From Duganella zoogloeoides (lineage in GTDB: Bacteria; Pseudomonadota; Gammaproteobacteria; Burkholderiales; Burkholderiaceae_D), in contig NZ_CP140152.1 in NCBI RefSeq assembly GCF_034479515.1, positions 3,224,001 through 3,288,000 on the forward strand: 64,000 nt of DNA, given 5' to 3'. Positions 1-64,000 of this stretch are shown here, piece after piece (position 1 is the stretch's first letter; every line of letters starts with the position of its first letter). Made by a program: the position numbers and the translations under genes. The notes below the pieces were generated by a model, which was not told the DNA's origin, made no database searches, and saw only the letters and a program-made list of their open reading frames with translations.

Positions 1-1
1 C

Positions 2-601
2 GCGCCGCTGGCGGCCAACTTCCCGTCCACCAAGCAGGCCAAGCTGCAAGCAACCTACCATTGGGGCATCGTCGCCAACGCGGTCGAACGGCAACTGGCG
101 GTGGAACTGAAAAAAACGCCTACGCGCCCGGTGTTCATCAATATCCCCGCCGAACCTAACCCGTTCCAGCGCGCGCTGGCTACCCAGCTGATCACGGCGC
201 TGGTGAACGACGGCTTCACGGTGGCGCGCGCGCCGGCCGGCGCCCTCAAGATCGACCTCGACGTGCAAGCACTGACCTTTGCCGCCAACCGTCCACAGTA
301 CCGGCGCAACTTCGGCCAGCGCTTCCCGCTGGCGGGCGGCGTCTGGATGGCGCAGGAGCTGACCGCGCCGCATGTGGAAAACGAACCGATCGATCCGCTC
401 GATTCCGAATTTGCGCCCGGCGCCACGCCGCGCACCGAGATCATCGTCACCATTTCGGTGTCGGACCAGTACCGCTACCTGGCGCGCAGCACGTCAGCCT
501 ATTACGTGGCCGATGCCGACTACGCGCTGTACGGCGTGACCGAGCCGGAACCTGAAAACACCAAACTGACGCGCGTATTCAAAGTACGCGGCGACCTGTA
601 A
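2..601 (+). CDS. Conserved hypothetical protein, 5' end missing
   Basis: The reading frame is open from the window edge, so the start and any signal peptide lie upstream. The visible part is about 199 residues. It contains an ATYHWGIVANAV segment and then alternating hydrophobic and charged stretches with no motif I recognise. Its stop codon directly abuts the ATG of the FlgO-type lipoprotein, so the two are almost certainly co-transcribed and translationally coupled. By association it may be an exported partner of that lipoprotein. The coupling is seen; the function is unknown. Confidence 0.7.
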   Translation, partial: APLAANFPSTKQAKLQATYHWGIVANAVERQLAVELKKTPTRPVFINIPAEPNPFQRALATQLITALVNDGFTVARAPAGALKIDLDVQALTFAANRPQYRRNFGQRFPLAGGVWMAQELTAPHVENEPIDPLDSEFAPGATPRTEIIVTISVSDQYRYLARSTSAYYVADADYALYGVTEPEPENTKLTRVFKVRGDL

Positions 602-1156
602 ATGCCGATGACCAAACTGGCTAGCGCCCTCCTGCTCACCCTGCCGCTGCTGCTGTCGGCATGCGCCACCAACAAGGACAAGCAACAGCGCGATTACACC
701 ACCGTCTCGTCCAACCAGTTCATCGAGGCCAACTATAAGGCGGCCGATTCGCTGATGCGCCAGCTGACCGGCAAGCTGGCCAGCGACAAGCCGCTGATCA
801 TGGCCACCCTGGTCAATATCGACGAGCTGGAACAGACCACCACGCTGGGCCGGCTGGTATCGGAACAGCTGTCCACGCGCCTGGCGCAGGGCGGCCTGTC
901 GATGGTGGAAATGAAATTGCGCAGCAATGTCTATCTGAAGCGCAACCAGGGCGAACTGATGCTCACCCGCGAAATCGGCGAAGTGGCCACGGCCCACAAT
1001 GCGCAAGCGATCGTGGTGGGCTCGTATGCCGAGACCAGCGACATGGTGTTCATCAACGTCAAGGTGATTCAGCCGAATACCAATTTCGTGCTGGCCGGGC
1101 AGGACTATGTGCTGGCCAAGGAAGCGGTCGTCCGCTCCATGCTTCAGCGTAATTAA
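602..1156 (+). CDS. FlgO-family outer-membrane lipoprotein
   Basis: A 184-residue lipoprotein precursor. The N-terminus has a basic residue, a leucine-rich hydrophobic core and the lipobox LLLSAC with the acylated Cys at residue 21. The rest matches the FlgO domain: an early segment on small-molecule-like beta strands (LIMATLVNIDELEQ), then LGRLVSEQLSTRL, then AQAIVVGSYAE near residue 135. In Vibrio, FlgO helps outer-membrane stability around the flagellum, but the family is also widespread away from flagellar genes and no flagellar gene is nearby here. Start chosen at 602 because it follows the previous stop with no gap; residue 3 is an alternative Met. Confidence 0.8.
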   Translation: MPMTKLASALLLTLPLLLSACATNKDKQQRDYTTVSSNQFIEANYKAADSLMRQLTGKLASDKPLIMATLVNIDELEQTTTLGRLVSEQLSTRLAQGGLSMVEMKLRSNVYLKRNQGELMLTREIGEVATAHNAQAIVVGSYAETSDMVFINVKVIQPNTNFVLAGQDYVLAKEAVVRSMLQRN

Positions 1157-1196
1157 AGTCAACCCGGATTCCCGCCTGCGCGGCGGTCCAATATTA

Positions 1197-2051
1197 TTAC
1201 AGCAGCAACGGCAATACCTCGACTGCGGACGCTTCCACCTTCAGGCCGATCAGCTCATCGGCCCGCGTCTTGCCCAGGTTGATGGCCGCGATCGGCTTGC
1301 CGGCAGCAGCCGCCAGCTTGCAGAACCGGTAGCCCGAAAACACCATCAGCGACGATCCCACCACCAGCAAGGCATCGGCCTGGTCGGCCAGCGCCAGCGC
1401 GCGCGCCGTGCGCTCTGCGGGAATATTGTCTCCAAAGAAAATAACATCGGGTTGCAGTGCGCCGCCGCACTGCGCGCAGACCGGCATGTGAAAATCCTGG
1501 CCGTTCAGTTCCAGCTCGGCGTCGCCGTCGGGCCGTGCTTCCGGCACCACGCCATCGACCGGTCCGGTGTGGACCATGTGCGGATTCTCGCGCGCCAGCC
1601 AGGCCTGGATTGCATCGCGCGGATGGACCGTGCGGCAATCGAGGCACACCACGCCGTGGATATTGCCATGCAGTTCGATAACCTTCTGGCTGCCGGCGCG
1701 GTAATGCAGGCCATCGACGTTCTGGGTGATGACGGCGTCGATGCGCCCCGCCGCTTCCAGTTCGGCCAGCGCGTAGTGGCCGATATTGGGCGCCGCCTTC
1801 GACATCACCGGCCAGCCGGCCATGCTGCGCGCCCAGTAGCGGCGCTGCACGGCCACGTCGCGGCGGAAGTCTGGCCCCTGGATCGGCGCCCGGCCACGCC
1901 GCACGCCGTCCTTGTCGCGATAATCGGGTATGCCGGACGCTGTGGACAGGCCGGCGCCGGTCAGCACCAGCACGCGGCGGTGCTGGTGTAAAAAGGTCTG
2001 GATCTGGTCGATTTGAGCAGTGAGATCGGGATGGAGGTTCATGGCCGTCAT
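1197..2051 (-). CDS. Sir2-family NAD-dependent protein deacylase (sirtuin)
   Basis: A 284-residue sirtuin, the usual length for a bacterial single-domain enzyme. The NAD-binding motif TGAGLSTASGIPDYR spans residues 31-45, TQNVDGLH spans 109-116, and the catalytic His is in IELHGN at 128. Two zinc Cys pairs are present, CLDC at 136-139 and CAQC at 192-195, followed by a Rossmann segment (ADALLVVGSSLMVF). These enzymes remove acyl groups from lysine using NAD+ as co-substrate. The motif set is closer to SIRT4-like or class II sirtuins than to E. coli CobB; this is inferred by eye. The gene converges on the FlgO-type gene, with about 40 bp between the two stop codons. Confidence 0.93.
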   Translation of the reverse strand: MTAMNLHPDLTAQIDQIQTFLHQHRRVLVLTGAGLSTASGIPDYRDKDGVRRGRAPIQGPDFRRDVAVQRRYWARSMAGWPVMSKAAPNIGHYALAELEAAGRIDAVITQNVDGLHYRAGSQKVIELHGNIHGVVCLDCRTVHPRDAIQAWLARENPHMVHTGPVDGVVPEARPDGDAELELNGQDFHMPVCAQCGGALQPDVIFFGDNIPAERTARALALADQADALLVVGSSLMVFSGYRFCKLAAAAGKPIAAINLGKTRADELIGLKVEASAVEVLPLLL

Positions 2052-2235
2052 GTTAGCACCATGGCGGTCCGACCGTGGCTGGCGGCCGCCGCCGGGCCAC
2101 CATCCCTCCGATGATCAGCGGGTCAACTGCGGCGCATGAAGAAGACCGCGTTTCACCCGCTGTGGGTGCAAACTGACAGGTTACTGACGCTCGTCGAGGC
2201 ACGGGAGACGCGCACCTTGCCGGACTACCTGAATT

Positions 2236-2679
2236 TTACGACTGGGCGCTGTCGCCCCAAAGCAGTCGTTGGCCATCGTGTGTCAATGCATAAACCTTGG
2301 CGGGCCAGATTGCGTCACGAATCTCGGGTTCATGCTTCGAAAAAACGCTGACGCATGCACCAGCGGTCACGATGATCCACTCACGTTGCTTCTCGGTGTA
2401 GCCCAAGCGCACTTCTTCTTCCTTCGCCCAGCCACCATCGAAGACCTCAAGGACGGGATAACCTGAAGGAAAGTCCCCAGACATCCAATACTCCGCTAGC
2501 GGGACTTCGTCCAAAAGCCTAAAGCCATCAACCTGGGAAAATGTAACCTCGACGCCGTCATCCCTGTTGCGGTTTCGAAGGACGCGTATCGACAAGCGGC
2601 CGTCGTAGGAAACCGAGTGGATGTCTGCGCCCCAGTCAAATTGCTCTTGGCATCCAAATGGCCGCGCTTTGATTGGCAT
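2236..2679 (-). CDS. Hypothetical protein at the left end of the small-gene array
   Basis: 147 residues, soluble, no signal peptide and no recognised domain. The frame is open further upstream, but that part is translation of repeat R1. I place the start at MPIKARPF (2679), preceded by an AGAGAC ribosome-binding-like stretch. Trp- and acid-rich C-terminal half. The last codons and the stop lie within a half copy of the array repeat (CTGCTTTGGGGCGAC on the minus strand), so the repeat encodes the C-terminus. AT-richer than the flanking chromosome. The open frame and position are seen; the function is unknown. Confidence 0.55.
   Translation of the reverse strand: MPIKARPFGCQEQFDWGADIHSVSYDGRLSIRVLRNRNRDDGVEVTFSQVDGFRLLDEVPLAEYWMSGDFPSGYPVLEVFDGGWAKEEEVRLGYTEKQREWIIVTAGACVSVFSKHEPEIRDAIWPAKVYALTHDGQRLLWGDSAQS
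2245..2275 (-). repeat. Half copy of array repeat at the left boundary
   Basis: On the minus strand it reads CTGCTTTGGGGCGACAGC, matching the upstream half of the full repeats. The rest of the repeat is absent and base composition returns to high GC to its left, so this marks the edge of the array. Confidence 0.55.
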
Positions 2680-2753
2680 ATATGTCGTCTCTATAAGGCT
2701 TGATGTGCGTGGTACAACGATTATGGAGATACGGCCGGGCAGTCGATGGGCAA

Positions 2754-2858
2754 CGACCGCTCCTGGCCGTTCTCGGCCGGTCAGACCAGCATAGCATGTT
2801 ACCGTTGCGAAAACATCAATGTCTACCCCGACACGCCGTTGTCGTCCCAAAGCTGACA
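2754..2858 (-). repeat. Array repeat R1, full length
   Basis: About 105 bp. Plus strand runs from GACCGCTCCTGGCCGTTC to CGTCCCAAAGCTGAC. Shares most bases with R3 and R11, including GTTGCGAAAACATCA and CCGACACGCCGTTGTCG. The ends form imperfect inverted repeats and GGCCGTTCTCGGCC is a local palindrome. Confidence 0.8.
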
Positions 2859-2880
2859 TCCTCAACAAAAGGCAGTGATC

Positions 2881-3393
2881 TTATGAAACCCATGTCAACC
2901 TTTCTTCGATGACTAGCCATTTGCCGCCGCGCTTTTCTAGCTGGTATACGTGGCCCGATCCATTTTCCGCGCCACGGAAATATCTGCCTGTAATGGCCAT
3001 ACTTGTATCGGTTTTCCAAGTCACTCCCTCTACCGACAGCACTAACCCAGGGCTATTCGAACCCTTCACAACAACACCGTACCCTCTGTTGTAATCACAG
3101 TCGGACCCCTTTCGTACTTTATGACGCCCATCGTTAAGACGTTGGATCAATTCCTGCGGCGGGTCTGATTTGGTTTCTGCGGAAGTGTCAATAAATTCGA
3201 CACAGAAGGTATCGACACCATCTGCAGATGCAAACTCACTACTCGTCAGCTGATAACGAACAACCGCTTCCCTAGCGGCGAGCACGTCCTCGGGCGTACC
3301 AGCTTTTCCAGCAATAAGCAAAAGCGGTGGAAGTGCAAGAAAAAGCGCAAGTGTAATTACAAAGTAGCTGCGCAGCGTTAAAATCGAAAACAT
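2881..3393 (-). CDS. Hypothetical membrane-anchored or secreted protein
   Basis: 170 residues. One hydrophobic segment at about residues 9-29 (FVITLALFLALPPLLLIAG) acts as signal anchor or signal peptide. The remainder is a soluble, probably periplasmic domain with two Cys (TFCVEF and SDCDYN) and a beta-rich C-terminus ending GGKWLVIEERLTWVS, the pattern of proteins that end in a small NTF2- or cystatin-like sheet. I cannot name a family. Flanked by R1 downstream and R2 upstream, on the same strand as all its neighbours in the array. Confidence 0.6.
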   Translation of the reverse strand: MFSILTLRSYFVITLALFLALPPLLLIAGKAGTPEDVLAAREAVVRYQLTSSEFASADGVDTFCVEFIDTSAETKSDPPQELIQRLNDGRHKVRKGSDCDYNRGYGVVVKGSNSPGLVLSVEGVTWKTDTSMAITGRYFRGAENGSGHVYQLEKRGGKWLVIEERLTWVS

Positions 3394-3417
3394 ATGCCCT
3401 GTCTGGAAAAGTGAGCT

Positions 3418-3445
3418 AGCGTCCGCTCCTGGCCGTTATAGGACG
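3418..3445 (-). repeat. Array repeat R2, truncated
   Basis: Only the start-proximal end is present: plus strand GCGTCCGCTCCTGGCCGTTA. It overlaps the stop codon of the gene ending at 3436. On the minus strand it ends AGCGGACGCTAGC. Confidence 0.6.
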
Positions 3446-3963
3446 GTGCCTGAATCCGCCAACACTGAAAATTTCCGCCATCCACCAGGAGGGTCCCACT
3501 CGCCCTCGCCGTCGAATTGTCTGGAGTTTGCGGCATGCAATAGCACTCCGTCAATGCCGAGATTTTTCCGCACCCAAAGCAATTCACCCGTCCTCGAGAA
3601 CGCTAGCGCTTCTGAGGCGGATGTAACGAGTACGGAAAATTTTGTGGGTAGATTTTCAAAATCGCCACCATCGTACATATGGCCAAAATAGCCATCGAGT
3701 TGATGGCTAACTACCGCACCGGCCTTCACGTCTAAAATAAATACATATTGACCAAAGCCGATAAATATGAGGTTGCCTACATATCGAACATCTTGGAAGC
3801 ATGAGTATCCGGCGCTGGATAGCACGTTCACTCGGGTTCGTAAACCGTCACTATCGAAAATGGCAACGCTTGCAGCAACGGCAGTATCAAACTTATCACC
3901 GCCAACAGCAAAGACGCGGTCGTATTGCCCTTCGTCGAATTTGTCTTTGAAATGAATTTCCAT
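3436..3963 (-). CDS. Hypothetical protein, beta-propeller-like repeats
   Basis: 175 residues, no signal peptide. Repeated short strands (NLIFIGFGQYVFILDVKAG, then EALAFSRTGELLWV) look like WD40/PQQ-type blades that report a value, but only two or three blades fit in this length. Similar small proteins occur in accessory regions of many bacteria without known function. The stop codon lies within truncated repeat R2, and the start lies about 20 bp from R3. Start is the ATG at 3963, preceded by an A/T-rich leader with no clear ribosome-binding site. Confidence 0.6.
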   Translation of the reverse strand: MEIHFKDKFDEGQYDRVFAVGGDKFDTAVAASVAIFDSDGLRTRVNVLSSAGYSCFQDVRYVGNLIFIGFGQYVFILDVKAGAVVSHQLDGYFGHMYDGGDFENLPTKFSVLVTSASEALAFSRTGELLWVRKNLGIDGVLLHAANSRQFDGEGEWDPPGGWRKFSVLADSGTVL

Positions 3964-3983
3964 ATTTTAATTTTATAGGTCAC

Positions 3984-4087
3984 GGTCCGCTGCTGGCCGT
4001 TCTCGGCCGGTCGCGCCAACTTACCATGTTGCCGTTGCGAAAACATCATGATCTGCCCCGACATGCCGTTGTCGCCCCTTAGCGGAA
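3984..4087 (-). repeat. Array repeat R3, full length
   Basis: About 104 bp with the same core as R1 and R11. Plus strand starts GGTCCGCTGCTGGCCGTTC and ends CGCCCCTTAGCGGAA. The outer TCCGCT/AGCGGA pair is an exact 6-bp inverted repeat. Confidence 0.8.
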
Positions 4088-4112
4088 GTTCGTCAAAAGA
4101 GACTTTTTTTAA

Positions 4113-4577
4113 TTATTTAAGCGAGTTATTTGTCCCGTGGCTTACCTTTTGCTGGCGCATTATTGACTGAATTTTTTCTGTCAATTCATCCATCTGAAAA
4201 TCTTCAATCACATGCGTGCCACTTGGGTCACCAATACCAGTATCTTTGCGCCCTTTAAATATGATGTAGTTCCACGAGACCGTCATACCTATCCCGCAGT
4301 CGCTACGCCCCAAGCCCGTTGTGAGTGTGATTTCCTTAGATTGCACTCCGCCTTTAATAATCTTTTTTACTTCAAACCGTCCCTGTATCCATGGCCATTT
4401 ACGATGGTTATCGACAGGCATGACTTTCGCCTCACGAAGATTCGCGATGAATATTTCCTCCGCTTTTTCAACCTGCTGCTCAAGTGAAAACACCGGAACC
4501 TTGCAAGCTGATGCATTTAATGTCGCTAACATGAACAGGACAGCCAAAAGGTAATTCTTCATACTTTCTTGCTTCAT
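4113..4577 (-). CDS. Secreted NTR/TIMP-like small protein
   Basis: 154 residues from the ATG at 4577, or 149 from the ATG at 4562. A signal peptide ends at ASA before Cys-Lys-Val, so the mature protein would begin with Cys. It continues with EEIFIANLREAKV, GRFEVKKIIKGG, a TGLGRSDCGIGM segment and YIIFKG. This order (N-terminal Cys, strand, wKG-like motif, second Cys, then a YxxF strand) is that of the netrin/TIMP-like fold seen in bacterial tissue-inhibitor-of-metalloprotease-like proteins. The family call is by eye. AGGAG from repeat R4 sits at Shine-Dalgarno distance from the 4577 ATG. Confidence 0.6.
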   Translation of the reverse strand: MKQESMKNYLLAVLFMLATLNASACKVPVFSLEQQVEKAEEIFIANLREAKVMPVDNHRKWPWIQGRFEVKKIIKGGVQSKEITLTTGLGRSDCGIGMTVSWNYIIFKGRKDTGIGDPSGTHVIEDFQMDELTEKIQSIMRQQKVSHGTNNSLK

Positions 4578-4583
4578 TTAAAG

Positions 4584-4690
4584 GGCTCCTGCTGGCCGAT
4601 GGCGGCCGTCACAATGCTAGGATAGCAGCTTGCCCAGTTGCAAAACTCACCAATTCTCACATTAGACCGAAGTCGCCCCAAAGCGGCCGT
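4584..4690 (-). repeat. Array repeat R4, diverged
   Basis: About 107 bp. The ends are recognisable (CTCCTGCTGGCCGATGGC and AGTCGCCCCAAAGCGGCC on plus) but the middle has drifted. On the minus strand the end supplies AGGAG just upstream of the next gene's start. Confidence 0.65.
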
Positions 4691-4695
4691 ACATA

Positions 4696-4932
4696 TCATT
4701 CTTGATCCGACTTTTTCTGGAAACGATCGCCATCCGGATCCAGATCTCTGTGTTCGCGAACAACTGGAAGTTGAAGTTTGAACCAGAGGTGTCCCATCAT
4801 CTCGGCAAGGCCACGCAAGTGCGCAGTCCGCTCGTCTTCCGGCATTGTGCGAATGACGCTATCGGCTCCATTGAGAGCCTCTCCAATGCCTCTGTAGGCA
4901 TCCATAAGCTTCTGCGCGGTTGAATGGTCCAT
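4696..4932 (-). CDS. Small hypothetical protein, helical
   Basis: 78 residues, predicted almost wholly helical (MDHSTAQKLMDAYRGIGEAL, then DERTAHLRGLAEMMGHLWFK) with a charged tail. No membrane segment or known motif. Small acidic helical proteins of this sort are common as immunity or antitoxin-like cargo, but nothing here proves that. It lies between repeats R4 and R5 and has its own A/T-rich leader, with only a weak ribosome-binding site (TAGGGT). Confidence 0.5.
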   Translation of the reverse strand: MDHSTAQKLMDAYRGIGEALNGADSVIRTMPEDERTAHLRGLAEMMGHLWFKLQLPVVREHRDLDPDGDRFQKKSDQE

Positions 4933-4984
4933 TTTTACCCTAACAATTTTTCTAGTTAATTACTCGACCTGATCCGAAAATCTA

Positions 4985-5040
4985 ACGGCCGCTCTTGGCC
5001 GGTTGCCGTCGATGCGAAATTCCGTCCTTAGCCGCCGGTT
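4985..5040 (-). repeat. Array repeat R5, shortened
   Basis: About 56 bp retaining both ends (plus TAACGGCCGCTCTTGGCCGG and CGTCCTTAGCCGCCGG). The minus strand ends GCGGCCGTTAGAT, the only copy with an exact GTTRRRY-type heptamer. Confidence 0.55.
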
Positions 5041-5069
5041 CCTTCTATGTTGGAATCGCGGTCAGCCCG

Positions 5070-5492
5070 TTAAAGGCTCTTGGTCATGAATACGCGACTG
5101 ATACCCGGCCGGGTGGCAATTTCGCCAAAACTCACCCACCCGTTTTTTTCATAAAAACCAGGGGCCTGAAAACTGATCGTGTAAAGTACCGCAGCGCTGC
5201 ATCCACGATCTCTAGCCTCGTCTTCGAATGCCCTAAGGATTTTTGTCCCGAGTCCAGAACCGCGCAGCGAACTCGGCAGATAGAAAAGGTCGAGAAAAGC
5301 CAGTCCCAAGGAGGTTCTTCCAATAGCGCCTCCCAGCACTTCGTTGCTCGTGGAGTCTCTCACGATTACATTGAGTGTGCGTCGGTCACTCAGGCCAGCG
5401 GCGTGCTCATTAAATTCGTTCAAACCTTTGCCGAGAATTACTTCAAATTCCGAGTCTGCATTCTCGGTGACCACGATTATCTTATCCTCCAA
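5070..5492 (-). CDS. GNAT-family N-acetyltransferase
   Basis: 140 residues, normal for a compact GNAT enzyme that transfers an acetyl group from acetyl-CoA to an unknown amine. The acetyl-CoA pyrophosphate loop is LRGSGLGTKIL near residues 75-85, preceded by the LDLFYLP strand. The C-terminal FYEKNGW motif near residue 115 is typical. Start is a TTG at 5492, since the frame is closed by a stop just upstream and no ATG is available; AAAGG lies at suitable distance. A GTG further in, behind GGAGG, is an alternative. It is one of two GNAT genes in the array, a gene type common as integron cassette cargo. Confidence 0.82.
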   Translation of the reverse strand: MEDKIIVVTENADSEFEVILGKGLNEFNEHAAGLSDRRTLNVIVRDSTSNEVLGGAIGRTSLGLAFLDLFYLPSSLRGSGLGTKILRAFEDEARDRGCSAAVLYTISFQAPGFYEKNGWVSFGEIATRPGISRVFMTKSL

Positions 5493-5592
5493 AGGATACC
5501 TTTCTTATTCCATTGTCTTTATTATCAACATCATTTGTCTGACTGCTCTTGGTCGACATAAGACATATCAGTAAGTACCAAGAAGCGTATAT

Positions 5593-5799
5593 TTAATTTT
5601 TCTTACTAAACCAATAGATCTCAGCTACGACATAGAAGACAATGACAAGAAAAATTCCGAACATGATTTCGACACAGCTTGCCAGGGATATTTGCCCATC
5701 GCGCCAATACATAATTCCAACGTTGATTATGAACACCAAAAAAATCATCCAGAATTGACGTTTCAGAACATCTATTAAAGCGAATTTCATTTTATTCAT
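5593..5799 (-). CDS. Small membrane protein with two transmembrane segments
   Basis: 68 residues. Two hydrophobic helices at about residues 16-31 (FWMIFLVFIINVGIMYW) and 43-62 (IMFGIFLVIVFYVVAEIYWF), joined by a short polar loop, with a basic C-terminal tail SKKN. Orientation by the positive-inside rule is ambiguous. No family recognised. AT-rich codon use unlike the flanking core genes. It lies between R5 and R6 on the common strand of the array. Start taken at the first ATG; residue 4 is an alternative. Confidence 0.5.
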   Translation of the reverse strand: MNKMKFALIDVLKRQFWMIFLVFIINVGIMYWRDGQISLASCVEIMFGIFLVIVFYVVAEIYWFSKKN

Positions 5800-5824
5800 T
5801 TAATTTGACTTTCGATAATTTTTA

Positions 5825-5870
5825 CGTCCGCTACTGGCCGATTTCAGACACCCGCGCGGTCCATCTTTCA
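5825..5870 (-). repeat. Array repeat R6, degenerate
   Basis: Only the start-proximal end is clear (plus GTCCGCTACTGGCCGATT). Downstream, the repeat character fades within about 30 bp. Confidence 0.45.
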
Positions 5871-5956
5871 AAACCTCAAATATTCGCTACTTTTCTTTCG
5901 TTCAGAAATTCAGCATAGAACTCCTCGTGGGAACCGGCGAAATTTGGCATCCCTGG

Positions 5957-6448
5957 TCATGTTAAAATTCCCTTTGGCGCAACATAGCTTGATATCGTCT
6001 TCTCCGGGTGCTCATTCCATGAAACATTGAAGGCAGCGAGCTTGGGAAAAAATTCCATAGATGAATAGCTGGAAATGTTGTCATGCACCCACCAAGCAAG
6101 CGCGCTCCAATTATCTGTCCGTTCGTAGTAAGGAATAAAAGAATTAACTACAATACACGCAGTTGCCCCTATGTTTCCACTTTTTACATCTCTCCTATCC
6201 CATATATGTCTCGCATAATTTGCTTCGTTCCGGGCGCAATTATATTGATTACTATTTTCTGCGCCTTTGGCGTTTACCGCACTTGACCTATAACCGGAAC
6301 GAATACTAATGCGCCCAAACGCTTCTTGAATTGGCTCAAGTACATTTTCACAAAGCTGCTTTCCAGCCAGCACCGCAAGCTCTGGGTCATCTGGTATGTT
6401 AGGTATATTTTCAATCTGTGATATTTCCGAATATAGAAAGTCACGCAT
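5957..6448 (-). CDS. Peptidase M15-like protein with altered metal motif
   Basis: 163 residues, no signal peptide. IRSGYRSSAVNAKG at about residues 48-61 is the hallmark of M15A-type D,D-carboxypeptidase-like folds, where a SxHxxGxAxD zinc motif should follow. Here the region reads ARHIWDRRD and then GATACIVV, so one His is present but the canonical motif is not. The C-terminal half (ALAWWVHDNISSYSSMEF) is strongly patterned and keeps a WVH that could supply another ligand. It could be an inactive or re-purposed peptidase fold. Recognition of the fold is by motif only. Confidence 0.6.
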   Translation of the reverse strand: MRDFLYSEISQIENIPNIPDDPELAVLAGKQLCENVLEPIQEAFGRISIRSGYRSSAVNAKGAENSNQYNCARNEANYARHIWDRRDVKSGNIGATACIVVNSFIPYYERTDNWSALAWWVHDNISSYSSMEFFPKLAAFNVSWNEHPEKTISSYVAPKGILT

Positions 6449-6589
6449 AAAAATGAATTCGACAACCGTATACGACCAAAATCTTCCAGGCTTTTTACGG
6501 ATTTTAGTTTATTCGATTTATTTTCCGTCCCAATAATATTTCCAGTTTTTTAGGCATCACATCAAGGTTCAGTTGGCCGGTGAAGGTCC

Positions 6590-6680
6590 TAACGAACGGC
6601 GGCTTCTGGCCGAACGCGGCCGATGGTGCCAGGATACATCCTGCTCATCCGAGAAGTGCCCGCACTATGACGCCGCAGAC
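6590..6680 (-). repeat. Array repeat R7, diverged
   Basis: About 90 bp. Plus strand GGCGGCTTCTGGCCGAACG at one end; the far end is strongly drifted. The minus strand ends CCGTTCGTTAGGA. It sits in a 288-bp interval that otherwise holds only A/T-rich sequence. Confidence 0.45.
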
Positions 6681-6736
6681 AGAAAAATTCCGACGCGGAT
6701 ATTGCTCTATTGAAATAAGTAAACTTACTCCGGAGA

Positions 6737-7135
6737 TTATGGTACATACACCATGTGAATCTCAATCTTAAATCCGTGACTTGTTTCATTGACACGAGCG
6801 CTCAATAATAAATCACTCGAGCCTTCTTCGTTGGTATACAAATCTACTAGCACATCCCAATGGTTTCCTGTCCATATGCAGACGGAAGAATTCCAGGTCT
6901 CGTCAGGTAGCGATTTCAAAGTTGCGCCATAGTCGCTCAGATAGGATTGAATCTGACTAGCGGCTTCTTCCGAAACAGTATCTACACCGGCCACACCACC
7001 ATGTAAGAGGTAGTCACCCCTAACAAATGCATCTACTATTTGGCAGAAAGCCAGTCTCCATACTGTAGGAATTGGGCGCTCTGACGTCTCATTCTTAATT
7101 GCAGCAACCTCAACATTTAATTTGTTTTCGTTCAT
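6737..7135 (-). CDS. Uncharacterised protein family (DUF7668-like)
   Basis: 132 residues from the ATG at 7135; the longer open frame to 7183 is translation of repeat R8. The body contains PTVWRLAFCQIVDAFVRGDY, a VSEEAASQIQSYLSDYG helix, LPDETWNSSVCIW and GHWDVLVDLYTNEEG. I recognise this arrangement as a family of about 130-residue bacterial proteins, probably the one named DUF7668, though I cannot search to confirm. Soluble, acidic, no known activity. It occurs as an accessory gene in many genomes, consistent with its place in this array. Confidence 0.65.
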   Translation of the reverse strand: MNENKLNVEVAAIKNETSERPIPTVWRLAFCQIVDAFVRGDYLLHGGVAGVDTVSEEAASQIQSYLSDYGATLKSLPDETWNSSVCIWTGNHWDVLVDLYTNEEGSSDLLLSARVNETSHGFKIEIHMVYVP

Positions 7136-7152
7136 TTTGCACCAAAATCTGA

Positions 7153-7203
7153 ATGGCTGCTCCTGGCCGAAGTCAGCCAGCACATGTAAGCTAGACAGCG
7201 GCG
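7153..7203 (-). repeat. Array repeat R8, shortened
   Basis: About 50 bp with plus-strand GGCTGCTCCTGGCCGAAGTC at one end. It contains the stop codon (7191-7193) of the DUF4304-like gene. Confidence 0.45.
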
Positions 7204-7772
7204 CTTTTTACCGCCTTCAAATCATAAATCAAACCAGTAGCGCGGTCTCCGGCAATACTTAGACCATACTCTACTAGCGCAGCCGCAGAGTCGCGACGTC
7301 CTAAAGCCAATGCTGCTCTGGACAAGTGCAGCGCAGCTCGCGCATTTGTGGTCCCCGCGCTGAATTTCTGAATCAGCTGTTCAACACTATCTTCAAAAAT
7401 TGCTGTCCGCAACGTACGCACCCGCCCAAAGAATTCCGACTGCGCCGCATCAATTGCACAGGTCAAATCAAAAACCGATTCGCCTGATAGGCTCCAATGC
7501 CATTCGCTACCAACCCGCATCCTCATGATGCACTCGTGTTCCTTTATCGTAGGCAGAGCAGCATCGCCCTCTGCCGGGACAAATGCAGGTTGTGCCCCCA
7601 GATTCACGAAAAAAACATCTCCATTACGGCTACCTTGGATATTTATAACGAAAACATAGTCGTTTTCAATTTTCCTGAAATTTTGGCCTGAGCCTTTAAA
7701 TCCACGCGCTCTGATGAAGGAACCCAGCTCTTTCTAAACGTCTTTCAATTTTGCTCCTACAGAGATATGGAA
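7191..7772 (-). pseudogene. DUF4304-family gene interrupted by a nonsense codon
   Basis: The frame 7191-7607 can be read from a GTG, but in-frame sequence upstream clearly belongs to the same protein: KELGSFIRARGFKGSG, then NDYVFVINIQGSR and FFVNLGAQPAFVP. That is the N-terminal signature of DUF4304 (helix, GFK, then a VNIQxSR strand and FxVNLG). The in-frame TAG at 7734-7736 falls inside the first helix, between KLKDV and KELGS, and no ATG exists between it and the previous stop at 7773. The 138-residue GTG-initiated product would lack the first third of the domain. A single base change from a Leu codon explains it; a sequencing error would too. Confidence 0.65.
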
Positions 7773-7783
7773 TTAACCAAACT

Positions 7784-7812
7784 ATGACCGCAATTGGCCG
7801 AGAACGGTATCT
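7784..7812 (-). repeat. Array repeat R9, remnant
   Basis: Plus GACCGCAATTGGCCGAGAACGG resembles the conserved end of the full copies. The remainder is not recognisable. Confidence 0.35.
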
Positions 7813-7821
7813 ATTAAGATT

Positions 7822-8157
7822 TCATTGCTCGGCCCAAGTAATATCGGAAGTCCTTGTTTGTTCCGGCAACCAATAAGCGAGGACGTCGAGCGCTTGCTCT
7901 AGTGATATGCCATCAGAAATAAACCCTCGATGCTCATGGACAGTTATTGTAGCTTGACCTTTCGAGTCAACTTCGCAATTGAAGTTTCCGAAGTCAATGC
8001 CTTCGCCAAGACACGCGACAAAAAGTTCGGAACACGGTTTCAAGTTGACTTTTGCAAACTCAAGCACTTGATCGATTTCTCCCAGCCGCTGCGTTAGGCG
8101 GATAGGAGGATTCCCGAAACTCTCGTACTCAATTCTGTAATGGGTGCCAGATCTCAT
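7822..8157 (-). CDS. Imm1-like small protein (possible immunity protein)
   Basis: 111 residues, acidic, cytoplasmic. The C-terminal part has the shape of the Imm1 immunity family: a strand (ATITVHEHRG), then an amphipathic helix (ISLEQALDVLAYWL), then a polar turn with TSDITW, where Imm1 proteins usually have a tG.RP..I.W ending. The middle has one Cys (VACLGEG). Imm1 proteins neutralise polymorphic toxins delivered by contact-dependent systems. No toxin gene is nearby, so an orphan immunity gene is the likely reading if the family call is right. Start is the ATG at 8157. Confidence 0.45.
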   Translation of the reverse strand: MRSGTHYRIEYESFGNPPIRLTQRLGEIDQVLEFAKVNLKPCSELFVACLGEGIDFGNFNCEVDSKGQATITVHEHRGFISDGISLEQALDVLAYWLPEQTRTSDITWAEQ

Positions 8158-8178
8158 TTGCTCAATCTACATTACCAA

Positions 8179-8215
8179 TGTCTGTTCATGGCCGGTAGCC
8201 GCCTCTAAGATGGGA
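8179..8215 (-). repeat. Array repeat R10, remnant
   Basis: Plus TGTCTGTTCATGGCCGGTAG recalls the conserved TCCGCTNNTGGCCG end. Only about 35 bp are recognisable. The minus strand ends ACATTGGTAATG. Confidence 0.35.
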
Positions 8216-8222
8216 AATGACG

Positions 8223-8836
8223 TCACAAGACATCGCTGGAATTGACCATAACCCTCTTCGCCATACTGGTATATGAAAAAAGATGCCCATCTATCTCGAA
8301 CATTTCAGGCACTTCGCCGGTCTTTGTGAAGCCCGACCGCTGGTAAAGGCGAATTGCAGGTTCGTTGACAGACAAGACTTGCAAGTCAATCCACTTCAGT
8401 GTGCCGCTCTTCAATGCCCATTTTTCCGCATATTCAATGAGGCGCTGTCCCAATCCGAATTTTCGAAAGCTGCGGTCAACTCCCATTCCAAGTAAGCAAC
8501 GATGAGCTGCGAATCGGTCCGAATTTGCCGCAGGTCGATATGACCTAATAGCTTTCGACCATGAGTGAATGCTCCCCATAATCGACGCCAGCCTGGCTCT
8601 CCCAGCGGGATATCTAACGCATCCGGAAAAGCTTTCGCCCTTTCTGCCGAAAATACCGATTCAGCATAGGGCAAAGGCTGAAAGTAAACATTTTCGGGTT
8701 TTCCGTTGTCGGCCAGATGGTCATTTAAATACTCAAAAAAAACTTCAAATGCAGAAGATGTAATGGGTTCGATAGCTAAGTCAAGATGATTTATTTGAGT
8801 GGGCGTAGGAATCGAATTTGACGAAGAATTTTGCAT
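8223..8836 (-). pseudogene. GNAT-family N-acetyltransferase, frameshifted
   Basis: Two overlapping frames carry the two halves of one acetyltransferase. From the ATG at 8836 (MQNSSSNSIPT, just past repeat R11) the first frame gives GEPGWRRLWGAFTHGRKLLG and HIDLRQ, then becomes nonsense. The other frame supplies HRCLLGMGVDRSFRKFGLGQ (acetyl-CoA loop RKFGLGQRL), then NEPAIRLYQRSGFTKTG, and ends at 8223. The switch lies around 8505-8530, next to the ATTCGGACCGATTCG stretch. An intact product would be about 200 residues. It is a real frameshift or a sequencing error; either way, no single frame encodes a working enzyme as read. Confidence 0.8.
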
Positions 8837-8848
8837 AGTGTATGGAAA

Positions 8849-8952
8849 GGTCCGCTTGTGGCCGTTCTCGGCCGGTCGCGCGAGCATAGCATGTTGCTGC
8901 TGCGAAAGCATCTCTATCTGCCCCGACACGCCGTTGTTGCCGCAAAGGGTCC
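8849..8952 (-). repeat. Array repeat R11, full length
   Basis: About 104 bp, very close to R1 and R3. Plus starts GGTCCGCTTGTGGCCGTTC and ends GTTGTTGCCGCAAAGGGTC. It is the rightmost copy, 28 bp beyond the stop of the DUF695 gene. Confidence 0.8.
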
Positions 8953-8979
8953 CTGTATCGTAACGGGTCGGAATATTGT

Positions 8980-9501
8980 TCAATCAAGTTGCAACCCATA
9001 ATGCTTGATTGTCGCTTCGTTGGGAAACAAAAATTCTCGGTACGCGGACCAAGATGCATCATCCTTTAAATTCGTGTACGTCTTACATTCTGGGCATCGT
9101 TGACTATAGACATTTTTAACAACCTCCGCGATTCCCTTTACGTTGGACACATAAATGTAGTTCAGCTGTTCAAAGTCATGTGTAAAAGTGCCTGCATGGA
9201 TGCTGGGAGTTTCCGCTGCGATGGCGGCAACCACGGCGCTCGATATCTGATTGAGCCGGTCTAAATCTCCAGCCTCCGGCAAACCCTTTCTTTGAGTAGA
9301 TGTGTACGTTACGCCGGTGACTATGAGGTGCGAGAATCCTTCAACGGGCGCGGTTTTCCGCAGACTCATGTCAAGGCGAATGGAACCCGGTCCCGCGTCG
9401 TATGCACCGAGATAACTCCACCACTCGGCGCTTGCATTTGCCTGCGCGCTTGCGACGACATTGGTGAGAAGCAACGATATTCCAATCAGTATTTTTTTCA
9501 T
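8980..9501 (-). CDS. Secreted DUF695-domain protein
   Basis: 173 residues. Signal peptide MKKILIGISLLLTNVVASAQA with a likely cleavage after ASAQA or ANASA. The mature part fits DUF695: AEWWSYLGAYDAGPGSIRLD, a GFSHLIVTGVTY strand, LPEAGDLDRLNQI, AGTFTHDFEQLNYIYVSN and the characteristic end WSAYREFLFPNEAT. One Cys pair, CPEC, near residue 134. The family function is unknown; periplasmic location is inferred from the signal peptide. It is the first gene to the right of the repeat array, and no repeat copy separates it from its upstream neighbour. Confidence 0.78.
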   Translation of the reverse strand: MKKILIGISLLLTNVVASAQANASAEWWSYLGAYDAGPGSIRLDMSLRKTAPVEGFSHLIVTGVTYTSTQRKGLPEAGDLDRLNQISSAVVAAIAAETPSIHAGTFTHDFEQLNYIYVSNVKGIAEVVKNVYSQRCPECKTYTNLKDDASWSAYREFLFPNEATIKHYGLQLD

Positions 9502-9543
9502 AAATTTCTTAATAATGCCTGGCTTGGTAGATTGACGGTCGAA

Positions 9544-9948
9544 TTAATACTCGTGGACGCTGGCACTGCTCACTATCCATCGATTCCGTGCTTTGAGCAG
9601 CAGCACCGTTCCCGCCATTCCTTCTGGGCGATAGGATATTTCGGCTTTAGCGCCGTTGGAAGTCCGGCCAATCTCGAAGTTTACGGCGTCGGCTCCCGCT
9701 ACGACGACTACCACAGGCCGGTTATAAAGCACCAGGTCTGGCTGGGTAACCGAGTAAGGTGCGGCGATGGTAATCTTGACCGGAAGGCGTCCAGGCATCT
9801 CTGGATGCAGATACTGCGCGACCTTCACGTGGGTCAGTACGGCACCGACGATTTGATGGATGTCTGTCGTCGTGAGCGGCGTCGGGGGAGGTGGCGGCAG
9901 ACTTGAGACACCTGTCGAAGCCGCTAGCAACAAGGCCACTATTCTCAT
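9544..9948 (-). CDS. Hypothetical secreted protein
   Basis: 134 residues. A short signal peptide (MRIVALLLAASTGVSS) is followed by a proline run, then a helix (TTDIHQIVGAVLTHVKV), and beta strands with a central hydrophobic VVVVVAGADAV. It ends GTVLLLKARNRWIVSSASVHEY, the typical last strand pair of a cystatin- or NTF2-like small domain. No catalytic motif. It lies 42 bp upstream of the DUF695 gene on the same strand and may be co-transcribed with it. GC is intermediate between the array and the core genes. Confidence 0.55.
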   Translation of the reverse strand: MRIVALLLAASTGVSSLPPPPPTPLTTTDIHQIVGAVLTHVKVAQYLHPEMPGRLPVKITIAAPYSVTQPDLVLYNRPVVVVVAGADAVNFEIGRTSNGAKAEISYRPEGMAGTVLLLKARNRWIVSSASVHEY

Positions 9949-10018
9949 CGCGCCTCGCTCATGGATTGTTCCGGCCGTCCGGATGGCCTGCTTTCACAAA
10001 TTATCAGCTTTTTAAAAT

Positions 10019-10837
10019 TCATTTCAAAGGCGACTGCTGGTCGAGCACCTGCATGACGGCCGCGACGATGGCGGCCGCATCGCCCTGCTCCACTGTGACC
10101 ACCGGCAGTGCGCCGAACGGCTTGCGCGCGGTGCGCACCTGAGTGGCGCTCACCTCCAGGCTGTCGAGTTCGGAAGCGCGGGCGCGCCAGTAAGTCGGCT
10201 TGCGCAATTGCGCCACCTGGGCCGCTGCCAATGATGGGCCAGTCTCGCCGTTGAAGGCAGCCGCAGGATAAGCGCAGCCTGGTCCGATGCTGCCCTGCTC
10301 GGCCGCCGCCAGGCATCCCAGCGCTGCTTGTAACTGAACGTCGCGTCCGGCCGGCAACGCATCCTCGTGCAGCGCATCGACCAGCACCAGCCCGGTGACG
10401 GCGCCGCGCGAGCGCCAGGCGTACTGCTGCGCCACCAGCGCGCCGAAGCCTACGCCAACGAGCACCAGCGGCGCCTCGATCCTGGCGTTCTTGAGCAGGA
10501 AACCGAGGTCGCGGCTGGCATTGCCGACCGAGGCGGCTCGGATAATGGGATCGCTCGCGCCCATGCCGGCACGGTCGTACACGCAGGCGCGGGTGCGGGC
10601 CGCTACCTGCGGCATTACCGCCGACCAGTCCCAGCCGGCGCGGCCGGCATCCGCTTCGAACAGCACGGTGGGCGAACCCTTGCCGAGGCAATACATATTG
10701 AGCTTGCGCCCACCGACATCGATGCGCACCTGGGCGCCGGCAAAGGCATCCTGACCGGCCGGCGGCGCGGCGTGGGCCGGCGCGGCGGCGAACAGGACGG
10801 AAGTGGCCATGACGGCCGGCAGCAGGATTTTTCTCAT
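10019..10837 (-). CDS. Secreted alpha/beta-hydrolase-fold protein lacking the catalytic serine
   Basis: 272 residues with a clear signal peptide (cleavage near AHAAP, residue 25). Fold landmarks are in order: PTVLFEADAG (oxyanion loop), the W-rich ARTRACVYDRAGMGASDP strand, the nucleophile elbow, then LVLVDALHEDALP. At the elbow the sequence is VGVGFG with Gly at residue 130 where GxSxG requires Ser. The catalytic His expected near the C-terminus is also missing and the protein ends early. It is therefore probably not a hydrolase; it may bind a ligand or be decaying. Expressed, if at all, from the region shared with the divergent sigma-factor operon. Confidence 0.8.
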   Translation of the reverse strand: MRKILLPAVMATSVLFAAAPAHAAPPAGQDAFAGAQVRIDVGGRKLNMYCLGKGSPTVLFEADAGRAGWDWSAVMPQVAARTRACVYDRAGMGASDPIIRAASVGNASRDLGFLLKNARIEAPLVLVGVGFGALVAQQYAWRSRGAVTGLVLVDALHEDALPAGRDVQLQAALGCLAAAEQGSIGPGCAYPAAAFNGETGPSLAAAQVAQLRKPTYWRARASELDSLEVSATQVRTARKPFGALPVVTVEQGDAAAIVAAVMQVLDQQSPLK

Positions 10838-10966
10838 GTTGTCATCTTAATAGTTATGCCTGCCGGGAACAAGGACAGTGCTACCATCGGCCCGTAAAAA
10901 TAATTTCCTGTTTTGTAGAACCATTTGTAGGCGGCAAGGTATCAACGGTAACAAGGAGGATCGCTG

Positions 10967-11551
10967 ATGCAGCATCAACTGGGCCTGTCGACGGGCTCTC
11001 ACAGTGACAACGACGAGAAGTGCTTGCTGGCCAGGGTGGCGGGCGGGGACCGTGCTGCGTTTGAAAAACTATATAAACTGTATTTCTCCCGGCTGACGCG
11101 GTTCGTGGGACGCATGACGCGCAGCAGCCCGCTGATCGAGGAAGTGATCAACGACACCATGCTGGTGGTGTGGCAAAAAGCTGCCACCTTCGATGGCACG
11201 TGCAAGCCCTCGACCTGGGTGTTTGCGATCGCCTACCGCAAGACCCTGAAAGGCCTGCGCGCCAGCGATGAACCATTGGAGTCCGACGCCACGCTGTACG
11301 AAGATGACAGCGGCCTGCAGCCCGAGCAGCATATGCACCGCCAGCAGTTGCAGCAAACCGTGGCGGACGCGCTCGACGCACTGCCGGCGGCGCAGCGCGC
11401 GGTCATGGTGCTGACGTATTATCACGAACTGGCCTACAGCGACATCGCCGACATCGTCGCCTGTCCGGTCAACACGGTCAAAACGCGCATGTTCAACGCG
11501 CGGCAGAAACTGAAGGAAGTGTTGTGGAACGAAAGAGAGAACAACCGATGA
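10967..11551 (+). CDS. ECF-type RNA polymerase sigma factor
   Basis: 194 residues with the two conserved parts of extracytoplasmic-function sigma factors. Region 2 is at about residues 28-90 (AFEKLYKLYFSRLTRFV, then VINDTMLVVWQKAATF and STWVFAIAYRKTL). Region 4 is at about 125-185 (ALDALPAAQRAVMVLTYYHE, then YSDIADIVACPVNTVKTRMF). A strong Shine-Dalgarno, AAGGAGG, lies 7 bases before the ATG. It overlaps the anti-sigma gene by ATGA, so the two should be made in balance. It heads a five-gene unit ending with a subtilase, a porin and a small protein. Confidence 0.93.
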   Translation: MQHQLGLSTGSHSDNDEKCLLARVAGGDRAAFEKLYKLYFSRLTRFVGRMTRSSPLIEEVINDTMLVVWQKAATFDGTCKPSTWVFAIAYRKTLKGLRASDEPLESDATLYEDDSGLQPEQHMHRQQLQQTVADALDALPAAQRAVMVLTYYHELAYSDIADIVACPVNTVKTRMFNARQKLKEVLWNERENNR

Positions 11552-12282
11552 ACGCGGGCGTCTTCAACATCGATGGATCGGGTCCGGAGCACCATGCGGT
11601 GCAAGAACTGTTGCCCTGGTATGCGGCAGACAAGCTGTCGTCCGACGAAAGCGGTCGCGTGGCGCGCCACCTGCAACACTGCATCGCCTGCCGGCGAGAT
11701 CTGGCGCGCGAACGCGCGCTGCTGGCCGCCGCCAATGACGACGACGTACTGCCACCGGGGCTGGACATGGATGCCGCGCTGGCGCGCCTGATGCCGCAAC
11801 TGGGCGCGCAGGATTGCGCCAGCGATACCGACGATGGCAGCCCACCTGCACCGCCAGTCGCCAGCCCTGCCGTCGTGCCGCTGCGTGCCGCGCAGCCGTG
11901 GTGGCGCCGCGCCGCCGCTAACGAGCCGTCGTGGCTGCGCTGGGCGGCCGCAGCCCAGTGCGTGGTGATCGTCGGCATGGCCGCGCTGCTGGCGCGCCCC
12001 GACGCGGCGGACACCGCCAGCCTGCCCGCGTATCACGCTTTGGGCAATGGCGCCGCGCCGTCCGGCGGCAACCTGGTCGTGATATTCGAGCCGGCGACCA
12101 CCGAGCGCGAATTGCGCCGCATCCTGCAACGCCATGGCGCGCGCGTGGTGGATGGCCCGACCGTCACCGATGCCTACCTGCTGCGGGTAGCCGACACCGA
12201 GCGCCAGCGCGCGCTCGAGGCGCTGCGCCACGATCCGGCAGTGCGCCTGGCCGAAGCGCTGGACGAAAACGGTACGCCATGA
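11548..12282 (+). CDS. Zinc-finger anti-sigma factor with periplasmic subtilase-propeptide-like domain
   Basis: 244 residues from the ATG overlapping the sigma stop. Residues 41-48 (HLQHCIAC) form the HxxxCxxC zinc motif of ZAS anti-sigma domains, which cage region 2/4 of the partner sigma. A Pro/Ala linker leads to one transmembrane helix at about 132-154 (AAAAQCVVIVGMAALLA). The periplasmic tail (GNLVVIFEPATTERELR, HGARVVDGPTVTDAYLLRVA, ALRHDPAVRLAEALDE) has the strand-helix-strand pattern of I9-type subtilase propeptides. The next gene is a subtilase, and its start overlaps this stop by ATGA. The domain match is by eye; regulation by that protease is inferred. Confidence 0.85.
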   Translation: MNAGVFNIDGSGPEHHAVQELLPWYAADKLSSDESGRVARHLQHCIACRRDLARERALLAAANDDDVLPPGLDMDAALARLMPQLGAQDCASDTDDGSPPAPPVASPAVVPLRAAQPWWRRAAANEPSWLRWAAAAQCVVIVGMAALLARPDAADTASLPAYHALGNGAAPSGGNLVVIFEPATTERELRRILQRHGARVVDGPTVTDAYLLRVADTERQRALEALRHDPAVRLAEALDENGTP

Positions 12283-13805
12283 CTGCTCGCCGGTTCTTCG
12301 GCCCGGCCGCGCCGGCAGCGGTGTCCCGGCCGCCAACGACAAGTGTGCGCCGGCCGCGCCTCCTGGCAGCGCTGGCGTTGGCCGTCCGGCGAGCGACAAC
12401 CAGCGCCCGTTGGCCCCACAGCTTTGCCGCACTGGCAGCAGCCACGCTGTTGCTGACCGCGACAGTCCTGACAGCGCCGGCGCACGCCTGGCGCAGCGTC
12501 GCACAGGACAGCGCCATCGGTGCACCGGGCGGCGACGATACGGAGGTGGTCCCCGCCGGCAGCGCCGACCACGCCGAAGCCGATAGTGCCGGCGATCCGA
12601 ACCAGCGCCAGTTGCTGGTCATGCTGCGCCTGCCCGCCACCCACTATCGCCCCGACGCCACCTACGGCGGGCGCTACATGGACGACAACGGCAACGGCGC
12701 GCGCCGCCGCCGCGCCGAAGCGCTGGCGCGCCAGCACGGTCTGACGGTGGTTGAAGGCTGGGCCATGTCGCTGCTCGGCATCGACTGCTACGTGATGCAG
12801 TACGGCGACCATGCCGATCCGCACCTGCTGATCGAACAGCTGAGCCGCGATCCGCAGGTGGAGTGGGCGCAAAGCGTGGCCCGCTTCGACGGCATGGCGC
12901 AGGTACCCGATGCGGCCGCCGCCGATGCCGCCGACGCCCTGTACCAGGTGCAACCAGCCGCCCGCTACTGGCACGTGGCCGACCTGCACCGCCATGCCAC
13001 CGGCCGCGAAGTGCGGGTAGCCGTGGTCGATAGCGGCATCGATGGCGAACACCCCGACCTGGCAGGCCAGCTCGCGGTCAACACCAATTTTGTCGATGCC
13101 GGTCCGCCGCCGCCAGAGCTGCACGGCACGGCGGTTGCCGGCATCATTGCCGCGCGCAGCGGCCACGGCGGCATTGTGGGCGTGGCGCCGCGCGCGAAGT
13201 TGATGGGACTGCGTGCCTGCTGGCAGACCAATCTCCAGCGCACCCGCTGCAACAGTTTTACGCTGTCCAAGGCGCTCAACTACGCCATTCTCAACAACGC
13301 CAAAATCATCAACCTGAGCCTGTCCGGCCCGCCCGACAAGCTGCTTGACCGTTTGCTCGACGTGGCGCTCGAACGCGGCATCAGCGTGGTGGGGGCGATC
13401 GATCCGCAAGACAGCGGACCGGCGTTTCCCGCCAGCCATCGCGGCGTGATGGCCGTCGCTGCGCAGCCGCGCCCCGGCGTGGCGCCGACCGTAATTGCCG
13501 CCACCAGGAGCGGCGCGGAGTCAGGCCTGCTGGCGCCCGGCAATGACATCCCGACCACCTCGCCCGGCGCGCGCTGGTCGTTCGTCAATGGCAGCTCGTA
13601 CGCGGCGGCGCACGTTTCCGGCATGCTGGCCTTGCTCGAGGAGCTGCGGCCCGACGCCTCGCCCACACAATTGCGCACCATGTTGCAACCCGCCGACATG
13701 GTCAAGACTGCTAATATCGACGCATGCGCCACCATTTCACGCCTGATCCGTCAATGCAGTTGCACCTGCCCTGTTCCCGCCATCCCGCGCGCACCCGTGC
13801 CGTGA
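12279..13805 (+). CDS. S8-family serine peptidase (subtilase), exported
   Basis: 508 residues from the ATG overlapping the anti-sigma stop. An Arg-rich N-terminus and a hydrophobic segment near residues 45-65 suggest export. A propeptide-like domain follows (RQLLVMLRLPATHY, then HGLTVVEGWAMSLLGIDCYV and LSRDPQVEWAQSV). The peptidase domain has all three catalytic residues: Asp251 in VVDSGIDGEHPDL, His282 in LHGTAVAGIIA and Ser440 in NGSSYAAAHVSG. Cys-rich tail CSCTCP. The reaction is peptide-bond hydrolysis, substrate unknown; the co-encoded anti-sigma factor is an obvious candidate or inhibitor. An alternative upstream open frame exists but would overlap most of the anti-sigma gene. Confidence 0.92.
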   Translation: MTARRFFGPAAPAAVSRPPTTSVRRPRLLAALALAVRRATTSARWPHSFAALAAATLLLTATVLTAPAHAWRSVAQDSAIGAPGGDDTEVVPAGSADHAEADSAGDPNQRQLLVMLRLPATHYRPDATYGGRYMDDNGNGARRRRAEALARQHGLTVVEGWAMSLLGIDCYVMQYGDHADPHLLIEQLSRDPQVEWAQSVARFDGMAQVPDAAAADAADALYQVQPAARYWHVADLHRHATGREVRVAVVDSGIDGEHPDLAGQLAVNTNFVDAGPPPPELHGTAVAGIIAARSGHGGIVGVAPRAKLMGLRACWQTNLQRTRCNSFTLSKALNYAILNNAKIINLSLSGPPDKLLDRLLDVALERGISVVGAIDPQDSGPAFPASHRGVMAVAAQPRPGVAPTVIAATRSGAESGLLAPGNDIPTTSPGARWSFVNGSSYAAAHVSGMLALLEELRPDASPTQLRTMLQPADMVKTANIDACATISRLIRQCSCTCPVPAIPRAPVP

Positions 13806-14497
13806 CCTGGCGCAGACTGGCACTGTTACCTTTCATTGCGGTGCTGGCGCCGTGCGCTTCCGCCCAGCTCGACATTACCGGCAGCGTTGCCGTGCAATCG
13901 GAATACCGTTACCGCGGCCAGAATCCCGGCCAGGGCGGCGCCGTGCCGCAGGCCACCGTCAACATCGATACCGACCGGGGCTGGTACGGCGGCGCCTTTG
14001 CCAGCGCCATGACCATCGGCGATCTCGACGGCTACAAGCTGCAAGGCTACGCCGGCTACGCGCAGCGCCTGCGTGGGGGCGGCAGCTGGGAACTCGGCTG
14101 CAGCCGCATCACCTACACCCAGGCGCACGACAACGACTTCAGCGAATGCTACGGCGGCCTCAGTTTCGAGCGCGGCAGCACCCGGCTCTACTACTCGCCC
14201 AAGTACCTCGGCTACGACGCGCGCGTGCTGTACGGCGAGCTCAACGCCTTTTACCCGGTCCACCCGCGCTTCAACCTGGTGGGCCATATCGGCCTGCTGC
14301 GCAACCTCAGCGGTGGCTACTTCCCCGGCATTCCTGCCTCCTCGCGCTACGACGTCCGGATCGGCATCGGCATCCCGTTCGGCCGCTACACGCTGCAGGT
14401 GGCCCGCGAACACGTGCAGGACGACGGCCGCCGCTACACCATGTACCCGGTGCATCCGCCACGGCAGTGGAGCCTGGGCTTGAGTTATGCGTTCTAG
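13754..14497 (+). CDS. TorF-family putative porin
   Basis: 247 residues from the ATG at 13754, which overlaps the end of the subtilase gene by about 50 bp; an ATG at 13724 would add ten residues. The signal peptide ends near PCASAQ. The mature protein begins LDITGSVAVQSEYRYRGQNP, the hallmark of the TorF/TIGR02001 family, followed by repeated amphipathic strands (GWYGGAFAS, SRLYYSPKYLGYDAR) and a terminal aromatic (LSYAF), as required for assembly by the BAM complex. Likely an outer-membrane barrel of the sigma operon; transported solute unknown. Confidence 0.82.
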   Translation: MQLHLPCSRHPARTRAVTWRRLALLPFIAVLAPCASAQLDITGSVAVQSEYRYRGQNPGQGGAVPQATVNIDTDRGWYGGAFASAMTIGDLDGYKLQGYAGYAQRLRGGGSWELGCSRITYTQAHDNDFSECYGGLSFERGSTRLYYSPKYLGYDARVLYGELNAFYPVHPRFNLVGHIGLLRNLSGGYFPGIPASSRYDVRIGIGIPFGRYTLQVAREHVQDDGRRYTMYPVHPPRQWSLGLSYAF

Positions 14498-14505
14498 GAG
14501 CGGCC

Positions 14506-14838
14506 ATGGCCGGCGCTGACCCGCATCCGCATACGCCGGACGGACGCTACTTCGTGGTCAAGGGCAGGCTGTGGAGGCTGAGCAATCCCGACCTGGCGCC
14601 GGAACGCCGCGAGGCGCTGGTCAAGCAGCTGATGGCGGCGCGGCGCGAAGTCGGCGCCGCGCGCAAGACTGGCGACAAGCAGCGCGAACGCGCAGCGCGT
14701 GCGGCGGTGGATGAAGCCAAGCATGGACTTGGAGAACGGGGCCCCGTGTGGTGGACCGACGGTACGCCGGATTTGAACCGGCACATGGTCAAGAATACTC
14801 CCTATGCGCACTGGTACGCGGAACTTCCGCCCCCGTGA
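14506..14838 (+). CDS. Conserved small cytoplasmic protein of unknown function
   Basis: 110 residues, charged, no signal. DGRYFVVKGRLWRLSNPDL is followed by a helical Arg/Ala-rich stretch (RREALVKQLMAARREV and RERAARAAVDEAKHGLGERG), then VWWTDGTPDLNRHMVKNTPY. I recognise this as a conserved hypothetical family spread in Proteobacteria, with no activity assigned. The ATG lies 9 bases after the porin stop with GGAG in between, so it is probably the last gene of the sigma-factor unit. It has no obvious functional link to the others. Confidence 0.7.
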   Translation: MAGADPHPHTPDGRYFVVKGRLWRLSNPDLAPERREALVKQLMAARREVGAARKTGDKQRERAARAAVDEAKHGLGERGPVWWTDGTPDLNRHMVKNTPYAHWYAELPPP

Positions 14839-14868
14839 GCACGGCAACAATAACAGCACTTTAAAAAA

Positions 14869-15087
14869 TTATTTACCTCGCGCTACATCCTCGCGCAACC
14901 GCTTTTCCTGGCGCGTCCGATACCAGAAGACACCGGCGCCAGCACAGAGAACCAGGCCGACCTGGGTAAACTCGTCGATCGGCAGCACCCCCTCCTTGCC
15001 CCAGGAACCGTAGCACATCAGCAGTCCCATGATGACCAGGGAAATAGCTTCCACCCACTTGTTAAGACGCTTCATTATCTCCACCAT
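14869..15087 (-). CDS. Small membrane protein
   Basis: 72 residues from the ATG at 15087, or 68 from the ATG at 15075 that follows GGTGGAG. Two hydrophobic helices (AISLVIMGLLMCYGSWG and FTQVGLVLCAGAGVFWY) are joined by a short acidic loop, with a basic tail RTRQEKRLREDVARGK that should remain cytoplasmic. No family recognised. The start overlaps the stop of the upstream lipoprotein gene, so the two are translationally coupled. Confidence 0.6.
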   Translation of the reverse strand: MVEIMKRLNKWVEAISLVIMGLLMCYGSWGKEGVLPIDEFTQVGLVLCAGAGVFWYRTRQEKRLREDVARGK

Positions 15088-16003
15088 TTAATAAAGGCTT
15101 TCCGCCTACCGTTACACGTAAACGTTCACCGCTGAATCCGGCCCGGGTACTGCCGTAGATCGCCATGCCGATCGCCTCGTAATGCGCGGATTTGTCCGCC
15201 TCGATGGACACGACCGCATCCGGCCTGTCACGGACAATTTTTCCCAGCGCCTGCGCCACCTCTGCTGTGGACGCCATTTTCTGCCCGTCCAGCTCGACAC
15301 GGGAATTATTGGAAATTTTCAGTACCAGTGTGTCGCTCATAGTGGCTACCTTGTCATAAAAATTGGAACCGCCGGGAATGTCACGCTCGGCTTGCTGCTT
15401 AATAAGCGAGCGAACAAACTTCTTTACTGCGCGATTGATCGTCACGAAATCGTTCCCCAGCGGCTTGGCAATATGGTACCGAATCTCCATGTCGAGATCG
15501 ATTTTGGTCCATGCGACATAGTTCACGCTCCAGCTTCCAAGATCGTTCACTCCTACTAAATGACCATCTTCGTCTCGAAAGACGTATAGCGCCGATTCGG
15601 GCTTCAAGGTTTTTTCGTTCAGCATGTCACGGTAGATTTCAAAACCTTCCGACGTGCCATCTCGATAAAGACGGCCTGGCTTGGTGGTATCGATTTTACT
15701 TGCAGCGTTCGCAACCAGCCATTCGGTACGGCCTTGCCCGCGTCCAAGCATTATCTGGCCCCTTATCTCGTCCGCACGAGGAGCATCGCGCCAATTGCGT
15801 GTCGCCATGCCGGGATATTGGAATGAAAAATTCAGCATTGAAGGCACTGAAGTTTCCGACTTGAACGTTGATGGGCTCAGAAATCTTCGGGTAAGTGCAC
15901 CGTCAACCAACTCAATTTCTTCGATGGTATTTGACGGCTCACTTTTCGAACAGGCCAACAATAGAAGGAGCAATATGCCGCAGCACCTGGATGCGAAGCT
16001 CAT
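15062..16003 (-). CDS. Lipoprotein with a C-terminal ExbD/TolR-like domain
   Basis: 313 residues from MSFASRCCG; the open frame extends further, but this Met starts a proper lipoprotein signal (ILLLLLLAC, acylated Cys near 18). The central part is unrecognised. The C-terminal 85 residues (ISNNSRVELDGQKMAS, AEVAQALGKIVRDRPDAVVS, IEADKSAHYEAIG, ending VTVGGKPL) follow the periplasmic domain of ExbD/TolR closely: a dG strand, a helix, VxIxAD, a Y helix and a last strand. The usual ExbD transmembrane helix is replaced by a lipid anchor. Coupled to the small membrane protein downstream. The domain match is by eye. Confidence 0.7.
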   Translation of the reverse strand: MSFASRCCGILLLLLLACSKSEPSNTIEEIELVDGALTRRFLSPSTFKSETSVPSMLNFSFQYPGMATRNWRDAPRADEIRGQIMLGRGQGRTEWLVANAASKIDTTKPGRLYRDGTSEGFEIYRDMLNEKTLKPESALYVFRDEDGHLVGVNDLGSWSVNYVAWTKIDLDMEIRYHIAKPLGNDFVTINRAVKKFVRSLIKQQAERDIPGGSNFYDKVATMSDTLVLKISNNSRVELDGQKMASTAEVAQALGKIVRDRPDAVVSIEADKSAHYEAIGMAIYGSTRAGFSGERLRVTVGGKPLLNGGDNEAS

Positions 16004-16097
16004 GATATTTACTTTGACAGATGAAATAAAAACCGCTCCGGCAGCATCGTCCAATGCTCCTTACGCCTATCGATTTTTGGTATCCAGATGGTCGGCA

Positions 16098-16691
16098 CTA
16101 TCCCGCTCCAGAATTTCCTGCGCAACGAAGACGCACTGCGTATTGAATTGCGAGCAGGAACGGCAAGGCGACCATCAGCACCCCGGGCAACAGTCCAGTC
16201 AACACACTGGTGAACCATTCGAGCGGATGGGTCTTTGACCAGTTGTTTGGCGGCGTCGACCACACCAGGTACGTCATCGCTGACGACACAATCGCCACGA
16301 CGGCAAGTACCGTCCGGAAGTTGAACCAATGGCGGCGTATCAGCACCGCTGCCACGGGAACGCCGACCAGTGCAAGCAAAGGCAGGACAAACAGCAGCGA
16401 CAGTACCATCATGTAAATGCCCCGACCAGGCACGAAGGTCCACCACCTGGTTTGCGCGAATACACCGTCCGCTGGCAAGCCGGTGAAGTCATGATAGGCA
16501 TAGCCGAAGCTGACGACCAACAGCCCGGCGAGTGCCGCCAGGTACCCTGCCGCGTACGGCATAACGCCGATGCGGTCATATTCAGGACCGAGCAACCAGC
16601 GCCAGAGCCACCAGGGCAGCGCTACCGCGATACCGAAGAAGATCAGCCCGAATGGCAGTGTCGTCCAGTAGAAAAGCCAGTCAGTTGCCAT
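16098..16691 (-). CDS. Polytopic inner-membrane protein, unknown
   Basis: 197 residues with five hydrophobic helices: about 10-30 (PFGLIFFGIAVALPWWLW), 44-63 (YAAGYLAALAGLLVVSFGYA), 90-115 (IYMMVLSLLFVLPLLALVGV), 125-145 and 162-185 (GLLPGVLMVALPFLLAI). Trp-rich loops. No transporter or enzyme signature. It lies upstream of the ExbD-like lipoprotein gene on the same strand with 94 bp between, so a shared transcript is plausible. Confidence 0.65.
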   Translation of the reverse strand: MATDWLFYWTTLPFGLIFFGIAVALPWWLWRWLLGPEYDRIGVMPYAAGYLAALAGLLVVSFGYAYHDFTGLPADGVFAQTRWWTFVPGRGIYMMVLSLLFVLPLLALVGVPVAAVLIRRHWFNFRTVLAVVAIVSSAMTYLVWSTPPNNWSKTHPLEWFTSVLTGLLPGVLMVALPFLLAIQYAVRLRCAGNSGAG

Positions 16692-16709
16692 GATGACCTT
16701 GGGAGATGT

Positions 16710-17156
16710 TTATTTCCAAAATTTAAACAACACGCCAGCAAGCTCACCAAGCAACCAGATCCCTTCCATCTTCTCGACCAGGTTGAGCGTTGACCGTTCA
16801 CGCCGTATTTCCGTGCCGTCTGCCAGGCGGCCCAGGTTCACCGGCTGGGCGACCTGGGCCAGGTCCAGCAAGCGGGGCAACTTCCCGGCTTCGAGCCACA
16901 GGCCGCGGCATTCGGGACAGACGTCCATCGAGACACCCTTGAAGCGCAGCGTTTTCATCATCTTGCCGTCGCGGGGACAGGGCCGTACGTGCGCTGGCTG
17001 GTCCGGTTGCTTGTGCAGTTCCAGCGCCGCGTGGGCGCGCACTGCGGGCAGCACATTGCCCGCAACCGCCACGCCCAGGCATTGCGGGCAGCGATGCACT
17101 TCGTAGCCGCTGGAGGCGCTGGCCGCCAGCGGCGTATCGTCTGCCGGACAAAGCAT
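16710..17156 (-). CDS. Zinc-ribbon protein (zf-TFIIB type, two ribbons)
   Basis: 148 residues from MLCPADDTPL. Two zinc ribbons are visible: LCP..D with HRCPQCLGVA at residues 3-28, and RPCPRDGKMM with DVCPECRGLWLE at about 60-88. The second carries the CxxCxGxWL signature of the TFIIB-like zinc-ribbon family. The C-terminal 55 residues are helical and hydrophobic at the end (GIWLLGELAGVLFKFW), perhaps membrane-associated. Its role in bacteria is not established. It begins 11 bp downstream of the DUF4259 stop, so the two genes are probably co-transcribed. Confidence 0.78.
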   Translation of the reverse strand: MLCPADDTPLAASASSGYEVHRCPQCLGVAVAGNVLPAVRAHAALELHKQPDQPAHVRPCPRDGKMMKTLRFKGVSMDVCPECRGLWLEAGKLPRLLDLAQVAQPVNLGRLADGTEIRRERSTLNLVEKMEGIWLLGELAGVLFKFWK

Positions 17157-17167
17157 GGCCACGCTCC

Positions 17168-17599
17168 TTACCCCAGGCGCGCCGCCAGGTCGTCCACCGC
17201 GGCGCGCCATTCGGCGTAATGCTCGCTCTCTTCCCACAACTGGCGCAGCTCCGACTGTCCGGACACGATGCGCGCCAGCGCCTGCTGCGCCTTGGCGGCG
17301 AGGTCGGTGCGCGGCTTGACCGCACCTTTCGCTTTTTCCTTGCGCGCATCCACCCATTCGTCGATCGCCGAGCTATCCTCGGTACGTGCGCCGCCCTTGC
17401 CTTGCAGCCGCGCCAGCACTTCGATCGCCGCCAGCGCTTCGGCTGCCAGCGGCGCTTCGAGTTCGCCGCCGGCGTCGGCGCCTGCCAATGCCGTATCGAG
17501 CGTGTTCTCGATGGCGTCCATATTGGTCGTCTCGTGCAGGTCTTCGGCCCAGTCCTGGGCGAAGTCATTGCCGAAAGCGTCTACCGCCCATGTACCCAT
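17168..17599 (-). CDS. DUF4259-domain protein
   Basis: 143 residues. The N-terminus MGTWAVDAFGNDFAQDWAED is the family signature (MGtWgxxaFxNDxAxDW), followed by an Ala/Glu-rich helical region and LAAEALAAIEVLARLQGKG. The C-terminal half is an additional helical domain with a charged linker (ARKEKAKGAVKPR) ending WRAAVDDLAARLG. DUF4259 proteins often appear in lists of putative immunity or housekeeping small proteins; no activity is known. Adjacent to the zinc-ribbon gene and downstream of the SPFH gene on the same strand. Confidence 0.83.
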   Translation of the reverse strand: MGTWAVDAFGNDFAQDWAEDLHETTNMDAIENTLDTALAGADAGGELEAPLAAEALAAIEVLARLQGKGGARTEDSSAIDEWVDARKEKAKGAVKPRTDLAAKAQQALARIVSGQSELRQLWEESEHYAEWRAAVDDLAARLG

Positions 17600-17616
17600 G
17601 TCCTGCTCCTGCTAAA

Positions 17617-18567
17617 TTATGGCCGCACCGGTTTGACCAGCGGCACGTCTTTTTGTGATTTGACGACCTGCATCGCGGTAGCGATCAAGCCACTGATGTC
17701 GCCCAGGTTGGCCGGCACGATGATGGAATTGTTGGTCTTGGCCAGCTTGCCGAACGCCTCCACGTACTGCTCGGCCACTTTCAGATTGACCGCGTCTTCG
17801 CCGCCCGGATCGCGGATCGCCGAACCCACCTGGCGCAGCGCATTGGCGTTGGCCTCGGCCAGCGCGACGATGGCTGCCGCCTCGCCCTCGGCGCGGTTGA
17901 TGGCGGCCTGCTTGTCGCCTTCGGAGCGGGCGATCTGCGCTTCGCGTTCGCCGTTGGCGATGTTGATCTGCTCCTGCTTGCGCCCTTCCGAGGCGGCGAT
18001 CAGCGCGCGCTTTTCGCGTTCGGCGGTGATCTGCGCCTGCATGGCGTGCAGGATTTCCGCCGGCGGCGTCAGGTCCTTGATCTCGTAGCGCAGCACTTTG
18101 ACGCCCCAGTTGGCAGCCGATTCGTCGATGGCGTTGACGATGGTGGTGTTGATATGGTCACGTTCCTCGAAGGTCTTATCGAGCTCCATGCGGCCGATCA
18201 CCGAGCGCAGCGTGGTTTGCGCCAGCTGCGTGATGGCGGCGATATAGTTGGACGAACCGTACGAGGCGCGCATGGCGTCGGTGACCTGGAAGTACAGGAT
18301 GCCGTCCACCTGCAACTGCGTGTTGTCCTTGGTGATGCAGACCTGCGGCGGCACGTCGAGCGGAATCTCCTTCAGCACGTGCTTGTAGGCGATGCGATCG
18401 ACAAACGGGATCACGATATTGAGGCCGGGGCCCAGCGTCGCGTGGTATTTGCCGAGCCGCTCCACCACCCACGCATGCTGCTGCGGCACCACGTTGATGG
18501 TCTTGAACACAAACACCAACGCCAGCACAAACAGCACCAGGGTCACATTGCCGAAACTGATATCCAT
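17617..18567 (-). CDS. SPFH/band-7 membrane protease-associated protein (QmcA-like)
   Basis: 316 residues from MDISFGN, which follows GGAGAC; an earlier in-frame start would overlap the nfeD-like gene. One N-terminal membrane helix (TLVLFVLALVFVFKTINVV), then the SPFH domain (RLGKYHATLGPGLNIVIPFV, VDGILYFQVTD, LRSVIGRMELDKTFEERD), then a coiled Ala/Glu-rich stalk (REKRALIAASEGRKQEQINI) and AIVALAEANANALRQVG. These proteins oligomerise in the membrane and scaffold proteases or organise lipid domains. The pairing with an NfeD protein just upstream is the usual genomic arrangement. Confidence 0.92.
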   Translation of the reverse strand: MDISFGNVTLVLFVLALVFVFKTINVVPQQHAWVVERLGKYHATLGPGLNIVIPFVDRIAYKHVLKEIPLDVPPQVCITKDNTQLQVDGILYFQVTDAMRASYGSSNYIAAITQLAQTTLRSVIGRMELDKTFEERDHINTTIVNAIDESAANWGVKVLRYEIKDLTPPAEILHAMQAQITAEREKRALIAASEGRKQEQINIANGEREAQIARSEGDKQAAINRAEGEAAAIVALAEANANALRQVGSAIRDPGGEDAVNLKVAEQYVEAFGKLAKTNNSIIVPANLGDISGLIATAMQVVKSQKDVPLVKPVRP

Positions 18568-18592
18568 CCAGGTCTCCTTCGTTTGAAATTGA

Positions 18593-19027
18593 TTAGGCCG
18601 CGACAATCAGGCGGCTGCCGCGCACTTCGCGGATGATGTACTGTCCCGGCGCCGGGACCGAAGCACCCGTCGCAGTGCGGTCGAGCTCCACGTCCCACAG
18701 CGCACCGCGATACATCACGCGCGCCACGCCGTCCTGCCAGGCCGGCACGGTAACGGTCTGGCCGATGTCCAGGTTCACATTGGGATCGCGCTCGGCTTCC
18801 ACCCGGGTGCCCATCCTGCCGTAGCGGCTGCGGCGCAAGCCGATGGTCGCGGCCACGCCGACGATGGCGGCCACCATGGTCTGGATCGGCAGCGCCAGCC
18901 CGATGGCGGCAGCGAGCGCGCCGAACACCAGGCCGATGGCGATCATCAGCAAATAGAACGTGCCGATGAACAGTTCAACGGTTACCGCAACGCCGGCGGC
19001 GATCAACCAGAAACTCCAGTCAGCCAT
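18593..19027 (-). CDS. NfeD-family membrane protein
   Basis: 144 residues. Three or four hydrophobic helices occupy residues 5-65 (FWLIAAGVAVTVELFIGTFY, IAIGLVFGALAAAIGLAL, MVAAIVGVAATIGLR). A C-terminal OB-fold domain follows (LDIGQTVTVPAWQDGVARV, YRGALWDVELD, YIIREVRGSRLIVAA). NfeD proteins partner with SPFH proteins, here the gene 25 bp downstream, and are thought to link them to quality control in the inner membrane. The OB-fold ending GSRLxV is diagnostic. Confident in family, not in physiological role. Confidence 0.9.
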   Translation of the reverse strand: MADWSFWLIAAGVAVTVELFIGTFYLLMIAIGLVFGALAAAIGLALPIQTMVAAIVGVAATIGLRRSRYGRMGTRVEAERDPNVNLDIGQTVTVPAWQDGVARVMYRGALWDVELDRTATGASVPAPGQYIIREVRGSRLIVAA

Positions 19028-19063
19028 GATGTCTCCTCCTCTCGTGAGCTATTTTCAAATACA

Positions 19064-19100
19064 AAGACCCCCGGAGCCCAATATGGGCCACGAGGGTCTT
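19064..19100 (-). terminator. Probable intrinsic terminator downstream of ppsA
   Basis: AAGACCC (19064-19070) pairs with GGGTCTT (19094-19100), with an inner GCCCA/TGGGC arm. On the minus strand it is followed by TTTGTATTT. It lies 85 bp past the ppsA stop and before the nfeD-like start. Confidence 0.6.
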
Positions 19101-19184
19101 GGATGCAAGAACGTTTTTTGTGGAGTAAAAGGCTACTAAATTCATTAACTCCAGTCTAAACGATTTTTGTCTTGCGCCAACTTT

Positions 19185-21617
19185 TTATTTGGGTTGCAGG
19201 CTTGCCAGTTTCTGCCACGTATCGATCACCGAGTCCGGGTTCAGCGACATCGATTCGATGCCCTGCTCCATCAGCCACACCGCGAAGTCCGGGTGGTCGG
19301 AAGGACCCTGGCCGCAAATGCCGATGTACTTGCCTTTTTCGCGGCAGGCCTTGATGGCCAGCGACAGCAAGGCTTTGACGGCCGGATCGCGTTCGTCGAA
19401 GTCGGCAGCGAGCAGCGCCATGCCGGAATCGCGGTCCAGGCCCAGGGTCAGCTGGGTCAGGTCGTTGGAACCGATCGAGAAGCCGTCGAAGAACTCGAGG
19501 AACTGGTCGGCCAAAATCGCGTTCGATGGCACTTCGCACATCATGATCAGGCGCAGGTCGTTTTCGCCGCGTACCAGGCCGTTCTTGGCCAGCAGGTTCA
19601 CGACTTTTTCAGCCTGGCCCAGGGTGCGCACGAACGGCACCATGATCTCGACGTTGGTCAGGCCCATGTCGTTACGCACGCGCTTCATGGCCAGGCATTC
19701 CATTTCGAAGGCGCCCGCGAAGTCTTCGGCCAGGTAGCGCGCAGCGCCACGGAAGCCCAGCATCGGGTTTTCTTCGTCCGGTTCGTAGCGCGAACCGCCG
19801 ATCAGCTTCTTGTACTCGTTGGACTTGAAGTCCGACATGCGCACGATGACTTTTTTCGGCCAGAACGCGGCAGCGATGGTGGCGATGCCTTCGGCCAGCT
19901 TGTCGACGTAGAAGGCTTTCGGCGACGCGTGGCCGCGGGCGACCGACTCCACTGCCTTTTTCAGGTCGGCGTCGATGTTCGGGTATTCCAGGATCGCTTT
20001 CGGGTGCACACCAATATTGTTATTGATGATGAACTCGAGGCGGGCCAGGCCCACGCCGGCATTCGGCACGGACTGGAAATCGAACGCCAGTTGCGGGTTG
20101 CCGACGTTGAGCATGATCTTGGTTGGCAGTTTCGGCAGTTCGCCGCGCTGCACTTCCGAAATTTCGGTTTCCAGCAGGCCGTCGTAGATCTTGCCTTCGT
20201 CGCCTTCGGCGCACGACACGGTCACGAACGTGCCGTCCTTGAGCACTTCGGTCGCATCACCGCAACCGACAACTGCCGGCACGCCCAGTTCACGGGCGAT
20301 GATCGCCGCGTGGCAGGTACGGCCGCCGCGGTTGGTGACGATGGCCGAGGCGCGCTTCATGACCGGTTCCCAGTTCGGGTCGGTCATGTCGGCCACCAGC
20401 ACGTCGCCGGGCTGCACGCGTTCCATTTCCGACGGGTCGGTAATCACGCGCACCGGGCCGGCGCCGATCTTCTGGCCGATGGCGCGGCCGGACGTCAGCA
20501 CGGTGCCGGTCGATTTCAGTTTGAAGCGCTGCTGCACGTCGGTCGCTTTCTGTTGCGATTTGACGGTTTCAGGACGCGCTTGCAGGATGTACAGTTTGCC
20601 GTCGCGGCCATCCTTGCCCCACTCGATGTCCATCGGACGGCCGTAGTGGTTTTCGATGATGACGGCGTACTTGGCCAGCTCCACCACTTCGGTGTCGTTG
20701 AGCGAGTAGCGGTTGCGCAGTTCCACCGGCACGTCCACGGTTTTCACCGAGCGGCCGGCCTTGGCTTCGTTGGTGAACTCCATCTTGATCAGCTTGGAGC
20801 CGATGTTGCGGCGGATGACAGGCGATTTGCCTTTTTCCAGCATTGGCTTGTGGACGTAGAATTCGTCCGGGTTGACGGCGCCCTGCACCACGGTCTCGCC
20901 CAGGCCATAGCTCGAGGTAACGAACACCACGTCCTTGAAGCCCGATTCGGTATCGATGGTAAACATCACACCGGCGGCGCCCAGGTCGGAACGGACCATG
21001 CGCTGCACGCCGGCCGACAACGCCACTTCGGCGTGGGTAAAGCCTTTATGCACGCGGTACGAGATGGCGCGGTCGTTGTACAGCGACGCGAACACGTGCT
21101 TCATTGCTTCGAGCACGTTGTCGATGCCGACCACGTTCAGGAACGACTCCTGTTGACCGGCGAACGAGGCGTCCGGCAAGTCTTCGGCGGTGGCCGACGA
21201 ACGCACGGCAAACGACATTTCGGTGGTGGAGTCGGCAACCAGGCGCTCGTAGAAGGCCGTGATTTCGGCCTGCAGGCGTGGCTGGAACGGGGTTTCGACG
21301 ATCCAGCCGCGAATCTCGGCGCCCGCTTGCGCCAGGGCGCGCACGTCGTCGATATTCAGGTCGGCCAAGCGGTTGGCAATGCGTTCGGCCAGCGGCTTGC
21401 CGCCGTCGACGCTGTGTTCGAGGAAGTCGCGGAATGCCTGCGCCGTGGTGGCAAAGCCACCAGGCACACGCACGCCGGCGCCAGCCAGCTGGCTGATCAT
21501 TTCGCCCAGGGACGCGTTCTTGCCGCCGACCGATTCGACATCGGTCATGCGTAAATTTTCGAACGATGCGACGTAAACCGCTTCCCCTGCCTGCTCCTTC
21601 AATGCTGCGTTAGACAT
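19185..21617 (-). CDS. ppsA: Phosphoenolpyruvate synthase
   Basis: 810 residues from MSNAALKEQ, preceded by AAAGGTG; a GTG three codons earlier is less likely. It makes phosphoenolpyruvate from pyruvate and ATP for gluconeogenesis. Domains in order: an ATP-grasp N-terminal domain ([12 protein letters not shown] near 30, [20 protein letters not shown] near 140), the phosphohistidine domain with [19 protein letters not shown] (catalytic His near 430), and a PEP-binding TIM barrel ([41 protein letters not shown], and [12 protein letters not shown] with its catalytic Cys). Length and motifs are complete. Divergent from ppsR, its kinase/pyrophosphorylase, as is usual in beta- and gammaproteobacteria. 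Confidence 0.97.
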
Positions 21618-21784
21618 AAAAAACACCTTTTTGATGATAGAAATCTTTCAGCCGGGTGCAGACGTCTCCGTTTTGCTTGTTCTTGTTATTCTGGTCGTCG
21701 TGCACCACAATCATGCTATTGGCAACCATTCTACAGCCTGTAACGACAATTGACGATTCCTGAACACCACCGGCAGAAAAATAC

Positions 21785-22633
21785 ATGACACAAGAACAAC
21801 GAACCTCCTTTCCCACCGCATCACGCACGGTGTTCTTCGTCTCCGACGGCACCGGCATCACGGCTGAAACCTTCGGTCACTCGGTGCTGACCCAGTTCGA
21901 ACTGCGCTTCCGCCAGATCCGCCTGCCGTTCATCGATACGCTCGACAAGGCGCACGACGCCGCGCGCAAGATCAACGAGGCGTTCGTGACCGACGGTCAG
22001 CGCCCGATCATTTTTTCCACGCTGGTGCAGACCGAACTGTCGGACGTGATCCGCCGCTGCAAGGGCATGTACATGGACCTGTTCCAGACCTTCGTGGCGC
22101 CGCTGGAACAGGAATTGAACGTCAAATCGACGCACACCATCGGCCGGTCGCACAATATCGTCGATAGCGAAGAGTATAAAAACCGCATCGAGGCGATCAA
22201 CTTCTCGCTGGCCCACGACGACGGCCAGTCGCACAAGAACCTCTCTTCGGCCGACATCATCCTGGTCGGCGTATCGCGCTCGGGCAAGACGCCAACGAGC
22301 TTGTACCTGGCCATGCAGTACGGGATCAAGGCGGCCAACTACCCGCTCATTCCCGACGACTTCGAGCGCGGCCGCCTGCCGTCGTCGCTGTACGAGTTCA
22401 AGTCGAAGATTTTCGGCCTGACGATCACGCCCGAGCGCTTGTCCGAGATCCGCAACGAGCGCCGCGCGGGCAGCAAGTACGCGTCGATCGAGAATTGCCG
22501 GTACGAGGTGAACGAGGCCGAAACCATGATGAAGCGCGAGGGGATACGCTGGCTGTCGTCCACCACCAAGTCGATCGAGGAAATTTCGACCACCATCCTG
22601 CAAGAAATCAAACCGGACCGCCGCGAATACTAG
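21785..22633 (+). CDS. ppsR: PEP synthase regulatory kinase/phosphorylase
   Basis: 282 residues, full length for the DUF299 (PSRP) family. It phosphorylates, and by phosphorolysis dephosphorylates, a Thr of PpsA, switching PEP synthase off and on. N-terminal [20 protein letters not shown] is the family signature. The nucleotide-binding P-loop is [12 protein letters not shown] near residue 160, followed by [17 protein letters not shown] and [19 protein letters not shown] (with F for the first L). It is divergently transcribed from ppsA across a 167-bp spacer that should hold both promoters. The start ATG is the only one before the conserved N-terminus. Confidence 0.96.
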
Positions 22634-22743
22634 GAGCGCCGGAAAGCCGTCATAGCGGCGTTGCCGCTCCTTGCCGCATAGTCGTACTGTTCGTCCTGCC
22701 TTCGTCGCGGCGCCTTGCTCCGGCGGCTATGCCAGGCGCTCCG

Positions 22744-25158
22744 CTAGACGCGTGGCGGGTCGGTATCGCGCGCATACACGCGGTGCCGCGCCAGCACCGC
22801 CACGAACCGCGCCAGCGCATCGGCCAGGTCGCAGCTGTCGGCCACGATTACACCGGGATCCGGCTGGCCGTCTGGCAGCTTGTCCGGGACGTGCGCCGCC
22901 CGCAGCAGCACGGCGCCGCTGCCCACGGCCAGCATCGGCTTCAGGTGCCGGAACTGCAGTTTCAAAAATTCCAGCGCGCGCGCATCGCGCGACAGCGCGC
23001 ACTCTCCCTCGGGATAATCGGGCACGATCACCGCATCGAACAGCGCCGACGGTCCCGCCTCGATACTGATTTCCACGTCCAGCGGCGCGTCGTCGCTGGC
23101 GGCGATTTTACCGATTTGGTCGCCCACCAGGCGCGGCGCCGCGCCCAGGTCCAGCAAGGCCGCATACAGCTTGCGCGTTTGCGGACCATCGACGCCCGGC
23201 GCCACCAGCAGCGCTACCCGGCGCGTGGCCACGCCCACGTTGCCGGGGCGGTGGAACAGCGACAGCGGCGGCGATGGCGGATACTGGTATGGCGGGCGGC
23301 TGGTGGCCGGCGGCAGCGGGTCCGGCACGTCCATCCCCAGGCTGGCGGCCACGCGCGCGGCCAGCCCATTATCGACATTGACCAGCGCCGCCAGCACCCG
23401 CTTGCGCACCGCCGGCGTCTGCACCCGCGTCAGCTCGAACCGGAACGCCTGCACGATGTGGTCCTGCTCGACGGTTGTCTGGCTGATCCAGAACAGGCGC
23501 GCCTGCGAATAATGGTCGGCGAACAGCTCCGGCTTGCCGCGCACCTCGTTGCCGTGCGACGCTTCCGGCACGCTGACAAAACCGCGCACGCCGGCCTGGA
23601 ACGGGCAGCCGCCGGCCAGCGAATTCGGTTCGTAATTGACTCGGCCCCGGTTGATCTGCTGGCGGTGCATGCCGTCGCGCTGGTTGTTATGGATCGGCGC
23701 CACCGGGCTGTTGATCGGAATCTCATGGAAGTTGGCCCCACCGAGGCGCGAGATCTGGGTATCGACGTAAGAGTGCAAGCGGCCTTGCAGCAGTGGATCG
23801 TTGGTGAAGTCGATGCCGGGCACCACGTGGGCGGCGCAAAACGCCACCTGCTCGGTCTCGGCAAAGAAATTGTCGGGGTTGCGATTGAGGACCAGCTTGC
23901 CCACGGTGCGCAGCGGCACCAGCGCTTCCGGCACCAGCTTGGTGGGATCGAGAATGTCGAACGGGAAGCGCGCGGCCTGCGCCTCACTGAATACTTGCAG
24001 GCCCAGTTCCCATTGCGGGAACTGGCCGCTGTCGATGGCTTCCCACAAATCGCGCCGGTGGTAATCGGGATCGGCCGCCACCAGGCGCACTGCCTCGTCC
24101 CACACCAGCGCATGGGTGCCGGCCATGGGCGACCAGTGGAACTTGCAGAAGACCGACGTACCATGCGCGTTCACCAGCCGGAACGTGTGCACGCCGAAGC
24201 CCTGCATCATGCGGTAGCTGCGCGGGATCGCCCGGTCCGACGTGTGCCAAAGCAGCATGTGAACGATTTCGGGACTGAGCGAGGCGAAATCCCAGAACGT
24301 GTCGTGCGCGCTCGATGCCTGCGGCATGCCGTGGTGCGGTTCGGGTTTCACCGCGTGGATCAGGTCCGGGAATTTCATCGCCTCCTGGATGAAGAACACC
24401 GGGATGTTGTTGCCTACCAGGTCCCAGTTGCCGTCTTCCGTATAAAACTTGACGGCGAAGCCGCGCACGTCGCGCACCGTGTCGGCCGAACCGCGCTCGC
24501 CGGCCACGGTGGAAAACCGTACGAATACCGGTGTGCGTTTGCCAGTCGCGCTAAACAGTGCGGCGCGGGTAATGGCGCTCTGGTCGCCGTAACTCTCGAA
24601 ATAGCCGTGGGCGGCCGAGCCGCGCGCGTGCACCACGCGCTCCGGTATGCGCTCATGGTCGAAGTGCGTGATTTTTTCGCGCAGAATAAAATCTTCCATC
24701 AGGGTGGGACCGCGCAGGCCGGCCTTGAGGCTGTTCTGGTTGTCGGCCACGCGCACCGCCTGGTTGGTGGTCAGCATGCGGCCGGTATCGTCCACCCGCA
24801 CCCGGTCGAGCGGGCCGTCGAGCGGGTTGTCGCCCAGGTCCGGCTGGCCGGCGCCCACCTTGGGCGAGGCCACGGTCTCGGTGCTAGTGCTGGCCGTGGC
24901 CAGCGGCGACGTGGGCGTCTCCGTATCGCCCTCGTGCGGCACCCAGGCGGCGTCGCCGTATTCGAGCGCCTTGGTGGGGTTGTAGGGCATGTCGGCGGCC
25001 AGTTGGGCGTCGCTGACGACCTTCTCGAGCAACTGGCTGGCGATGGGGTTGGGCGGGCCAAGGCGCGACGGGCGCGGCGCCTTCGAGGGACCGCCCAGGG
25101 TGCTCAGGATGGAACCGGCGCCGTCCACGTCGCCGCCATTGCTTTTGCGTTTGGCCAT
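22744..25158 (-). CDS. katE: Catalase HPII (large-subunit, DJ-1-domain catalase)
   Basis: 804 residues from MAKRKSNGG. It disproportionates hydrogen peroxide using haem. An extended N-terminus of about 150 residues is followed by the catalase core: His177 in [12 protein letters not shown], Asn250 in [12 protein letters not shown] and the haem-ligand Tyr in [29 protein letters not shown] and [12 protein letters not shown] are also typical. The C-terminal 150 residues form the DJ-1/PfpI-like domain ([13 protein letters not shown], ending with [17 protein letters not shown]) found only in large-subunit catalases such as E. coli HPII. Often stationary-phase controlled, which is family knowledge and not visible here. 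Convergent with ppsR. Confidence 0.96.
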
Positions 25159-25280
25159 GTCTCGACTCCTGTTCAATACCCGCTCCGAACGGCGGGCTGA
25201 AGTCGAGTTTGAGAGTCTTGGGATGACGCCGCTTGATGTCGCTCAAGCGCGGGGAGAACAGGAATGCCGCTGAAAAATCC

Positions 25281-26474
25281 CTAGAAAAAATGCCGCCAGT
25301 CCGACAACCAGTCGGGAAATTCTTCCACCGGCATGGGCTTGGCGATGTAATAGCCCTGGGCATAAGTGCAACCCAGGCCCTGCAGGAAATCCCAATCCTG
25401 CTTGGTTTCCACGCCCACCGCCACCGAGCGCCGTTCCAGGCTGCGCGACAGGCCCAGGCACGAGCGCAACACGGTGGCAATCGCCGGCTTGCGGAACGCG
25501 CCATCGACGAAACTCCGGTCGATTTTCAGTTCGGAGAACGGCACCCGCGCCAGCAGTTGCAGGTTGATCAGGCCCGTGCCGTAATCGTCGATGGCGAGGC
25601 CGAACCCTTTCATGCGCAGCCGCAGCAGCCGTTCAAGGAAGTGCGGCGTGGTGGTGAGCACCGCCTTTTCCGTCATCTCGAAGGTGAGATAGTCGGGCAT
25701 GATGCGGTGACGTTCGAGGCAGGCGTCGATCTGCTCCATGAATTGCGGGTGCGCCAGCGTGCTGGGATCGACGTTGACCGAGAACGAAATCGGAATACCG
25801 TCGTCGTGCAGGCGGCGACAGGCCTGCACCGATTTTTCGATCAGCGCCCAGTCGAGGAAGTCGATGCGGTGGTTTTCCACCAGCGCCGGCATGAACGAGG
25901 CGGGACCGAGCAGGCCATACCGCGGATGGCGCCAGCGCGCGAACATCTCCAGGCCTTTTACCCGGCCGGTTTCCAGCTCGATCTTGGGCTGGAAGTGCGG
26001 CGCGAATTCGTTGTTATTGAGCCCATTGCCCACCTCCGCGAACGACAGCGTGGGCACGCGCTCGCGCCGAGGTTCGGGCGGCTTCAGGTGGGCGGCGATC
26101 ACCGCTTCCAGCCGTCCGGCAATCAGCGGCTTGGTCATCACGCCCAGCACGTCGAGGCCGAACGCGTCGGCCATCGATTCGATCGAGAACAGCACGGAAT
26201 TGGTTTGCGAGCCGAAGATGATCAGTCCCGCGCGGCTTTGCAGGTCGCCCATGCGGCGGATGACTTCCAGCGCGTCGATGCCGGGAATCTGCAAGTCGAG
26301 AATGATGATGTTGACGGCCGGCTGGTAGCGCAGGCCCAGGCAGCGCAGCGCGGTGTCGCCGTCTGGCGCCTCGGTAATCTGGCGCGCCCCCGTGCGTTGC
26401 AGGATATCGACCAGCACGCGGCGCTGCGCGTCGTCTCCTTCTGCGACCAGAAAGTGCAACTGCCCGATATCCAT
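25281..26474 (-). CDS. Response regulator with C-terminal EAL domain
   Basis: 397 residues. The receiver domain (1-130) has Asp60 in IIILDLQIPG and Lys115 in VMTKPL, the acceptor and conserved lysine. The EAL domain (about 150-395) should hydrolyse cyclic di-GMP. Its signature reads GLEMFARWRHP with EMF instead of EAL (Glu176 kept, Arg kept). Other catalytic parts look intact: FSVNVDPSTL, MTEKAVL, AIDDYGTGL, ELKIDRSFV and GVETKQD. Most likely an active or weakly active phosphodiesterase of the RocR type; a missing L might alter activity. It sits downstream of the core operon and its partner kinase is not in this neighbourhood. Confidence 0.9.
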   Translation of the reverse strand: MDIGQLHFLVAEGDDAQRRVLVDILQRTGARQITEAPDGDTALRCLGLRYQPAVNIIILDLQIPGIDALEVIRRMGDLQSRAGLIIFGSQTNSVLFSIESMADAFGLDVLGVMTKPLIAGRLEAVIAAHLKPPEPRRERVPTLSFAEVGNGLNNNEFAPHFQPKIELETGRVKGLEMFARWRHPRYGLLGPASFMPALVENHRIDFLDWALIEKSVQACRRLHDDGIPISFSVNVDPSTLAHPQFMEQIDACLERHRIMPDYLTFEMTEKAVLTTTPHFLERLLRLRMKGFGLAIDDYGTGLINLQLLARVPFSELKIDRSFVDGAFRKPAIATVLRSCLGLSRSLERRSVAVGVETKQDWDFLQGLGCTYAQGYYIAKPMPVEEFPDWLSDWRHFF

Positions 26475-26495
26475 AACCGCTCCGGTGGAAACTGC

Positions 26496-27281
26496 CTAGC
26501 CCTGATTCTGCCTGAGTTGTTCGAAAAAGCATACTGCTGCGCAAGCGGCCACGTTGAGCGACTCTACCTGGCCCGCGTGGGGAATCACCACCTGGTGGGA
26601 AGCGAGCGCCAATAAATCGTGCGCCACGCCCTGCCCTTCGTGGCCGAACAGCCACGCCACCGGCTGGCGCAGGTTCACATCATACAGGCGCTGGGTGGCA
26701 TAGCCGCTGGTGGCCAGCGACACCACCTGCGAGTTCGAAACCAGCGCCGGCAAATCGACATTCTCGAAGATATCAAGCACGAAGTGGGCGCCCATGGCCG
26801 CGCGCAGCACCTTGGGCGACCAGCAGAACGCGGTGCCGGCGCTGCAATACACTTGCGTGATGCCAGCCGCTGCCGCGCTGCGCAGGATGGAGCCGACGTT
26901 GCCCGGGTCCTGCACGCCGTCGAGCAGCACTGCCGACACCTGCAACGGTCCGGTCACCGCGCGCTCCGGCGTGGGAATCAAAAACATCACGCCCACGCCG
27001 TGTTCGACCTGGCTGATCGCATTGTAGAGCGCATCGGGCAGGGCCAGCACATGCGCGTGTTGCGCTTCGAGGCCGCCGACGATGTCCATCACTTCCGGGT
27101 TGTGCAGCGCGGTTTCGCTGACCACGCACTGCTCGGGCGCGCCGCGCAATTGCAGGTACGACTGGCACAGGTGCACGCCGTCGAGCAGCGTGCGGCCCGA
27201 CTTGCGGCGCGCCTGGGCGCTGCCGGCCAGTTTGACCAGGTCCTTGTATTGGGCGTTGTCGCGCGAGGTGATCGTCTTCAT
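26496..27281 (-). CDS. TrmH/SpoU-family RNA 2'-O-methyltransferase
   Basis: 261 residues. The N-terminal substrate-binding domain ([20 protein letters not shown], then [14 protein letters not shown]) is followed by the trefoil-knot SAM-binding domain with all three SpoU motifs: [29 protein letters not shown] and [20 protein letters not shown]. These enzymes methylate ribose 2'-OH in rRNA or tRNA; the exact target is not readable from sequence. It overlaps the rnhB stop by ATGA and is the last gene of the minus-strand lipid A cluster, an arrangement common in Burkholderiales. Confidence 0.93.
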
Positions 27282-27967
27282 GCGCTCACCTCGATTTTCA
27301 TCACGGTTTGCACGCTCTGCGCGACCTGGCCGGTTTGCACGGTGTGGGCGGTATGCAGTTCCAGCACGGCGCGCACAGGTGCGAACGAACGGCGGTGCAC
27401 CGGCGAGGCGCCATGCTCGCGCAAGCGCGCCAGGTGCAGCGCGGTGCCGTAGCCCTTGTGCTGGTCGAAGCAGTAATGCGGGTACTGCGCGTGCAGTTCG
27501 ACCAGTGCGGCATCGCGCGCAGTCTTGGCCAGGATCGATGCGGCCGAGATGGCATCGACCTTGTCGTCGCCGCCGATGACCGCGATCGACTGGATCTGCA
27601 TCACCGGGCAGCGGTTGCCGTCGATCAGTGCCAGGGTGGGCACGGTGGACAGCGCTTCCACCGCGCGGCGCATGGCCAGCATCGACGCTTGCAGGATGTT
27701 CAACTGGTCGATCTCGTCTTCCGACGCCTGGGCAATCGCCCAGGCCAGCGCCTGCGACTTGATCACCGGGGCCAGCAAGTCACGCTTGGCTTCCGTGAGC
27801 TTTTTCGAGTCGCGCAAGCCGAGGATCGGGCGATTGGGATCGAGGATGACGGCAGCGGCAAACACCGGTCCGGCCAGCGGGCCACGGCCGGCTTCATCCA
27901 CCCCGCAAATGATTTCGTCGGGGGAGTTGGGGAGGTCGTCGAACAGGCCGGGGTTTGGGTTTTTCAC
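27278..27967 (-). CDS. rnhB: Ribonuclease HII
   Basis: 229 residues. It cleaves RNA in RNA-DNA hybrids, including single ribonucleotides. The catalytic acidic residues are in [16 protein letters not shown] (residues 20-35, DE), the [11 protein letters not shown] strand (D) and the [15 protein letters not shown] helix (D). [13 protein letters not shown] is the substrate-recognition loop. The C-terminus runs about 30 residues past the usual end ([20 protein letters not shown]). Its position directly downstream of lpxB is conserved in proteobacteria. The stop overlaps the next start. Confidence 0.96.
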
Positions 27968-27995
27968 GTTTTACTTCACTTATTCATCTAATTGG

Positions 27996-29156
27996 CTAAC
28001 CACGGCCGATCACCTTCAAAACCGCCGCCGCACTCTCCACCGCGCTGTTGCGCAGCAGGCTGTGATGCATGTCGGTGAAGCGCTGGGCCAGGCGCAGCCG
28101 GTGCGGCGCGTCGGACAGTTGCTGCCACATGGCGTCGGCCAGCGCCTGCGGGTTGGCGGCGTCCTGCAGCATCTCGGGCACCAAAAATTCGCGCGCCAGG
28201 ATGTTGGGCAGGCCCACCCACGGCTGGTAGCCGAAGTGGCGCAAGATCTGCCATTCGAGCGCCATCATTTTATAGGCGATCACCATCGGCTTCTTGAACA
28301 GCGCCACTTCCAGCGATGCGGTGCCCGAAGCGACCAGCACTGCGTCGCCGGCGGCAATCGCCGTGTGCGACTGGCCGTCGAGCAGGTCGATTTCCACGTC
28401 CTGCAGGCCCGCCTGCGCCACCAGTTCCAGGAAATACTGGCGCTGGCGTTCGCCCGCCATCGGCGCCACGAAGCGCAGCGAGCGGTCGCGCTGCTTGAGC
28501 AGTTTGGCCGCCTGCACAAAGGCCACGGTATTGTATTTAAGCTCGGACATGCGGCTGCCGGGCATGATGGTGACCACGTTGGCGTCCTGCGGCAAACCGA
28601 GTTTGGCGCGCGCGCCCGCTTCGTCCGGCACCATCGGGATCACTTCCGCCAGCGGATGGCCGACGTAGCTGACCGGCACGCCCGCCTGGCGATAAATCTC
28701 TTCCTCGAACGGGAACACCACCAGCATGTGCGAGACCGCGCGCACGATCTTCTTGATGCGGCCACCACGCCAGGCCCAGATCTGCGGCCCGATGTAGTGG
28801 ATGGTGGGGATGCCCGCCGCCTTGAGCTGCTCTTCCAGCCCCAGGTTGAAGCCCGGGTAGTCGGCGCCGATGAAGGCAGCCGGCCGGTCGGCCAGCAACT
28901 GGTCGCGCAGCTGGTTCTGGATGCCCTTGATTTCGCGGTAGCGCGGAATCACGGCCAGCAGTCCGCGCACGGTCAGCTTGTCCATCGGCACGTGCGATTC
29001 GAACCCCTGGGCGATCATGTGCTCGCCGCCGATGCCGTGCAGCCGCGCACCGGGCAAGTGCGGCTTGAGGCCGGAAAGCAAACGGGCGGCCAACAGGTCG
29101 CCCGATGGTTCCCCGGCGACCATCGCCAGCGACAGCTTGTCAGCGGACGATGCCAC
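27996..29156 (-). CDS. lpxB: Lipid-A-disaccharide synthase
   Basis: 386 residues from a GTG that overlaps the end of lpxA by about 17 bp; no ATG is available before the conserved LSLAMVAGEPSGD. A longer frame runs inside lpxA but is shadow. The enzyme condenses UDP-2,3-diacylglucosamine with lipid X to form the tetraacyl disaccharide at the inner face of the membrane. Motifs: VAGEPSGDLLAA, HYIGPQIWAWRGGRI, FPFEEEIYRQAGVPVSYVGH, IMPGSRMSEL, and VASGTASLEVALFKKPMVI near the C-terminus. Length fits the family (about 380). Confidence 0.96.
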   Translation of the reverse strand: MASSADKLSLAMVAGEPSGDLLAARLLSGLKPHLPGARLHGIGGEHMIAQGFESHVPMDKLTVRGLLAVIPRYREIKGIQNQLRDQLLADRPAAFIGADYPGFNLGLEEQLKAAGIPTIHYIGPQIWAWRGGRIKKIVRAVSHMLVVFPFEEEIYRQAGVPVSYVGHPLAEVIPMVPDEAGARAKLGLPQDANVVTIMPGSRMSELKYNTVAFVQAAKLLKQRDRSLRFVAPMAGERQRQYFLELVAQAGLQDVEIDLLDGQSHTAIAAGDAVLVASGTASLEVALFKKPMVIAYKMMALEWQILRHFGYQPWVGLPNILAREFLVPEMLQDAANPQALADAMWQQLSDAPHRLRLAQRFTDMHHSLLRNSAVESAAAVLKVIGRG

Positions 29157-29928
29157 GCGACGCCGTATCGAGGAATTCGCGCATGGCGCGGATATGGACC
29201 GCCGCACCGGGCGCGGCTTCTTCTTCGGCGCGCAACGCGGCCTTGGCTTCTTCCAGCGTGAGGCCCGAGCGGTACAGCAGCTTGTAGGCGGTGCGGATAC
29301 CGTTGATCTCTTCGCGCGTAAAACCACGGCGCTTGAGGCCTTCGATATTGACGCCGTGCGCCTGCGCCGGGTTACCGTTCAACAGCACGAACGGCGGCAC
29401 ATCCTGCGTCAGGCTGGTGCTCATGCCCACGAACGCATGCGCGCCGATCTTGCAGAACTGGTGGACGTTGGCGAAACCGCTCATGATCACCCAGTCGCCG
29501 ATTTCCACGTGGCCGGCGATCTGCGCGTTGTTCGAGAAGATGGTGTTGCTGCCCACCTGGCAGTCGTGCGCCAGGTGCACATAGGCCGAAATCCAGTTGT
29601 CGTTGCCGAGCGAGGTCACGCCCTTGTCCTGCACCGTGCCGGTGTTGAACGTGCAGAACTCGCGGATCGTGTTGCGGTCGCCGATGGTCAAGCGGGTCGG
29701 TTCGCCGGCCCATTTTTTATCCTGCGGCGCAGCGCCGATCGACGAGAACTGGAACAGTTTGTTATCACGGCCGATGGTGGTATGGCCTTCGATTACCACG
29801 TGCGGGCCGACCACGGTGCCAGCGCCGATTTGCACGTGCGGTCCGATGACCGTGTACGGGCCGACGTCGACGCTGCTATCGAGCTGCGCTTTCGGATCGA
29901 TGACTGCGGTAGCGTGGATGGTACCCAT
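29140..29928 (-). CDS. lpxA: UDP-N-acetylglucosamine O-acyltransferase
   Basis: 262 residues from MGTIHATAVID, the usual LpxA start, overlapping the fabZ stop. First step of lipid A synthesis: transfer of a 3-hydroxyacyl chain from ACP to UDP-GlcNAc. The left-handed beta-helix is built of hexapeptide repeats (VDVGPYTVIGPHVQIGAG, VVGPHVVIEGHTTIG). The catalytic His lies in YVHLAHDCQVG. C-terminal helical bundle REEINGIRTAYKLLYRSGLT. The chain-length ruler cannot be judged by eye. Central in the lpxD-fabZ-lpxA-lpxB order. Confidence 0.97.
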   Translation of the reverse strand: MGTIHATAVIDPKAQLDSSVDVGPYTVIGPHVQIGAGTVVGPHVVIEGHTTIGRDNKLFQFSSIGAAPQDKKWAGEPTRLTIGDRNTIREFCTFNTGTVQDKGVTSLGNDNWISAYVHLAHDCQVGSNTIFSNNAQIAGHVEIGDWVIMSGFANVHQFCKIGAHAFVGMSTSLTQDVPPFVLLNGNPAQAHGVNIEGLKRRGFTREEINGIRTAYKLLYRSGLTLEEAKAALRAEEEAAPGAAVHIRAMREFLDTASRGIVR

Positions 29929-29930
29929 GA

Positions 29931-30425
29931 TTACTGCCCCGCAGGCTGGCTGGCGTCCGCAACGCTGCGGATGGTGCACATCAATTCCGCTTCCACCGCT
30001 ACCTGGCCATCGACGGTGCCCACGGCCTTGTATTTCCAGATGCCGCGCGCATTGCGCAGGATTTCGACGTCCATTTTCAGCTGGTCGCCAGGACCGACCG
30101 GGCGCTTGAAGCGCGCGCCGTCGATACCGACGAAGTACACCACCGAGCTTTCGTCAGGCTTGATGCCCATGGTCTTGAACGACAGCAGCGCCGCGGTTTG
30201 CGCCATCGCTTCGATCATCAGCACGCCCGGCATCACCGGCTTGTGCGGGAAGTGGCCGTTGAAGAATTCTTCGTTGACGGTGACGTTCTTGATCGCGGTG
30301 ATCGACTTGCCCTCTTCGTACGCGAGCACGCGGTCCACCAGCAGCAGCGGGTAGCGGTGCGGCAGGTAGGACTTGATTTCGCAGATGTCCATGGTCTTGG
30401 AGGTGTCGGGCTGAGTAGTGGTCAT
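29931..30425 (-). CDS. fabZ: 3-hydroxyacyl-ACP dehydratase
   Basis: 164 residues. It dehydrates 3-hydroxyacyl-ACP in fatty-acid elongation and competes with LpxA/LpxD for the hydroxymyristoyl-ACP pool, which explains its place between lpxD and lpxA. The hot-dog fold is complete: [14 protein letters not shown] at 20-33, catalytic His58 in [12 protein letters not shown] and Glu72 in [24 protein letters not shown] follows. The start overlaps the lpxD stop by ATGA. The N-terminus is about ten residues longer than in E. coli. Confidence 0.97.
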
Positions 30426-31480
30426 GATGTTTCGTTTTCTTTATTGGTCTTGATAATTTTTTCGAGCGCGCGGATTTTTTCGCGCATGCCGGGCAGGTTG
30501 CGCACGATGGCGGCCGACTTTTCCCACTCGGCGTTTTTCGCCAGCGGATAAAAGCCCGTGTACTGGCCCGGTTCCAGGATCGAGCGCGACACCATGGAGG
30601 CAGAACCCACGTGCACGCGATCGACGATGGTCAGGTGGCCCAGCACCATCGACGCGCCGCCGAAGGTGCAGTACTTGCCGATCTTGGCGCTGCCGGCCAC
30701 GCCGGTGCACCCGGCCATGGCCGTGTGGGCGCCGATGTGGCAGTTGTGGCCGATCTGGATCTGGTTGTCCAGCTTGACGCCGTCTTCGATGATGGTGTCG
30801 GCCAGCGCACCGCGGTCGATGGTGGTGTTGGCGCCGATGTCCACATCGTCGCCGATCACCACGCGCCCGGTTTGCGGGATCTTGATGTACACGCCGCCCT
30901 CGTTGGCGAAGCCGAAACCGTCGGTACCGATCACGGCGCCCGAGTGGATGATGCCGCGCGCGCCGATAATGCAGTGGGCGTGGAACGTGACATTGGCAAA
31001 GAAGTGCGTACCCTCGCCCACTTCCGCTTCGCGGCCGATGTAGCAGCCGGCGTCGATCACCGCGTGTTCGCCGATCACGGCGCCCGATTCGATCACCACG
31101 CGCGCGCCGATATGGGCGCTGGCGGCGACGTGGGCATCGTCGGCCACTACGGCGCTGGGATGGATGCCGGGCGCCGGCACGAAGGCCGTCAGCGATTCGA
31201 AATACTGCGCCGCGCGGGCGAAATACACGTAGGGGTTGGCGACGACGATGCGCGCACCGGTGTAGCCGGCGGCGATGAACTCGTCATCTTTTTCGGCGAC
31301 GATCAACGCCGCCGCGTGGCTGTCGCGCGCCTGGGCGCGCAGTTTGCTATTGCTGAGAAAGCTGATGTGCGAAACGCCGGCGTCTGCCAATGGGGCGATC
31401 CCGGTCACTTCCAGGTTCGCATCTCCCATCAACCGGCCACCGAAGCGTTCGACCAATGTGCCCAGTCGAGTGCCCATCAT
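30422..31480 (-). CDS. lpxD: UDP-3-O-acylglucosamine N-acyltransferase
   Basis: 352 residues. Third step of lipid A synthesis, N-acylation of UDP-3-O-acylglucosamine. The N-terminal uridine-binding domain ([20 protein letters not shown]) is followed by the hexapeptide beta-helix ([18 protein letters not shown]), [13 protein letters not shown] and the catalytic-His region [14 protein letters not shown]-terminal helix ([16 protein letters not shown]) binds ACP in characterised homologues. Ten bp separate it from the skp stop-side neighbour. Complete in length. Confidence 0.97.
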
Positions 31481-31489
31481 GGTCCTTTT

Positions 31490-32038
31490 TTACTTGTCTT
31501 TATCGAGCGCTGCCAACACCTTGTCGGTGATGTCGATACGCTTGCTGGCCCACACTGCATCCTGCAGCACGATATCGAAACCTTCGGTATCGGCCATCTG
31601 GCGGATGATCTTGGTGGCGCGGTCGGAAATGGCCTGGCGCTCTTCGTTGGTGCGCTGGCTCAGGTCTTCGCGGAACTCGCGCTGGCGGCGCTGGAATTCC
31701 TTGTCGAGGTCAAACACGTCGCGCTGGCGGCGTACCCGTTCCGCTTCGGCCAGGGCCGGTGCGTCTTTTTCCAGCTTGGCGGAAGCCGCTTTCAGGCGGC
31801 CTTCCATCTCCTGCATGGCTTTTTCGCGCGACTTGAACTCTTCCTGCAGCTTTTCGCTGGCCAGCTTGGCCAGCTTGGACTCGTTGTAGATGCGCTCCGG
31901 GCTGAGCCAGGCGATGCGCGACAGCGAGGTCTGCGCCTGCGCCGGCGCCATGGCGCACCAGCCCAACGCTGCCAGGGCAAGCGTAGCGGCAAGCGAGGCG
32001 CCGTAGGTCTTGGTCATCTTGGCGGATGCAGTATTCAA
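31490..32038 (-). CDS. skp: OmpH/Skp-family periplasmic chaperone
   Basis: 182 residues. A signal peptide ends near APAQAQ. The mature protein has the short beta core (SLSRIAWLSPERIYNESK) and long charged coiled-coil arms (KLASEKLQEEFKSREKAMQE, RRQRDVFDLDKEFQRRQREF), then a final strand with FDIVLQDAVWASKRIDIT. Skp trimers hold unfolded outer-membrane proteins in their tentacles for delivery to BamA, the next gene upstream. Lys/Arg-rich arms as expected. The start could be the second Met (residue 8). Confidence 0.95.
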   Translation of the reverse strand: MNTASAKMTKTYGASLAATLALAALGWCAMAPAQAQTSLSRIAWLSPERIYNESKLAKLASEKLQEEFKSREKAMQEMEGRLKAASAKLEKDAPALAEAERVRRQRDVFDLDKEFQRRQREFREDLSQRTNEERQAISDRATKIIRQMADTEGFDIVLQDAVWASKRIDITDKVLAALDKDK

Positions 32039-32080
32039 CTTGATTCTCCGATTAAATATAGATAGCCGAGTCGGGGCGGG

Positions 32081-34417
32081 TTAGAAACCAGTACCCATCT
32101 GGAACTGGAAGCGTTCCAGGCGGTCGCCCGGCTTGGCATTAAGAGGCTTAGCATAACTCAACTTGAGCGGGCCCACCGGCGAAATCCAGCTGATACCAAG
32201 ACCGGCCGAGTAGCGCAGCTGCGAGTAGCGCATCTTCTCGCCTTCCTGGTACACCTGGCCCGCATCGAGGAAGCCGAACCAGCGCAGGCTGCGATCCTGG
32301 CCGGAGCCCGGGAATGGCAGTTGCAGCTCGGCGTTACCGATCAGGCGCGAGGCGCCGCCCAGGGCATCGCCGTAGCGGGCATCGACCGCGCCCAGCGACG
32401 AGCTTTCGTAACCGCGCACCGAACCGATACCGCCGCCGTAGAAGTTCTTGAACACCGGGTATGGCGTGTCGCCGAGGCCGCGGCCGTAGTCGATCTCGCC
32501 CTTGAGCGCGAGCACGGAGCGCCAGATCAGCGGCTTGTAGTACTGCTGCTCGTAGATGGCGCGGTAGTATTTCTGCTTGCCGATCACGTCGAGCTCGAGG
32601 TTCAGGCGCTGGTAGCGGCCGGCCGATGGCGTCAGGCCGGAATCGCGGCTGTCGCGCGACCATGCCAGCGTGAGCGGCACGGCGTTGGTCTCGGCCTTGC
32701 CGATGCCGCTGGCGTTGCCGGTGACGTCGGACACGTATTGCAGGAACCGGGTTGGCGACGTCGAATCGGTTTCGATCGACGAGCGCTCGAGGCCGATACC
32801 GAGGAACACGGTGTCGGTTTCCGAGAACGGCACGCCGTAGCTGATGCGGCCGCCCTTCTGCTTGATGGTGTAGCTGCCGATGTTCAGGGCCGGCGGACGC
32901 TGCGTACGCAGGTACACCTCGTACGAACGCGAGATGCCGTCGTCGGTGTAGTACGGGTCGAACTGCGAGAACGAAATCGTGCGGCTGTACTTGGACGTGT
33001 TCAGTTCCATGCCCACGGTGGTACCGGAGCCGGCAAAGTTGGCCTGCTGGATCGCCGCCTGGAACGTGAATTTTTCCGACTGCGAGAACGCGCCGCCGAT
33101 GGTGAAGTTACCGGTCGGTTTTTCCACCACGGTGAGGTTGACGTCCACCTGGTCGGACGTGCCCTGCGCTTCCGGCGTGTCGATGGTGACATCCTTGAAG
33201 TAGCCGAGGCGGTCGACGCGGTCGCGCGAAAGCTTGATCTTGTTGGCGTCGTACCAGGACGATTCGAACTGGCGGAACTCGCGGCGGATCACTTCGTCGC
33301 GCGACGTGGTGTTGCCGGCGATGTTCATGTGGCGCACGTAGGCGCGCTTGCCCGGATCGATCATGAAGGTAAAACTCACTTCACGCTTTTCCTGGTTGAT
33401 GTCCGGGTTGGCGTTGACGTTGGCGAACGCGTAGCCGAAGGTGCCCAGGCGGTCGGAAATGAGCTTGTTGGTGGCGGTGAGCAGTTCGCCCGAATACACG
33501 GCGCCCTTGCGCAGCAATACCAGCGAACGCAGCTCGTCCTCGCGGCCGAAGGTCTCGCCCTCGAACTTGATGTCGGAGACGTTGTACTTTTCACCTTCGG
33601 TGATGTTGATGGTGATGTAGATGTCTTTTTTATCGGGCGTGATCGAGACCTGGGTGGAATCGATGTTCATCTCGATGTAGCCGCGATTGAGGTAGAACGA
33701 TTTGAGCGACTCGATATCGCCGGTCAGCTTGGTCTTGGAATACTGGTCGGCCTTGGTGTACCAGCTGAACCAGCCGCCGGTATTGAGCGCCAGTTGGTCG
33801 CGCAGTTCCTTGTCCGAGAACACCTTGTTGCCGATGATGTTGATCTGCTTGATCTTGGCGATTTCGCCCTCGTCCACCGCGAACGTGATATTGACGCGAT
33901 TACGCTCGAGCGGGGTGACCGTGGTGACCAGCTTGACGCCGTACAGGCCGCGCGACAGGTACTGGCGCTTGAGTTCCTGCTCGGCGCGATCCACCGATGC
34001 CTTGTCGAAGATTTTCGCTTCGCCCACGCCGATGTCTTTCAGCGCCTTGACCAGCACGTCCTTTTCGAATTCCTTGGTACCGGTGAATTCCACCTTGGAG
34101 ATGGCCGGGCGCTCCTCGACCAGCACCACCAGTACCTGGCCGTCGGCTTCCAGGCGCACGTCCTTGAAGAAACCGGTGGCATACAGCGCCTTGATGGCGG
34201 TAATACTTTTGTCGTCGTTGAAGGTCTCGCCCACGCGCACCGGCAGGTAGCTGAAGACCGTACCGGCTTCCGTCCGCTGGATGCCTTCGACGCGGATGTC
34301 CTTGATCACGAAGGGTTCGATCGCCATGGCGTTGCCGGCACACAGTACCAGGACGGCGGTGCCAATCAGACTGCGGCGCATGGAAGATGGAGTAATACGG
34401 TCAGAATATAATTTCAT
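32081..34417 (-). CDS. bamA: Outer-membrane protein assembly factor BamA
   Basis: 778 residues. Signal peptide ends at GNAMA. Five POTRA domains follow (IKDIRVEGIQRTEAGTVFSY, AISKVEFTGTKEF, IKQINIIGNKVFSDKEL, YNVSDIKFEGETFGRE, YVRHMNIAGNTTSRDEVI). The 16-strand barrel begins near residue 430 and ends in a C-terminal Phe (QFQMGTGF). GGGIGSVRGYESSSLG is the conserved VRGF/Y loop-6 motif. BamA inserts outer-membrane barrels. Gene order rseP-bamA-skp-lpxD is conserved. No strong ribosome-binding site is seen at the chosen ATG. Confidence 0.97.
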   Translation of the reverse strand: MKLYSDRITPSSMRRSLIGTAVLVLCAGNAMAIEPFVIKDIRVEGIQRTEAGTVFSYLPVRVGETFNDDKSITAIKALYATGFFKDVRLEADGQVLVVLVEERPAISKVEFTGTKEFEKDVLVKALKDIGVGEAKIFDKASVDRAEQELKRQYLSRGLYGVKLVTTVTPLERNRVNITFAVDEGEIAKIKQINIIGNKVFSDKELRDQLALNTGGWFSWYTKADQYSKTKLTGDIESLKSFYLNRGYIEMNIDSTQVSITPDKKDIYITINITEGEKYNVSDIKFEGETFGREDELRSLVLLRKGAVYSGELLTATNKLISDRLGTFGYAFANVNANPDINQEKREVSFTFMIDPGKRAYVRHMNIAGNTTSRDEVIRREFRQFESSWYDANKIKLSRDRVDRLGYFKDVTIDTPEAQGTSDQVDVNLTVVEKPTGNFTIGGAFSQSEKFTFQAAIQQANFAGSGTTVGMELNTSKYSRTISFSQFDPYYTDDGISRSYEVYLRTQRPPALNIGSYTIKQKGGRISYGVPFSETDTVFLGIGLERSSIETDSTSPTRFLQYVSDVTGNASGIGKAETNAVPLTLAWSRDSRDSGLTPSAGRYQRLNLELDVIGKQKYYRAIYEQQYYKPLIWRSVLALKGEIDYGRGLGDTPYPVFKNFYGGGIGSVRGYESSSLGAVDARYGDALGGASRLIGNAELQLPFPGSGQDRSLRWFGFLDAGQVYQEGEKMRYSQLRYSAGLGISWISPVGPLKLSYAKPLNAKPGDRLERFQFQMGTGF

Positions 34418-34495
34418 CGGGGTTATTCAATGTCTCATTCAACGAACTACTATGTAACTATGTAACTGTGAGTACGAACCGGGTAACTCATCGAG

Positions 34496-35890
34496 TTACA
34501 TGAGTCTGGTGATGTCGTTAAATACCGCCAGCACCATCAGGGTCATCAATAAACCGATACCGATGCGTTGGGCGAATTCCGCTACGCGCTCGGACACGGG
34601 ACGCCCGGTTAAAACTTCCAGCGAATAATACAGCAAATGCCCCCCGTCTAGAACGGGAATCGGTAGCAAATTCATTACGCCCAGACTGATACTGATGAAC
34701 GCAATGAAGCTCAAATAACTGGCCACGCCCATGCGTGCGGTCTGGCCGGCATAGTCGGCAATTGTAATCGGACCGGTGACATTCTTGAGTGACGCTTCGC
34801 CGGTCACCATCTTGGCTATCATCTTGAGCGTCATGGTGCAGGTATCCCATACCCGCTCGACCGCCTTGCCCAATGCGCTCAGCGGCCCCGAGGGCACGTT
34901 GATCATATCCGGGCGCAAGGCGACGTAAGCGCTGATCTTACCGACTGTTACAGCTTGCTTACCTGACTTTTCCCCATCCGCGCCCTTGAGCATCTCGGCC
35001 TGCGGCGTCACCGCCAGCGTACGTGGCAGGCCCGCCCGGATGACCTCGACCTGCACGGTCTTGCCGGGCGCGGCGCGGATCAGTTCGATGAAGGCAACGC
35101 CGTCCTGCACCGCCACGCCATCGACGCTTTTCAGCAGATCGCCCACTTGCAGGCCGCCGCGCTCGGCAGCGCCGCCCGGCAGCACCTGCTGCACCACCGG
35201 CGACGGCAACGCCACGCCGATACCGAGATTACCGACGATGTCGCCTTCCAGGTCGAGCGCGGTCATGGTGGCTGCCGGCACGATGGCGTTGACGCGGCCG
35301 TAGCCGGAACGCTCGACCGTGAGGCTGGCTTCCTTCTTGTCCACGGCTGCCTGCATCAGGTTCCAGCGCAGCTCGGACCACGCTGCCACCGGCTCGCCGT
35401 TGACGGCGGTGATGCGGTCGCCGGTGCGCAGGCCGGCCAGGGCGGCGGGTGTGCGGTCGGCATCCTGGCCGGCGGCAGCGCGCACGCTGATCTTGCTGGT
35501 CGGCTCTTCCACGCCATGCATGTACAGGCCGGCAAACAGCACGATGGCAACCAGGAAATTGGCCAGCGGACCGGCAGCCACGATGGCGATGCGCTTCCAG
35601 ACGCTCTGGCGCGTAAATTCGCGCGCCAGGTCCTCTTTCGGAATGCTGGCCAGGTCGCCCTCGCGGGCGTCGAGCATCTTGACGTAGCCGCCCAGCGGCA
35701 AGGCGGACACGGCCCACTCGGTCTGGTCGCGGCCGAAGCGGCGCGACCAGACAACTTTACCCATGCCCACCGAGAAGCGCAGCACCTTGACACCGCACCA
35801 GCGCGCCACCAGGTAGTGGCCCAGCTCATGGATCGTGATCAGCGAGCCGAGGCAGACGGCAAACGCCAGGATGGTGGTGAGAAAATTCAT
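34496..35890 (-). CDS. rseP: Site-2 intramembrane metalloprotease RseP
   Basis: 464 residues from [10 protein letters not shown]. The zinc-binding HELGH is at residues 21-25 in the first membrane helix, with the partner motif [13 protein letters not shown] near the C-terminus. Two PDZ domains lie between ([19 protein letters not shown] and [20 protein letters not shown]). The [14 protein letters not shown] helix is typical. RseP cuts trimmed anti-sigma factors such as RseA in the membrane to release sigma-E; here it could also act on the ZAS-type anti-sigma factor near 11548, which is inference. The start overlaps the dxr stop by ATGA. Confidence 0.97.
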
Positions 35891-37080
35891 CGCGCGAGCT
35901 GGCCGATGCAGCGTTCGGCGGCGGCCCGGGCAGCGGCGTCCTGCGCCATGACCGCCTCGATGCTGTCGGCGGCGCCGTGCGGCAATTGCTCCACCACTTG
36001 CGCGATCACGCGGTCGATCTGGCGGAAGCCGATCTGGCGGTCGAGGAAGGCCTGCACCGCCACTTCGTTGGCCGCGTTGAGCAAGGCCGGCGCGGTGCCG
36101 CCGGCGCGCAAGGCGTCGAACGCCAGCGCCAGGCACGGGAAGCGCGCATAGTCGGGACGGTGGAATTGCAGGGTGGCGATCTCGGTGATGTCGAGCTGGG
36201 CCACGCCGGAGGCGATCCGTTCCGGGTACGCCAGCGCATGCGCGATCGGCGTGCGCATGTCCGGGTTGCCCAGCTGGGCCAGCACCGAACCATCGACATA
36301 CGACACCATCGAGTGGATCACCGACTGCGGGTGGATCACGACCTCGATGCGGTCGGCCGGGGCGCCGAACAGCCAGTGCGCCTCAATCACTTCCAGGCCC
36401 TTGTTCATCATGGTGGCCGAATCGACCGAAATCTTGCGGCCCATCGACCAGTTCGGGTGCTTGCAGGCCTGCTCGGGCGTCACGTCTTCCAGTGTCGCTA
36501 CGTCACGCGTGAGGAACGGTCCGCCTGAGGCAGTCAGCAGGATCTTGGCCACGCCGGCACTGGCGTCGCGCACGGCCGGCGTGCGGCCACCGAATTGCGG
36601 CATGGCCTGGAAAATGGCGTTGTGCTCACTGTCGATCGGCAGCAGGATGGCGCCGGACTCGGCCACCGCATCCATGAACAGCTGGCCGGACATGACCAGC
36701 GCTTCCTTGTTGGCCAGCAGAATTTTCTTGCCGGCGCGGGCGGCAGCCAGCGTGGGCGCCAGGCCGGCGGCGCCGACAATCGCGGCCATCACGCTATCGA
36801 CTTCCGGCGCGGACGAGATCGCGCACAGCGCGGCTTCGCCGTATTCGACTTCGGTACCGACGTTGGCGGCACGCAGCAGCGCGGCGAGGCGCCCTGCTGC
36901 CTCGGCGGTGCCGACGACCGCGCGTTGCGGGCGGTGGGCAATACACTGCGCCGCCAGTTCATCGACGCGGCTGTGCGCGGACAAGGCATAAACAGAATAG
37001 CGCTCGGGGTGACGGGCGAGCACGTCCAGCGTGGACACGCCGATCGAACCGGTGGCGCCAAGGATGGTGATGCGTTGCAT
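35887..37080 (-). CDS. dxr: 1-deoxy-D-xylulose-5-phosphate reductoisomerase
   Basis: 397 residues from [14 protein letters not shown]. Second step of the MEP isoprenoid pathway, NADPH-dependent. The NADPH motif is [13 protein letters not shown]. Metal and substrate residues are in [39 protein letters not shown] and EAHWLFG. C-terminal helical domain [19 protein letters not shown]. Length is standard. Overlaps rseP by ATGA downstream and is preceded by cdsA with 11 bp between. A longer open frame upstream is shadow of cdsA. Confidence 0.97.
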
Positions 37081-37091
37081 AGGAATTTCTT

Positions 37092-37928
37092 TCAGAGCCA
37101 GGTCGAGAGCAGCGCTGCGATCGGCAGCACGGGAATCAATGCATCGACACGGTCGAGCACGCCGCCATGGCCGGGCAGCAGGTTGCTGCTGTCCTTGATG
37201 GCCGCACGGCGCTTGAGTTGGGATTCGAACAGGTCGCCAATTACTGACGCGGCCACGATCACCAGCAGCGCCAGCATGGTCACGCCCCAACCGAAGCGCG
37301 CCTGCAGGCGCACGGCGAAGGTGTCTTGCAGCCACGGCACGCCGGCGGCGGCCAGGATCGAGATGGTGGCGATGACCAGCACGGCAATGCCGCCGCCGAT
37401 CGCGCCTTCCCACGATTTACCGGGAGAAATGGTGGGCGCCAGCTTGCGCTTGCCGAATGCCTTGCCGGAGAAGTAGGCGCCGATATCGGCAATCCACACC
37501 AGCACCAGCACCGACAGCAGGTACACGGGCGAGCGCAGGTACAAACCGACGATGGCAAAGAAGCAGACGAACACGGCAAAACCGAAGGTCAGCGCCATCG
37601 ACCAGTTGGCGGCGGTGCCCAGCTGCGGCAGGCCCAGGCCCAGCGACGGTGCATAGCGGATCAGCCACAGCAGCGAGGCAATCGCGTACAGCGCGGTGGC
37701 GGAACCCGGCTGCGCCTTGTACATCAAGCCCACGAACAGCAGCGCGCCGACGATGCCGGCAATCCTGGCCGGGCCGTCTTTCAGGCCGAACATGCGTGCA
37801 CCTTCCCACACGGCGGCGCCGAGGAACAGCGTGACGATCACGGCAAAGGCCGGGAAATACTGGAAGAACAGGACTGGCAGCAACACCGCCAGCAAGACCA
37901 GAGCGGTAATAATCCGTGTTTTCAGCAT
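37092..37928 (-). CDS. cdsA: Phosphatidate cytidylyltransferase
   Basis: 278 residues from [10 protein letters not shown], overlapping the uppS stop by ATGA. It makes CDP-diacylglycerol from phosphatidic acid and CTP at the inner membrane. About eight hydrophobic helices. The family signature near the C-terminus is present: [20 protein letters not shown] then [29 protein letters not shown] is the second conserved segment. Complete; the reading frame extends upstream only as shadow of uppS. Confidence 0.96.
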
Positions 37929-38680
37929 CAGTTTTTCTTTTCTGCCAGTTGCGCGCCGGTGCGGCCGAAACGGCGTTCGCGGTGCTGGTAGGAGGCGATG
38001 GCCTCGTCGAGGCGCTCGATCGAAAAATCGGGCCAGTAGGTGTCGGTGAAGAACAGCTCGGTGTACGCGAGCTGCCACAACAGGAAATTGGAAATGCGCT
38101 GCTCGCCGCCGGTGCGGATGAACAGGTCCGGCTCGGGCGCGTACGCCATGGCCAGGTGTGGCGCCAGTTGTTCCTCGGAGAAGTCGGTGGCGCCGGGATG
38201 GGCCGCGACCATCTTGCCGACAGCCTGCATGATATCCCAGCGCCCGCCGTAATTGGCGCAGATGGTGACGGTCAGGCTGGTGTTGTTGGCGGTCTTGCGC
38301 TCGGCGTTGGCGATCATGGTGCGCAGCTTCTCGTCGAAGCGGGACAGATCGCCGACCACGCGCAGGCGGATGTTATTGGCGTGCATCTTGGACACTTCGC
38401 GCTCGAGCGCGGTCATGAACAAGCGCATCAGGAGGGACACTTCCTCTTCCGGGCGGCGCCAGTTCTCGGAACTGAAGGCAAACAGGGTCAGGTATTCAAT
38501 GCCGCGGTTGATGCAGGCCTCGACCACGGTGCGTACCGCTTCGACGCCCTTGACGTGACCGGCTACGCGCGGCAAAAAGCGCTTGGTGGCCCAGCGGCCG
38601 TTACCGTCCATGATCATGGCGACATGGCGCGGCACCTGTGGCGCGTCCGGAACCTCGGTAGTCGAACTCGTATATTTCAT
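37928..38680 (-). CDS. uppS: Undecaprenyl (isoprenyl) diphosphate synthase
   Basis: 250 residues from [10 protein letters not shown]. It condenses isopentenyl diphosphate onto farnesyl diphosphate to give the C55 carrier lipid for peptidoglycan and O-antigen. Signature motifs: [15 protein letters not shown] with the catalytic Asp, [31 protein letters not shown] and [34 protein letters not shown]. Coupled to cdsA by overlapping start and stop. Spacing to frr is 119 bp, so it may have an additional promoter there. Confidence 0.97.
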
Positions 38681-38799
38681 GAAAGCTTTGCTGCCAAAGG
38701 ATAAAGTATTGCAGGTGGAACGGAAAAAGACAAGACGCCAGCACCAACTTGCCATGCGCGCGCATGACAAGCTGGTTGCTGGCGCCTCGGCCCGAGGGC

Positions 38800-39360
38800 T
38801 TAAACCGTCAGAACTTCTTTTTCCTTCTCCGCCACCATCTTGTCGATGTCGGCGATGAACTTGTCGGTCAGTTTCTGGACTTCATCGACGGCACGACGCT
38901 CGTCATCTTCCGAGATGGTTTTGTCCTTGACCAGCTTTTTCAGCGATTCGTTACCGTCGCGGCGGATATTGCGCACGGCAATTTTCGCGTCTTCGGCTTC
39001 ACTCTTGCACAGCTTGACCATTTCCTTGCGGCGTTCTTCGGTCAAGGCCGGGGTCGGCACACGGATGATGTCGCCCTGCGCCGACGGGTTCAGGCCCAGG
39101 TCGGCATCGCGGATGGCTTTTTCAATCGTCGATGCCATGCGCTTTTCGAACGGCTGCACGCCGATGGTGCGGGCATCGATCAGGTTGATGCCAGCGACCT
39201 GCGACAGCGCGGTCGGTGCACCATAGTACTCGACCATGACATGGTCGAGAATGCCGGTGTGGGCGCGGCCGGTGCGGACCTTGGCCAGGTCGGCGCGCAG
39301 GGTTTCCAGCGATTTGGTCATGCGCTCTTGCGCATTCTTTTTAACGTCAGCTACGGACAT
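38800..39360 (-). CDS. frr: Ribosome recycling factor
   Basis: 186 residues, exact family length. It splits post-termination ribosomes with EF-G. N-terminus [20 protein letters not shown], then [20 protein letters not shown] and PLSQVAGI-like [14 protein letters not shown]. The second half contains the long helices [20 protein letters not shown] and [27 protein letters not shown] lies just upstream of the ATG (minus strand). In the conserved rpsB-tsf-pyrH-frr order, 32 bp after pyrH. Confidence 0.97.
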
Positions 39361-39392
39361 TGCTGCTCTCCTGTATACGGATGATGTAAATC

Positions 39393-40109
39393 TTAAACGT
39401 GAACCAGTGTACCCTCATCCTCGCCCATGATCACGCGCATCAGCGCGCCGGGCTTGGTGATCGAGAACACCTTGATCGGCAGCTTCTGGTCGCGGCACAG
39501 CGCAAAGGCGGTGGCGTCCATCACTTGCAGATTGCTGGCAATCGCTTCGTCAAAGCTGATCTTGTGGTACAGCGTGGCGTTCGGGTCTTTCTTCGGATCG
39601 GCAGTGTACACGCCATCGACCTTGGTTGCCTTGAGCACGATTTCAGCGCTCATTTCCGCACCGCGCAGTGCTGCGGCAGTGTCGGTGGTGAAGAACGGGT
39701 TACCGGTGCCGGCGGCGAACACGACCACTTTACCTTCTTCCAGGTATTGCAGCGCTTTCGGGCGCACATACGGCTCGACCACTTGCTCGATGCCGATGGC
39801 CGACATCACGCGGGCGGTGATGCCGACATGGCGCATGGCGTCAGCCAGGGCCAGGGCGTTCATGACGGTGGCCAGCATGCCCATGTAGTCGGCAGTGGCG
39901 CGGTCCATGCCCTGGGCGCCAGGCGCGACGCCACGGAAGATGTTGCCGCCGCCAATGACGATCGCCAGTTCCACGCCCAGTTTCGCGACCTCGGCCACGT
40001 CAGCCACCATCCGCTCGATGGTGCTGCGGTTGATGCCGTACGGGTCGTCGCCCATCAGCGCTTCGCCGGACAGTTTGAGGAGGACACGCTTGTAGGCTGG
40101 TTTGGACAT
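39393..40109 (-). CDS. pyrH: UMP kinase
   Basis: 238 residues. It phosphorylates UMP to UDP; hexameric in characterised homologues, with GTP activation and UTP inhibition. Conserved parts: [18 protein letters not shown] at the N-terminus, [54 protein letters not shown] and [15 protein letters not shown], ending with GTLVHV. Located between tsf and frr as in most proteobacteria. Separate from tsf by 156 bp holding a terminator, so it probably has its own promoter. Confidence 0.97.
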
Positions 40110-40221
40110 GAGACGGGGCTCCTAAATATGGTGGGTTGAAGGGCTGCCGGCGCCTATCATACCTTGAGACGACGGCGGCAGCGCGACTGTTACAGTAAAA
40201 ACAATATTACGTGATCAGGCT

Positions 40222-40248
40222 AAAAAAACGGGCCTCGCGGCCCGTTTT
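40222..40248. terminator. Intrinsic terminator after tsf
   Basis: AAACGGGCC-TCGC-GGCCCGTTTT is a perfect GC stem with A and T tracts on both sides, so it would work in either direction. It lies 17 bp past the tsf stop (minus strand). Confidence 0.88.
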
Positions 40249-40265
40249 CTAGTCTTGCCCGGAGA

Positions 40266-41177
40266 TTAACCCTGGCTGGCGGCCATTTGAGCGGCCACTT
40301 CTGCTGCGAAGTCGTCAACCTTCTTCTCGATGCCCTCGCCCACCACGTACATGGTGAACGATTTGACCGTGGTTGCTTTTTCTTTCAGCATCTGCTCGAT
40401 CGATTGCTTGTCGTTTTTCACGAAAGCCTGGTTCAGCAGCGATACTTCTTTCAGGTACTTCTGTACCGAGCCTTCCAGGCGCTTGGCGACGATGTCGGCA
40501 GGCTGCACTGGCTTGCCGGCAGCAACTGCTGCGGCTGCATCTTCGTCGGCTTTCAGTTTTGCAACCGAACGCTCTTTTTCGATCAGCTCAGCTGGAACGT
40601 TGTCCGACGACAGCGCCACTGGCTTCATCGCGGCGATGTGCATGGCAACGTCTTTACCGACTTGTTCGTCGGCGCCGTCGAACTCGACGATCACGCCGAT
40701 GCGTGCGCCGTGCAGGTACGAAGCCAGCTTGGCGGTGGTTTCAAAACGCTGGAAGCGGCGGATCGACATGTTTTCGCCGATTTTACCGATCAGGGCAGCG
40801 CGCACTTCGTCCAGGGTCTGGCCGTTGCCAGCTGGCAGAGCCAGCAGGGCAGCGACGTCGGCCGGGTTGTGTTCGGCAACCAGCTTGGCAGCGTTGGCAG
40901 CCAGGGCCAGGAAGTCGTCGTTTTTCGCAACGAAGTCGGTTTCCGAGTTCACTTCGACCAGGGCGCCTACGCCGCCGTCGATGAAGCTCGCTACCACGCC
41001 TTCGGCGGTCACGCGCGACGATGCTTTCGATGCCTTGCCGCCCAGCTTGACGCGCAGGATTTCTTCAGCACGACCCATGTCGCCTTCGGCTTCGGTCAGT
41101 GCTTTTTTGCATTCCATCATTGGCGCGTCGGTTTTCGCGCGCAGTTCGCCTACCATTGCTGCAGTAATCGCTGCCAT
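40266..41177 (-). CDS. tsf: Translation elongation factor Ts
   Basis: 303 residues. Guanine-nucleotide exchange factor for EF-Tu. N-terminal UBA-like part with [20 protein letters not shown], where the canonical TGAGMMDC is altered, then the core repeats ([16 protein letters not shown] near residue 76, [13 protein letters not shown] near 180) and [24 protein letters not shown] C-terminal core. Length and order are normal. The TDFV motif inserts into EF-Tu in known structures. Downstream of rpsB with an intervening hairpin, as in other proteobacteria. Confidence 0.97.
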
Positions 41178-41246
41178 GTGTTTTCTCCTGTTGTTCGGTA
41201 TTCGGGGGGGGATGGGGAACCAATCTGGCTCTAACCCATTGATGTT

Positions 41247-41283
41247 AAAAAAAAGGGGGAGCTGGTGGCCACCCCTTTTTTCC
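41247..41283 (-). terminator. Hairpin between rpsB and tsf (attenuating terminator)
   Basis: On the minus strand AAAAAAGGGG pairs with CCCCTTTTTT around a GGTGGCCACC loop-stem. Followed by T-rich sequence, so it can act as a partial terminator that sets the rpsB:tsf ratio. Confidence 0.7.
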
Positions 41284-41307
41284 TTAGCAGACCGTTAGGC
41301 CGACTAA

Positions 41308-42057
41308 TTAAGCTTGCTCGACTTCGACGAATTCGTCGCCGGCGGCGGCTTTAACCATTTCAACTACTTCGTTACCGGCAGCAGCACGGCCTTCCAGGAT
41401 GGCATCGGCTACACCACGTGCGTACAGGGTGATTGCTTTCGACGAGTCATCGTTACCTGGAATGACGAACTTCACGCCTTCTGGCGAGTGGTTGGTATCG
41501 ACCACGCCGATCACTGGAATGCCCAGTTTTGCGGCTTCGGTGATGGCGCCTTTATGGTAGCCGACGTCAACGACGAAGATTGCGTCAGGAACGCCGCCCA
41601 TGTCCTTGATGCCACCGATTGCTTTTTGCAGCTTGACGATTTCGCGTTGGAACATCAGCGCTTCTTTTTTCGACAGCTTCTCAACCGAACCGTCTTCAAC
41701 CTGGGCTTCCATGTCTTTCAGACGCTTGATCGAGGTTTTGATGGTTTTGAAGTTGGTCAGCATGCCGCCGAGCCAGCGCTGGTCAACGAAAGGAACGCCT
41801 GCGCGTGCAGCTTCAGCAGCGATGATGTCGCGTGCTTGACGCTTGGTGCCGACCATCAGGATGGTGCCACGGCTTGCAGCTACTTGCTTAACATGCTTCA
41901 TCGCTTCTTGATACATACCCATCGTCTTTTCCAAGTTGATGATATGGATCTTGTTGCGGTGACCGAAGATGAACGGAGCCATCTTTGGGTTCCAGAAACG
42001 GGTTTGGTGACCGAAGTGGACACCGGCTTCCAGCATTTCGCGCATAGTTACGGACAT
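41308..42057 (-). CDS. rpsB: 30S ribosomal protein S2
   Basis: 249 residues. N-terminus [20 protein letters not shown] with [20 protein letters not shown] is the classic S2 signature. [38 protein letters not shown] and the second signature [20 protein letters not shown] follow. A C-terminal extension of acidic character ([13 protein letters not shown]). It binds the 30S neck region with S1. Preceded by a promoter at 42199-42228 and a 135-nt leader that may mediate autogenous control. Confidence 0.98.
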
Positions 42058-42192
42058 TTTTTAACTCCAGGGTTGGGTCTGGAATCCGACCAGTGACCCG
42101 GTTGTTACGCCAGGCACCCTTGTCGATCGGATTCGAGTTTATTAACAAAAATAGTGATTTTTACTGCGTTACCTGAATGAGAATTCAGGCAA
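42058..42192 (-). promoter_or_regulatory. rpsB 5' leader, possible S2 autoregulatory element
   Basis: About 135 nt between the inferred transcription start and the rpsB ATG. It contains a stem CCTGAA-TTCTCA-TTCAGG near 42172-42189, an A/T-rich linker, and a GGGTT..CTGG/CCAG..AACCC pairing just before the start codon (42066-42100). Ribosomal S2 leaders are known in other bacteria; that this one binds S2 is inference. Confidence 0.4.
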
Positions 42193-42198
42193 CCCGGG

Positions 42199-42228
42199 AT
42201 TTTACACCAAATGCCGCCCGACTGGCAA
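42199..42228 (-). promoter_or_regulatory. Sigma-70-type promoter of rpsB
   Basis: Minus strand TTGCCA (42223-42228), an 18-bp spacer and TAAAAT (42199-42204). Both hexamers are close to consensus and the position suits rpsB. Confidence 0.65.
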
Positions 42229-42370
42229 GCGCGGCCACTGCAGAAGACCCGGACCGTGCCAACTTGGTGCGCACGCCACGCCACCTCGGTCACGCTGGTG
42301 CACGCCGTGCACAACGGCAACATTATTTGCACCAAATTGTTGCATGGCACACATGGGCATAGCGGTCGTT

Positions 42371-42376
42371 TATAAT
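42371..42376 (+). promoter_or_regulatory. Possible -10 element of map
   Basis: TATAAT, a perfect -10 hexamer, 40 bp before the map ATG. TTGCAT at 42340 is too far (25 bp) to be its -35, so the promoter may depend on an activator or on upstream contacts. Confidence 0.4.
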
Positions 42377-42416
42377 CCTCACATTAAGCTCTTACATTGC
42401 AGATTGCGATTCTTTT

Positions 42417-43229
42417 ATGTCCATTTCCATTAAAACCGCCGAAGATATCGAAGGCATGCGCATCGCCGGCCGCCTCGGCTCCGAAGTACTTGACTACATC
42501 ACCCCGTTCGTCAAGGCTGGCGTCACCACCGGCGAACTCGATCGCCTGTGCCACGAGTACATGACCAATGTCCAGGGCACCATTCCCGCACCGCTCAACT
42601 ACAGCCCACCTGGCTACACGCCCTACCCCAAGGCCATCTGCACGTCCGTCAATGACGTGATTTGCCACGGCATCCCGGGCGACAAGGTGCTCAAGAGCGG
42701 CGATTCGGTCAACCTCGACATCACCGTCATCAAGGACGGCTACCACGGCGACAACAGCCGCATGTTCCTGATCGGCGAACCGTCGATCATGACCAAGCGC
42801 TTATCGGAGATCACCTACGAATGCATGTGGCTCGGCATCGCGCAAGTGAAACCGGGCGCGCACCTGGGCGACATCGGCCACGCCATCCAGCAGCACGCGG
42901 AAAAAGCGGGCTACAGCGTGGTGCGCGAGTTCTGCGGCCACGGCATCGGCAAGGTGTTCCACGAAGAGCCGCAGGTGCTCCACTACGGCAAACCGGGCAC
43001 GCTCGATGAACTGCAACCCGGCATGATCTTCACCATCGAGCCGATGATCAACGCCGGCAAGCGCGAGATCCGCGAAATGGGCGACGGCTGGACCATCAAG
43101 ACCAAGGACCGCAGCCTGTCGGCGCAATGGGAACACATGATCCTGGTGACCGAGACCGGTTACGAAGTACTGACCCTGTCCGCCGGCAGCCCGCCGCCGC
43201 CAGCCTTCATCACCAACGCCGCCAAGTAA
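42417..43229 (+). CDS. map: Methionine aminopeptidase, type I
   Basis: 270 residues. It removes the initiator Met from nascent proteins and uses two divalent metals. The five ligands are visible: Asp in [16 protein letters not shown] (two Asp), His in [13 protein letters not shown], Glu in [12 protein letters not shown] and Glu in [11 protein letters not shown]. Preceding conserved segment [15 protein letters not shown]. Divergent from rpsB, a very common arrangement. The glnD start follows the stop by 8 bp, indicating one transcript. Confidence 0.97.
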
Positions 43230-43237
43230 TCCACTCC

Positions 43238-45805
43238 ATGGACAAGGAAATCCGCGAACAACTGAAACGCCAGCTGAAGGCCGAACGCCAGGTCATCATC
43301 GGCACCTTCCGCACCGACGGCATGCCGGAGAAGCTGCTGCGCAGCCTGCGCCAGAGCGTCGATGCGGTGCTCACGGCCGCCTGGCACCACGCGCGCCTGC
43401 CCGCCAACACGGCGCTCGTCGGCGTGGGCGGCTACGGCCGTGGCGAGTTGTTCCCGTATTCCGATGTCGACCTCTTGATCCTGCTGGAAGTGGCGCCGGA
43501 CGCCGAAACCACCGAAAAGCTCGAAGGACTGGTGCAGCTGCTGTGGGACCTGGGGCTGGAAATCGGCAGCAGCATCCGCACCGTCGATGAATGCCTGACC
43601 GAGTCGAAGGCCGACATCACCGTGCAAACCAGCCTGCTCGAAGCGCGCCTGATCTGCGGCGACGAACCGCTGTTCGAACAGCTGCAGGCGCGCTACGACG
43701 AGGCCATGGACCCGCAGGCCTTCTTCCAGGCCAAACTGCTGGAAATGCGCCAGCGCCATGCCAAGTACGAAGACACGGCCTTCAGCCTGGAGCCGAACTG
43801 CAAGGAAAGCCCGGGCGGCCTGCGCGATTTGCAGGTGATCCTGTGGCTGGTAAAAGCGGCCGGCCTGGCCAACTCGTGGCGCACGCTGGCCACCAGCGGC
43901 CTGATCACCCAGGCCGAAGCCAAGGGGCTGATGGAAAAGGAGCGCGCCTTCAAGGACATCCGCGTGCGCCTGCACCTGCATGCGGGCCGGCGCGAAGACC
44001 GCCTGGTGTTCGACGTGCAGACGGCGATCGCCGAATCGCTGGGCCTGGAGAATACCGGTTCGGGCGTGGAGATGCGCCGCGCCAGCGAATACCTGATGCA
44101 GCGCTACTACTGGGCCGCCAAGGCGGTCACGCAGCTCAATACCATCCTGCTGCAAAACATCGAGGAGCGGCTGTTCCCGCGCGAAGAGCACGCGGTGCAG
44201 ATCAACGCCCGCTTCAACGACGTCAATGGCCTGATCGACATGCGCGACGACGACACGTTCACGCAAACGCCGTCGGCCATCCTCGAGATTTTCCTGCTCA
44301 TGACCGAGCGCCCGTCGCTCAAGGGCATGACCTCGCGCACCATGCGCGCGCTGTGGAACGAGCGCTTCCTGATCGACACCGCCTTCCGCGCCGATCCGGC
44401 CAACCGCGCGCTGTTCCTGCGCATCCTGCAGGCGCCCAAGGGCATCATCCATGCGCTGCGGCGCATGAACGACCTGTCGATCCTGGGCCGCTACCTGCCC
44501 AACTTCCGCAAGATCGTCGGCCAGATGCAGCACGACCTGTTCCACGTGTATACCGTGGACCAGCACATCCTGATGGTGGTGCGTAACATGCGCCGCTTCT
44601 CGATGGCCGAACACGCGCACGAATACCCGTTCTGCAGCCAGCTGATGGCCAACTTCGGCCAGCCCTGGCTGCTGTACCTGGGCGCGCTGTTCCACGACAT
44701 CGCCAAGGGCCGGGGCGGCGACCATTCCACGCTCGGGCGCGTCGATGCCGAGCAGTTCTGCCGCGACCATGGCATGAGCGACGCCGACACCGAGCTGGTA
44801 TCGTTCCTGGTCGAACACCACCTCGACATGTCGCAGGTGGCGCAAAAGCAGGACCTGTCCGACCCCGACGTGATTGCCGCCTTTGCCCGCAAGGTGGGCG
44901 ATGAGCGCCACCTCACCGCCCTGTACCTGCTGACGGTGGCCGACATCCGCGGCACCAGCCCCAAGGTGTGGAACGCCTGGAAGGCCAAGCTGCTCGAAGA
45001 CCTGTACCGCGTGACCCTGCGCGTGTTGGGCGGCCAGCCGCACAGCGCCGACCACGAACTGCAAAACCGCCAGCAGGAGGCGCTGGCCACGCTGCGTCTG
45101 TACGGCCTGGCGCCGGACGCCCACATGGCGTTCTGGAAGCAGCTCGACGTCGCGTACTTCCTGCGCCACGACGCTTCCGACATCGCCTGGCAAACGCGCG
45201 CCTTGTACGACCGCTTTAACAGCGAGCAGCCGGTGGTCAAGTGCCGCCTGGCGCCAATCGGCGAAGGCTTGCAGATCGCCGTGTACCTGCGCGACCAGCC
45301 CGACCTGTTCGCGCGCATCTGTTCGTACTTCGACCGCAAGAATTTCAGTATCCTCGACGCCAAGATCCACACCACGCGCCACGGCTACGCGCTCGACACC
45401 TTCCTGGTCACCGAGCAGAATTTCGCCAAGAGCTACCGCGACATCATCAACCTGATCGAGCACGAACTGTGCGGCGCCCTCACCCACCCCGAGCCGCTGT
45501 CGTCACCATCGAAGGGCCGGCTGTCGCGCCTGTCGCGCACGTTCCCGATGCAGCCCACGGTGGACCTGCGCCCGGACGAGCGCGGCCAGTACTACCTGCT
45601 GTCGATCGCCGCCAACGACCGTACCGGCTTGCTGTACGCGATCGCCAACGTGCTGGCCAAGTACCGCCTCAACCTGCACACCGCCAAGGTGATGACCCTG
45701 GGCGAACGCGTGGAAGACGTGTTCCTGATCGACGGCGCCGCGCTGGGCAACCCGCGCAACCAGCTGCAACTGGAAACCGACCTGCTCGACGCCATGAAGG
45801 TCTAG
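43238..45805 (+). CDS. glnD: PII uridylyltransferase / uridylyl-removing enzyme
   Basis: 855 residues from [11 protein letters not shown]. It senses glutamine and adds or removes UMP on PII proteins to control nitrogen metabolism. Domains: nucleotidyltransferase ([20 protein letters not shown] near 65-85), an uridylyltransferase-associated region ([19 protein letters not shown]), the HD domain ([17 protein letters not shown] near 487-503), and two C-terminal ACT domains that bind glutamine ([20 protein letters not shown] and [20 protein letters not shown]). Length matches the family. An upstream extension in the same frame is map shadow. Confidence 0.97.
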
Positions 45806-45841
45806 CGCGCGGGTCGTCAACTCTCACTATAAAGAAGCATC

Positions 45842-46591
45842 ATGTCAGAAGAATTATTACGCCTGTCCAAACGCATGTCCGAACTGGGCTTGTGCTCGCG
45901 CCGCGAAGCCGACGAATGGATCGCGCGCGGCTGGGTACGCGTCGATGGCAAAGTGGTGTCCGAACTGGGCACCAAGATTTATCCGAGCCAGCGCGTGTCG
46001 GTCGAACGGCAGGCCGCCGCCGAGCAATCGAAGCGCGTGACGGTGCTGATCAACAAGCCGATGGGCTACGTCAGCGGCCAGGCCGAAGACGGCTACCAGC
46101 CGGCCGTGGTGCTGATCAAGCCGGAAAACCGCTGGGCCGAAGACCCCTCGCCCGAGCAGTTCCACCCGACCCAACTGCGCTCGCTGGTGCCGGCCGGCCG
46201 CCTCGACATCGACTCGGTGGGCCTGCTGGTGCTGACGCAAGACGGCCGCGTGGCCAAGCACCTGATCGGCGAAACCACCGACGTGGACAAGGAATACCTG
46301 GTGCGGGTCGAATACACCAAGCCCGGCAAGCTGCCCGACAGTGACCTGAAAAAGCTCAACCATGGCCTGTGGATGGACGGAAAGGCGCTGCTGCCGGCCA
46401 AGGTGCGCTGGCAAAACGACGACCAGCTCAGCTTTACCCTGCGCGAAGGCAAAAAGCGGCAAATCCGCCGCATGTGCGACATGGTGGGCCTGAAAGTGAT
46501 CGGCCTCAAACGCGTGCGTATCGGCAAGGTCAAGCTTGGCGATCTGCCGGTGGGAGAATGGCGTTATTTGCGCCCTGACGAACAGTTTTAA
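45842..46591 (+). CDS. RsuA/RluB/E/F-family 23S or 16S rRNA pseudouridine synthase
   Basis: 249 residues. An N-terminal S4 RNA-binding domain (LSKRMSELGLCSRREADEWI, RGWVRVDGKVV) precedes the catalytic domain with INKPMGYVSGQ, the catalytic-Asp motif PAGRLDIDSVGLLVLTQDG, and the closing LREGKKRQIRRMCDMVGL and LKRVRIGKVKLGDLP. Converts uridine to pseudouridine in rRNA; the spacing suggests RluF-type rather than RluB, a weak inference. Follows glnD with 36 bp between. Confidence 0.93.
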   Translation: MSEELLRLSKRMSELGLCSRREADEWIARGWVRVDGKVVSELGTKIYPSQRVSVERQAAAEQSKRVTVLINKPMGYVSGQAEDGYQPAVVLIKPENRWAEDPSPEQFHPTQLRSLVPAGRLDIDSVGLLVLTQDGRVAKHLIGETTDVDKEYLVRVEYTKPGKLPDSDLKKLNHGLWMDGKALLPAKVRWQNDDQLSFTLREGKKRQIRRMCDMVGLKVIGLKRVRIGKVKLGDLPVGEWRYLRPDEQF

Positions 46592-46707
46592 AAAAAACGG
46601 CACCAAAGGTTAAAATGACTTGCCAAAAAGCAAGCCAAACGCCGCAATAAAATATACACTGTGCGGTCCGACCTCGCACAGTGAAGTTAGCAAAGTGATA
46701 TGCCGTC

Positions 46708-47472
46708 GTGAACGATCCCATACCCAATGACATGCGCCGTGGACCGCCGCTGCTGAAAGACGCGGTGGAACCGATACCGTCCGGCTCCCACCCGCATGAA
46801 ATGCTCGACGAGCATGACATCGCGGAGGCGCTGACGCTGCTGGCGCAGAACGGCGACCCGGTGTCGATCTACCCGTCTTCGTCCACCAACGTGGTGCTGG
46901 GCCGGATCAAATCGGTCCACCCCGAACTGCCGCACTTCACGTTCGAATTGAACGAGGGCGAATTCATTCCGCCCGGCGAAGCGACCTTTGTCGCCTGGCT
47001 GCGCTCGTCCAAGATGCAGTTCAACCTGGCCTATGACAACTGGACCCCGGTGCCGGACCAGCCGACCATCGTCCCGCTCGACTTCCCGCTGCGCTGCCTG
47101 GTGCTCAACCGGCGCTCCTCGACGCGCCTGGAAACCCCGCTTGGCATCTACTACATGGCGTCGTTCGTGTTGAACGGCAAGCCGTACGAATTGCAGCTCT
47201 ACGATTTTTCTGCCGGCGGCGTGGGCATGCGCGCACCGCCGCGCGACACCGTGGGCCTGCACGTGGGCCGCAAGCTGCAACGCGTGCGGCTCGAACTAGG
47301 GCCGGACACGGTGATGATCGCCGACCTGGAAGTGCGGCTGTCGCGCACGTTCCGCTCGTTCCTGCTGGGCGAGCAGGTGCAGATCGGCTGCCAGTTCGTG
47401 AACCTGTCGCCGGCCATGCAGGAAGAACTGACGCGCGTGCTGCAGGAATTGAACGCCAGCCGCCAACGCTGA
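46708..47472 (+). CDS. YcgR-like flagellar brake protein (PilZ domain)
   Basis: 254 residues from a GTG at 46708; an ATG at 46732 is an alternative. The N-terminal YcgR domain (MLDEHDIAEALTLLAQNGDP, VSIYPSSSTNVVLGRIKSV) precedes a PilZ domain whose cyclic-di-GMP-binding motifs are present: RRSSTR (RxxxR) at about residue 136 and DFSAGGVGMR (DxSxxG) near 170. These proteins slow the flagellar motor when c-di-GMP is high. The receiver-EAL protein at 25281 is a potential opposing enzyme in the same signalling network. No flagellar genes lie alongside. Confidence 0.85.
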   Translation: MNDPIPNDMRRGPPLLKDAVEPIPSGSHPHEMLDEHDIAEALTLLAQNGDPVSIYPSSSTNVVLGRIKSVHPELPHFTFELNEGEFIPPGEATFVAWLRSSKMQFNLAYDNWTPVPDQPTIVPLDFPLRCLVLNRRSSTRLETPLGIYYMASFVLNGKPYELQLYDFSAGGVGMRAPPRDTVGLHVGRKLQRVRLELGPDTVMIADLEVRLSRTFRSFLLGEQVQIGCQFVNLSPAMQEELTRVLQELNASRQR

Positions 47473-47509
47473 TTCGGTTTTAGGTACACTTTTTGCTTGA
47501 TAGTTCGGC

Positions 47510-50500
47510 ATGACTATAAGCGAGACAGTGACCGGGCCGGAACCCACCCAGCGCATCATCAAGATCCGCCGCGACTACAATACGTGGGTGGCCAGCGAGA
47601 CCATCGAGGACTACGCGCTGCGCTACACGCCGCGTTCGTTCCGGCGCTGGTCGGTGTTCCGCGTCTCGAACACCGCGTTCGGCGCTATCTCCTTCCTGGT
47701 GCTGGAAGCCATCGGCGGCACCATCGCCGTCAACTACGGCTTCATCAACGCGCTGTGGGCGATCCTGGCCGTGGGCCTGATCATCTTTGCCACCGGCCTG
47801 CCCATCAGCTACTACGCCGCCAACTACGGCGTGGACATGGATCTGCTCACCCGTGGCGCCGGCTTCGGCTACATCGGTTCGACCATCTCGTCGTTCGTGT
47901 ATGCGTCGTTCACGTTCATCCTGTTCGCGCTGGAGGCGGCCATCATGGCCTACGCGCTGGAACTGTATTTCGGGCTGCCGCTTTACCTCGGATACATGGT
48001 CAGCGCGCTGGTGGTGATTCCGCTGGTGACCCACGGCGTGACCCTGATCAGCCGCATCCAGATGCTGACGCAGCCGGTGTGGCTGATCCTGATGGCGCTG
48101 CCGTTCATCGCCATCCTGCACAAGCAGCCCGAATTGCTGCCGCAGCTGTTCGACTACGCCGGCCGCGATGGCCAGCACGGCCACTTCAACATGCTGGCCT
48201 TCGGCGCCGCCACGGCGGTGGGCGTGGCGCTGATCACGCAGATCGGCGAGCAGGTCGATTTCCTGCGCTTCATGCCACCCAGGACGGCCGAGAACCGGTG
48301 GCGCTGGCACTTTGGCGTGCTGATCGCCGGTCCGGGCTGGATCCTGCTCGGCATTGCCAAGATGCTCGGAGGCGCGCTGCTGGCGTTCCTGGCCATCCGC
48401 GCCGCCGTGCCGCTCGAGGAAGCGGTCAATCCCACCCATATGTACCTGAACGGTTTCGCTCTGGTATTCGACCATCCGCAACTGGCGCTGCTGGCCACCA
48501 CCGTGCTGGTGGTGATCTCGCAGGTCAAGATCAACATGACCAACGCCTATGCCGGCTCGCTGGCGTGGTCGAATTTTTTTGCGCGCCTCACGCACAGCCA
48601 CCCGGGCCGCGTGGTGTGGGCCGTGTTCAACGCCCTGATTGCCGTGCTCTTGATGGAGCTCGACGTGTTCCAGGCGCTGGACCAGGTGCTGGGCCTGTAC
48701 TCGAACATCGCCATCTCGTGGATTACCGCCGTGGTGGCCGACCTGGTGATCAACAAGCCGCTGGGCCTGAGCCCCAGGGGTATCGAGTTCCGCCGCGCCT
48801 ACCTGTACGACATCAACCCGGTGGGCGTGGGAGCGATGGTGCTGGCCTCGATCCTGTCAGTGGCGGCGTTCATGGGCGCCTTTGGCGTGCAGGCGCAGGC
48901 GTTTTCCGCCTTCATCGCGCTGGTGACCGCGTTGATCACCTCGCCGCTGATCGCGCTGGCCACGCGCGGCAAGTACTACGTTGCGCGCCCGGCGCCCCAC
49001 GTCCATTCCCGCACCTGCGTGATCTGCGAAAAGGAATACGAATCGGAGGACATGGCGCACTGCCCGGCCTACCAGGGTTCGATCTGCTCGCTGTGCTGCT
49101 GCCTCGATGCGCGCTGCAACGACGCCTGCAAGCCGCACGCGCGCGTATCGGCCCAGTGGCAGCAGGCGATGCGCGCCATGCTGCCGCAAGCGACCTGGCG
49201 CTACCTGAGCAACGGCCTCGGACACTACCTGCTGCTGATGATCGTCACGGTGCTGTTCCTGGGGGCGCTGCTGGGGCTGATCTACTATCACGAACAGTCG
49301 GTGCTGTCGGCCGCCGATGCGGCGCTGCTGCCGCAACTGCGCCTGGCGTTCGTCAAGGTGTTTGCGGCGCTGCTGCTGGCGTCGGGCATTGTCGCGTGGT
49401 GGCTGGTGCTCACCAGCGAAAGCCGGCGCGTGGCGCAGGAAGAATCGAACCGCCAGACCGGCCTGCTCACGCGCGAGATCACGCTGCACAACGAGACCGA
49501 CGCCCAGCTGCAGCAGGCACGCAAGATCGCCGAGGAAGCCCGCAAGACCGCCGAGCAGGCCAACGAGGCCAAGAGCCGTTACATCGCCGGCATCAGCCAC
49601 GAGATCCGCACGCCATTGAACGGCATCCTTGGCTACGCCCAGCTGCTCGACAACGACCCCGCGATTCCAGCCCACCGCCAGCAGGCCGTGCGCGTGATCC
49701 GCAGCAGCGGCGAACACTTGCTGTCGCTGATCGAAGGCACGCTCGACATCGCCCGCATCGAGGGCGGCAAGCTGACGTTTGCCACGCGCGAAATCGACTT
49801 CCCCGAATTTATCGGCCAGCTGGTGCGCATGTTCGAACTGCAGGCCGCCAACAAGGGCCTCACTTTCCGCTACGAGGTGACCGGCGCCCTGCCGCGCGTG
49901 GTGCGCGCCGACCGCAAGCGACTCGGGCAAATCCTGATCAATGTGCTCGGCAACGCGGTCAAGTTCACCAGCGAGGGCGGCGTGGTGATGCGGCTGCGCT
50001 ACGCGCGCGAAATCGCCTCGTTCGAAATCGAGGACACCGGCCCCGGCATCCTGCAGGAAGAACTCGACCACATCTTCGAGCCGTTTACACGCGGCAGCGC
50101 CAGCGCCCAGGCCAACGCGGGCGGCACGGGCCTGGGTCTGCCGATTTCGCGCATGCTCACGCAACTGATGGGCGGCGAGATGCGCATCCGCAGCACCGTT
50201 GGCGCGGGCAGCACCTTCCACGTGCGGCTGTTTCTGCCCAGCGTGCACGTGGCCGGCAAGGCGCTGGCGGAGACCCTGGCGCCGCCGCGCCAGCGCAACG
50301 GCTACCTCGGGCCGCGCCGGCGGGTGCTGGTGGTCGATAACGAGCAGGTGGACCGCGAACTGCTGGTCGACATTCTCGCGCCGCTGGGCTTCGAAGTGGC
50401 GCAGGCCGCGTCGGGCCTGGAAGGTATCGACCTGCACGCCTCGTTCGAGCCGCACGTGGTGCTGATGGACCTGGCCATGCCGGGCATGGACGGCTGGGAG

Positions 50501-50935
50501 ACCAGCTACGTGCTGCGCCGCCGGCACAACTCGCAGGCGGCGATTGCCATCGTCTCGGCCAATGCGTTCGACAAGGGCATGGACAACGCGGCCGGCATCA
50601 CCGCCGACGACTTCATCGTCAAACCGGTCAATATCGCCGAGCTGCTCGACTGGATCGGCCGCCGCCTGGCGCTGGAATGGACCCACGAACCGGAGGCGCC
50701 GGCCGCGCCACCGCCGTCAGCGGCGCTGGTGCTGCCGCCGGACGAACACCTGTCCGCGCTGGCCGAACTGGTACGCATCGGCTATGTGCGCGGCATCAAG
50801 GCGCGGCTCGACGAGATCGATGCGCTCGATCCGCGCTACCGCGCCTTCACCGACATCCTGCGCGGCCACGCCGCGCGCTTCCAGCTGGACCTGATGGCAG
50901 ACTTTATCCGAAAGAGCAAAGACCATGAACTTTAA
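47510..50935 (+). CDS. NCS1-type transporter fused to a hybrid sensor histidine kinase
   Basis: 1141 residues. Residues about 15-490 are a polytopic membrane domain of about 12 helices resembling the NCS1 purine/cytosine permease family (ISYYAANYGVDMDLLTRGAG, FGYIGSTISSFVYASFTFIL). A Cys-rich stretch at about 501-545 holds nine Cys (CVICEK, CSLCCCLDARC), likely a metal or redox site. Two more membrane helices follow near 570-650. Then HisKA with His697 in AGISHEIRTPLNGILG, HATPase (LGNAVKFTSEGGV, DTGPGILQEELD, GGTGLGLPIS) and a receiver with Asp987 in VVLMDLAMPGMDG. The transporter part is probably the sensor, as in CbrA-type kinases. Overlaps the next response regulator gene. Confidence 0.93.
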   Translation: MTISETVTGPEPTQRIIKIRRDYNTWVASETIEDYALRYTPRSFRRWSVFRVSNTAFGAISFLVLEAIGGTIAVNYGFINALWAILAVGLIIFATGLPISYYAANYGVDMDLLTRGAGFGYIGSTISSFVYASFTFILFALEAAIMAYALELYFGLPLYLGYMVSALVVIPLVTHGVTLISRIQMLTQPVWLILMALPFIAILHKQPELLPQLFDYAGRDGQHGHFNMLAFGAATAVGVALITQIGEQVDFLRFMPPRTAENRWRWHFGVLIAGPGWILLGIAKMLGGALLAFLAIRAAVPLEEAVNPTHMYLNGFALVFDHPQLALLATTVLVVISQVKINMTNAYAGSLAWSNFFARLTHSHPGRVVWAVFNALIAVLLMELDVFQALDQVLGLYSNIAISWITAVVADLVINKPLGLSPRGIEFRRAYLYDINPVGVGAMVLASILSVAAFMGAFGVQAQAFSAFIALVTALITSPLIALATRGKYYVARPAPHVHSRTCVICEKEYESEDMAHCPAYQGSICSLCCCLDARCNDACKPHARVSAQWQQAMRAMLPQATWRYLSNGLGHYLLLMIVTVLFLGALLGLIYYHEQSVLSAADAALLPQLRLAFVKVFAALLLASGIVAWWLVLTSESRRVAQEESNRQTGLLTREITLHNETDAQLQQARKIAEEARKTAEQANEAKSRYIAGISHEIRTPLNGILGYAQLLDNDPAIPAHRQQAVRVIRSSGEHLLSLIEGTLDIARIEGGKLTFATREIDFPEFIGQLVRMFELQAANKGLTFRYEVTGALPRVVRADRKRLGQILINVLGNAVKFTSEGGVVMRLRYAREIASFEIEDTGPGILQEELDHIFEPFTRGSASAQANAGGTGLGLPISRMLTQLMGGEMRIRSTVGAGSTFHVRLFLPSVHVAGKALAETLAPPRQRNGYLGPRRRVLVVDNEQVDRELLVDILAPLGFEVAQAASGLEGIDLHASFEPHVVLMDLAMPGMDGWETSYVLRRRHNSQAAIAIVSANAFDKGMDNAAGITADDFIVKPVNIAELLDWIGRRLALEWTHEPEAPAAPPPSAALVLPPDEHLSALAELVRIGYVRGIKARLDEIDALDPRYRAFTDILRGHAARFQLDLMADFIRKSKDHEL

Positions 50936-51851
50936 TCCTGCTGCACCGGGCATCGTCCTTGTGGTGGACGACGTGCCCGAGAACCTGGCCGTGCTGCACG
51001 ACGCCCTCGACGAATCGGGCTACACCGTGCTTGTGGCCAACGGCGGCGAAGTGGCCCTGGTGCGCGCGGCCGAGGCGCAGCCGGACATCATCCTGCTCGA
51101 CGCCATGATGCCCGGCATGGACGGTTTCGAGACCTGCCGCCGCCTGAAAGCGAACCTGGCCACGCGCCACATTCCGGTCGTGTTCATGACGGGGCTGACC
51201 GAGTCCGAGCACGTGGTGGCCGCCTTCGAGGCCGGCGGCAACGACTACGTGACCAAGCCGGTGCGCACCAGCGAAGTCCTGGCGCGCATCGCCGCCCACC
51301 GCCAGACCGCGCGGCTGATGGACCAGGCCCGCAGTGCGCTCGACGCCTTCGGCAACGCGGTGATTGCCATGTCGCCGCACGATGGCAAGATCGTCTGGCA
51401 AACCCCGCTGGCGCGCACGCTGATGCAGGGCTACGCGGTGGAAAAGGAATTGCCCGAGTGGCTCGCTGCCACCCAGGCAGCGCATGCGAAAGGCCAGGCG
51501 CACCCGCCGCTGACTTTACTGCGCGGCGCGCGCCGCCTGATTTTTTCGGCGGCCGAGTACAGCGAGGACGAACAATGGATGATCGTGCTGCGCGAGGAAT
51601 CGGACGCGGCCCAGATCGAAAAACTGATGGCGGCCTTCAAACTGACGCAGCGCGAATCGGAGGTGTTGAACTGGCTGGTCAAGGGCAAGACCAACCGCGA
51701 CATCGGCGAAATCCTCGGTACCAGCCCGCGCACCGTGAACAAGCACCTCGAGCACGTGTTCGTCAAACTGGGCGTGGAGACCCGCACTTCCGCCGCCGCG
51801 CTGGCCATCAGCAAGCTGCATGGCGGGCGCGGCGAGGAGCTCAGCGCCTGA
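50925..51851 (+). CDS. Response regulator with LuxR-type DNA-binding domain
   Basis: 308 residues. Receiver domain 1-125 with Asp59 in IILLDAMMPGMDGFETCRR and a conserved Lys in DYVTKPVRTSE. The middle region (about 130-225) is a PAS-like or linker domain (PHDGKIVWQTPLARTLM). The C-terminal LuxR HTH is clear: LTQRESEVLNWLVKGKTNRD, IGEILGTSPRTVNKHLEHVF and KLGVETRTSAAALA. Overlaps the kinase gene by 11 bp, so it is its likely output partner. Target genes unknown. Confidence 0.93.
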   Translation: MNFNPAAPGIVLVVDDVPENLAVLHDALDESGYTVLVANGGEVALVRAAEAQPDIILLDAMMPGMDGFETCRRLKANLATRHIPVVFMTGLTESEHVVAAFEAGGNDYVTKPVRTSEVLARIAAHRQTARLMDQARSALDAFGNAVIAMSPHDGKIVWQTPLARTLMQGYAVEKELPEWLAATQAAHAKGQAHPPLTLLRGARRLIFSAAEYSEDEQWMIVLREESDAAQIEKLMAAFKLTQRESEVLNWLVKGKTNRDIGEILGTSPRTVNKHLEHVFVKLGVETRTSAAALAISKLHGGRGEELSA

Positions 51852-51920
51852 CAACGCCCCCATGGCTGCGTTGCGGCGTCTCGCCCTGAAGGCCTTGCCA
51901 GGCGCTGAGGGGTTGAGGAA

Positions 51921-54332
51921 TTACAGCTTGTACTGCAAGGTCACCGTGGCATTGCGCGGCGTGCCGTACATATTGCCGCCGGTGGTCCAGCCGATACCCT
52001 GGTAGTAGGTCTTGTCGAACACGTTGTTGACATTCAGGCGCACGCTGAGCTGCTCGGAAAACTGGTAGCCGGCGTGCAGGCCCACGTAGGTGTAGCCGCC
52101 CTGGCGGATATTGCTGTCGTCCGACGAGAAGATGCTGTTTTGCGCGTACAGCGAACCACCCACCCGCCAGCGCTGCAAGTCGCCCGGCAACCGGTAGCTG
52201 GTGGCTACCTTGAGCTGGTGGCGCGGCAGGTCCGGGTCGAACAGCTTGCCGTTGTTGGTGGCGTCTGTGTCGCGCTTGAACTTGGCCTCCACGTACGTGT
52301 AGCCGGCGCTGGCCTGCCAGCCCGGCGTGATCTCGCCGCTCACTTCGAATTCGATCCCACGGCTTTCCACCTCGCCAGCGGCGCGCGTGCAGAACGTGCT
52401 GCCGGTGCTCGGGCATGGCGACGGGCCGCTGCGGTCGGTCATGGGCCGGTTTTCCTGGCGGATGTCGAACACCGCCGCGCTGGCGTTGAGCAGGCCGCCG
52501 AAATACTCGCCTTTCACGCCCGCCTCGTAGTTGGTGCCGGTGAGAGGCTTGAGCAGGTCGCCGCGCGCATCGACGCCGCTTTGCGGCTGGAAGATCTCGG
52601 TCCAGCTGGCGTACAGCGAGTGAATGGCGTTCAGGTCGTATACCAGGCCGGCGTACGGCGTGATTTCGCGCGTGACCTTGTAGCCGGTGCCGGCGCGGTC
52701 GTTGGTGTAGTCGTACCAGCTCGAACGCGCACCGACGATGACGGCCAGCGGATCGGTGATGCTGAACCGCGCGGAACCGTACGCACCGGTCTCGCGCAGT
52801 GTGCTGCCCAGGCCCCAGCGCTGCAGGTTGGGCGTGGGCTGCGCAGCCGCATACGCGTTCCAGTTGAACGGATCGAACGGCAGCGGCGTGGCGCGCACGC
52901 CCCAGTCGCCGAAGTTGTTGTTGACAGCCTTGCGGCGACTCAGTCCCACCGTCATCTCGTGCTTGCGGCCCAGCAGCACGAACGGCCCGCCCGCCATCGC
53001 ATCGAAGCTGCTTTGCACGTTGTTGAGGCCATAGACCTGCGTGTTGTGGGTGTAGCGGCTCTCGCTGCCGCCCAGCGACGTGAAGGCCATGTCCAGGTCC
53101 TGCCACTTGCGGGTGGCCGCCAGCCGGGCTCTCCAGCCGTTGTCGAAGCGCTGGTCGATTTCGGCAAACACGGTCTTGTCGGTCTGGTCCCAGAAGTCGT
53201 AGGCGTTACTGAGGTTGGCCGAGCGCGGCAGGCCAAGCTGGTCGCCGTTATCCCTGGTCGGCAGGCCCTGGGAACCGCCGTCGTTGTTCATGCGGCGGTA
53301 GTGCGCGCCGAGAGTGAGCGTGGCATCGCGTGCGATATCGGCTTCCACGATGCCGTACAGCTGCCTGGTGCGGTCGTGCGCCACGTCGTAAAACTGGTCC
53401 TGGTCCTGGCCCGCCACCACCACCCTGCCGCGCACAGACTTGGCGTCGTTGAGGGCGCCAGCCGCGTCGAACTGCAATTGCACGTCGTTCCAGCGACCGA
53501 TGCTGGCAGTCGCCGTGGCCTGGCGCTGCGCGGTCGGGCGCTTGCGCACCAGGTTGAGGGTGGCCGACGGATTGCCGCTGCCGCTGGTCAGGCCATTGGC
53601 GCCGCGCACCAACTCCACCCGGTCGTAAATCACCAGGTCGGCGTTGTCGGCATTGAAGGTGCCGTTGGCGCCCATGCTGGTGGGCAGGCCGTCAAGCATC
53701 ATGTTCGTGATCGGAAAACCGCGCGCGCTGAAGCTGCCGGAATTGCCGGCGTAGTAGCCCTTCTGCGCCACCAGGCCGGTGATCGCCATCACGGCATCGT
53801 CGAGCGATACCAGGCCCTGGTCCTCGATCTGCTGGCGGGTAAGCACGCTGACCGATTGCGGCGTCTCGCGCAGCGACAGCGCCATGCGGGTGGCGGTGCT
53901 GGCGGCAGCTGCCGTGTACGAGCCGGAACCCTCGGTCACCGGCGAGACGGCAGCGCTGACGGTCACCGCACGCAGCGTGGTGGCATCGGCTGCCGGTGGC
54001 GCGGCGCGCAGTACGTAGCCGCCATTGTCCAATCGGACCACGTCAAGGCCCGTTCCCTCGAGCAGTCGCGCAAAGCCATCCGGCACCCCGACAGCGCCGC
54101 GCAAGCCGGCGGTGCGCTTGCCATCGGTCTGGTCGGCGGTGAACGTGAGCGCCACGCCGGCGCGCATGGCAAAGCTGCGCAGCGCGGGACCGAGCGCGCC
54201 GGCGGCGATTTGATAATCCTGTTGAACCGATTGCGCGGGCGGTGTTTGCGCCTGGACCGGCATGGAGACCAGCAAGGCGACCGCACAGGCGATCGGGCCT
54301 GCGATCGGAAAGAGCATGTTTTTGTTCTGCAT
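51921..54332 (-). CDS. TonB-dependent siderophore receptor with signalling domain
   Basis: 803 residues. Signal peptide ends near MPVQAQ. Residues about 38-110 are an STN (secretin/TonB N-terminal) domain (IAAGALGPALRSFAMRAGVA, LLEGTGLDVVRLDNGGYVL), found in receptors that signal to a FecR-type anti-sigma factor. The plug follows (LRETPQSVSVLTRQQIEDQG, VRGANGLTSGSGNPSATLN) and a 22-strand barrel ending in TVTLQYKL. The ligand is probably a ferric siderophore of the FpvA/FoxA class; not determinable by eye. Downstream of fecI and fecR on the same strand. Confidence 0.93.
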   Translation of the reverse strand: MQNKNMLFPIAGPIACAVALLVSMPVQAQTPPAQSVQQDYQIAAGALGPALRSFAMRAGVALTFTADQTDGKRTAGLRGAVGVPDGFARLLEGTGLDVVRLDNGGYVLRAAPPAADATTLRAVTVSAAVSPVTEGSGSYTAAAASTATRMALSLRETPQSVSVLTRQQIEDQGLVSLDDAVMAITGLVAQKGYYAGNSGSFSARGFPITNMMLDGLPTSMGANGTFNADNADLVIYDRVELVRGANGLTSGSGNPSATLNLVRKRPTAQRQATATASIGRWNDVQLQFDAAGALNDAKSVRGRVVVAGQDQDQFYDVAHDRTRQLYGIVEADIARDATLTLGAHYRRMNNDGGSQGLPTRDNGDQLGLPRSANLSNAYDFWDQTDKTVFAEIDQRFDNGWRARLAATRKWQDLDMAFTSLGGSESRYTHNTQVYGLNNVQSSFDAMAGGPFVLLGRKHEMTVGLSRRKAVNNNFGDWGVRATPLPFDPFNWNAYAAAQPTPNLQRWGLGSTLRETGAYGSARFSITDPLAVIVGARSSWYDYTNDRAGTGYKVTREITPYAGLVYDLNAIHSLYASWTEIFQPQSGVDARGDLLKPLTGTNYEAGVKGEYFGGLLNASAAVFDIRQENRPMTDRSGPSPCPSTGSTFCTRAAGEVESRGIEFEVSGEITPGWQASAGYTYVEAKFKRDTDATNNGKLFDPDLPRHQLKVATSYRLPGDLQRWRVGGSLYAQNSIFSSDDSNIRQGGYTYVGLHAGYQFSEQLSVRLNVNNVFDKTYYQGIGWTTGGNMYGTPRNATVTLQYKL

Positions 54333-54411
54333 AAGGTATCCCCGGACAATTAGAAGCGATGTGCTTGTCTATGAGTGCCGCGAGATCGTCAACCGGGCAG
54401 AAAAAAGTGCA

Positions 54412-55425
54412 TTATTTTTTCGGGGCGTGCGCAGGATCGGCTTGCACCGACACCCAATACCGCGTATGCAGCCGCACCCGTACCGGCAGCGAATTGGGCA
54501 GCATGGCGAGGATGCGGTCGGTGTCCTGTAACGGGAAGACGGCCGAGAAGCGCAGGTCGGCCACGGCGGGATCGCAGCGCAGCACGCCGCGCCGATAGCG
54601 CCCCAGTTCAGCGAGAAAATCGGCCAGGCGCATGTCGTCGGCCACCAGGCTGCCCAGGGTCCAGGCGATATCGTCGCTGCCGGCAGCCACCGGCGGGGCG
54701 GCCTGGCCCGACGAGAACCACGTGCGTTGGCCGGCCCCCAGCACCAGCGGCACAGCCTTCGTCGGCGCCAGCGCCACCGCGCCGTGCTGCACCACCACGT
54801 CGGTGCGGCCGTCGCGCTGGCGTACGGTGAAGGCAGTGCCCAGCGCACGTACCCTGCCCTGTGCGGTTTGCACGGTAAACGGCCGCCGATCGCCATCGGC
54901 GTGGCCGGTAACCACGCAGATTTCGCCGGCCACCAGCACTAGCAAACGCTGGTTGCTGTCGAACCGCACATCGACCGCGCTGGCGGTGTTGAGGACCAGG
55001 CGGGTGCCGTCGTCGAGCGTCCAGGTGCGGCGCTCGCCAACGCCGGTGCGCAGGTCGGCCACCAGCGACTGCAAGACAGTGGAGCGGTGCAGATGCCAGC
55101 CGGCGACACCTGCCACGCCAACGCCGGCCAGCAGCGCCAGCGCCCGGCGCCGGCCGGCGTGGCTGGTCTGGCCGCCATCTGGCGCTGACAGCGCCCGGTA
55201 GGCGCCGTTGCCATGCAAGCCTTGCAGGCGCGCGCACACCGCCTCGAGGTGCAGCCAGGCGCGGTCGTTGTCAGGGTGTTCGGCACGCCACTGGCGCCAG
55301 CGCGCGCGGTCGGTTTCCTCGACCGCACCGGACATGAAGGTGGTGAGCCATTCGGCCGCGCCGTCGGCGGCGGCAGCGCTGATCGGCTGGCCGCCAGCCA
55401 GCGGGACGTCACTGCTGCCCATCAT
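54412..55425 (-). CDS. fecR: FecR-family anti-sigma / sigma regulator
   Basis: 337 residues from the ATG at 55425, which overlaps the fecI stop by ATGA. A cytoplasmic N-terminal domain (AAEWLTTFMSGAVEETDRAR, WRQWRAEHPDNDRAWLHLEA) binds the sigma factor. One membrane helix is at about 98-117 (RRALALLAGVGVAGVAGW). The periplasmic FecR domain follows (RTGVGERRTWTLDDGTRLVL, NTASAVDVRF, GEICVVTG, VRALGTAFTVRQRDGRTDVV) and a C-terminal domain contacting the receptor's STN domain (YRRGVLRCDPAVADLRFSA). It transmits siderophore occupancy to FecI. Confidence 0.93.
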   Translation of the reverse strand: MMGSSDVPLAGGQPISAAAADGAAEWLTTFMSGAVEETDRARWRQWRAEHPDNDRAWLHLEAVCARLQGLHGNGAYRALSAPDGGQTSHAGRRRALALLAGVGVAGVAGWHLHRSTVLQSLVADLRTGVGERRTWTLDDGTRLVLNTASAVDVRFDSNQRLLVLVAGEICVVTGHADGDRRPFTVQTAQGRVRALGTAFTVRQRDGRTDVVVQHGAVALAPTKAVPLVLGAGQRTWFSSGQAAPPVAAGSDDIAWTLGSLVADDMRLADFLAELGRYRRGVLRCDPAVADLRFSAVFPLQDTDRILAMLPNSLPVRVRLHTRYWVSVQADPAHAPKK

Positions 55426-55916
55426 GCGGGCAGCGCGAACAGGCACTGGCGGTTGGCGCGGGTAAGGTACTGCTTGACCGAGCTGGCGGACACCTGCAGG
55501 CGCTGCGCGATCTGGTCGTAGGTCAGGCCCTCGAACTGGGCCAGCAGGAAGGCTTCGCGCACCGGCGCCGGCAAACCGTCGAGCGCGCGGTCGATCTGTT
55601 GCAGCGCTTCGAGCGCCAGCAAGCGTTCTTCGGGAGATGGCGCCAGCGCTTCGGGCAGCGCCGCCAGGGCTTCGAGATAGGCTGCCTCCAGCACGTGGCG
55701 GCGGTGGCGATGCGCCAGCAGGCGCTGCGCGATCGTCGCCAGGAAGGGGCGCGGCTCGCGGATGTCGGCGGCCTGCCCCGCCTTGATCACGCTGACAAAG
55801 GCATCGTGGGCCAGGTCGGCCGCCTCGCTGCGGTTGTCGAGACGCCGGTTGATCCAGCCGCGCAGCCAGGCGTGGTGATCGAGATACAGCGCTTCGACAG
55901 GGTTGACACCGGGCAT
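55422..55916 (-). CDS. fecI: FecI-type ECF sigma factor
   Basis: 164 residues. Region 2: YLDHHAWLRGWINRRLDNRS, AADLAHDAFVSVI, REPRPFLATIAQRLLAHRHR. Region 4: ALDGLPAPVREAFLLAQFEG, LTYDQIAQRLQVSASSVKQY. Shorter N-terminus than many ECF factors, normal for the FecI group. It should transcribe the receptor gene when FecR signals. Upstream: a near-consensus promoter at 55922-55949 and an overlapping Fur-like box, with almost no room for a leader. Confidence 0.93.
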   Translation of the reverse strand: MPGVNPVEALYLDHHAWLRGWINRRLDNRSEAADLAHDAFVSVIKAGQAADIREPRPFLATIAQRLLAHRHRRHVLEAAYLEALAALPEALAPSPEERLLALEALQQIDRALDGLPAPVREAFLLAQFEGLTYDQIAQRLQVSASSVKQYLTRANRQCLFALPA

Positions 55917-55921
55917 ACCAG

Positions 55922-55949
55922 ATTATATGTGAATGAGAATTATTCCCAA
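55922..55949 (-). promoter_or_regulatory. fecI promoter giving a leaderless or near-leaderless mRNA
   Basis: Minus strand TTGGGA (55944-55949), 16-bp spacer, TATAAT (55922-55927). The usual start point would fall at or within one base of the fecI ATG (55916). Confidence 0.55.
55929..55947. promoter_or_regulatory. Fur-like operator upstream of fecI
   Basis: GTGAATGAGAATTATTCCC matches 13 of 19 bases of the Fur consensus and keeps the central AATGANAAT-ATT core. It covers the spacer and -35 of the promoter, so iron-bound Fur would block transcription. Confidence 0.6.
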
Positions 55950-55977
55950 TAATAATCCATGTCGCCCGGTTTGTCGA

Positions 55978-57027
55978 TCAGTGACTGGCGGCGGCGCGCG
56001 CCTCGGCCAGCCAGCCGTCGAATTGCTGCTGATGGAACTTGATCCAGCCGGCCGCATGGCGGGCAATGTCGGCCTGGGTATTTTCGCCGGTGCGCATGCG
56101 TTCGTTCTGGGCGTTGATGTCGGCGATCGGCAAACGCATCACTTCGAACAATTTGAGTGCGGCTGGATTTTTGCCGGCCCAGGCGCGGTTGACCACGATG
56201 CGCGTGGTGTTGACCGCGAAACCGTAGTCGCTGCCGTCGTCCATGCGGGTATTGGTCTTGTCCGGGTTGGACGAGAACGGTACCTGCAACCACACCACGT
56301 CCTTGCCCGGCACCAGCACGCCGCTGACCCAGTACGGCGTCCAGGTGTAGTACAGGATCGACTCGCCGCGCTGGTAGCGGCCGATGGTGTCGGCGATCAG
56401 CGCCGAGTAGCTGCCCTGCACGTGCTGCACGGTTTCGCGCAGCTTGTAGGCGTCCATGTGGTTTTCGATCATCGCCTCGCAGCCCCAGCCCGGATTGCAG
56501 CCGGTGAGATCGGCCTTGCCGTCGCCGTCATGGTCGAACAGCTTGGCCAGGGTGGGATCGCGCAGCTGGTCGATATTGGTGATGTTGTACTTGTCGGCCG
56601 TGGCCTTGTCGATCAGGTATCCCTGGGCGGCAGGACCGGCGTACTGGCCCACGCGCATCAGCTTGGCATCGCCGCCGGCATTGTCGTAGTAGTCCTTGTG
56701 CAGCGGGTCCCAGTGCACGGCCAGGAAGGTGGCGTCGCCGTTGGCGATGGCGATGTGCGCGGTCGGATATTCGACTTCCTTGATCGGCTGCATTTCGTAG
56801 CCAAGTTTTTCGAGCGCCCGCTCGACCAGCATGGTCTGGAAGGTTTCTTCCGCAATCGAGCTTTGCAGCGCCTGCACCTTGATGCCCTTGCCGGGCAGGT
56901 CGGTGGCAGGCGTTTGCGCCATGGCCAGGCTGGTGCCCAGCACCATGGCGGCAATGCCCAGGAACGAGAGCCATTGGAACTTGCGTTGCGATTTGCGGGT
57001 TTCTTTGAACTGTGCGACTTGATTCAT
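55978..57027 (-). CDS. proX: Glycine betaine/proline ABC transporter, substrate-binding protein
   Basis: 349 residues. A basic N-terminus ([12 protein letters not shown]) and one hydrophobic segment ending at SLAMAQ direct export. The mature part follows Pro[59 protein letters not shown] and [20 protein letters not shown], with Trp and Tyr residues that form the aromatic cage for the quaternary ammonium in known structures. Cys pair GCNPGWGC as in E. coli ProX. Third gene of the operon after proV and proW. Confidence 0.94.
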
Positions 57028-57039
57028 GGAGTTCCTTTC

Positions 57040-58176
57040 TTATTGTGTGGCCAGCTGCGCTGGCGCTGCATCCTGGGTCGGCGCCGGCGTTGGCGCCGGA
57101 TCGCGGCGCACCAGGCGCATCACCAGGCCGGCCGGGCCGGTCTGGTACCAGTGGCGCACGCCGCGGCGCGGCTGGCCCATCGCCTGGGTCAGGCGGTCGA
57201 GCGTAATGGCCAGCAGCACGATGCCCAGGCCACCGACGGTAGCGAGGCCCATATCGAGGCGGCCGATGCCGCGCAATACCATCTGGCCCAGGCCACCTAC
57301 CGCGATCATCGAGGCGATCACCACCATCGACAGCGACAGCATCAGCGACTGGTTGATACCGGCCATGATCGACGGCATCGCCAGCGGGAACTGCACGCGG
57401 GTGAGCAGCTGCCATGGCGAAGCGCCGTAGGCGCGCGCCGCTTCAATCAGGTCGGGACGCACCTGGCGGATACCGAGGTTGGTCAGGCGCACCAGCGGCG
57501 GCAAGGCGAAGATGATGGTGACGATGACGCCGGGAGCGTTACCGATACCGAACAACATCACCACCGGCACCAGGTAGACGAAAGCTGGCGTGGTCTGCAT
57601 CGCGTCCAGTAAAGGACGCAGCAGGTTCTGCGCGCGGTCGCTGCTGGCCAGGAATATCCCCAGCGGTAAGCCGATCAATAGGCAGAACGCCAATGAGGTC
57701 AGCACCAGCGACAGGGTAATCATCGCCTCGGGCCAGATGCCCAGCATCGACACGACCAGCAGCGCCAGCACGGTGCCAATCGCCAGCGCGCGGCTGGTGA
57801 ACTGCCAGGCCAGCACGCCCACAATGGCGATCACCGCCAGCGCCGGCGCGGCCAGCAGCACGTCGCTGACACCGGTCAGGGTCGCGTCGATTGGCGCGCG
57901 CACGGCCTGGAAGAACGGCCGGAAGTTGGCGACCACCCAGCCCAGGCCCTGGTTGATCCAGGACTCGAGCGGCAGCGAGCCGTCGAAGATTTGCGACACG
58001 TGGAAGCCGGTGGCGTGCGCCGGTTCCGCAGCTGGCCCGGCAGCGTCAAGCCACGAGGTATCGGTCGGTGGCTGCGGCAGCCACGGGTTGACCTGCGCGG
58101 CCTGCTCTACTGCCGGCTGTGCGGTGTGAGCTGCATCGGCGGCGACCGCGGTATGTGCGAGGTTATCTGCTTTCAT
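57040..58176 (-). CDS. proW: Glycine betaine/proline ABC transporter, permease
   Basis: 378 residues. A long polar N-terminus of about 95 residues (rich in Ala and Pro, as in ProW) precedes six or seven membrane helices ([40 protein letters not shown]). The ABC permease loop [25 protein letters not shown] is at about residue 260, then [20 protein letters not shown]. It forms the membrane channel with ProV. The start overlaps proV's stop by ATGA. An extra C-terminal tail of about 50 residues is Pro/Ala-rich. Confidence 0.94.
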
Positions 58177-59408
58177 GCTTGTCCTTTCTGTGCTTGTGGT
58201 TCTGCAATCGGTGGCGTGTCGCGGTCGAGAAACTTCAGCAAGGTGGTCTTGCTGATGGCGCCGCGGAAGTTGCCATCGTTGGCGACCACGGGAACGGCAT
58301 ACGGCAGCTGCGCCACCTGGCCGAACAGGCCGGCCACCGGTTCATCGGCATCGATGGTCGGCACGTCGGGCAGGTAGGCATGGGCCAGGCCGAGCGGGCC
58401 GACATGGCCGTCGAGCGCGGTGCGCAGCGAGTCGGCCGATACCACGCCCAGGTATTTTTTCTGCGGGCTGACCACGTAGGCGTAGGCGCGGTCCTGCTCT
58501 TCCAGCATCGACAGCGCGGCGCGCGAGCCGCGCGTGGGTGATTCCGACACCACGATCTGGCTCTTGCGGGCAATGTCGCCGGCCTTGAACACGGCCGCCG
58601 CATCGACGCCGCGCACGAAGTTGCGCACGTAATCGTTGGCGGGCTTGCGCAGGATTTCCTCGGGCGTGCCTACCTGCACCACGTGGCCGTCCTTCATGAT
58701 GGCCACGCGGTCGCCGATGCGCATCGCTTCATCGAGATCGTGCGAAATGAAGACGATGGTGCGGCGCTTGATCTGCTGCAGGCGCAGCAGTTCCGACTGC
58801 ATCTCGGTGCGCATGATCGGATCGAGCGCGGAAAACGCTTCGTCCATCAGCAGGATCGACGGATCGCACGCGAGTGCACGGGCCAGGCCCACGCGCTGCT
58901 GCATGCCGCCCGACAGCTCGTCCGGGTAGCTGGCGCCGTAGCCGGCCAGGCCGACCTGTTCGAGCGCCTGCAGGGAAGCGGCATTGCGCTCGTCCTTCGG
59001 AATGCCGGCCAGCTCCATGCCGAAGCCGGTATTTTCCAGCACCGTGATCTGCGGCAGCAGCGCAAACGACTGGAATACCATGCTGATATCCTTGCGCCGC
59101 AGCGCGCGCAGCTCCTTGTCGGGCAGCGTGTTGATGTCGTTGCCGTCGATCAATATGCGGCCGTCGGTGGGCTCTATCAGGCGATTGAGCATGCGCACCA
59201 GCGTCGATTTGCCGGAGCCGGACAGGCCCATGATGACGAAAATCTCGCCGGCTTCGATGGTAAAGGTGGCGTCGAATACGCCAATCGTGCATTCGGTTTG
59301 GGCCAGGATGTCCTGCTTGCTGGCGCCCTGGCGGACCAGGGCCAGTGCTGCGTCGGGCTGGTCGCCGAAGACCTTGAATACATGATCGATAATAATTTGT
59401 TTAGCCAC
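58173..59408 (-). CDS. proV: Glycine betaine/proline ABC transporter, ATPase
   Basis: 411 residues from a GTG behind AGGGAG; the frame continues upstream, but the conserved start is [18 protein letters not shown] domain: Walker [14 protein letters not shown]-loop [11 protein letters not shown], signature [15 protein letters not shown], Walker [14 protein letters not shown] and H-loop [10 protein letters not shown]. The C-terminal 130 residues carry two CBS domains ([40 protein letters not shown]), which sense ionic strength in OpuA-type transporters. It powers uptake of osmoprotectants. First gene of proVWX, with a promoter about 280 bp upstream. Confidence 0.95.
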
Positions 59409-59905
59409 GTCGTGGTTCTCCCTCGATGAAACGAATGGATGAAACGCTGCAAGCCATACGGCTGCGGCGGCGTATATGTTGCGATAGTGCGAATTCGAAG
59501 CGAATTCCGTCGGCGATGTCGCGGCGCAAGGCGCACGCAAGCAAGTGACGTGTAGGGGGCGGACGCCGTTGCGGCATGGCGCCGGTTAGTCCTGATACGG
59601 GCGGAGGGCCCATGGTTGCGTTTCACGCTTGAGGTGAAATGCAGTGTGTAGCGGAAGGTGCTACCTGTTACAGCTGTTGTAAATATGCATCAATTATAGC
59701 AAGAAAAAGTGCGCTTGTCCAATAGCTTTCCGGCTCGAAACGTGCTAGCAATGTTAGTCAGCGCACATACCTCGCCACAAACATGAGACTGGTTTAACGT
59801 TTTGGTAGCGATGAAAAGATTGCTTTCAGTATCAAAACGGCAAATTTATCAACGCCGTGCGATGTCAGGATATCATCGCGCCATCGCTGTCACTTCCATG
59901 CCACC
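59409..59905. other. 497-bp intergenic region between divergent proV and response regulator genes
   Basis: No credible coding region. It holds the proV promoter at 59693-59722 and a long proV leader of about 280 nt with high GC in its first part and AT-rich sequence nearest the promoter. No clear promoter was found for the plus-strand response regulator. Confidence 0.7.
59693..59722 (-). promoter_or_regulatory. proV promoter
   Basis: Minus strand TTGGAC (59717-59722), 18-bp spacer, perfect TATAAT (59693-59698). The start point would be near 59686. Confidence 0.65.
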
Positions 59906-60607
59906 ATGCGCCACGCTGCCCTGTCCATCCTGGTCGTCGAAGACCACCCGACCATCGCGCGCCAGATCGTGGCATTTCTCGACGGGCTGGCGTGGCAGGC
60001 CGACCACGCCGCCACCGGCGCGCTGGCCATCGACCTGGCGACCAGTAACATCTATGACGTGGTCCTGCTCGACCTCAACCTGCCCGACATCGATGGCCTG
60101 GGAGTATGCCGCGCCATCAAGGCGCGGGCGGCGCGCAATGTGCCGGTGCTGATGCTCACCGCGCGCGACGCGTTCGAGGACAAGGCGCGCGGCTTTCACG
60201 GCGGCGCCGACGATTACCTGACAAAACCGTTCGACCTGCGCGAACTGGCGCTGCGCTGCGAAGCGCTGGCCCGCCGCAACGCGTTGCACCGCGACCAGCA
60301 AACCACGATCGGCCCGCTCACGCTGCACCTGCGCGAGCGGCGCGCGCTGTGCCACGGCGCGCCGGTGGCGCTCACGCAAACCGGCTTCCGCGTACTGTCC
60401 CTGTTATGCGACGCTTACCCGCATGCGGTGGGCCGCTCGACGCTGATCCACGCGCTGTGGGGCGACGATCCGCCGGACAGCGACGCGCTGAAATCGCACC
60501 TGTACGCGCTGCGCAAGCAACTCGACCTGGCCGGCGCGCCGGACCTGATCGTCACGATTCCGCAACTCGGTTACCGCCTGGCATTGGCAAGCGGCGACCA
60601 TGTTTAG
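59906..60607 (+). CDS. OmpR-family response regulator
   Basis: 233 residues. Receiver (1-120) with Asp56 in VVLLDLNLPDIDGLGVC, acidic pair VEDHP and Lys in YLTKPFDLREL. The C-terminal winged helix (about 135-228) matches OmpR/PhoB: LTQTGFRVLSLLCDAYPHAV, RSTLIHALWGDDPP, LKSHLYALRKQLDLAGAPDL and TIPQLGYRLAL. Overlaps the start of the histidine kinase gene by 8 bp. Target genes unknown. Confidence 0.93.
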   Translation: MRHAALSILVVEDHPTIARQIVAFLDGLAWQADHAATGALAIDLATSNIYDVVLLDLNLPDIDGLGVCRAIKARAARNVPVLMLTARDAFEDKARGFHGGADDYLTKPFDLRELALRCEALARRNALHRDQQTTIGPLTLHLRERRALCHGAPVALTQTGFRVLSLLCDAYPHAVGRSTLIHALWGDDPPDSDALKSHLYALRKQLDLAGAPDLIVTIPQLGYRLALASGDHV

Positions 60608-61886
60608 GTCGATCCGCCACGGCCTGTTTGCCGCGCTGGCCGGCTTCACGGTGCTGATCTGCGTGGGCTACACGGGACTGGCGCTGGTGATTTCCTACGT
60701 CACCGAGGACATGCTGGTCGATCGCCTGCTGGCGCGCGAGGCCGACGGCATCACCGTGCACTTCCGCCAGCATGGCGAAGTCAAGCCGCCGGATTTGACG
60801 CTCATCCGCGTCTATCGCAGCGTGGCGGATTTGCCGCCCGAGGTGGAAGGCGCAGTGACGGCCGGGTTCCAGCGCGCCGAAATATCCACCGACACCGGTC
60901 CCCACTACCACCTGCGCACGCTGGATCTGCGCACGCCCGGCGGTGGGCAACGGCTGTACCTGGTGGCCGATGTCGGTCCGCTGCTGGTGGTGGCCAAGCT
61001 GTTCCAGGAAGTGGGCGGCTTGCTCACCACCGTGGCGCTCGGATTGCTGGCGCTGGCGCTGCTGCTGGCCTACCTGCTGTCACGCAGGCTGGTGGCGCCG
61101 TTGCAGGTGCTGGCGCAGGAGGTGCGCGCCGCATCGGTAGCAGCGCCAGGTAAGGCGGTCCGGTTCAGCGCCAGCGGCCGGCGCGACGAAATCGGCTACC
61201 TGGCCGACAGGCTGGGCGCCACCATCGGCGACCTGCACGCGGCGCTGCAACGCGAAACCGATTTTACGCGCGACGTGGGGCACGAATTGCGCACGCCGCT
61301 GACCGTGATGCAGAACGCGCTGTCGCGCAGCGGTGGTGCCGGTGCCGGTGCGTTCGCCGGTGGTAACGCTGGCGTCGGGGCTGCGGCTGGCGCCAGCGCT
61401 GCAATTGGCAGCGCCGACGCGGAACAGTTACGCGAAGGAGTATCGGAAATGCGCGCTACTGTTGACGTGCTGTTCGCGCTGGCGCGCGCAGAACACATCG
61501 CTGCCGAGACCTTCGATCTGCGCGCCCTGAGCGAAGAGCGGTTGCTGCGCCTGGTCGAGGACGAGGGCTGGGACACAGCTGGCCTGGTGCTGGCACTGCC
61601 GGAACGGCTGCCAGCAACAGGCAACCGCCACCTGTGCGGCCTTCTGCTCGACAACTGCCTGCGCAACGCCGTCTTCCACGGCGGCGCCGGCTGCCGCCTG
61701 CAACTGGCGTTCGCGGACGGCACGCTCGCCATCGTCAACACGGTGGCGCCGCAACAACCGGCATCCACGCACGGTTTCCGCCACGGCCAGCACCTGCTGC
61801 TGCGCATTGCGGCGGCGATGCGGTGGCAGATCGCTTTCGACGCGGTGGAAGACGGCTACCGCGTGACCATCACGCCAACCATTTAA
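60600..61886 (+). CDS. Sensor histidine kinase with degenerate ATPase domain
   Basis: 428 residues. Two membrane helices (about 8-30 and 140-160, LLTTVALGLLALALLLAYLL) enclose a periplasmic sensor domain of about 105 residues. HAMP-like linker (SRRLVAPLQVLAQEVRAASV), then His228 in TRDVGHELRTPLTVMQNALS. An Ala/Gly low-complexity insertion (GGAGAGAFAGGNAGVGAAAG) lies at about 246-275 inside the dimerisation domain. The ATPase has an N-box (LLLDNCLRNAVFHG), but the DxGxG ATP-lid motif is not visible: NTVAPQQPASTHGFRHGQHL is found instead. Likely weak or unusual kinase. Encoded with the response regulator. Confidence 0.88.
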   Translation: MFRSIRHGLFAALAGFTVLICVGYTGLALVISYVTEDMLVDRLLAREADGITVHFRQHGEVKPPDLTLIRVYRSVADLPPEVEGAVTAGFQRAEISTDTGPHYHLRTLDLRTPGGGQRLYLVADVGPLLVVAKLFQEVGGLLTTVALGLLALALLLAYLLSRRLVAPLQVLAQEVRAASVAAPGKAVRFSASGRRDEIGYLADRLGATIGDLHAALQRETDFTRDVGHELRTPLTVMQNALSRSGGAGAGAFAGGNAGVGAAAGASAAIGSADAEQLREGVSEMRATVDVLFALARAEHIAAETFDLRALSEERLLRLVEDEGWDTAGLVLALPERLPATGNRHLCGLLLDNCLRNAVFHGGAGCRLQLAFADGTLAIVNTVAPQQPASTHGFRHGQHLLLRIAAAMRWQIAFDAVEDGYRVTITPTI

Positions 61887-61963
61887 AAAATACGGAAAAT
61901 TTCACCGGCATTTCACCAGCGCCCCTGCATGCTGCGACCTCCACCCAACAGCCGGAGTCGCAC

Positions 61964-62830
61964 ATGAAAATTCTCGTCAGCCTGTTGCTGATCGCCTGCA
62001 CCACCGTCCCCGCCGCCGCGCTGGCCCAGGTCAAGTCGCTGGTGCACAAGGACGAAAAGCGCCGCTACCTGGTTTACACGCCGCCATCGTACGACCGGCA
62101 GCCGCAAAAATCCTACCCGGTCGTGTTCAATTTCCACGGCAGCGGCATGACCATGGCCGAGCAGATGCTGTACACGCAGATGAACCGCGCCGCCGACCGC
62201 CACCAGTTCATCGTGGTGTATCCGGCAGGCGTCAAGCAGGACTGGAACGTGGGCTTCGGCATGTCGTACCTGGACGGTCCCGACGATATCGGCTATACGC
62301 AGGCGCTGCTGGCAAAGCTCAAGCAGGACTACCGCGTCGATGACCGGCGCGTGTACGCCACCGGCCTGTCGCGCGGCGGCTTCTTCGCCCTGCGCATCGC
62401 CGCCGAACTGCCGCAACTGTTCGCGGCTGTCGCCTCGGTCGGTGCGCCGATGCCCGAACCGGTCATTGCCCATCACACCGGCAAAGGAAAAATAGGCGTA
62501 CTGCAGCTGCACGGCACTGCCGACCAGGTGGTGGCCTACGCCGGCAAGCCGGCCGGCTACCTGTCAGCCGAGGCGACCTACACCTACTGGCTCGAGCGCA
62601 ACGGCATCGCCGCAGGCACCGCCACACCGGTCGAGATCGGCGCCGACGTCAGCTGGCAAGAACAGAGCAATGGCCACCAGCGCGTCGCCCTGGCCACGAT
62701 CCGCGACGGCGGCCACACCTGGCCCGGCGCCGATCCCTTCAACATCGGCCTGCCAATCGGCAAAACCACCACCACCGTCGACGCCAACGAAACCATCTGG
62801 CAATTCTTCACCCACCACCACCACCGCTAA
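61964..62830 (+). CDS. Secreted PHB-depolymerase-family esterase
   Basis: 288 residues from MKILVSLLLIA, with signal peptide ending near AALAQ. An alpha/beta hydrolase of the LpqC/feruloyl-esterase-like group: oxyanion segment PVVFNFHGSGMTMAEQM, nucleophile elbow TGLSRGGFFALRIAAELPQL with Ser in GLSRG, Asp in LHGTADQVVAYAGK, and His in RDGGHTWPGADPF. The substrate could be an ester of plant or polyester origin; not known. Last residues are a His-rich THHHHR tail. It follows the histidine kinase by 77 bp. The earlier in-frame open region is kinase shadow. Confidence 0.88.
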   Translation: MKILVSLLLIACTTVPAAALAQVKSLVHKDEKRRYLVYTPPSYDRQPQKSYPVVFNFHGSGMTMAEQMLYTQMNRAADRHQFIVVYPAGVKQDWNVGFGMSYLDGPDDIGYTQALLAKLKQDYRVDDRRVYATGLSRGGFFALRIAAELPQLFAAVASVGAPMPEPVIAHHTGKGKIGVLQLHGTADQVVAYAGKPAGYLSAEATYTYWLERNGIAAGTATPVEIGADVSWQEQSNGHQRVALATIRDGGHTWPGADPFNIGLPIGKTTTTVDANETIWQFFTHHHHR

Positions 62831-62935
62831 CTTCGGGGTCAGTGCCGACATTCGGACATCGCGGAACTTTTTTGTTGAAGCTAACAACAACGGAAAAGTT
62901 CAAAAATGTCCGAATGTCGGCACTGACCCCTGAAG
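62831..62935. repeat. Long palindromic element
   Basis: Left arm 62831-62859 and right arm 62906-62935 are inverted repeats differing by one base (29-30 bp; core GTGCCGACATTCGGACAT). The inside (GAACTTTT...AAAAGTTC) pairs further, so the whole 105 bp can form one hairpin. It starts just after the esterase stop, so it may also serve as terminator. Confidence 0.85.
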
Positions 62936-62986
62936 TTCTCTGACCCCTGAAGTTCTGACCCCTGAAGTTCTGACCCCTGAAGTTGG
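62924..62986. repeat. Tandem 15-bp repeats flanking the palindrome
   Basis: Four copies of TGACCCCTGAAGTTC-like units starting at 62924, 62941, 62956 and 62971; the first is 17 bp, the others 15 bp. The unit is the end of the palindrome arm, so it arose by local duplication. Confidence 0.85.
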
Positions 62987-62987
62987 G

Positions 62988-63857
62988 TCAGGTGAGGGAG
63001 TACGGGACGCCGCGCGCCCAGTGGTTGGAGGACAGCGAGAACGTCAGCGCGCGCACCTGGTGGTACCAGCCGGCGGGAACGAACAGCATGTCGCCGGGGT
63101 TGACGATCACTTCGACGCAGTTGGCCTGGCGCGCCAGCGGGTAGCGGTCGTAATCGGGCGCTTCGGGGTCGAACGGGGAGCCGAACAGGATGGCGTTCGC
63201 TTCCTTCGGGTACAGGAATTCGTCATGGTGCGGCGGCGCCAGGTAGATGCGCTTGGTGCCCCAGATTTGCGCGAACACGTTATCGTCGTAGTCGCAGTGC
63301 AGCGGCGTCATGGTGCGCACGGGGCCGAGCCAGAAACGCGGCGGTCCCATTTTCTGGAAGTAGCCGGGCCAGTGGCACATGCTGTTCAATTCCCGCAGTT
63401 CGAGGTTGCCAACATAGGGCGGCAAATCGTCGGCGCCAGCCAGCGAGATATCGAGGTATTCGCGCATGGTCATGTCGCGCATCGGGCGGTCGGCGGCAAA
63501 GGCGTTGGCGATGTAGTCGCCCACGCGGGCGCGTACCGGCACGTCGCCATATTGTTCGCGCAGCTGCTCCGGCGTAAGGCGGCACAGCGGCCAGCGGTCC
63601 ACCACGCCCGTGATCAGGAATGGCAGCCCTTGCGCGGCACGGGCGCGGAAGGCCGCTGCGTCGAGATGGCCATAGCGCGGCACTTCCGTGATCGCGGGCA
63701 GATCGCGGCTCACGCGGCGGATGGCGTGGCGCATTTCATCGATCGACGGCACGCCGCGCACCTGGGCGTCTTTCAGCTCGCGCGCGTGCTTTCTGGCCAG
63801 TGCCTCTTCGGGCGTGTCGATGAATTTTCGGGGCGGCAGGCGTGATTCTCTGGACAT
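62988..63857 (-). CDS. Cupin_8 / JmjC-type Fe(II)-2-oxoglutarate oxygenase-like protein
   Basis: 289 residues from MSRESRLPP. Central and C-terminal JmjC-like double-stranded beta-helix: FLITGVVDRWPLCRLTPEQL, RVGDYIANAFA, RFWLGPVRTMTPLHCDYDDN with HxD, then WGTKRIYLAPPHH, VIVNPGDMLFVPAGWYHQVR with the second His, and FSLSSNHWARG. HxD...H is the iron triad, so hydroxylase activity is likely; the substrate is unknown. The stop codon lies in the last of the tandem repeats. The longer frame begins with TTG and is less likely. Confidence 0.87.
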   Translation of the reverse strand: MSRESRLPPRKFIDTPEEALARKHARELKDAQVRGVPSIDEMRHAIRRVSRDLPAITEVPRYGHLDAAAFRARAAQGLPFLITGVVDRWPLCRLTPEQLREQYGDVPVRARVGDYIANAFAADRPMRDMTMREYLDISLAGADDLPPYVGNLELRELNSMCHWPGYFQKMGPPRFWLGPVRTMTPLHCDYDDNVFAQIWGTKRIYLAPPHHDEFLYPKEANAILFGSPFDPEAPDYDRYPLARQANCVEVIVNPGDMLFVPAGWYHQVRALTFSLSSNHWARGVPYSLT

Positions 63858-63929
63858 GCTGGGCAATGGTTGTGAGGGCAATGAAACAAAAGGCGGTAGT
63901 ATACCGGTTCGTCACGCTCTCAACGATCC

Positions 63930-64000
63930 ATGATGCAAACCGGCGGCATGCGTATTTTTCGACTTTCCCTCGCAGCCGCGCTGCTGGCCGGCGGCGTGGC
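63930..64000 (+). CDS. Start of a secreted protein, 3' end outside the window
   Basis: The frame opens at two adjacent ATGs (63930 and 63933) and again at 63948, and is open to the window edge. From 63948 it reads MRIFRLSLAAALLAGGVA, a typical signal peptide: basic start and hydrophobic core. Nothing beyond is visible, so the product is unknown. Divergent from the cupin gene with 72 bp between. Confidence 0.55.
   Translation, partial: MMQTGGMRIFRLSLAAALLAGGV

Follow-up and report, generated by a model that had tools for sequence, protein, structure and literature searches.

A 28-bp core site between small genes of Duganella zoogloeoides: probable orphan array of a cassette system distinct from integrons

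Genes and sites of the array

Within the window, i.e. the whole stretch of 64,000 bp of Duganella zoogloeoides contig NZ_CP140152.1 that was analysed, about 11 small genes, all on the minus strand, form an array at ~2236-8950, which is AT-richer than both flanks (GC per 500 bp mostly 0.38-0.53 vs. 0.60-0.73 just outside), as an earlier note on this DNA had described. The gaps between the genes hold one core site of ~28 bp, either solo or within a copy of ~108 bp; hereafter, R designates a solo core, L an inverted core and F a ~108-bp copy made of L, a promoter-like spacer and R. The core scan recovers 11 R and 4 L cores, two of the R being weak (13.4 and 13.8), and an L core is the terminus of the array. 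A single repeat copy used as query retrieves two more of the window's copies (E 2e-23 and 4e-23), which is beyond chance, while the short pieces matched by the repeat profile are weak taken singly (E 0.006 to 0.8). Profile and core scan together bear out the diverged repeat that the note had placed in most gaps.

Read along the minus strand, the first array site is a near-full profile match at 8842-8947, namely an F with a degenerate L, the promoter-like spacer and an R core at 8850-8866. It is followed by a GNAT acetyltransferase cassette (8223-8838), the gene of which is broken over two frames (8411-8983 and 8223-8579), and by a weak R core at 8180-8196 (right-hand profile piece 8172-8203), which is also a unit boundary, the unit 8864-8189 being common to locus L016 at 81%. 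Then come a small gene without family match (7822-8157), the other weak R core (7786-7802), a DUF4304 gene of uncertain start codon (7191-7730), an R core at 7155-7171 (piece 7147-7178), a DUF7668 gene (6737-7134), a shortened repeat found by profile at 6592-6673 with its R core at 6598-6614, an M15-like gene (5957-6448), an R core at 5826-5842 (piece 5818-5855), a gene for a small hydrophobic protein (5593-5799), a second GNAT acetyltransferase gene (5070-5492) and an R core at 4987-5003 (piece 4978-5013). Three further small genes without family match, at 4696-4932, 4113-4577 and 3436-3963, are separated by near-full F copies at 4576-4689 (L core 4674-4688, R core 4584-4600) and 3976-4087 (L core 4073-4087, R core 3985-4001). 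The R core at 3421-3437 (piece 3415-3447) overlaps the stop of the preceding gene and is the start of a unit common to loci L016 and L067; its gene (2881-3393) belongs to a cassette present in three arrays of two species. After a last near-full F at 2747-2859 (L core 2843-2857, R core 2755-2771), the array closes with the gene 2236-2679, where 2240-2804 matches locus L068 of genome G075 at 87%, and with the terminal L core at 2253-2267; the left-hand profile piece is at 2235-2268 (E 0.003).

Regarding the cargo, DUF7668, DUF4304 and both GNATs pass the Pfam cut-offs; the M15-like match lies slightly below its cut-off (21.7 vs. 23.2 bits), and the right-hand GNAT is split. No Rfam match at E<=1 was obtained in window 1-12000 and PADLOC gave no match for defence content among 10 proteins of the window's cassettes. 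The extent of 2236-8983 initially proposed fits the gene array, but the block missing from relatives is larger: alignment to 17 relatives places it at ~2114-10027 on the minus strand, including a DUF695 gene (8980-9501) and 9544-9948.

Shared units and the position of the crossover

At the homologous place, neither an alignment to the block 2114-10027 nor the repeat is present in 17/17 fetched relatives; in G077, the flanks matching window positions 1199-2113 and 10028-12293 are separated by 743 bp. The note had considered that the repeat might occur at random places unlinked to small genes, or that gene order might be fixed in relatives. Neither is the case, as the genome holds 20 profile matches at E<=1e-6 in few places, 13 of them within three clusters, the array is absent from these relatives, and units are common to different arrays. 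Across the 59 array loci, i.e. the loci fetched for carrying the repeat, 54 core chains were delineated, mostly with R at the start (first core R in 38, F in 8, L in 8) and L at the end (last core L in 31, R in 13, F in 8, short in 2), and the cores share the orientation of the ORFs in 198/221 gaps. A co-orientation of the arrays with replication was considered and rejected (27/45 clusters in 11 genomes, p 0.23). A search for recurrent neighbours near arrays ranked genes from outside them highest, among them a large sensor-type ORF. Short-hairpin BLAST gave matches near chance level in plasmids and phages and none in E. coli genomes, and virus contigs yielded few pattern matches.

Units consisting of a gene plus a core are shared between different arrays, species and genera, which supports the gene-capture system with its own repeat suggested by the note. 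The unit 3435-2752 corresponds to L016 9294-9978 (94%) and 3435-2829 to L067 2951-3558 (95%); cassette identity reaches 95% with G077, compared with 86-88% for the flanking genes of G077, and 93% with G129, which belongs to another genus. In one array, a complete unit running from R to R (482 bp) occurs in two non-adjacent copies that are 99.4% identical. Altogether, 83/124 shared-unit ends fall on cores against a chance mean of 14.3 (sd 3.6; maximum over 1000 draws 26), some of the compared units being shared three ways and therefore not independent; some of these ends lie at L instead of R.

The identity profiles place the crossover in the middle of the core. For the 19 unit starts compared, identity stays at background up to CGGCCA (0.39-0.43 vs. 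0.40-0.53) and rises right after it to 0.84-0.89 vs. a background of 0.49-0.66. At 9 unit ends, it is high before CGGCCA and near background after it (0.56, 0.72 and 0.69 vs. 0.57, 0.66 and 0.49), while at 9 unit ends lying at L it continues past the core centre and then drops. Unit exchange with one crossover place in the site, one mark of the tyrosine-recombinase cassette systems put forward here as a working class, was thus found.

As for folding of the site, RNAalifold reported 21 weak pairs on 10 repeat copies and none on 45; no pair covariation was detected in the folded repeat, the pairs being no better than those of shuffles, and an attC-type single-strand hairpin mechanism consequently finds no support here; folding in itself would be neither proof of such use nor an argument against it. 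The proposal that every solo L is a compact hairpin was rejected, the second arm occurring in just 16/69.

A candidate tyrosine recombinase

A single-domain tyrosine recombinase of ~209 aa lies among the cores in 4/59 array loci, L195 being one locus where it was seen; among gene families recurrent near arrays, it occurs in 4 genomes and is not the top cluster. In 3 of the 4 loci the gene is divergent to a promoter-like stretch followed by R, which is the layout of an integron platform, and the stretch from the recombinase start to the first R can be aligned between them and looks like the spacer of F followed by R. The description of the array as integrase-less holds for the window, where no PF00589 match occurs, and for its genome, where no ~209-aa recombinase was found, but not for those arrays of relatives which carry the recombinase. 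When 13 loci were fetched by the recombinase protein alone, 6 had a core no more than 150 bp past the stop codon, a window set after the positions had been seen, vs. 17/780 control windows, and 7/13 had none within this distance; with an earlier window restricted to R orientation, the figures were 3/13 vs. 17/780. The residues R, K, H, R, H and Y, which we take to be the tyrosine-recombinase pattern, are conserved in 12 aligned members. The family turns up in at least 7,999 protein clusters and at least 438 plasmid records, under no other name than 'integrase'. Tyrosine recombinases also occur near L019 (two) and L018 (one); these belong to different kinds and were rejected.

By sequence, the closest solved structures are XerD, XerH and XerA, to which the catalytic domain matches at E 3e-9 to 2e-5; unlike these, the ~209-aa recombinase has no N-terminal core-binding domain. 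In the literature covered, which left out most subscription papers and preprints, neither the core site nor such a role of the recombinase was found, PMC8618304, PMC9024848, PMC13141974 and PMC6449649 being among the papers covered.

Proposed mechanism and rival explanations

Given the computed results, namely the sites, the shared units, where the crossover falls, the lack of the block in relatives, the lack of attC and IntI, and the linked recombinase, the block is quite likely the orphan array of a non-integron cassette system that operates in an integron-like way, the recombination activity itself being what we infer. A cassette would run from an R core to the following R or L core, L being read as the reversed form of the same ~28-bp site. 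The recombinase would cut and exchange strands at the core centre, leaving a cassette its strong arm (AGCGGAC..) at the start while the end acquires the weak arm; exchange would proceed via excised circles and the spacer would act as promoter. The ~209-aa enzyme, reduced to its catalytic domain, is the likely candidate, and its position in relatives beside the promoter-like stretch and the first R would parallel that of intI beside Pc and attI. Arrays would also spread on plasmids and as passengers of IS5-family transposons, and that of the window would be orphan, its genome having sites and cassettes without the recombinase. The exchange site differs from that of integrons, and the enzyme is probably a different, very common one. 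More broadly, and on balance favoured, a further, integron-independent cassette system would exist in Proteobacteria, in which this abundant family captures and shuffles accessory genes, including defence genes, at a sequence-specific 28-bp site in both orientations. If so, many accessory genes of environmental Proteobacteria move by a cassette system invisible to integron software, a very abundant recombinase family gains a substrate and a testable function, the core offers a sequence handle for finding captured genes, defence systems included, and integrons can be compared with a second cassette platform of natural design, consisting of divergent recombinase, promoter and site.

It is rather unlikely that the role of R and F lies in expression, as conserved promoter and 5'-leader, with units swapped by ordinary homologous or micro-homologous recombination and no dedicated recombinase. 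The F spacer does resemble an extended -10 promoter, a motif read by eye, R precedes genes, and since the cores are the only conserved stretch, chance exchange would end there too. Yet the identity step lies at CGGCCA, ahead of the nearly as conserved strong arm, at starts and ends alike; the core identity of ~28 bp is imperfect and short for RecA exchange, and relatives have the recombinase beside the sites. Quite improbable is a reading of R and L as terminal inverted repeats of non-autonomous cargo transposons moved by a DDE transposase, e.g. of the IS5 family: the course from R to inverted L is usual for arrays and three IS5-family copies contain arrays, but the element's own ends (GAGCGCCTAACAAAACC) fall outside R and L, it occurs in 8/145 family genomes and not in that of the window, related IS copies of ~0.9 kb have no cores between end and gene, and the R cores inside the arrays repeat directly, an arrangement not produced by elements with terminal inverted repeats. 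REP/REPIN sequences (RAYT) were also considered, and at the two Y1 transposase genes of the genome the best core scores do not exceed the threshold.

A decayed integron array (CALIN) with drifted attC sites is highly improbable, even though integrons and CALIN likewise show one-directional arrays of small, promoter-poor or unrelated genes each followed by a site, cassettes common to distant hosts, orphan arrays and, for integrons, a tyrosine recombinase gene that points away from a promoter and the first site, as in three array loci of relatives here. In the window no attC lies between genes, as the note had anticipated; a covariance model from 8 congeneric attC sites matched 49 times at E<=1, counting both strands, in 5 congeneric integron loci, where it recovers canonical attC, vs. 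once (E 0.67) over 24 array sources. The search for intI suggested by the note returned nothing above the IntI cut-off, either in this genome, where the best match reaches 83 bits and covers positions 239-302 only, or in array-carrying G003, G020 and G025; 18/60 genomes have an intI. The site is conserved by sequence and not by fold, the catalytic-domain-only recombinase scores 21 and 23 bits vs. the IntI cut-off of 265, and the inverted terminal site and ~108-bp copies with a promoter-like spacer further differ from integrons. The chance that host XerC/XerD drive a dif-module system is equally slight. According to PMC13141974, plasmid dif (pdif) modules of Acinetobacter have short dyad sites of 28 bp, inversely oriented around shuffled gene modules, and require no linked recombinase, which resembles the present arrangement. 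However, no dif-like site (11-6-11, <=3 mismatches) was found in the window, dif-like sequences lie near 5/440 cores vs. 5/440 random places, the site sequence is unrelated, sites within the array are mostly direct repeats and a recombinase is linked at some loci. Finally, IS5-family transporter elements share with some arrays an IS5-type transposase (NF033580) and passenger genes, and differ in that the cargo here is swapped between fixed R and L within the element; two IS5-family copies of one genome agree at one end over 93 bp (92%) and at the other over 900 bp (94%), with unrelated cargo between R and L.

The array and its core site

The genome holding the window consists of one contig of 6.32 Mb, and its relatives are named in the searches as Massilia/Duganella-type Oxalobacteraceae. 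In the array, nearly every gap between the about 11 small minus-strand genes holds a site, of which three kinds occur, namely R alone, F (about 108 bp) and a terminal L. The core site is laid out as GAACGTCCGCTT, an 8-bp centre and AAGCGGCC. Since reversed R and L are identical at 24/28 positions (consensus letters, some of low information), they represent one site in two orientations, and F is composed of L, a spacer with promoter-like sequence and then R. At 8223-8983 of the window, a GNAT gene is broken over two frames, which corresponds either to a decayed cassette or to a sequencing slip.

Among 59 loci picked for carrying repeats, 49 yielded chains, i.e. runs of at least three cores, 54 in total; the first core was R in 38, F in 8 and L in 8, and the last was L in 31, R in 13, F in 8 and a short form in 2. 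The longest ORF lay on the array strand in 198/221 gaps, an ORF having to fill at least 40% of the gap and gaps below 200 or above 2500 bp being excluded. Median R-R spacing was 652 bp and mean GC was 0.517 within arrays vs. 0.620 outside. In the window's own genome, one fetched locus (L016) carries an IS110-family transposase (10768-11799) and a partial second copy (13143-13660) within the array. Another (L019) carries an AT-rich CBASS-type pair (SMODS/AGS cyclase and SLATT effector) at 3102-5026, i.e. 5747102-5749026 of the genome, just past the L end of the array, as well as two consecutive tyrosine recombinases of other kinds upstream of it (12566-14878).

Mobility of units and crossover position

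The window's block was absent from 17/17 relatives fetched from the 72 others with the flanking gene, with no repeat nearby. The homologous place, which may be an insertion hotspot, is occupied in a compared genome, G077, by 743 bp of different, core-free sequence bearing small minus-strand ORFs (L075 981-1725). One unit of the window recurs in a second array of its own genome (94%) and in G077 (95%, vs. 86-88% for the flanking genes there), and a second unit shares 93% identity with a genome of another genus. Unit pairs common to different arrays have core-bounded ends: 83/124 alignment ends (37 alignments touching an array) lay at most 20 bp from a core, vs. a mean of 14.3 (sd 3.6, maximum 26) under random placement within the same arrays.

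The crossover position was compared in ungapped windows, on pairs selected for cores at their ends, against a baseline of random pairs from 279 cores. At 19 unit starts at R, identity equalled background until the central hexamer CGGCCA, with co-transfer beyond; the nine unit ends at R gave the reverse pattern, co-transfer up to CGGCCA and then background, except at positions 9-12, where identity was above baseline (0.69 vs. 0.49, n=9). Nine ends at L continue through the L centre. From sequence comparison, this is the pattern that site-specific exchange in the central spacer would give.

Candidate recombinase and relation to integrons

By tblastn, a tyrosine recombinase of about 209 aa was found in 4/59 array loci (L041, L066, L141, L145), plus a locus of a distant genome (L195); it matches PF00589 over residues 44-193 (E about 1e-18), with no further match. 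In L066, L141 and L145, the gene and the first R are arranged divergently, and the sequence separating them can be aligned across the three loci (mean column identity 79%) and is ordered like the F spacer (GTGA..TTT..GGCAAG.TGGTAT.CT..GGCCG..CGGCCA). An R-oriented core lay near the recombinase stop in 8/19 loci with enough sequence, some of them fetched by site, vs. 1.8% of control windows. For the 13 loci fetched by protein alone, this held in 3/13 vs. 17/780 controls from -45 to +130 of the stop, in 5/13 vs. 24/780 with either orientation, and in 6/13 vs. 17/780 with either orientation from 0 to +150, an interval chosen after the positions had been seen. This recombinase is likely the enzyme acting on the cores. 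Its family comprises at least 7,999 clusters and 438 records from plasmids of Alpha-, Beta- and Gammaproteobacteria, with annotations such as 'tyrosine-type recombinase/integrase'. When all PF00589 loci of the window's genome were compared with three family members, the best match (E 2e-6, 27% identity) fell in a locus with an ordinary Xer-type gene, so the window's array is an orphan.

In its way of working, the window's array is likened to an integron, and membership of the integron family was examined through both attC and IntI. The attC covariance model, which found sites in five congeneric integron loci, gave no noteworthy match in the 24 array sources, including the window; no IntI was found in the window's genome. 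On both counts, the array is not a member of the integron family. Besides, dif-like sequences were not enriched at cores, Y1 transposase loci contained no cores, and no pair covariation was detected in the site. The array is rated, on sequence grounds, as a putative variant of cassette capture by tyrosine recombinases and, if the enzyme were shown to act on the core, the system would merit its own class. Integrons of the ordinary type, with canonical attC sites, were seen in congeneric species (L050-L054), so integrons and core arrays coexist at the genus level.

Carriers and distribution

An IS5-family element encloses an array in two of the genomes compared, G095 (two copies) and G371, in the order end, about 67 bp, R, cargo, L, about 80 bp, transposase and end. 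The G095 copies have their ends in common and different cargo, a 482-bp R-to-R unit is present twice in G371, and TTA stands on either side of one copy of the element. Further such elements hold R and L at the same places (L162, L165) or L alone (L164). Being present in 8/145 family genomes and absent from the window's genome, this element is a carrier and not the general engine. Array copies were also found on two small contigs of another genome (G129), perhaps plasmids, and, as partial matches, on Janthinobacterium and Massilia plasmids.

With a 10-copy profile, 16/60 genomes matched at E<=1e-3, all within the genus and the own genome counted; with a 45-copy profile, 60/74 genus genomes matched at E<=1e-6 and, in the order sample, 5/300 at E<=1e-5, all five of the home family. 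When the species collection was scanned for the exact pattern, 15 stretches were retrieved, 13 Oxalobacteraceae-named and two from one MAG named Burkholderiaceae. A compact form of the core is older or wider: it was found in 17/398 phylum genomes, which represent seven families in addition to the home family, vs. a single match seen with the pattern reversed.

Among distant genomes, G590 has a lone R-L unit amid GC-rich genes (L199 4817-6656, R at 4617 and L at 6679), the cargo of which is a two-gene candidate defence system (PADLOC PDC-M12A and PDC-M12B matches, GC 0.33). Also in distant genomes, genes between R and L are partly antisense to the cores in L195 (6671-9157) and L198 (6776-7263), in contrast to the Oxalobacteraceae arrays. 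Downstream of the recombinase in L219 and L222, compact dyads have the same arms and a different centre (TCCGGGGTA or TCGGGGGTA), and are perhaps other site classes.
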